This document shows positions 1-29,489 of a stretch of DNA of 29,489 bases, piece by piece (the stretch's first letter is position 1; each line of letters opens with the position of its first letter). Where the stretch lies: the IMG/VR virus record IMGVR_UViG_3300023184_000398, positions 1-29,489 of that record. One strand, given 5' to 3'. Origin of the DNA: a virus. The notes beneath the pieces are model-generated. The model ran no database searches. It saw only the letters and a program-made list of their open reading frames with translations, and was not told where the DNA came from. Made by a program: the position numbers and the translations under genes.

Positions 1-1570
1 CGAGTATGCCGTTGCAGGTACGACTGCAATAATCACAATTGGTGCTGGCGCCACAGGAACAAGAACAAGAGGAACAAGTGGGTCAAATAGTCTTTTTGAC
101 ACTGTTATAGCATATGGCGGCGGCGGTGGCGGCGGCGGTACAGACACTGGTGGTACACGAGATGGCGCACCAGGGGGCAGCGGTGGCGGCGGATGTTACA
201 TAGGTGGCGGTGGCGCAGCGATCCCGGCTGGTCAAGGTAATGTTGGTGGCGGTGGTCCTGGCGTTATAAGTCCATATCCAGGTGGTGGCGGAGGCGGCGC
301 AGGTGCCGCTGGCAGTAATGGATCGGGGTCAATTGCCGGTGCAGGCGGCATTGGACTGGATTGGCCCACTGGAACTGGAACCATTGGTGGTACAGCTATT
401 TGGGATACGACAGAGTTAATTGGCACAGGAGATCTAGTAGCAAAAACCAATGGTGGTTGGGGCAGCTTTATGAACGCTTATGCTGTGTGGCATACTAGCG
501 GTAGTTCAACTGTGGGAGTTGATCAAACCGTGACAGTTGCATTTCCATATACAGGATTATATGTTATACAGGCAGCAGCCGATAATGGCGTAACTGTTTA
601 CGTAGATGGAGTTAGTCGAACAAGTACTACCACGTATACCGGGTCAGTTACTGTAAATATAACGTTAACCAGCGGCAATCATGACATACGTACGGTGGCT
701 TACAATCTTGGTGGCCCAGGCGGCGTATCTGTTTTAATTGCCAGCGCAACTAGTAATTATTATGCTGGTGGCGGCGGCGCCGGCGTTAGAACAGGTGGAT
801 CGGGCGGCCTAGGTGGTGTAGGTGGAGGTGGTAACGGGGCTCTAGTGTCTAATACCAACGGAGGAAATGCTACGGCTAACTCTGGTGGAGGTGGTGGTGG
901 ATCAAGTCAATATACCAGCTTGCCCTATGGTGGCAATGGCGGTTCTGGCATTGCTAAGATTCGCTATTCAGATGTTTACCCAGAATCGGCAGCCACAGGT
1001 GCAACATATGCGTTAGCAGATGGATATAGAACATACACTTGGGCGACATCGGGCTCTATTGTGTTTTTTACTCCGTTTACCACAGTTGATTTAACATACG
1101 ACCCAACTTGGAGCGGCGGCAGCTTTACTGTTAGCGGAAATACAGTTACAACAACAGGGCAGTTTGCCAGCGTACTCTATGCTATAGTACAAACTACAGG
1201 TAAAATATATTTTGAGTTTACAGTAATCAGTGAGATTGGTGATGGATATGGCTGGTACGTGGGAGTTCAACGGGTACCTACTAGGGTAGGCAACTATCAT
1301 AACGGAACAAGTGGGAATGGAAACGGTGGCGCCGGAACAGCGTTTGGATCCATTGTGGCTACTCATACTTACGGAGTGCTGATAGATTTAGACGCACAAA
1401 CAGTATCATGGAATGGCGCCACCGCAGTAGCAATCCCGGGAACAGGACAACTTTACTTTGCAGTATATGATGGAACCAGTAGTGGTACTGGATCAGGCAG
1501 TATAAATTGGGGTACTAGTAGTTTTGTAAATACAGTACCAGCCGGCGCGATTCCTGCAGGATCGGTATGA
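1..1570 (+). CDS. Gly-rich phage adhesin with inserted lectin-like domain and SPRY-like C-terminus (5' partial)
   Basis: The frame is open from base 2 to the TGA at 1568-1570 (522 codons), so the start lies outside the window; the Met at 470 is internal. Domains by visible residue: 1-130 a Gly-rich region with long Gly runs; about 132-252 a beta-sandwich insertion with a WGSFMNAYAVW motif and a LTSGNHDIR motif, of the type found in phage fibre tips and resembling PA14/lectin folds; 253-345 the Gly-rich region resumes and closes with GGSGIAKIRY; 345-360 a capping motif GYRTYTWATSGSI; about 362-522 a SPRY-like domain (GKIYFEF, GYGWYVGV, YGVLIDLD, then a Pro/Ala-rich end). Known of such proteins: they form virion surface adhesins. 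Inference: a tail-fibre or capsid adhesin. The next gene starts 22 nt downstream. The domain names are motif-based calls. Confidence 0.9.
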   Translation, partial: EYAVAGTTAIITIGAGATGTRTRGTSGSNSLFDTVIAYGGGGGGGGTDTGGTRDGAPGGSGGGGCYIGGGGAAIPAGQGNVGGGGPGVISPYPGGGGGGAGAAGSNGSGSIAGAGGIGLDWPTGTGTIGGTAIWDTTELIGTGDLVAKTNGGWGSFMNAYAVWHTSGSSTVGVDQTVTVAFPYTGLYVIQAAADNGVTVYVDGVSRTSTTTYTGSVTVNITLTSGNHDIRTVAYNLGGPGGVSVLIASATSNYYAGGGGAGVRTGGSGGLGGVGGGGNGALVSNTNGGNATANSGGGGGGSSQYTSLPYGGNGGSGIAKIRYSDVYPESAATGATYALADGYRTYTWATSGSIVFFTPFTTVDLTYDPTWSGGSFTVSGNTVTTTGQFASVLYAIVQTTGKIYFEFTVISEIGDGYGWYVGVQRVPTRVGNYHNGTSGNGNGGAGTAFGSIVATHTYGVLIDLDAQTVSWNGATAVAIPGTGQLYFAVYDGTSSGTGSGSINWGTSSFVNTVPAGAIPAGSV

Positions 1571-1592
1571 TTTTTAATGAGTAAATACTAAT

Positions 1593-4500
1593 ATGACGTT
1601 TCCAACTACACCAGCAGACACAACTACAGCAGTGGTAGACGGTATAACCTACATTTATTCTGCCGCAGATAATGCTTGGACCAGGATTGCGCAAGGTGTA
1701 CAAGGTACTGATACTGCATTTGTTATAGCAAACACCACAATAAGTTCAAGTACCGTCACTGGGGCGCTACAAGTAGCTGGTGGTGTAGGTATTGCTGGCA
1801 ATGTCTATATTGGCGGTAATGTTGTTGCCGGTAACGTAGTATCATTGGGTACTTACGCTGCTATCACTGGTGCCAATTTGATATCTACTGTAGATTTTGC
1901 TGCGTCTGGTAATGTTACAGTTACTGGAAATGTATACACTGACAACTATTTCTATGCAAACGGGACACCATATTACAATACCGGCCCGACTGGTTACACT
2001 GGTAGTTTTGGTGCAACAGGCCTTACTGGTGCAACAGGTGCAACTGGACCTACTGGTGCAACTGGACTTACAGGTGCAACAGGCGCAACTGGTATTAGGG
2101 GCGATTCTGGCTCATTTGGTGGCGAAGCATTTTCATATATATACAGCAGTGACATTACCTTAACTGATCCTCCTGCAGGAAACGTTGAATTTAATACTTC
2201 TACATTATCAGCCGCTACTTTACTGTATATTAACTTTTATGATGCGTCGGGTGCATCAACTTATAGTTTTTTACAGACCATTGATGACTCGACATCAACT
2301 ATCAAAGGGCACTTTAATGTAGTTGAAAGTGGAAATAATGCAAACTATGTAATGTTTGCAATCGTTGGTTCTCATACCGAAGAAGGAACACCTACCCCCA
2401 ACCATTTCCATGTTCCAATCTCTTATTTGTCAGGTCCAGGATCATTTACCAATGGCATGCCATTGGTAATTACGTTTGCAAGAACTGGTGATCGTGGCGA
2501 TACGGGCGCAACAGGATCAACGGGTGTGACTGGCCCAACTGGACCCACAGGTATAGGTGCTACAGGCGCCACTGGTGCAAGCGGTGCTAGCGGTGCAACT
2601 GGCTTAACCGGCGCCACTGGTATAACTGGTAATGTGGGTGCAACAGGACCCACTGGCATAACAGGCGCCACAGGGCCCAGTGGCCTAGCTGGTGCAAGCG
2701 GAGCAACAGGTGTCACGGGTGTAACTGGACCAACCGGAGTTGGTGCAAGTGGAGCAACAGGCGCAACTGGCCCTACTGGTATAACTGGTAATGTGGGTGC
2801 AACAGGTGAACCAGGATCAACAGGCGCAACAGGGCCTACAGGTATAACAGGTGGAGTTGGCGCTACTGGAGCAACAGGTGGAGTTGGCGCTACTGGTGTA
2901 ACAGGAGCCACTGGTGCCACAGGTGTCACTGGCTATACTGGATCAATTGGTGCCACAGGCGCAACCGGAGTCGGTGCAACGGGCGCAACAGGTGCAAGCG
3001 GCACAATAGGTTACACAGGTAGTGCTGGCACCGGCGGCGGCGGTGGTGGTAACAGCACCACAGGCAGCAGCCCACCAGTATCGTCCTACCTAGGTGATCT
3101 ATGGTACGATACCACACGTGATGTATTATTGCGCTATACTGATGTAGGCGTTGGCACCAACTTTTGGCTTGACCTAACTGGTCCTATATACAACTTTGGT
3201 GTAGTAGCAACCATAGCCACCATAGTAGCACCCACAATCGAATACTTGGTTGTTGCTGGCGGCGGATCGGGTGCCGGCTACGCAGGTGGTGGCGGTGCCG
3301 GTGGATATCTAGCAGCCTCCGGTTATGCAATAACAGCGGGCGCGAATATCACTATCACAGTTGGCGGCGGCGGAGCAGCGGTAACAAACGTAGCTAACGA
3401 TGGTAACAATGGTAACCCTTCATCTATCAATGACAATCTCAATTACTCGGGTAGCTTTAACGGCACTAATCAATATTTAAGTCTACCAATTAATGCAGCA
3501 TTTAGTTTTGGTACAGATAATTTTACGGCCGAAGCCTGGATTTATACAACTTTACCCGGTAATACATATGGTAAAACTATTTTTGATGCTAGACCAGACG
3601 ATATCAATGGAGCCTATTGGACCATTGGTATAACTCCATCGGGAATACTTAATGCTACTACTATGACAACTGGGGGAGCGACCTTAGCCGCACCCAGCGT
3701 GATGCCTTTCAGCCAATGGGTTCATGTTGCCTTTACTAGAGCATCGGGTGTTCTTAATTTGTGGGTCAATGGCGTATCTGTTGCATCGGCTAGTGGAAAT
3801 TCAGATAACATTAGCTCTAATGGTTTAAAAATAGGTGCTAATGCTTTCAGGAATTCCGGAGCCTCAGATACATATTTTAATGGATATCTCTCTAATGTTC
3901 GTATAGTAAAAGGTGTAGCAGTCTACACTGGCACATTTACCCCACCTGCTAGATCACTAACTGTTACTCAAAGCAGCGGAACAAACATCAGTGCTATCAC
4001 TGGCACACAAACCAGTTTGTTAACGTTAAAAGGTTCGTCAATAGTAGATACTTCTACTAATGCATTTAGTATTACCAATAATGGTGCAGTGTCGACAACT
4101 AATTCACAATCACCATTTATACCCCTAGCGTTTGGTGGTGGCGGTGGCGGTGGCTACGGCAATGCTGGTAAAGCCGGCGGTTCAGGGGGCGGTGGTGGTA
4201 TTGGTAGTGGAACACCAGCCGGCGGTGCCGGTGTCACTGGTCAAGGGCGTGCAGGTGGTGCCGGTGGTAACTACAATAACCCTTACCCAAGTGGTGGCGG
4301 TGGCGGCGCTGGCAGCTCAGGTGGAGCCGCAGTTGGCAGCACACAGTCGGGTGCTGGTGGCATTGGCAATATTGCTACTATAATTACAACCACAATCGCA
4401 TCTGCACTGAACATTGGTCAAGTGGTCAGCACTGATGTTTATTTTGCTGGTGGCGGTGGCGGTGGTATTGGATATGGTGCCGCTGGCATAGGTTTGGGCG

Positions 4501-4754
4501 GTTACGGTGGCGGCGGCAACGGCGGCAACACTGGTACAGGTGTAAACGGTGGATCCAATACCGGTGGCGGTGGAGGTGGCCAAGGTTACAATTCTGGAAG
4601 TGCAGTGGGCGGGGCAGGTGGTAGCGGTGTAGTTGTTATTCGTTATCCAGATGCCTACGCCGATGCTGTATCAACTACCAATTGTGCAGATATCAGAACA
4701 GTGGGTGGATATAAAATATACACCTGGAAAACCAGCGGAACAATAACTTTTTAA
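1593..4754 (+). CDS. Collagen-like phage fibre with Gly-rich/LamG tip
   Basis: 1,053 aa. Domains: residues 1-30, the FPTTP...[10 protein letters not shown]-terminus common in marine phage fibres; about 47-120, a [19 protein letters not shown] repeat; 130-173, a first Gly-X-Thr collagen-like tract; about 176-296, a beta domain ([17 protein letters not shown] ... [13 protein letters not shown]) that I know from cyanophage collagen fibres; 298-480, a second, long collagen-like tract; about 501-528, a GDLWYDTT...W motif; 551-612, the first half of a Gly-rich domain (EYLVVAGGG); about 616-840, one LamG-like domain plus linker; 846-1025, the second Gly-rich half ending [13 protein letters not shown]; then a [11 protein letters not shown] cap. 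Likely a trimeric virion fibre. No Shine-Dalgarno is visible; the start follows an ACTAATA leader. The role is inferred from architecture. Confidence 0.93.
1980..2112 (+). repeat. Collagen-like Gly-X-Thr tract 1
   Basis: About 44 residues of nearly uninterrupted Gly-X-Y triplets, mostly G-A-T, G-L-T and G-P-T, ending at a GIRGDSG exit sequence. Thr is the dominant Y residue, where Pro/Hyp would sit in animal collagen. Codons vary at third positions (gca/gcc, act/aca), so this is a protein repeat rather than a recent DNA expansion. Probably a triple-helical stalk. Confidence 0.9.
2484..3035 (+). repeat. Collagen-like Gly-X-Thr tract 2
   Basis: About 180 residues of Gly-X-Y triplets starting at [11 protein letters not shown], with rare breaks ([19 protein letters not shown]). 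Larger units recur: the stretch ITGNVGATG(P/E) appears twice and [10 protein letters not shown]-like units are tandem, suggesting internal duplications. The tract ends in [15 protein letters not shown] before the GDLWYD motif. Confidence 0.9.
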
Positions 4755-4769
4755 GCAAGCGACTAATAC

Positions 4770-6344
4770 ATGGCATTCCTAAGTTCACCAAGTAACGGGC
4801 AAGTAATAACAGTAAATGGCATCAGTTATACCTACAACGGTACTAACAATGCCTGGTACCGCACTGGCCCCACCACAGCCAATGTGGTTACCACAGTAAC
4901 TGCCAACGTTACCAGTAACACTGCCAGCACCAGCACTACTTCGGGCGCACTCACTGTTGGTGGCGGCGGCGGGTTTGCAGGCAATGTCTACATTGGCGGT
5001 CAATTGGTCACCACTGGCGGTGTATTCTGGGCTAACGGAACAGCATTCAGCAGTGGTGGCACAGGTGGTGGGGGCGGTGGTGGGGGCGGTGCCTACTATT
5101 TCTCCGACACAGCGCCTGTTGGTGCAGTAGCTGGCGACAGATGGTTTGATACCACAGTTGGCATATTGTTTACCTACACCGATGATGGTTCTAGCACACA
5201 ATGGGTTGAGGCAGCAGCCAGCGGATTCTTAGGACAAACTGGCTACACTGGTAGCATTGGCGATCTAGGATATACGGGCAGCGTGGGGTATGTTGGATCG
5301 GCTAGTACAGTGGCTGGTTATACCGGTAGCGTGGGCGCAGGCTACACTGGTAGCGTTGGTCAATTGAGCTACACTGGAGTTGTTGACAATTTTACTGGTA
5401 ACGGATCCGCGGTGGCTTTTACACTGAGCGTTACGCCAAGAAACATAAACAATACTACCGTTAATTTAAACGGTGTAATACAATTAAAGAGTTCGTATAC
5501 CGTATTAGATAACGTGCTGACATTCAGCGAAGCACCGCCTGTTGCGGCAGCAATTGAAATTACCACACAGGTATATGGCCCAGCATATACACCGTTCTTG
5601 ACACGGTTGTATACCAGCAGTGGCGGCAATACATTCACAGTCAGCAATGGTGTGACCAACGACAGTGTGTTGGTCATGGCCAATGGTGTAGTACAGCGTC
5701 CAGTAACTGATTACGCAATCTCAGGCTCAACGCTAACCATGGCGGGAACTGTCAGCCCCGGAGTAGTTATACACATAAGAGAATTGCCTGGTGCAATTCA
5801 AGGTGACACTGGTTACGTTGGTAGCACAGGAAGTTTGGGCTATACTGGTAGTACCGGCATTGGCTACACTGGATCAGCCAGCACAGTGATTGGCTACACT
5901 GGTAGTCAAGGTATTACTGGTGCAGTTACCTACACAGTAACATCACCTGGTACATCGGCTTTTGTGATTAATGGAGCAAGCAATCCTACAATTACATTGG
6001 CCCGCGGCTACACCTACTATTTTGATGTTGGATCCGAAGGATTCATTATTAAAACCATTGGTACCACCGGAGCCAGTAATTATTACAATTCGGGCGTAAC
6101 TAATAATGGTGGATCAAATTCCAGAGTAACATTTACAGTTCCGTATGATGCACCTGCTACACTGTATTATGTGTCATACACATACAGTAGTATGGTGGGG
6201 GTATTTCAAATATTTGATTTGGGACAAATGGGATATTCAGGTAGCGTGGGATACGCTGGTAGTGCTGGTGCAGGATACACCGGCAGCTCAGGAGGAATTA
6301 CATCAGGAAGGGCCATTGCAATTGCAATGGTATTTGGAGGATAA
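4770..6344 (+). CDS. YTGS-repeat tail fibre with cupredoxin-like domain
   Basis: 524 aa. Order: 1-32, an N-terminal module (SSPSNGQVITVNGISYTYN) like that of the upstream fibre; 56-77, TTSGALTVGGGGGFAGNVY; about 100-108, a Gly run; 122-146, GDRWFDTTVG...W; 157-204, YTGS repeats; 205-340, two tandem copies of a fibre beta domain (FTGNGSAVAFTLS ... VNLNGVIQ; then NTFTVSNGVTNDSVLVMANG); 345-387, more YTGS; about 388-482, a domain of the NPTITLARGYTYYFDV ... FTVPYDAP ... YSSMVG type, which in related phage proteins resembles a cupredoxin; 487-510, a last YTGS tract and a short C-terminus. Likely a thin virion fibre. No Shine-Dalgarno; an ACTAATA leader ends 1 nt before the ATG. Confidence 0.92.
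   Translation: MAFLSSPSNGQVITVNGISYTYNGTNNAWYRTGPTTANVVTTVTANVTSNTASTSTTSGALTVGGGGGFAGNVYIGGQLVTTGGVFWANGTAFSSGGTGGGGGGGGGAYYFSDTAPVGAVAGDRWFDTTVGILFTYTDDGSSTQWVEAAASGFLGQTGYTGSIGDLGYTGSVGYVGSASTVAGYTGSVGAGYTGSVGQLSYTGVVDNFTGNGSAVAFTLSVTPRNINNTTVNLNGVIQLKSSYTVLDNVLTFSEAPPVAAAIEITTQVYGPAYTPFLTRLYTSSGGNTFTVSNGVTNDSVLVMANGVVQRPVTDYAISGSTLTMAGTVSPGVVIHIRELPGAIQGDTGYVGSTGSLGYTGSTGIGYTGSASTVIGYTGSQGITGAVTYTVTSPGTSAFVINGASNPTITLARGYTYYFDVGSEGFIIKTIGTTGASNYYNSGVTNNGGSNSRVTFTVPYDAPATLYYVSYTYSSMVGVFQIFDLGQMGYSGSVGYAGSAGAGYTGSSGGITSGRAIAIAMVFGG
5238..6297 (+). repeat. Three blocks of (G)YTGS repeats
   Basis: Blocks lie at 5238-5382, 5802-5930 and 6228-6297. The unit is Gly-Tyr-Thr-Gly-Ser plus 1-4 residues (GYTGSVG, GYVGSAS, GYSGSVG), punctuated by a conserved SASTV(A/I) spacer. 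They separate the folded beta domains of this protein like flexible or collagen-like stalk segments. Confidence 0.88.
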
Positions 6345-6347
6345 TAT

Positions 6348-6710
6348 ATGGCAGCACCAAACATAGTTAACGTAGCAACAATTACAGGAAAAACAACCGG
6401 AACATCACTTACTAGTACAACAGTAACAACAGTATTAACCAATGGTGCTAGTTCAGGAAAAGTTTTTAAAATAAATGTGCTCAACGTAGCTAACACTAAC
6501 ACTTCAACAGCAGCGGAGGTTACAGTAAGTTACTACAACGGAGCAACAGCTTTTCCTATTGTGGCAAACGTGAGTGTACCGTCTAAAAGTACACTAAACG
6601 TTATTGATAAAAGTAGCCAATACTATTTAGAAGAAAATACCAGCATTACTGCGGTAACCCCAACAGCCAGCGCACTAGTAGTCACAGTTAGCTACGAGGA
6701 AATCAGCTAG
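6348..6710 (+). CDS. Small conserved T4-like virion structural protein
   Basis: 120 aa, all-beta by pattern: NIVNVATITGKT near the N-terminus, SGKVFKINVLNVAN at about 36-49, VTVSYYNG at about 57-64, then VPSKSTLNVIDKSSQYYLEENTSI at about 75-98 (shown in parts: VPSKSTLNVID, YYLEENTSI) and a terminal VSYEEIS. I recognise this pattern from a small structural protein of marine T4-like phages. Strong Shine-Dalgarno GGAGG at 6336-6340, 7 nt before the ATG and inside the end of the preceding fibre gene, suggesting coupled expression. It is followed 1 nt later by the next ATG. The precise location in the virion is unknown to me. Confidence 0.9.
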   Translation: MAAPNIVNVATITGKTTGTSLTSTTVTTVLTNGASSGKVFKINVLNVANTNTSTAAEVTVSYYNGATAFPIVANVSVPSKSTLNVIDKSSQYYLEENTSITAVTPTASALVVTVSYEEIS

Positions 6711-6711
6711 T

Positions 6712-8379
6712 ATGAGCAAGAGATATCCTGGCGGAATAATTTCAGGATCAAATTATAATCCTACCTCTTCCAGTGGTAGCGGGTTTTGGACTTTATCTCA
6801 GCAGTTGCAAAATAAACAAGCAGGTGTCTGGCCAGGTCCTGGCCAATTGTTAATTGACTATATTATAGTTGGTGGCGGTGGCGGAGGGGGTACAGGTGAT
6901 GCTGCTCTAGCTTGGCAAGGCGGTGGGGGCGGTGCCGGCGGTGTTGTGGTCAAAACCGGATTCATTACATCAACCGGATCATATACAGTTACTATAGGTG
7001 CAGGCGGACCAGCGATTGTTTTAAACAGTGGTAATAGTACTGCTGCGCTATCCACTGGATTAAGTTCAACATTTAATGGATTTACTGCATTGGGTGGAGG
7101 ACAAGGCGGCGGCAGTTACACCACGGGCACCGGAGTTCCGCAAGCATTACTGGCTGGAGGGTCTGGTGGAGGCATGTCGGGCATTGGCGCAGGTGCTGCT
7201 AATCAACCATCATCTGCCAGCGGCGGACTAGGCTTTGCAGGAGGCGCTGGTGGTGCAGCTACATATTCCAGTGGTGGCGGCGGAGCAGGCGGAGTTGGAG
7301 GGCTCGGAATTACAACTGCATCAGGGCAAGGTGGAGTTGGATATACTTGGTTTGATGGAAATACATATGCCAGTGGTGGCGGTGGTGGTGCTGCTGGAGC
7401 CACAGTTACTAATGGATTAGGTGGAGGCCAGTCTGGGGCACTATTATTCAATGGCAGCAACTATCTAAGTGCAACCAATGCAGGAGGCTGGGTCAGCAGT
7501 GACCATACAGTTGAAGCTTGGATGTATATAACTACAATGCCAGACCCAGCAAACGCAAATCAGTACATCCGGGCATCTGCAATTGCAGCCGAAGGCGATG
7601 GTGCTAGTAATGCCACGTGGCAATTTTACTTTCAACCCAGTGGGTTAACTGTTGTTTATAAAGCAGTTAACAATACACTATATTTTGTCTCTGCTGGATA
7701 CACTTTCTCAACATTGACTTGGTATCACGTAGCATTTTCAAGATCGGGTACTACTGCTCGATTATTTGTTAATGGTGTACAGATTGCCACTGGAACAGTA
7801 CCGGCTTGGACATCTCGGACTATATTACAGATTGGACGTGGTGCTACATCAAGTTACACATATCCGTTCTATGGTTACATTACCAATTTTAGAATGGTAA
7901 ATGGTATAGCAGTATACACTGGCAATTTTACTCCGCCGGCGGGCCCATTAACTGCGGTGCAAGCTGCTAATCCTTTTGGTGGCAGTAATGTTGCCGCAGT
8001 TACAAGTGGCACTACTTCTGTATTATTAACAGCCTTATCATCGGCTGCTGCATTTACTGATACTGGTGCCTTTGGATATACTATAACCAACGTTGGTTCT
8101 GTAACATACTCTACATTATCCCCAATTACAGCCGCTGGTGTTGGCGGCGGCGGCCGCGGTGGTAGTGTTCTCAATGCTGTGGCAGCAACAAATGGTATTG
8201 CAAATTCGGGAGGGGGCGGTGGCGGTAGCTACTATGATAATGTTCCAGGTGCAGGCGGTAGTGGACTAGTTGTTGTCAGATATCCTGGTTCTGCGGCCGC
8301 GGCCACTGGAGGAAATATAAGTATTAGTGGCGGTTATGTTTATCATGCATTTACTACCAGCGCGGCGTTTGTTGTGTAA
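6712..8379 (+). CDS. Gly-rich adhesin with one inserted LamG domain
   Basis: 555 aa. The N-terminus MSKRYPGGIIS matches the start of the giant protein that follows (MAKKFPGGLIT), a shared virion-attachment type. Residues 48-240: a Gly-rich domain beginning IDYIIVGGGGGGG. Residues 243-475: a LamG-like jelly roll (ALLFNGSNYLS, HTVEAWMYI, WYHVAFSRSG, LFVNGVQIA, FYGYITNFRMVNG, AVYTGNFTPP) with its downstream linker SVLLTALSSAAAFTDTG. Residues 478-525: the Gly-rich domain resumes and closes GGSGLVVVRYPG; then a GGYVYHAFTTS cap. GAGGA at 6696-6700 is the likely ribosome-binding site, 11 nt upstream. LamG folds commonly bind carbohydrate or protein ligands; adhesin is an inference. Confidence 0.92.
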   Translation: MSKRYPGGIISGSNYNPTSSSGSGFWTLSQQLQNKQAGVWPGPGQLLIDYIIVGGGGGGGTGDAALAWQGGGGGAGGVVVKTGFITSTGSYTVTIGAGGPAIVLNSGNSTAALSTGLSSTFNGFTALGGGQGGGSYTTGTGVPQALLAGGSGGGMSGIGAGAANQPSSASGGLGFAGGAGGAATYSSGGGGAGGVGGLGITTASGQGGVGYTWFDGNTYASGGGGGAAGATVTNGLGGGQSGALLFNGSNYLSATNAGGWVSSDHTVEAWMYITTMPDPANANQYIRASAIAAEGDGASNATWQFYFQPSGLTVVYKAVNNTLYFVSAGYTFSTLTWYHVAFSRSGTTARLFVNGVQIATGTVPAWTSRTILQIGRGATSSYTYPFYGYITNFRMVNGIAVYTGNFTPPAGPLTAVQAANPFGGSNVAAVTSGTTSVLLTALSSAAAFTDTGAFGYTITNVGSVTYSTLSPITAAGVGGGGRGGSVLNAVAATNGIANSGGGGGGSYYDNVPGAGGSGLVVVRYPGSAAAATGGNISISGGYVYHAFTTSAAFVV

Positions 8380-8391
8380 AATGGATCAATA

Positions 8392-11300
8392 ATGGCAAAA
8401 AAATTCCCAGGTGGACTAATAACTTCAACTACAATATATCCGGCAGATGGTGGAGTTTGGACCACGGCCGACACTGCCAAATATACAGGTGCAGATACTT
8501 GGACCACAAATGATCCCTATAGAAAAAGTGTTATTTTAGAAATACAAGCTGATACCACAGCACCAGTATACAATACCGATGCTAGTTCAAACGCACTAAC
8601 CGTTGTCCCAGCTGGCTCTGCTCGCCCAGATTTAAACAATCCATTCTTGCCAACTACTGGTCTTAACTATCCAGTCTATTTTGGTGGTGCTGCTCAATTG
8701 ACAACAGCCGCAAACTCTGCTGCTTTTGCCACTGGAGTAGGAGATTTTACAGCAGAATGCTGGATATATATTAGCACACCCGGTATAGCAACTGAAGCAA
8801 TTGCCAGCACCACTGCTGGGGGTAGTAATGCTGGATGGCACTGGTATATCAGTAACACCAATGGCATGGGTATACGCAGTAACAGTAGTAATTGGGTACT
8901 ACCACCAAGTGCTGGGCTTCCGGGTTCAGCCGGTTACATACCAACTAACAGTTGGATGCATGTTGCTTATACCAGACGTGCAAATGTGCATGCCTGTTGG
9001 ATGAATGGCACATTAACAAATAGTGCAACTCAAACAGTCAGCTGGACAGACAACGTGCTAATGATTGGAAATAGCAACACTGGTCAATTCTTTAATGGAT
9101 ACATTAATAACTTTAGATTTGTCAACGGTGTTGCACTATATGGAGCATCAGTGCCAACTACCCTGGCTGCCAATGTAACAGGAACATCGCTATTACTAAA
9201 TGTAACTTCTGCGCCAACCTATATCACAGATTCCAGTGCCAATGCATTTACAGTGCTCAACCCAGCAACGTATCCAATCACCTACAGCACACTAACACCT
9301 GTGGACGCTGGTGGTAGTCTAGTAACTGCCAATTTGGTTTATCAACAATTGTTTACCAGCAATGCAACTTGGGTATGCCCTGCGGGTGTTACCAGTGTGT
9401 CGGCGGTAGCCGTTGGTGCAGGTGGCGGTGGCAACTCAGGCTGGAGTGGACACAATGGCTACTCTGGTGGCGAGGGCGGTGGCGGGGGTGGCCTGGGATG
9501 GCGAAATAACATCTCAGTAACACCAGGAACCAGTTATACTGTTGTTGTTGGTTCAAGAGGGATTGGTGGCCCAAGTTCATTAGGCAGCGGTGGTGTGAGC
9601 ATAGGTGGTGCCGGTGGCGACAGTTACTTCATTAATAGAACAACTGTTTTAGGTGTTGGCGGCAGCGGCGCCATTAATAACACCGGCGGCGCTGGCGGAT
9701 CATTTCTTGGTGATGGTGGCGGCCTCGGTGGTACTGGCGGAACAACAGCCACTGGAGCCACATTCGCTACTGCCGGCGGGGGCGGAGGTGGTGGATACAC
9801 TGGTGCAGGCGGTAACGGCATGTTTGGGCCAACTGGTAACGTTACTACAGCAGGTACAGGCGGAGGCGCTGGCGGCGGCTTGGGGTATTATGCTGGCAAT
9901 GCACCTTACCCCATCGGCACCGGTGGCGGCGGTGTTGGCGTACTTGGGCAAGGAACCAGTGGTAATGCAGCACCTGGGCTAAACCAAGAAACTTTTGGTG
10001 GATCGGCCGACTATGCACCGGGCGGCGCACTGTTTTTTAATGGTTCTAGTAGTTATTTGACTGTGCCTGCCAATGCAGCATTTAGTTTTGGAACTGGTGA
10101 TTTCACCATGGAATGTTGGATATATACAAGAAGTTTGGCTGCTACTCAACAAACTATTGATCTATTTAGCAATGCATCTGGATCATACATCGTTGGCCAA
10201 TGCCAACTTCAATTGTTAACTACTGGAGCAGTTGCTCTTGGTTATGCCACTGCCGCCTCCGCTGCTACCTTTTTTGGCACAGCAGCATCGGCAGTGACTA
10301 TAAACTCTTGGTATCATATTGCTGTGGTTCGTTCGGGCTCTGCCGTTGGAAACTTAAAAATTTATGTAAACGGCGTGCTTGCAGCAACCAGCCCAGGAGC
10401 ATTGACCCAAGCCTTTGGTACCACTGGTGGAATATCAATTGGTAGACAAACAAATGATTCTAGTAACGTCTTTTCTGGATACATAACTAATGCACGTATA
10501 GTCAAAGGTGTTGCAGTCTATACAGGCAACTTCACACCACCCACTGCGCCACTGACTGCTACCCAGACTGGTAACCCAATACTCAACATTCAAGCAATTG
10601 CAAGTTCAAGTTCAACATCATTATTATTGTTGTCTGCAAACAGTGCCGCATACATAACTGATTCAAGCACAACACCCAACACCATAACCAACACCGGAGT
10701 TATCTATAGATTAACAACACCATTTGGCACCGGCAATGGTGGTGGCGCCCGTGGTTGGGCAGTAGGAGCACCCGGCGGCATAACTACACTGGGATATAAT
10801 CCCGGCGGCGATTTTGGTGGTGGCGGTGGTGGTGGCAGTGATAACAGCGGCCAAGCACCTATAGGTGGTTATGGAGGCCAAGGCGCAGTACGTATAATAT
10901 GGGGACCAGGCAGAAGTTTTCCTAATACGCTGACCACAGATCAAAGTCTAAACATACAGTATCTACAGGTGGCAAATAACGCTGCCTTCCAAGTCGGTGC
11001 TGGCGACTTTGCAGTAGATCTTTGGATATATCCAACTACCGTAGTTGGGCTACAGCGAGTATTCTCCATTTCAAATAGCACAATCGCTAGCAATGCAGAC
11101 GAAGGCATTGTTCTTGAACTGAATAATGCTGCAATGACTGCAACCATATATTCAGGAGTTACTGCTTATACTATCACAGAATCCGCAGGTGTACTATCAC
11201 CAAACACATGGTACTATTATCGATTAATACGCACAGGTACCACATTGTCGTTGTATAGGACCGCCGGACTCAGCGGTTCGGTAGCAGTGTCAACTGTATC

Positions 11301-14300
11301 AGTCAACTGGTCTGCCAGCTTCCAAACCTATATAGGTGCTTGGATAAATGGACCCAGCAGACCATTCGTTGGATACATTACCAACATTCGTGTAGTTAAA
11401 GGCACGCTGGTAATTGTCACTGGCAACTTTACACCATCAACTGTGCCGTTGACAGCCGTACAAGATTTAAACGTAAACGGATTTCCGTCAGCTGCAATCA
11501 CAGCCGGTCAAACTAAATTATTAGCATTGCAGAATAGCACGTTTGTTGACAATTCTGGAAATAATTTAACTTTAACAAATACCAATGCTGCCATTAGGCC
11601 CACTCAAGCTCGTGCGCCGTTTGCTAGTGCGTTAACATTGTCTGGCGATAATGCTACACTGGGTTCAACTTATTTTAACGGTACTACAGATTACTTTACC
11701 ATTGCAGATGCACCTGAGTTTAATATTGGAGTATTGAATACTACACTAGAAGCTTGGATATGGACCACGCTAACTACTCCTACTGGAGCTGTGTTTGCCA
11801 AGCGTGGCACAACAGCATTATTTTCTGGTTACCAATTGGCATTTGCAAGTACACTTGCCCCGGTGTTTAATGCCAGTACCGATGGTGCAACTTGGACGGT
11901 TGCAATTACCTCAAATGCGTCTATTAAGGCCGGACTATGGAATCACGTGGCGGTTACTAAATCTAGTAATACGTGGTCACTGTGGGTCAACGGTAATATA
12001 AGCGGTACTGCAACAGTTGCAGGAAATGTACATACCAACGTGGCACCATTATCAATTGGTAGTGGTGCAGGAACCACGCCAGGTTTATATTGGACCGGCT
12101 ATATTAGCAACTTCCGTAAAGTATTAGGCATTGCAGTATACACTGGTAATTTCACTCCGTCTACGTCATCACTGACATCAACACAAGCATCTGGAACTAA
12201 TATTACTGCAATTGATCAGCCAGTGGTAAAAAATTACAGTGTGTATTTGAATGGTGTTAACCAGTACTTGACTGCACCAAACAATGCCGGCTATGTATTT
12301 GGTGCAGCTGAGTTTACAGTTGAAACTTGGATATATGTTACAGATATAACCAGAGCTAATGCAAGTATTGTGAGTTTGTGGACCACTGCTGGCGGCAAAG
12401 CATTCCAAATGCGTACAATGAGTGGCAACATACGTGTAGATTATAACACTACACTATTTCAATCATCGCCGTCTAGTGTAATTGCAGCCAATACCTGGTA
12501 CCATGTAGCATGGGTCAAATCAACTGCAAACTCTAATGTTTATCTCAATGGGTCGTTGGTTAGTTCGGTTGCAGCCCCGGTTAGTATCACAGCGTCCACT
12601 GCGCTATTGTCGGTGGGCTTTGGACTTGATGGACAGGGTACTACTTATTATTTTCCTGGCTATATTAGCAACATGAGATTGGTAAAAGGCACAGCAGTTT
12701 ACACAGCCAATTTTACACCTGCCAGCGCAGCACTAACATCATCACAGACAGCTGATCAAAATGGTGTACCATCACGTGCTATTGTTGGTGCCGGCTCAAC
12801 ATCTTACAGCTATTCGTTTAGTGGTAGTAACTATTTGACAATTCCTACTAGTACAACATTCCAATTTGGGACAGGTAATTTTACTGCCGAAGCTTGGGTT
12901 TATAGATCAGTGGCCTGGACAGCACAAAACATATTTTTTGGACAATGGTCTGGATCTACTGGCGGTACAACTCTGTCTTGGGTGGTTTTGACCAGCAATG
13001 ATACAAATGGATATGCTAGATTTGCATTATCCGTTGACGGGTCAACAGTACTAACAGATAGTGTATCAAGCTCGGTTATAGCGTTAAATCAATGGAATCA
13101 CCTGGCGTTTGTTAGAAATGGCAATACGTTTACCCTATACCTAAATGGTACTTCGGTTGTAACATATTCAAGTGGTACACCCAGTCTTTATGCTGCAACA
13201 AATACCATATCCATTGGAGCATCCAGCGCAGGTACACAACCATTCACTGGCTATATAAGCAATTTTAGGATTGTTAAAAGCATAGCAGTTTACACTACTA
13301 CGTTTACGCCAGCTACGGCCTCGTTGACTAACGTACAAACAGCCAATCAAAATGGATTACCATCTGCTGCTATCACCTATGCCACCGCTTACAGTGGAGC
13401 GTTTAATGGTTCGACACAGTATCTATATGTACCAGGAACCAATCCGCAATTTGCTTTTGGCACTGGTGATTACACAATTGAAATGTGGATATATCAAAAT
13501 GCTCGTTCAATAAATTATGGAAATTTATACGATTCTCGACCGGCTGGAACCAGTAGCAGTGCTAGTCATCTTGGGTTTGGTGTAGATCCAGCCGGTGCTA
13601 TTTTTGGCAGTACAATTTCTCTTAAAACTTGGTATCACGTTGCGCTTGTTAGAGTGGGAACATTGCAGACTGGATATGTCAATGGTGTAGCAGTCTCTAG
13701 CGTCACTGATACTACAAATTGGTTAAACGGCACTGATAGACCAATATTTGGTACAGATGGTAATGTTCCATTATCGCCTGGCTATATTTTCAACGGTTAT
13801 ATTACTAATTTACGTGTAGTTAAAGGAGTAGCAGTATACACTGGCAACTTTACAGTACCAACCTTGCCACTGGCAACTACACAAAGTTCTAGCAGTAGCA
13901 TAGCAGCTATCACCGGATCGCAAACCAGCATGTTAACATTACAAGGCGCAGCTATAACAGATGCAAGTGCATATGTAAACACAATCACCAACGTTGGTGG
14001 CACAACAACATCTTTATTAAGTCCAACCTTACCACCAAAATACTACTATGCAAGTTTTACTGGTACTACTACTTTGAGTCTACCATTTACATCTAATTTT
14101 GTATTTCCTGGTGATTTCACAGTTGAAGGTTGGTTCTATTTTAACTCATTGCCTACTGGTTCAAATCAAGTTTATTTGGTGGGAGATTGGCAAGCTAGTT
14201 CAAACCAACGATCGTTCTTATTGGCTGTAACATACTCTGGAGGACAGAAAATAAATTTTCTAATTAGTATAGATGGCTTAACTGGAGTTGGTAGTACATT

Positions 14301-17300
14301 TGATCTGGTTGTAAATTGGCCAGCAGCAACTATTAATACATGGTACCATATTGCAGCGGTAAGGGTGTCGGGTTCGGTTAATATATATGTTAATGGTGTA
14401 GCACAAACAAGAACTACAAATGATATTACGACACAAACAAATTTTAACTCTGGTGTAGGCGGGCAAATAAACATTGGCGCAAGTGCATATAGTGCTGTTT
14501 ATTTTAACGGTTATATGTCCAATCTCCGTATAGTAAAAGGTGTTGCAGCCTACACTGGCAACTTTACACCGCCTACCGTTCAATTATCTACTATACAAAC
14601 TGCCGGCAGTAATATAGCTGCTGTTACCGGAACACAGACCAGCTTGTTAATTTTGCAAAATTCCACTATTATAGATAACAGTGCAAATTCAGCAACAATA
14701 ACTAATGCTGGTGGCATTTCAATTGCCACCGACATTACACAAATTCCAGCTTATGTAATAATATTAACTGCGCAAGCAGCAACCATTGTAGACAATAGTA
14801 CACTGCCAGTGTCCATCACCAATACCGGTACAGTAACCAGTATTGCAGTTAATCCATTCACCAGTACCACCAGCTTGCTAATAGCTCAGTCTAGAACTAT
14901 TGTTGACACCAGCGGCGGCGCTATTGCTATTACCAACCAAGGTGTAACCGGCGTTAGCGTGAACAATCCATTTACTGCCTATGCCGGTACCAGTGTATTG
15001 ACCAGTCAGTACAACGTATCAAATAATAACAATTTCTTCTCAGACAACAGTTTTAATAACTATTTAATTGTTAGAGCAGGCACTGCTACTCAAGGCTCAG
15101 TGAATCCGTTTGTAACTGGTTGGAGTTATCAATTCAATGGATCCACCGACTACTACACAGTAAGCACTGCCATTGAGTGGGCATTCTTACATAATGGCAT
15201 TGAAGATTGGACTGTGAGATTTTGGGTATATCCAAGAAGCTCATCACTAATGGTTCCGCTGTCCACAACCAACGTGGCTGGGCAAACTGGAATCAGTATC
15301 GAACTTAACAATACCACCTATGGTGGTGTAACTGGCAGCATGTCTGTGGTGTTCTTTAATGCCACAGGTAGCGCCGTTACTAACCCGGCATTCAATTCAA
15401 ATCCAGTAGTGGTATTAAACCAGTGGAACTACATAGCAGTCTCTTTTACAGCCAATACAAAAACAGTTGGTTTTTATATTAACGGTCTAGCAGCTGGCTC
15501 AAGCAGCTTACCATCGTTTGTGTACAATACTGCGGCGCCAACTAACACATTAAATATTGGAAGAAATCCAGCCGGAACTGCGTATTTTTCAGGATACATA
15601 TCCAACTTACAAATTGATAAAGGTGTCCAGTCTACACTACAACCAATTGCGCCACTAACCACTGTGGCAGGCACCGGCACATACAGTGTATTATTCAATG
15701 GCTCTACATCTTATTTGGCAACATCAGTCTTGGCAACAAGACTTTTAACCAGTGACTATACCGTTGAGGCATGGATTTATCCTACTGCTGCTGCAACTGG
15801 TACTACATACGCTACGTCTGTCAATATACTAGGCGCCAACTCGGGAGTTACCAGTTATCAAACTTGGGGCATTACCAATGCTGGATATATCGTAGCTGCA
15901 AGAGATGGTCTCAGCTATCAGACCATAACAGCAACAACACCCAGTTTAAACACTTGGACACACATTGCATTTGTAAATAGATCAAATACAGTGACAGTAT
16001 ACCTAGCAGGAAACCGTGTGGGCAGCATAACTCAAACTGGAACCTGGGGTATAACAGCTACTGATACCATCATTGGTGGCTGGGGCGGAACGGGCGGAAA
16101 ATTTACTGGACATATATCTAATCTGCGTATAATAAACGGACAAGGATTGTATACTGCGAACTTTACTCCATCAACATCAGCACTGAGCAGTACGGCACTT
16201 AACTTCACTTATATTTTCTCAGCATCCTATCTGATATCAGCAAATGAAGTAGCATTGCAGCTAGGCACTGGTGACTTTACAATCGAGTCATGGGTATATT
16301 ATACCACAACCGTTGGACCAACTTACTTTGTTGGAACCGGATTGGGTACTGGCACATATAGAATTGGTGTTGACAATGCAACTGGCGCAGTTGTATTTTA
16401 TTCAGGTAACAATATATTATTAATTACTACTCCTAATACTACAACAATTAATACATGGGCATATGTGGCTGTAGTAAGATCTGGTAGTGTGACAACCGCA
16501 TATGTCAACGGTCAAGCAGCAACAAGTGCCATTGATACTGCAAACTATTCAATTGGAGTAACTGCAATTGGATCAGGGAGTGCAACAACCACATCGTCGT
16601 GGGCAGGATATATAACAAATCTTCGAATAATAAAAGGCGCAGCAATATATCGATCTACCGCTTTTACAGTTCCTACTAGCGAGCTAACATCAATAACTCA
16701 ATCTACTGCGCCTTATAGCGTATACTTAAACGGCAGCAGTTATCTAACCGCTACCAGTAATAGCTTTGTCATGGGCACTGGAGACTTTACAGTAGAGTGC
16801 TTTGTATGGGTTGACCCTGCAGCCGATAGTCTAGCAGGTATCGTAACCGGCACAACTCAAACAACTTCAGGTTTTGTACTTGCACGTAACGGTGCTGGTA
16901 TGGCTAATGCAAATGGCGCAGGCGCAAATATCATGCCATGGACAATACCAACTAGTACTTGGACACACGTTGCATTAACCATGCAATCTAATAGATTATT
17001 TGCTTTTATCAATGGTACTTTTATCAGCTCATTGGCAGCTACATTTTCCAATTTGTCTAACACTGTTCGATTGGGCAGTAGATACGCAGATTCTAATCCG
17101 TTTCCGTTTATTGGTTACATAAGTAATCTTAGAATTCTAAGTGGTGTTGCACTATATACCACAGTTAATTTCTTACCGCCAACAACATCATTAACTGCTA
17201 TTGCTAATACAGTATTTTTAACTGCACAATCAGCTACTGCAATTGATAATAGTACCAATGCCATTTCAATAACTGCCACTGGCAATCCTGCTTTTAACAG

Positions 17301-18870
17301 TGGCGGCAGCTCGATCCCGTTTGGATCTACAAGTTTATTAGCTGTTGGTGCTGGCCCATGGGGTATTAACTTTACCAGTACTGGATCAGTGAACGGCACA
17401 ATAACAGTTAATCCGTTTGGTGCTGGGGTTACTAGGTTATTAACAGCTAGTTCGGCCACAATTGTGGATTCTGGCTATAGTGCTTATACTGTAGTCAACA
17501 ATGCAGCCACAGTGTCGACGGCGAGTCCGTTCGCAGCTGGTACTAGTTTATTAACTTTAAAAGATAGCTATGCAGTGGATCAATCAGTTTATGCCAGAAC
17601 ATTAACCAGGGCAGGTACACCCACTGTTGAAAACTTTTCACCATACCCGCCAGCTGGCAGTTGGTCAAATTCTGCATACGGCGGAACCGTGGTACTAAAT
17701 GGTACCACAGATTATTTAAATTTACCAGCCAGCTCGTTGGTATTGGGCATAAGCAATTTTACATTAGAATGTTGGTTTTATTCCTTTGGTCTACTAACTG
17801 CACAGCCTAAATTAATTGACAACTTTATTGGTATTGCAGCAGCATTCCAAACTGGGCAATGGCAGCTGGGATTTAGTGCCACTGGACTTTTACAATTTGG
17901 TTATGCCACCGGTGTTAGTACCACAGTATATGTAACCGGAACTGTTGCACTATTACCAAATCAATTTTATCATGTGGCTGTAGTTCGTACCGGGACTGGT
18001 ACAAACCAAATAACTATATATGTCAACGGAGCAGTCTATGCCCAAGGCACAATAGCTGACAGCTTTGGTGTCGCTGGTACCACTACGGGCGGCAGTATTG
18101 GTCGTCAAACCGGTAGTAATACACTATTTTTCAATGGCTATATAGGCGGTATTCGACTAGTCAACGGTACTGCACTGTACACCAGTGCATTTACACCACC
18201 TGCTGCCCCTCCGACTACGGTTGCAAATACTGCATTATTAATTGGCAATACTGTAACTTCTGCTATTAACGATCCTTCATCAAGGAGCGCGATCAGAAGT
18301 GTAGCAGGCGCAGCACAAGTGGTCAACTCAGTTTACCGGTATGGCACAGGATCTGTTTATTTTAACGGATCTAGTAACTACCTAACAGTACCCTACTCGG
18401 ATGTCAAGTTTAACTTTGGTGCTGTATCTGATTTTACTATTGAATTTTGGATGCGCGCCGCGGCATTACCAGGCACAACTGCACAGTTATTTGACACTAG
18501 ACCGGCATCAACTAACGGAGCGTATCATAATATCTATTTAAGCAGTGACGGAACTGTTAGATATTATGTCAGCACAGCAGACAGGATTACCAGTACAGCC
18601 AGCGCAATTGCTATTAATACATGGTATCATATTGCTCTAGTACGTTATGTTAATACCACTACTTTGTATATAAATGGCGTAGTAGCCGGTACACCATGGG
18701 CCGATACCACAGCATACGTTAGCGCAGCAATAGTGCTAATAGGTGCCAGCTACAGCGGTGGCGCAGCAATAACCAACTATTTCAACGGTTACATTGATGA
18801 TTTACGTGTAACCAAGAGTGTGGCCAGATACACCGGTGCATTCACTCCACCTAGCAAGATAGTTTCTTAA
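8392..18870 (+). CDS. Giant multi-LamG virion adhesin (3,492 aa)
   Basis: An uninterrupted 10.5-kb gene. N-terminus MAKKFPGGLIT, then a linker-type segment (about 44-85), LamG 1 (about 92-303), a Gly-rich domain (304-545, starting at TWVCPAGVTSVSAVAVG), LamG 2 inserted in it (546-782), Gly-rich closure with GAVRIIWGPGRSFP (783-850), then LamG 3 to 14 to the C-terminus. Each unit shows F-NG-(S/T)-YL, (F/Y)T-E-WIY, WYH-A-VR, (Y/F)VNG and F-GYI-N-R-VKG-AVYTGNFTP. No signal peptide or membrane segment is seen. The size suggests a long flexible surface fibre; LamG domains point to glycan or protein binding. No Shine-Dalgarno: the ATG overlaps the stop of a 3-codon mini-ORF at 8381-8392. Even base use and the single open frame argue against a chimera. 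Confidence 0.95.
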   Translation: MAKKFPGGLITSTTIYPADGGVWTTADTAKYTGADTWTTNDPYRKSVILEIQADTTAPVYNTDASSNALTVVPAGSARPDLNNPFLPTTGLNYPVYFGGAAQLTTAANSAAFATGVGDFTAECWIYISTPGIATEAIASTTAGGSNAGWHWYISNTNGMGIRSNSSNWVLPPSAGLPGSAGYIPTNSWMHVAYTRRANVHACWMNGTLTNSATQTVSWTDNVLMIGNSNTGQFFNGYINNFRFVNGVALYGASVPTTLAANVTGTSLLLNVTSAPTYITDSSANAFTVLNPATYPITYSTLTPVDAGGSLVTANLVYQQLFTSNATWVCPAGVTSVSAVAVGAGGGGNSGWSGHNGYSGGEGGGGGGLGWRNNISVTPGTSYTVVVGSRGIGGPSSLGSGGVSIGGAGGDSYFINRTTVLGVGGSGAINNTGGAGGSFLGDGGGLGGTGGTTATGATFATAGGGGGGGYTGAGGNGMFGPTGNVTTAGTGGGAGGGLGYYAGNAPYPIGTGGGGVGVLGQGTSGNAAPGLNQETFGGSADYAPGGALFFNGSSSYLTVPANAAFSFGTGDFTMECWIYTRSLAATQQTIDLFSNASGSYIVGQCQLQLLTTGAVALGYATAASAATFFGTAASAVTINSWYHIAVVRSGSAVGNLKIYVNGVLAATSPGALTQAFGTTGGISIGRQTNDSSNVFSGYITNARIVKGVAVYTGNFTPPTAPLTATQTGNPILNIQAIASSSSTSLLLLSANSAAYITDSSTTPNTITNTGVIYRLTTPFGTGNGGGARGWAVGAPGGITTLGYNPGGDFGGGGGGGSDNSGQAPIGGYGGQGAVRIIWGPGRSFPNTLTTDQSLNIQYLQVANNAAFQVGAGDFAVDLWIYPTTVVGLQRVFSISNSTIASNADEGIVLELNNAAMTATIYSGVTAYTITESAGVLSPNTWYYYRLIRTGTTLSLYRTAGLSGSVAVSTVSVNWSASFQTYIGAWINGPSRPFVGYITNIRVVKGTLVIVTGNFTPSTVPLTAVQDLNVNGFPSAAITAGQTKLLALQNSTFVDNSGNNLTLTNTNAAIRPTQARAPFASALTLSGDNATLGSTYFNGTTDYFTIADAPEFNIGVLNTTLEAWIWTTLTTPTGAVFAKRGTTALFSGYQLAFASTLAPVFNASTDGATWTVAITSNASIKAGLWNHVAVTKSSNTWSLWVNGNISGTATVAGNVHTNVAPLSIGSGAGTTPGLYWTGYISNFRKVLGIAVYTGNFTPSTSSLTSTQASGTNITAIDQPVVKNYSVYLNGVNQYLTAPNNAGYVFGAAEFTVETWIYVTDITRANASIVSLWTTAGGKAFQMRTMSGNIRVDYNTTLFQSSPSSVIAANTWYHVAWVKSTANSNVYLNGSLVSSVAAPVSITASTALLSVGFGLDGQGTTYYFPGYISNMRLVKGTAVYTANFTPASAALTSSQTADQNGVPSRAIVGAGSTSYSYSFSGSNYLTIPTSTTFQFGTGNFTAEAWVYRSVAWTAQNIFFGQWSGSTGGTTLSWVVLTSNDTNGYARFALSVDGSTVLTDSVSSSVIALNQWNHLAFVRNGNTFTLYLNGTSVVTYSSGTPSLYAATNTISIGASSAGTQPFTGYISNFRIVKSIAVYTTTFTPATASLTNVQTANQNGLPSAAITYATAYSGAFNGSTQYLYVPGTNPQFAFGTGDYTIEMWIYQNARSINYGNLYDSRPAGTSSSASHLGFGVDPAGAIFGSTISLKTWYHVALVRVGTLQTGYVNGVAVSSVTDTTNWLNGTDRPIFGTDGNVPLSPGYIFNGYITNLRVVKGVAVYTGNFTVPTLPLATTQSSSSSIAAITGSQTSMLTLQGAAITDASAYVNTITNVGGTTTSLLSPTLPPKYYYASFTGTTTLSLPFTSNFVFPGDFTVEGWFYFNSLPTGSNQVYLVGDWQASSNQRSFLLAVTYSGGQKINFLISIDGLTGVGSTFDLVVNWPAATINTWYHIAAVRVSGSVNIYVNGVAQTRTTNDITTQTNFNSGVGGQINIGASAYSAVYFNGYMSNLRIVKGVAAYTGNFTPPTVQLSTIQTAGSNIAAVTGTQTSLLILQNSTIIDNSANSATITNAGGISIATDITQIPAYVIILTAQAATIVDNSTLPVSITNTGTVTSIAVNPFTSTTSLLIAQSRTIVDTSGGAIAITNQGVTGVSVNNPFTAYAGTSVLTSQYNVSNNNNFFSDNSFNNYLIVRAGTATQGSVNPFVTGWSYQFNGSTDYYTVSTAIEWAFLHNGIEDWTVRFWVYPRSSSLMVPLSTTNVAGQTGISIELNNTTYGGVTGSMSVVFFNATGSAVTNPAFNSNPVVVLNQWNYIAVSFTANTKTVGFYINGLAAGSSSLPSFVYNTAAPTNTLNIGRNPAGTAYFSGYISNLQIDKGVQSTLQPIAPLTTVAGTGTYSVLFNGSTSYLATSVLATRLLTSDYTVEAWIYPTAAATGTTYATSVNILGANSGVTSYQTWGITNAGYIVAARDGLSYQTITATTPSLNTWTHIAFVNRSNTVTVYLAGNRVGSITQTGTWGITATDTIIGGWGGTGGKFTGHISNLRIINGQGLYTANFTPSTSALSSTALNFTYIFSASYLISANEVALQLGTGDFTIESWVYYTTTVGPTYFVGTGLGTGTYRIGVDNATGAVVFYSGNNILLITTPNTTTINTWAYVAVVRSGSVTTAYVNGQAATSAIDTANYSIGVTAIGSGSATTTSSWAGYITNLRIIKGAAIYRSTAFTVPTSELTSITQSTAPYSVYLNGSSYLTATSNSFVMGTGDFTVECFVWVDPAADSLAGIVTGTTQTTSGFVLARNGAGMANANGAGANIMPWTIPTSTWTHVALTMQSNRLFAFINGTFISSLAATFSNLSNTVRLGSRYADSNPFPFIGYISNLRILSGVALYTTVNFLPPTTSLTAIANTVFLTAQSATAIDNSTNAISITATGNPAFNSGGSSIPFGSTSLLAVGAGPWGINFTSTGSVNGTITVNPFGAGVTRLLTASSATIVDSGYSAYTVVNNAATVSTASPFAAGTSLLTLKDSYAVDQSVYARTLTRAGTPTVENFSPYPPAGSWSNSAYGGTVVLNGTTDYLNLPASSLVLGISNFTLECWFYSFGLLTAQPKLIDNFIGIAAAFQTGQWQLGFSATGLLQFGYATGVSTTVYVTGTVALLPNQFYHVAVVRTGTGTNQITIYVNGAVYAQGTIADSFGVAGTTTGGSIGRQTGSNTLFFNGYIGGIRLVNGTALYTSAFTPPAAPPTTVANTALLIGNTVTSAINDPSSRSAIRSVAGAAQVVNSVYRYGTGSVYFNGSSNYLTVPYSDVKFNFGAVSDFTIEFWMRAAALPGTTAQLFDTRPASTNGAYHNIYLSSDGTVRYYVSTADRITSTASAIAINTWYHIALVRYVNTTTLYINGVVAGTPWADTTAYVSAAIVLIGASYSGGAAITNYFNGYIDDLRVTKSVARYTGAFTPPSKIVS
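14602..15111 (+). repeat. Cluster of four LamG-linker motifs without LamG domains
   Basis: After LamG 8 the linker motif (S-LL-L-x-IVD-S-x-ITN-G-x-NPF) occurs four times in a row instead of once: 14602-about 14748 (SLLILQNSTIIDNSANSATI), 14755-14859 (ending VNPF), 14860-14973 (ending NNPF) and 14974-15111 (ending VNPF). Unit lengths are about 35-49 residues. Confidence 0.75.
17206..17652 (+). repeat. Second cluster of four LamG-linker motifs
   Basis: After LamG 12, four linker-type units follow head to tail: 17206-17322 (FLTAQSATAIDNSTNAISIT, ending IPF), 17323-17418 (a degenerate copy ending VNPF), 17419-17532 (RLLTASSATIVDSG, ending SPF) and 17533-17652 (SLLTLKDSYAVDQS, ending SPYPP). Only then does LamG 13 begin. 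Confidence 0.72.
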
Positions 18871-18876
18871 TAAATA
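18869..18876 (+). promoter_or_regulatory. Possible weak T4-type late promoter
   Basis: AATAAATA differs at one base from the T4 late box TATAAATA. It overlaps the stop of the giant LamG gene and lies 19 nt before the next ATG. One mismatch in AT-rich DNA is weak evidence. Confidence 0.3.
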
Positions 18877-18895
18877 TACTAATAATGGAACAAAC

Positions 18896-19285
18896 ATGGC
18901 ACTAACTAGAGTTTTAACGGATTTACAAGCAACATATACGCTGCCCGCAATATGTGATGACATCAGCGGCTCGTTTAACAGCAGCACTCAAATTTTTCCC
19001 TTGAGTGTTGACGAAGTGTCCATAAATACAGTGACAGATTCAAGACAAGTACAAGTGAGCATAAATGGGCAGATTTTACGTCCTTATATAGCAGAGCGTA
19101 CCCTGCCTTGGAGCGTAGAATACGATATAAACGGAGATTACCGAGTAACAACAGATGGCAACCTTATCATATATAACCCACCAGAATTGGGCGACCGCGC
19201 TATGGTTACTGTAGTTACAATTGGCACATACGTACAGCGCAGAACTGCAAGTTACTCAGTCAACTTGATAGCATTTGGAGATTAA
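18896..19285 (+). CDS. Conserved T4-like virion structural protein
   Basis: 129 aa. Motifs: SSTQIFPLSVD at about 25-35, VQVSINGQILRPYIAE at about 52-67 followed by PWSVEYDINGDYRV, then GNLIIYNPPELGDRAMVTV. I recognise the combination of a NG(Q)-L-PYIAE motif and a LIIYN-P-GD motif from a small structural protein of marine T4-like phages, where it commonly sits near the ITPEYYTFTPSTKT protein, as it does here (6 nt apart). No Shine-Dalgarno is seen; the leader holds ACTAATA at 18878-18884 and an out-of-frame 6-codon mini-ORF from 18885 that overlaps the start. The virion position is not known to me. Confidence 0.9.
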   Translation: MALTRVLTDLQATYTLPAICDDISGSFNSSTQIFPLSVDEVSINTVTDSRQVQVSINGQILRPYIAERTLPWSVEYDINGDYRVTTDGNLIIYNPPELGDRAMVTVVTIGTYVQRRTASYSVNLIAFGD

Positions 19286-19291
19286 ACAAAA

Positions 19292-22200
19292 ATGGCAAAA
19301 CACATAACACCAGAATATTACACGTTCACCCCGTCTACCAAGACTATCGTGATCAACCGTTACCTGCGTCAAGAGCAACTGCTACTGATCACTAACACCA
19401 CCAGAAATACCGTACTGTTTAATTTCAGTGACCCTACTTATACATTGGTAAGTTTTGTTAGCATAATAACTAATAACGTACCGACTACTAGTATTGTATT
19501 GAAGTATGACACTACCAGTGTTATGCAAAGTACTGATAAGATTGCTATCCTGGTTGAAGAATCCAACGAAACTTTCCAGCCCATGGAAATTTTAATGGAC
19601 CCAGTTAACAAACTGCGCATAAGTCAACCACAAGCATTAATTGACACTGACTTTGAATATTCAACACAGACCACTAAGTGGGAAAGTATTTCCCTAATAA
19701 ATAATCGTCCGTTTGCCTACTATAACACCTATAATCCGCTTACTTATACTGACGTCAGTGCCGTCAATTTGAGTCGTACTATTACTGTAACTTCGACTGC
19801 TAACCCCACAGTAGGCACTCCGGTGTTCATGCAAGATACTACCTGGGCTGGTGCAGACGGCCTATTCATGGTTGACACCACTAGTGGTAGTAACTTTACC
19901 TATACGGCTAGGATCGCCTATCCCGGCACCACTGGATCAATCAACAACACCAATACCACCAACATCTATCAAGGCTATGTGTTCACCGGTGCTGCAATTG
20001 GTCTCAGTACTGTGACATTCAGTGGTACCGTTATCACTGTTACCTGTAGTGTACCGCATGGTTTGTTACTTGGAAATGAAATTGGTATGATTGGATTGAC
20101 AGCCACTACATTCCCTCCAAATGGTTCTTGGACTGTGGCCACTGTGTCAAGTCCAACAGTGTTTACCTATAATGTAATTAGTACACCAACTGGTACAATT
20201 GGATATGGTAGTGCTACACTATACGTTCGTCCACAGGGTAACTTCTTACATCGTTCGTTTGACGGTGGTGTTACATTTAGTACTAATGCTATCAGTCACA
20301 ACCAACAGTTAATACGTCAAACACGACGTTACTTCCGTTACCAGAGCGGTAAAGGCATTCAGATGAGCACTGGTACTTTGCTTAAACCAAGTTTAAATTT
20401 AGATGCTGTTACCGCAGTTGGCGCAACGGTTACAGTAGTCACTAAAGTACAGCACAACATTAATCCTGGTATTACTATTGCAATGACCGGATGCGATCAA
20501 GCGGCCTATAATGGCACATATACGGTTGCAACAGTACTAGATCCTTACAAATTTACCTATATAGCCACCAACAGACTTGATGCTGCTGGCTCGACCCCGT
20601 CAGTTGCAGTAGCTACTGGCTTGCCTTATTTGAGTATTACCAATTGGTATGGAGCCAATACTCGAGTGGGCATGTATGACGGCCAGAATGGTGTATTTTT
20701 TGAATATGACGGTCAGACTATATATGCAGTACGTCGCAGCAGTACATATCAAATTAACGGATGGATAAGTGTTGCTGCTGGTAGTAACAGTGTGTCGGGT
20801 ATTACCCTTAATGGTGTGAGCCCTATTTTTAGTAAGCAACTTGTACCCGGCGATTTTGTAGTCATTAAAGGTATGAGTTACAAAGTAGAAACAATTACCA
20901 GTGATGCAGCATTGACAATTCAACCGGCATATCGTGGTACTGTTAACTTGACCGCAGCAGTAATTAGTAAAACTATTGACTACAAGGTACCACAAAGTCA
21001 ATGGAATATTGATCGTGCAGATGGTACTGGTGTTAGTGGATTTAATCTTGATCTAAGCAAAATGCAGATGTTGTACTTGGACTACAGTTGGTATGGAGCT
21101 GGCTTTATACGTTGGGGATTCCGTGGATTAAACGGCGACGTTATGTACTGTCACAAAAGTCCTAACAACAACTTAAACTATCAAGCATATATGCGTTCAG
21201 GCAACTTGCCGGCCAGATACGAAACAAATACATTTAGCAAGAGCACACAGCTAGCTAACATACAGGCAAATGGATCTACAACACTTGGTAGCAGTGATAA
21301 TATAATCTATGTAAATACATTACCAGCTGGATGGCCTACTAGTGGCGCTGGCACCGCAGTAATACGTAATGCAACAGCATACGAATACGTTAATTTTGCT
21401 GGTGTTGGTACTGCAAATATTGCAGGACAATACACAGTTAGTACATTAACTGGTGTTGTTAGAGCACAAGCTGGCGCAACATTAACATTTACTACTAACA
21501 CTGCAACTCCAGTTATAACTGGTGTAAGCACCACCGGTGTGCAAATTGGTCAATACGTATTTTCTACAACCAATGCAGTTCCGGCTAACACTTATGTTGT
21601 CAGCTTTGTAGTTAATACCAGCGTGACTTTGAGTCAAGCACCGATGTCTAATGGATCAACATCGTTGATATTTTCACCAATGGCAGGCGCAGCACAAAGT
21701 TTTACATATAGTGCTACTGCTCCTGTTGCAGTTGACCTACATGCTCCGTTATTTGCTAGTACAATCAGTCACTGGGGTACGTCGGTTATCATGGACGGTA
21801 GATTTGATGATGACAAATCGTACGTGTTTACAAGAGGTATGACAACAACACTGGCAATTGGTACTGGTGTTAATAATGCAGTTATGAGTTTCCGTATTGC
21901 ACCTAGTGTCAGTAACGGTGTTGCTGGATCAGCATTGGGCATACGTGAAATTGTAAACCGCATGCAGATGGTTTTGCGACAGTTGGACGTTTTCTCCAAT
22001 GGTCAGTTCCTTATAACCATGATCTTGAATGGTACAGTTAGTAGTGCAACACCAAACTGGGCCAGCGTGGGTGGTTCTAGTTTGGCACAGTATATTTTCC
22101 ATACGTCGGCAACTACTATTACAGGTGGCGAATCAATTTTTGGATTCTTCTTAAACACAACGGGTTCGGGATTTACAACAACTCAGCAAGAATTGAATTT

Positions 22201-22363
22201 GGTTCGTGATATGGGTACAAGTATATTAGGTGGCGGTGTTGCTGCCGCTAATGTGGGCGTATTTCCAGACGGACCAGACGTGGTTACTGTTATGGCCCAG
22301 AACATTGGTACTTCATCGGGTAACATATTTGCACGTATGTCCTGGACGGAAGCTCAGGCCTAA
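19292..22363 (+). CDS. Large T4-like virion structural protein (ITPEYYTFTPSTKT family)
   Basis: 1,023 aa. The N-terminus KHITPEYYTFTPSTKTIVIN and the RQEQLLLITNTTRNT segment are signatures of a large structural protein in marine T4-like phages. Also seen: LMDPVNKLRISQPQALIDTD (about 107-126) with DFEYSTQTTKWES; three related beta modules (about 157-220, 240-300 and 365-430) with a (P/Q)HG/N ... NG-(S/T)-(W/Y)TVATV ... FTY pattern; and at about 568-650 the block DGTGVSGFNLDLSKMQ, WYGAGFIRWGFRG, NLPARYE, conserved in relatives. The C-terminal 300 residues are beta-rich and probably form an assembly surface. GGAG at 19277-19280, inside the preceding gene, precedes the ATG by 11 nt. The exact function is unassigned; a baseplate, neck or fibre-anchor role is only a guess. 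Confidence 0.92.
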   Translation: MAKHITPEYYTFTPSTKTIVINRYLRQEQLLLITNTTRNTVLFNFSDPTYTLVSFVSIITNNVPTTSIVLKYDTTSVMQSTDKIAILVEESNETFQPMEILMDPVNKLRISQPQALIDTDFEYSTQTTKWESISLINNRPFAYYNTYNPLTYTDVSAVNLSRTITVTSTANPTVGTPVFMQDTTWAGADGLFMVDTTSGSNFTYTARIAYPGTTGSINNTNTTNIYQGYVFTGAAIGLSTVTFSGTVITVTCSVPHGLLLGNEIGMIGLTATTFPPNGSWTVATVSSPTVFTYNVISTPTGTIGYGSATLYVRPQGNFLHRSFDGGVTFSTNAISHNQQLIRQTRRYFRYQSGKGIQMSTGTLLKPSLNLDAVTAVGATVTVVTKVQHNINPGITIAMTGCDQAAYNGTYTVATVLDPYKFTYIATNRLDAAGSTPSVAVATGLPYLSITNWYGANTRVGMYDGQNGVFFEYDGQTIYAVRRSSTYQINGWISVAAGSNSVSGITLNGVSPIFSKQLVPGDFVVIKGMSYKVETITSDAALTIQPAYRGTVNLTAAVISKTIDYKVPQSQWNIDRADGTGVSGFNLDLSKMQMLYLDYSWYGAGFIRWGFRGLNGDVMYCHKSPNNNLNYQAYMRSGNLPARYETNTFSKSTQLANIQANGSTTLGSSDNIIYVNTLPAGWPTSGAGTAVIRNATAYEYVNFAGVGTANIAGQYTVSTLTGVVRAQAGATLTFTTNTATPVITGVSTTGVQIGQYVFSTTNAVPANTYVVSFVVNTSVTLSQAPMSNGSTSLIFSPMAGAAQSFTYSATAPVAVDLHAPLFASTISHWGTSVIMDGRFDDDKSYVFTRGMTTTLAIGTGVNNAVMSFRIAPSVSNGVAGSALGIREIVNRMQMVLRQLDVFSNGQFLITMILNGTVSSATPNWASVGGSSLAQYIFHTSATTITGGESIFGFFLNTTGSGFTTTQQELNLVRDMGTSILGGGVAAANVGVFPDGPDVVTVMAQNIGTSSGNIFARMSWTEAQA

Positions 22364-22367
22364 TCTT

Positions 22368-22371
22368 GGAG
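22368..22371 (+). promoter_or_regulatory. Ribosome-binding site deciding a TTG start
   Basis: GGAG lies 7 nt before TTG at 22379. The frame has TAA at 22361-22363 and no ATG or GTG between, so TTG is the first usable start. The ATG at 22372 opens only a 9-codon frame. Confidence 0.65.
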
Positions 22372-22378
22372 ATGGCCC

Positions 22379-23092
22379 TTGAGCTCGAGAAATTATACTA
22401 AACATTGGACATTGACTACGCAACCTGTAACCGGGTTGCAAATTGGTGACGAGTGGTTCAATCCTACTACTAATAAACTATATAAGTTTATGGTACAAAA
22501 CAATACCAGTCCCGCCTGGATTGAGCTGTTCACCGGCGCTACTACGTACGGCTATCCAGGTTACTTGCCACAGTTCTATTATCAATTGCAGGTGCCTTAT
22601 ATTGGTCGACGGATTACAACAGCGCAAGGTGTGTTTGGTGTAGGAGTTGATGGAAACGGATTGGGCATAACACTAAACCCACAAACTACTTATAGATTCA
22701 CTGCACAATACTCGTTTGCTAAAATACTTGGAGCAACCAGCCATACTGTTGCATTAAGTTTTGGCGGAACAACAACATTAAACAGCATTGGTTATAATGT
22801 AAATTATAAAGTTGGGACAACAAGTTTTACTAATATTTCATCTGCAGAATCATTTCAAATATATAATACAACTGCGGCTAGCACAGTAATTACCGCAGCA
22901 ATAGCATCGGCTACCAGCTATATAGCTTGTTTCATTGAAGGAACCGTAAATGTGTCTACCGGTGGTACATTTATTCCAAGATACACACTGAGTGCCGATC
23001 CGTTAGATGCTTATAGTACACAACCTGGCAGTTATTTTAGCATATATCCAGTGTCCGCAGCAGGCTCAATGAGCGCAGGTGCATGGGGTTAA
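22379..23092 (+). CDS. Virion protein with fibre-tip-like C-terminal domain
   Basis: 237 aa from a TTG start. Residues 4-20 (RNYTKHWTLTTQPVTGL) lead into GDEWFNPTTNKLYKFMV...W at about 23-48, the same attachment-type motif found in the two fibres upstream in the window. Residues about 85-237 are a beta-rich domain (LNPQTTYRFTAQYSF, ACFIEGTVNVSTGGTF, PRYTLSADP, GSYFSIYPV, ending SAGAWG) that I know as a C-terminal jelly-roll of marine phage fibres. There are no repeats, so it is probably a compact fibre or fibre tip mounted on the large protein just upstream. Its stop is followed 1 nt later by the next start. Confidence 0.85.
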   Translation: MSSRNYTKHWTLTTQPVTGLQIGDEWFNPTTNKLYKFMVQNNTSPAWIELFTGATTYGYPGYLPQFYYQLQVPYIGRRITTAQGVFGVGVDGNGLGITLNPQTTYRFTAQYSFAKILGATSHTVALSFGGTTTLNSIGYNVNYKVGTTSFTNISSAESFQIYNTTAASTVITAAIASATSYIACFIEGTVNVSTGGTFIPRYTLSADPLDAYSTQPGSYFSIYPVSAAGSMSAGAWG

Positions 23093-23093
23093 C

Positions 23094-23348
23094 GTGTCGG
23101 ACGCTGCATATCTTGTTTCTTTAAGTGATATCGAACAACTAGTTATAGATTCAGTTGCAGATGACGCTGCTGTGTGGATTACCCAGTTAGTGCAAAAAAA
23201 CTGCCAGCAATTAATTGATCAGTTAGTGCATGATGCAGTTGATCGATGTCTAGCTAGAGATTTATCAATTCCTCCAACTAAGGAAGAAATTGTTAAACTG
23301 TCGGTTACCCGAGGGTGGGCAAAAATTTTGCCTGTGGAAAACAAATAA
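23094..23348 (+). CDS. Small helical protein of unknown function
   Basis: 84 aa from GTG at 23094, one base after the previous stop; GGGG just upstream could act as ribosome-binding site. A GTG at 23079 would add five residues and overlap the preceding gene by 14 nt, and cannot be excluded. The sequence looks helical, with acidic N-terminal turns (SLSDIEQLVIDSVADDAA) and a central QLVQKNCQQLIDQLVHDAVD stretch that could pair as a coiled coil. I do not recognise the family. Its place among fibre genes suggests an assembly chaperone or small structural factor, which is only inference. Confidence 0.72.
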   Translation: MSDAAYLVSLSDIEQLVIDSVADDAAVWITQLVQKNCQQLIDQLVHDAVDRCLARDLSIPPTKEEIVKLSVTRGWAKILPVENK

Positions 23349-23353
23349 ATATA

Positions 23354-23361
23354 TATAAATT
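23354..23361 (+). promoter_or_regulatory. Possible T4-type late promoter (one mismatch)
   Basis: TATAAATT, one base off the T4 late box, 16 nt before the ATG of the MSHFAKVENG gene and in its 29-nt leader. AAAAGGAA at 23366-23373 is a good ribosome-binding site. A promoter here would be very close to the start codon. Confidence 0.4.
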
Positions 23362-23377
23362 ATTTAAAAGGAATTTT

Positions 23378-23776
23378 ATGAGTCATTTTGCCAAAGTAGA
23401 AAACGGTGTAGTAACACACGTTATTGTAGCCGAACAAGATTTTATTGACACCGGGCTAGTTGGTGATCCCTCAATTTGGGTTCAAACCAGCTACAACACA
23501 TATGGTGGTGAGCATAGACTGGGTGGCACACCATTGCGTAAAAATTACGCAGGATTGGGCTACACTTATGATAGTGAGCGAGATGCGTTTATACCTCCAA
23601 AACCATACCCAAGCTGGATACTAGATGAGAACTCTTGTCTTTGGTCGGCACCTGTTGCTATGCCAGAACCAACTCCGGGCATATTTCATATATGGAATGA
23701 AGAAATTCAAAATTGGGAAGAAAAGGCAGCCCCGGCTTCTGCAGAGCCAGTTGTTGCAGCGGAACCACCAATGTAA
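23378..23776 (+). CDS. Conserved T4-like phage protein (MSHFAKVENGVV family)
   Basis: 132 aa. I chose ATG 23378 because the purine-rich AAAAGGAA ends 4 nt upstream and because family members begin MSHFAKVENGVV; the frame does extend 21 codons further to another start at 23315. Conserved features: VTHVIVAEQDF, WVQTSYNTYGGEHRLGG, LRKNYAGLGYTYD, RDAFIPPKPYPSW, then CLWSAPV and a W-EEIQNWEE repeat near residue 118. The family is widespread in aquatic T4-like phages, often beside tail-fibre genes; I know no proven function. The C-terminal 16 residues are a low-complexity Ala/Pro/Glu tail. Confidence 0.9.
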   Translation: MSHFAKVENGVVTHVIVAEQDFIDTGLVGDPSIWVQTSYNTYGGEHRLGGTPLRKNYAGLGYTYDSERDAFIPPKPYPSWILDENSCLWSAPVAMPEPTPGIFHIWNEEIQNWEEKAAPASAEPVVAAEPPM

Positions 23777-23785
23777 TAACAGACT

Positions 23786-24316
23786 ATGCCATTAAATTTT
23801 CCCGACAGTCCCAGTACCAACGAACCTTATACATACGGCAATCGCAGCTGGATATATAATGGACGCGCCTGGGTCGCGTCGGGATCAATAATTGGTTATA
23901 CTGGTAGCCGCGGCGTTACTGGGTATGCAGGCAGTTTAGGGTATACAGGATCTGCCAGTACAATACCGGGCTATACTGGTAGTGCAGGACCTAGTTTTGT
24001 TAATATCTACACATCGGGTACACTATATGTATTTGATGGTAGTCGTAGATGGTATGCACCATATAATTTATCAGTTAACTCTATTGTGGCCAATTTAGTT
24101 ACCAGTGCAGATAGTAATTTAATTTTTAGTATTAAAAAAAATGGCACAACCGCAGCCACAATCACTATCACTACTGGGCAATTCACCACTACATATTCTA
24201 CGCCATTTACCATGAACAGCGGAGATTATTTAACTATTAGCATATTGCAGGTGGGTTCAACTAACAGTCCTGGAAGCGAGCTCTATGTGCAGCTCAAATA
24301 CAATCAAACCAGCTAG
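23786..24316 (+). CDS. Short YTGS-repeat tail fibre
   Basis: 176 aa. Residues 1-34: N-terminal module NFPDSPSTNEPYTYGNRSW and IYNGRAWV, related to those of the fibres at 1593 and 4770. Residues 36-68: GYTGS repeats with a SASTIPGYTGS spacer. Residues about 75-176: a C-terminal beta domain (LYVFDGSRRWYAPYNLSV, NLIFSIKKNG, MNSGDYLTISILQVGS, PGSELYVQLKY) seen at the tips of marine phage fibres. It is the minimal version of the fibre design in this window: N-terminal adaptor, short stalk, one tip domain. There is no clear Shine-Dalgarno; the start lies 10 nt after the preceding stop. Confidence 0.9.
   Translation: MPLNFPDSPSTNEPYTYGNRSWIYNGRAWVASGSIIGYTGSRGVTGYAGSLGYTGSASTIPGYTGSAGPSFVNIYTSGTLYVFDGSRRWYAPYNLSVNSIVANLVTSADSNLIFSIKKNGTTAATITITTGQFTTTYSTPFTMNSGDYLTISILQVGSTNSPGSELYVQLKYNQTS
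23894..23988 (+). repeat. YTGS repeat tract in short fibre
   Basis: About 31 residues of GYTGS-type units (GYTGSRG, GYAGSLG, GYTGSAS, GYTGSAG) including the same SAST(V/I) spacer as in the longer fibre at 4770-6344. Confidence 0.85.
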
Positions 24317-24323
24317 TTTCAGC

Positions 24324-24331
24324 TATAAATA
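24324..24331 (+). promoter_or_regulatory. T4-type late promoter box 1
   Basis: An exact TATAAATA, the box recognised by the T4 late sigma factor gp55, 8 nt after the preceding stop and 64 nt before the next ATG. It sits in the longest intergenic gap of the window (24317-24395). Confidence 0.65.
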
Positions 24332-24358
24332 GTTAGATTGATCTACACTATTATTGAG

Positions 24359-24366
24359 TATAAATA
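24359..24366 (+). promoter_or_regulatory. T4-type late promoter box 2
   Basis: A second exact TATAAATA, 35 nt downstream of the first and 29 nt before the ATG at 24396, a typical spacing for a late promoter with a short leader. AGGAG at 24380-24384 is the ribosome-binding site. Confidence 0.68.
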
Positions 24367-24395
24367 TAGTAATAGGTCTAGGAGTTTTATACAAT

Positions 24396-26237
24396 ATGGC
24401 AATAATTAGGACAGCAAAATACGGGGTACAAGTCCCAGCACTCACAGAGGATCCATATCCAAGTTCTGGAAAATTGTATTTCCAAAATGAAGCCTTTAGC
24501 AGTGCCAATTTGAGCGTGTTTTTTGATAGAACTGTTAGCTGGAGTACTACCGGAACTGGTTATGGCACATTTGGCTACAGTACAGTAACCGGTGCACCAG
24601 AAGCCTTAGGCGGCGCATTACAACTCAAAGGTGAAGTAACTTTTGTTCGCCATACCACATTCAATACTCAAGCAGTACAAAGTAATAACCTAGACCAGGC
24701 ACCGTTTGCTAGTATGGATCCTACCCGCCCTATTATACAAAGCAGATACGACACGGATGGTGTTAACAACCAAGTACTTATAAGTTATAATCAGCAGACA
24801 CTAGCAGCCGCAGGCGATTTATTAACTTATTATCGTCGTGTCAATGTAACTAGCGATAGCAGCATCGGATTCCCAATTCAAAATACTACGCACACTGCCG
24901 GCTATACAGGATTCCCAGTTTACAGAAACCCCAGTACTAATCATATGGTAATAGTGGCCAACTATCATGTTACTGGTTATGTCCCGGGATCAACTACTGG
25001 GGCACATTTACCTAACATGTTCAGTGCCACAGCACCAACGTTGGCTACTCAAGTTGCTGGGCAAGCGTCTGGGACTAATACGGTACAATTCTTAGGCGTA
25101 AGCAGTGTTGACGGCTTGGCCATGTTTTTAAACAACAATATTGGTAATGATTACACACAAAATATCTACAAGTACAATGACGGTAGTACTACAGCTACTA
25201 ATCCGGGCACATTCACTGCTGCTCCCGGTGCCGATGGTAGAACAGGCGGAAGTGCTGGTGGTATAAGAACAACACCAACCGGTGGTACATTCCAACCCAA
25301 GTTTGCCAGTAGAACTTTTATAGATCCTAATACTAGCCCAAGTGTTACTAGTGGCCAGACTGGATTTTATGTTCCTTATTTTGATACCGCAGGGGCATAT
25401 CACCCCTTCTATTTTTTATGGAACAAAACAAACGACACATTCACAAGATTTGGTAATGTCATTACAACTACTATTGCTACCCAAAATAACTATTTCTATC
25501 CAGATACAGTAACTGCTACCAGCGTAAGCAGTACAACAGGTATGCAACGTATTATCTATAACGAAAGTTTTGTTTTCAGCGGTACCAGATATCTGACTAT
25601 GATGCAGTTCCACGGTGCAGGTGGTATATTTGATAGTAATGTTGCACAGCGCACGTTTATGACCTACAGCGTAAGTAGTACCGACTATACACAGACTACA
25701 TTCCATAGTGCCATGACAGTTCCAGCAACACCAAAAAATATTTGCTGGTTAAATGATGCCAGAACGTTAATGGCCATTATCACACATAACTTTACCTATG
25801 TGTATAGTTTCAACAGTGCAGTAACTGGTTGGAACTTAACAGCCAGTTACAACTATCAATTTAATAGCATTGGCAGAGATAGCTTAGGGCGCATATGGGC
25901 AGTAGATCAAGGTCCATTAGCTTATGGGCGTGTACATCTGTTGTCGGGCAGTATGCCGGCTACTATTACAGTAACACCAGCAGCTACTAGTTACAACTAC
26001 AGTGGTACTACAATTCCCACTACTTACTCAGTTGATGCATATGATATCAGTGGCGCAAGAGTAACAGCCAATGTGACGTTAACTTCAACAGGATCTAGTA
26101 TAGTATTCTACACCAGTAATATTTTAGTAACTACCAGTGCAATTACAGTTACTACCAGTGCCAGTGCAACTACCACTGTGAACGCTGCTGTGATTAGTGC
26201 CGGTGTTAGTACAATTACTACTACTGTAACTTTATAA
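24396..26237 (+). CDS. Probable beta-propeller/Ig virion protein, paralog 1
   Basis: 613 aa from ATG 24396, chosen because AGGAG lies 11 nt upstream, because the paralog at 26519 also begins MAIIRT, and because a start at 24354 would overlap the late promoter. Residues about 80-515 hold repeating beta segments (FPVYRNPSTNHMV, VQFLGVSSVDGLAMF, IYKYNDGSTTATNPG, GFYVPYFDTAGAYHPFYF, TPKNICWLNDARTLM, GRDSLGRIWAVDQGP, GRVHLLSG) that suggest a propeller. Residues about 521-613 resemble a bacterial Ig-like domain (ITVTPAATSYNYSG ... TTVNAAVISAGVSTITTTV). I do not recognise a named family; location beside fibres and under a late promoter suggests a virion surface protein. Confidence 0.88.
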   Translation: MAIIRTAKYGVQVPALTEDPYPSSGKLYFQNEAFSSANLSVFFDRTVSWSTTGTGYGTFGYSTVTGAPEALGGALQLKGEVTFVRHTTFNTQAVQSNNLDQAPFASMDPTRPIIQSRYDTDGVNNQVLISYNQQTLAAAGDLLTYYRRVNVTSDSSIGFPIQNTTHTAGYTGFPVYRNPSTNHMVIVANYHVTGYVPGSTTGAHLPNMFSATAPTLATQVAGQASGTNTVQFLGVSSVDGLAMFLNNNIGNDYTQNIYKYNDGSTTATNPGTFTAAPGADGRTGGSAGGIRTTPTGGTFQPKFASRTFIDPNTSPSVTSGQTGFYVPYFDTAGAYHPFYFLWNKTNDTFTRFGNVITTTIATQNNYFYPDTVTATSVSSTTGMQRIIYNESFVFSGTRYLTMMQFHGAGGIFDSNVAQRTFMTYSVSSTDYTQTTFHSAMTVPATPKNICWLNDARTLMAIITHNFTYVYSFNSAVTGWNLTASYNYQFNSIGRDSLGRIWAVDQGPLAYGRVHLLSGSMPATITVTPAATSYNYSGTTIPTTYSVDAYDISGARVTANVTLTSTGSSIVFYTSNILVTTSAITVTTSASATTTVNAAVISAGVSTITTTVTL

Positions 26238-26247
26238 GGATTTGTAA

Positions 26248-26508
26248 ATGAGTGATACATATGATAGAATCGTAGAACAACTTGATGACAATGAGCAAGT
26301 GATTTCTAGTAGAACTTTCAGATGTGAATTTTCGGGCGGCGTGTTAACCGTTGGATTACTAACCATCGATAGTGATGGCAATGAAACAATTCAACCAGGA
26401 TTAAGTCAGCCATGGAAATGCATGCCAGATGGCAGCAGAGAAAATTTTGTAGATGCCGCAGATGCTTTTGCTTGGGTAGATTCAGTCGCCGGTACATTAA
26501 TAAATTAA
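26248..26508 (+). CDS. Small acidic protein between two paralogs, function unknown
   Basis: 86 aa. AAGGA at 26236-26240 gives a good Shine-Dalgarno 7 nt before the ATG. The protein is acidic: SDTYDRIVEQLDDNEQVI, then a short beta-like part (FRCEFSGGVLTVGLLTIDSD), PWKCMPDGSRENF, and DAADAFAWVDSVAGTL at the end. Two Cys occur (near residues 25 and 52). I do not recognise it. It lies 10 nt from each neighbouring paralog and is surely co-transcribed with them; a role in folding, mounting or regulating those proteins is a guess. Confidence 0.82.
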   Translation: MSDTYDRIVEQLDDNEQVISSRTFRCEFSGGVLTVGLLTIDSDGNETIQPGLSQPWKCMPDGSRENFVDAADAFAWVDSVAGTLIN

Positions 26509-26518
26509 GGAAAATATT

Positions 26519-28408
26519 GTGGCAATTATAAGAACATTTAAACGGGCATTCCAAGCAGCGGCTGTACTTGAGGATCCAATTCCGGGCTCTACCTACATGT
26601 ATTTTCAGACCGACGGTGTTAATAAAACCAGCTTAACACCACAATTTGATGTTGAGTATAACTTTGCCCCCAGTGGTGTTTTGCCTAATACAATAATTAA
26701 TGCAACTGACAACGCCACTATGATCACTTACAATACATTTGGTCACCCTATTTTAAGTGGTACTGTTACGGCACAATATAACATTCATTTCAATATGTTT
26801 ACTGGTGTACTAGGACTCAACGGTGAAGTTACACATGTTCGACATTTTACTGTTGCAAAAGACACCTATAGTACTAATTTAGATCATGCTCCTTTCTTTT
26901 CCATGGATCCTGCACGTAGACCGTATCCGGCATCATATTTTACAGATGGAACCAGCAGTGTTGCTATATGGACGCATTGGGTAAATAGTCCAGCAACTAA
27001 CACTGCTACTGCCGAAAGCACAAGATATATTGTGATGGTAAATGGAACCAGTGCAGGTATAGCCAGCGGAACCATAGTGAATCAAAATAACTATATGAGT
27101 GCTGTAACTACTAGTTATTATCCACATGCATACCCTATGTATAGAAATCCCAGCACTGGTAATATGGTATACCATGGATTATATGCTACTGGTATTTATC
27201 CTAGTGCAGCAGCTGGATTCCATTCAGGCCAAGCATTCACTGCACAAGCAACACAATCGTCGCCTTCAACCGGCGGCAACACAAATTATACAACTCAATT
27301 TCTTGGAATAAGCGCAGTAGATGGTTTAATGATTACCATGCAGAATGGTACCACTGATGATATCAATCAACAATTTTGGAAATATAACGATGGTGCCAAT
27401 ACAGCCACACAGTTAAATGCTTTTAGTGCAAGTCCTGCTGCTAGCGGATCTAGTGTAGGTGGCAATAGGACAACTACACAAGGCAGCTATAAATCTAAGT
27501 TTTCTAGTCGTTGGTTTACTGATCCGTTGGCAGCAAACAGTCGAGGATTCTATGTGCCATATGTGGATACTGCTGGTAACTATGCACCGTTTTACTATCA
27601 ATGGAACACAGTAACTGATGCGTTTAGTCGTAATGCTACTAATTGTACTCTCAGCTATGGCGCCAATAGTTTAAGCACATATTGGGCACCAGATGGCACT
27701 GCCCCTGCAACAATCAGTACTATATATGGCATGCAGTCGGTTTGGGCTAATGAAACATTTACTGTAGGCTCAAATCGATATTTGTTGTTTATGCAATTAA
27801 ACGGCACTGGTGCTCTTGCTGATGCTGCTCCAAAATCATGTACATTCATGTGCTACAGCGTAAACGCCGGAGACCCTAGGATCTTAACATACCATAGTAG
27901 TATTCCGGTACCCACAACACCAAAAAATATTGTGTACTTGAATGATGCCTTGACTATCTTGGGTGTGTTCTGCTTAAACAATTTCTACATCTATACGTTT
28001 ACTGAAGCTGCTGGTTGGACTCGTACAGCAACTTTACCATTTCAATTTAGTGCAGTGGGTAGAGATAACCTTGGACGCATCTGGGGAGTAGAACCAGGAC
28101 CATTTAGATGGGGTCGTGTACATTTGATTAGTTTAACAGTACCGGTGACTATTGTAGTTACTCCCGATGCTACTACCTATACCTATACTGGTACACCAAT
28201 TACTGGTAACTTGGCAGTTAAAGCACTTGATGCCAGCGGAAATAGGATTAGCACCACAGTTAAACTGGTCATCGATGGCGGCAGCATGTTGTTTGGTGGT
28301 AGTAACTACACTACCACAGTAACCACATCGGCTAGCGCAGATGTCAATGCAGCAGTCACCATTTCAGGCGGAGGCGTTAGCAATATTATTGCCAGCGTGT
28401 CGGTATGA
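26519..28408 (+). CDS. Probable beta-propeller/Ig virion protein, paralog 2
   Basis: 629 aa from GTG at 26519; TAAGGA at 26506-26511 overlaps the previous stop and supports this start, as does the MAIIRT N-terminus shared with paralog 1. Matching segments run in the same order through the whole protein: SMDPARRPYPASYFTDG, YPMYRNPSTGNMV, TQFLGISAVDGLMI, WKYNDGANTATQL, GFYVPYVDTAGNYAPFYY, TPKNIVYLNDALTI, GRDNLGRIWGVEPGP, GRVHLISL. Residues about 541-629 are the Ig-like end (IVVTPDATTYTYTG ... SASADVNAAVTI). The N-terminal 100 residues are the most divergent part, so the two may differ in partner or ligand. Confidence 0.88.
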   Translation: MAIIRTFKRAFQAAAVLEDPIPGSTYMYFQTDGVNKTSLTPQFDVEYNFAPSGVLPNTIINATDNATMITYNTFGHPILSGTVTAQYNIHFNMFTGVLGLNGEVTHVRHFTVAKDTYSTNLDHAPFFSMDPARRPYPASYFTDGTSSVAIWTHWVNSPATNTATAESTRYIVMVNGTSAGIASGTIVNQNNYMSAVTTSYYPHAYPMYRNPSTGNMVYHGLYATGIYPSAAAGFHSGQAFTAQATQSSPSTGGNTNYTTQFLGISAVDGLMITMQNGTTDDINQQFWKYNDGANTATQLNAFSASPAASGSSVGGNRTTTQGSYKSKFSSRWFTDPLAANSRGFYVPYVDTAGNYAPFYYQWNTVTDAFSRNATNCTLSYGANSLSTYWAPDGTAPATISTIYGMQSVWANETFTVGSNRYLLFMQLNGTGALADAAPKSCTFMCYSVNAGDPRILTYHSSIPVPTTPKNIVYLNDALTILGVFCLNNFYIYTFTEAAGWTRTATLPFQFSAVGRDNLGRIWGVEPGPFRWGRVHLISLTVPVTIVVTPDATTYTYTGTPITGNLAVKALDASGNRISTTVKLVIDGGSMLFGGSNYTTTVTTSASADVNAAVTISGGGVSNIIASVSV

Positions 28409-28411
28409 GGG
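28407..28411 (+). promoter_or_regulatory. Ribosome-binding site deciding a GTG start
   Basis: GAGGG overlaps the end of paralog 2 and lies 6 nt before GTG 28418. The frame has TAG at 28412-28414, so GTG is the first possible start. Confidence 0.6.
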
Positions 28412-28417
28412 TAGATT

Positions 28418-29489
28418 GTGTCTGCTATACTATCCAATCTTGATCTAGTTGTCAATCGTCTCACGACGATAACTGTTGTACAAAGTGATTCCTCATTGGT
28501 CAAGACCACAGTGGGGCTCAATCTCAGTGAAACTAGCGTATTCACCCAAAGCAACATAAGATCAATATCTACAACTCCGGTATTGGCGAATGTTATAACC
28601 ACAATTGGGTATGCTGGTGCTAATATTGGTCAGTCAATTTACATTATAGATGATGATGTCACTAGCATAACTGCCAACGCAAACAGTTTTGCGGTCACTG
28701 GTGCAACAACAGTATTTGGCGGGGGATTAAATTACACATATGGTAACATAGTTTCAAACGTTAGTGCATATGCAACAGTAACTTATACCACCCCCGGCAC
28801 TTATACTTGGACTTGCCCTGAGGGTGTAACCAGTATAAGTATGGTAGGTGTGGGCGGGGGCGGGGGTGGCCAACAAAAAGCTGCTGGCGGCACAGGCGGC
28901 GCTGGAGGCTTAATTGATTACTATAATGCTTATGCAGTGACTCCTGGTACCAGTTATACCATTGTTGTGGGCGGGCGTGGCGCACCGGGAACCAGCGCTG
29001 GTGATAACGGAGACGCAACATATTTCATTGATGCCTCGGCAACTGCACCTGCAATATATGCAGCTGGAGGAACCGGCGGCGGCAACATGAGTTGGTTAAC
29101 TGGTGGTACCAGTGGTAGTATTATCAATAGCACATATTCTTCAATTGATACGTTTACTGCACAAGACTCCAATGGCGGAACTATAACTTACAGTGTCGCT
29201 AATGGTCCAACCGGTTTAGTAATAAATGCATCTACTGGTGTAATGTCTTATAGCCAACAATCAAGTCCCTCTCTGTCTGATGGTTACCTTATTACAATTA
29301 ATGCAACATCAACTAGTGGCAGCAGTATTGATAAATTTTATACATTGACATTCGCTGCTGAATCTTATTTGTACTATCTATTAGTAGCCGGTGGTGGTGG
29401 CGCAGGCGCAGATGGCTCAGTATCTGCAGCCAGTCCGGGCACAGGAGGTGGTGGTGGTGTGGTGTTGGGATCAATTGGGATAACATCGT
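28418..29489 (+). CDS. Gly-rich adhesin interrupted by putative-Ig domain (3' partial)
   Basis: Open from GTG 28418 to the window edge (357 codons, no stop). Residues 1-125: a unique N-terminal part (SAILSNLDLVVNRLTTITVV ... YIIDDDVTSITANANSFAV). Residues about 126-225: the start of a Gly-rich domain (TPGTYTWTCPEGVTSISMVG, then Gly runs, TPGTSYTIVVGGRG). Residues about 236-305: an Ig/cadherin-like insertion of the He_PIG type (FTAQDSNGGTITYSV, GPTGLVINASTGVMSY, GYLITINATSTSGSS, FYTLTF). Residues about 311 onward: a new Gly-rich start (YLYYLLVAGGGGAGA) running off the end. Likely a virion adhesin like those at the left of the window; the C-terminal domains are outside. Confidence 0.88.
   Translation, partial: MSAILSNLDLVVNRLTTITVVQSDSSLVKTTVGLNLSETSVFTQSNIRSISTTPVLANVITTIGYAGANIGQSIYIIDDDVTSITANANSFAVTGATTVFGGGLNYTYGNIVSNVSAYATVTYTTPGTYTWTCPEGVTSISMVGVGGGGGGQQKAAGGTGGAGGLIDYYNAYAVTPGTSYTIVVGGRGAPGTSAGDNGDATYFIDASATAPAIYAAGGTGGGNMSWLTGGTSGSIINSTYSSIDTFTAQDSNGGTITYSVANGPTGLVINASTGVMSYSQQSSPSLSDGYLITINATSTSGSSIDKFYTLTFAAESYLYYLLVAGGGGAGADGSVSAASPGTGGGGGVVLGSIGITS

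Follow-up and report, generated by a model that had tools for sequence, protein, structure and literature searches.

The window, by which we mean the whole stretch of DNA analysed here, is a virus record of 29,489 bases that opens with ORF1, a gene for a fibre protein lying among collagen-like fibre genes. The features of ORF1 and of the neighbouring proteins that bear on its interpretation are as follows:

2..1570 (+), ORF1: fibre protein of 579 aa, with 522 residues visible in the window, 5′ end open; in order, leader, first Gly-rich half, PA14-like insert, second Gly-rich half and C-terminal domain
2..397 (+), first half of the Gly-rich scaffold, which starts on contig G001; from PF21722 and alignment to intact scaffolds
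398..757 (+), PA14-like beta-sandwich insert: aa 133-252, 120 aa, IWDTT...SATSN
758..1072 (+), second half of the Gly-rich scaffold with its closing strand: YYAGGGG...GGSGIAKIRY...TSGSIVF
1088..1567 (+), C-terminal domain: 160 aa, found alone with the leader in the ortholog at locus L066
1593..4754 (+), ORF2: collagen-like fibre protein with a LamG-bearing Gly-rich module (Pfam Collagen, Laminin_G_3, Gly_rich_2)
3429..4076 (+), LamG in ORF2: 216 aa, in loop A of the Gly-rich scaffold
6712..8379 (+), ORF5: Gly-rich protein with LamG
7426..8130 (+), LamG in ORF5: 235 aa, in loop C of the scaffold
28418..29488 (+), start of a protein of the 1471-aa type: incomplete Gly-rich module, Ig-like segment and start of the next Gly-rich module
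29114..29362 (+), Ig-like segment: linker between two Gly-rich modules, called Ig by sequence pattern only

The 57 N-terminal residues missing from ORF1 were found at locus L008 on contig G001 (86,775 bases); G001 and the window share an overlap of 144 nt in which three mismatches occur, all of them silent. The window and G001 are collinear with adjoining parts of contig G007 (199,181 bases), to which the window is approximately 90-96% identical across most of positions 4964-29489, and this overlap, collinearity and identity indicate that the contigs come from one phage or from nearly identical ones. The major capsid protein on G001 is of T4 type, with 65-69% identity to those of jumbo phages (CBB type and others), and the contig also encodes portal, sheath, baseplate wedge and baseplate hub proteins, on the basis of which the phage was assigned as a T4-like jumbo myovirus. 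The G001 part of the ORF1 gene scores 35.2 bits against Gly_rich_2 (PF21722), above the gathering score of 24.3, and the window part alone gives 13.6-19.5 bits, which is under this cut-off; the second half of the scaffold was assigned from a weak match to PF21722 positions 132-225 and from alignment to the intact scaffolds of L066 and contig G008. No Dit domain was seen in Pfam or PHROG scans of ORF1, and tblastn of the whole of ORF1 against phage records at default settings gave no match, this search being informative only with the insert alone as the query. The AlphaFold model of full-length ORF1 is poor (pLDDT 46.9), and no claim is therefore made on the geometry of the scaffold or on display from it. 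The C-terminal domain, which the initial annotation had left out, is conserved and is also present in L066:3971-4519, L067 and L068; an SPRY identity, proposed for it by eye only, was rejected as the domain has no Pfam or PDB match.

That annotation had described, at 395-760, a PA14/lectin-like beta-sandwich carrying WGSFMNAYAVW and LTSGNHDIR motifs, distinct from LamG and placed between two Gly-rich halves, and had proposed structure prediction as a check. The extent was almost exact, alignment to an intact scaffold giving nt 398-757; the first motif is present from nt 458, the second also lies within the insert, and the segment has no match to LamG (PF13385) in the Pfam scan. AlphaFold, using 20 related phage sequences, returned a confident all-beta sandwich for the insert (mean pLDDT 85.7, pTM 0.80), and Foldseek matched this model to CBM35/CBM6 modules and PA14 adhesin lectins in the PDB (E 8e-5 to 1e-3, at a TM of only ~0.45) and to cyanophage PA14-domain proteins in a viral library (TM ~0.7), so that by both methods the insert has a PA14-type beta-sandwich fold. 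Sequence profiles agree with this, well beyond chance: the family profile matches PA14 lectins among PDB sequences (E 2e-6 to 3e-4), with PA14 and Pleurotus lectins at E 2e-6 to 1.5e-5, in an alignment spanning the D-N/D-D strand and the N..GGPaG loop, and PHROG 773 with an E of 2e-13. PA14 (PF07691) is the best Pfam match of the window copy at 18.7 bits, below the 24-bit gathering score; the sister copy at L002 exceeds the cut-off with 26.3 bits, and PA14 matches at E<=0.01 were obtained for 12 of the 20 members of the family. PA14 lectins have been described as having a D-cis-D calcium motif (PMC6650083), which is incomplete in the window copy, where it reads D-N; L003 and L007 have D-D, and the candidate sugar-site loops of the family carry a conserved D and an invariant N. 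The D-N motif and the Pfam score below cut-off, combined with the lectin matches, point to a PA14-related domain as opposed to a canonical PA14.

Relatives of the insert were found at 34 loci in viral contigs, most of them in large proteins of virion type where no glycine-rich sequence flanks the domain, and no relative was confirmed in a scan of bacterial genomes with this family. This distribution marks the PA14-like domain as a movable module found mainly in aquatic phages. At L002, L003 and L007 it lies inside a Gly-rich protein type that PF21722 missed there, and at L004 it precedes a Gly-rich module in tandem. A weak second PA14-like match on G008 (48728-48958, E 2e-5), in a 1369-aa protein, sits outside any Gly-rich module.

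The relationship of the PA14-like unit to the surrounding scaffold was examined by aligning ORF1 to intact scaffolds with one free jump allowed. Against a G008 protein of 329 aa, which scores 65 bits as a complete Gly_rich_2, the score was 456 with the jump and 316 without it, the jump dropping exactly the 120 residues IWDTT...SATSN and the alignment resuming at YYAGGGG; against the intact scaffold of L066 the corresponding scores were 414 and 270, and in intact control scaffolds a forced jump lowers the score. As the glycine-rich flanks align in several ways, the edge of the insert may be off by as much as about 18-26 template positions. The survey of Gly-rich proteins which the initial annotation had called for was conducted as a DNA-pattern sample of YLVVAGGG scaffolds, defined by a single start motif, in place of an intact-scaffold alignment scan that returned only four loci, probably due to glycine-rich masking; a search with the joined Gly-rich halves returned only the neighbouring contig G001. 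The survey yielded at least 100 scaffold instances in at least 80 viral contigs, and among the matches listed none of the 90 other scaffolds long enough to judge contains an inserted domain. A low-glycine stretch was observed in 8 of the 90, again among the matches listed, but six of these scaffolds total only 257-276 aa, while the remaining cases are a 507-aa protein with two scaffolds in a row and a 473-aa protein with a C-terminal extension. Given these unfilled scaffolds and an orthologous locus that is empty, the segment is not an ordinary part of all members of the family, the outcome that the annotation had named as contrary to its reading, and the alignments support the PA14-like unit as a true insertion in the Gly-rich scaffold.

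The empty locus is L066 on G008, a contig from the same metagenome as G001. Here the syntenic gene specifies just 183 aa, the leader (MALTVTGITLSGGI...) being joined to the C-terminal domain, and the whole Gly-rich/PA14 block is absent; the ortholog is 67% identical over the matched region and DNA homology resumes on both sides. It follows that ORF1 contains a nested cassette, in which the lectin-like domain lies in the scaffold and the scaffold between leader and C-terminal domain. G007 is without the ORF1 gene, the place of which is occupied by one long collagen-like fibre gene, and domain swapping between related phages is well supported. A diversity-generating retroelement was rejected as the source of variation, as no reverse transcriptase was found in the four contigs. 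The fibre gene of G007 (1720 aa, 120962-126121) matches pieces of several genes at window positions 1593-6344, and Gly-rich cassettes separate the corresponding window pieces.

Interrupted scaffolds also occur in neighbouring proteins, where one-jump alignment places LamG in the first loop (A) in ORF2 and in the third (C) in ORF5. The L066 counterpart of the ORF2 Gly-rich module is uninterrupted. ORF5 has a 98% identical copy in G007, and its ortholog in G008, the above-mentioned protein of 329 aa, shares the N-terminus and gene order and is without LamG; one-jump alignment against this ortholog sets the edge of the ORF5 LamG with a tie region of 4 residues. The initial annotation had counted at least three unrelated folds inserted in this region, the third being an Ig insertion at the right edge. 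The LamG and PA14-like insertions stand, but the Ig-like segment has a truncated Gly-rich module before it and the beginning of another after it: in the full-length version in G007 the preceding Gly-rich module ends prematurely, and the sequence following the segment scores 169 as a scaffold start as compared to 146 as a continuation after loop A and 98 after loop B. Ig as a third inserted fold was rejected on this best score, the margin of which is modest in glycine-rich sequence, and with Ig as an inter-module link the inserted folds in the window number two, not three. The accompanying view that different folds occupy different loops of one scaffold type is upheld, with LamG at A and C and PA14 elsewhere. 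In the 1471-aa protein of G007 a LamG block lies in the second Gly-rich module, at loop B with one of two templates, and this block was left out of the evidence. On G008 (L083, 43096-47676) a 1527-aa protein has a Gly-rich module broken by a segment of ~75 aa without a Pfam match, which may represent a further inserted fold. The window also harbours, at 8392-18870, an ORF of 3492 aa in which 14 or more LamG domains follow one another in tandem; its G007 counterpart, at 3732 aa, is about one LamG longer, and LamG copy number thus seems to vary.

We consider it likely that ORF1 is a tail-fibre-region protein of a T4-like jumbo phage, the Gly_rich_2 module of which acts as a split display scaffold for a host-binding lectin. 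The chain would exit the scaffold at a surface loop, fold as a PA14-type lectin domain and then return to complete the scaffold, and the lectin would project from the fibre on the virion and bind host-surface glycans. Related phages may exchange the whole Gly-rich/lectin cassette, or the lectin alone within it, presumably by recombination; altered receptor binding, with a possible effect on host range, may reasonably be expected in view of the lectin folds and the fibre setting. The broader proposal, that Gly_rich_2 serves phages in general as a display scaffold, any of its defined loops being able to take up whole lectin domains of unrelated folds, and that this jumbo group employs it as a combinatorial receptor-binding platform, is put forward tentatively, and we would place it somewhat short of an even chance.

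Other explanations were weighed against the split-scaffold reading. The PA14-like domain might be an ordinary part of the Gly-rich family that was lost in some members, and the data indeed show presence and absence only, with no direction of change; this is nevertheless highly improbable, as all 90 surveyed scaffolds are unfilled among the matches listed, the full-length Pfam model fits the uninterrupted ortholog of ORF5, and the domain is mostly found in proteins without any Gly-rich module. It is also very unlikely that the Gly-rich/PA14/C-terminal cassette arose as a fusion of three neighbouring proteins and not by loop insertion: while the stand-alone gene for leader plus C-terminal domain in L066 and the tandem PA14 and Gly-rich module in L004 would agree with such a fusion, the halves of one scaffold flank the PA14 unit in the correct order, and the alignment jump is clean. 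A different question is raised by the occurrence of family members in many virion structural proteins (PHROG 773) and by the asparagine found in the window copy for the second aspartate of the calcium motif, both of which would suit a module that spaces or stabilises the fibre and does not bind the receptor. We regard such a role as rather unlikely, since the conserved D and invariant N fall on the candidate sugar-site loops, the nearest solved relatives by sequence are lectins, and the presence/absence variation is more in keeping with a role in specificity than with a structural role.

The proposed split scaffold has parallels in several known systems. The PA14-domain virion proteins of cyanophages (PHROG 773) share family (E 2e-13) and fold (TM ~0.7) with the insert, although in the loci read they carry the domain outside Gly-rich scaffolds, unlike ORF1. 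RTX adhesins have PA14-type lectins that emerge from 'split domains' (PMC12077191, PMC6650083), and ORF1 would similarly project a lectin of the same fold class from an interrupted host domain; there, however, the host is the Ig-like split domain of a bacterial adhesin, whereas in ORF1 it is a phage Gly_rich_2 scaffold and the D-cis-D motif is incomplete. The evolved Dits of siphophages have a CBM placed in a loop of the galectin domain (PMC9692632), likewise a carbohydrate-binding-type module in a loop of a phage tail protein, which is an analogy of mechanism only; their host is a galectin domain in the baseplate ring, as opposed to a Gly-rich fibre module which receives two folds in several loops. 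From these evolved Dits and RTX split domains the insertion strategy is already known, and the new part is the Gly-rich scaffold. The polyglycine sandwich of S16 gp38, a possible counterpart of Gly_rich_2, has loops between glycine-rich motifs, the variable ones of which have been proposed to bind receptors, and illustrates that host specificity can reside in loops of such a sandwich (PMC6851490), but S16 gp38 varies short loops, whereas here loops hold whole domains. Domains are also known to be present or absent, and to be exchanged, among related phages; in the tail-fibre example described it is C-terminal domains that are exchanged, while the exchanged domain is here nested inside another. 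A 'Glycine-rich domain-containing protein' of an uncultured Caudovirales phage, A0A6J5L362, matches the insert in Foldseek (TM 0.70) and, as judged from its name and this fold match, is probably an already deposited example of the same Gly-rich and PA14-like combination; no description of it as an insertion was found.

Related fibre modules that occur naturally both with and without an insert offer near-isogenic proteins for studying the gain of binding specificity, and suggest that a very common and unexplained glycine-rich phage domain tolerates insertion of whole domains. The analysis also helps in annotating many aquatic-phage entries labelled 'PA14 / major head protein', which are likely to be virion proteins that bear lectins. 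Elsewhere in the window, two adjacent ORFs (24354-26237, 627 aa, and 26519-28408, 629 aa) look like paralogs, sharing stretches such as FSAxGRDxLGRIW.
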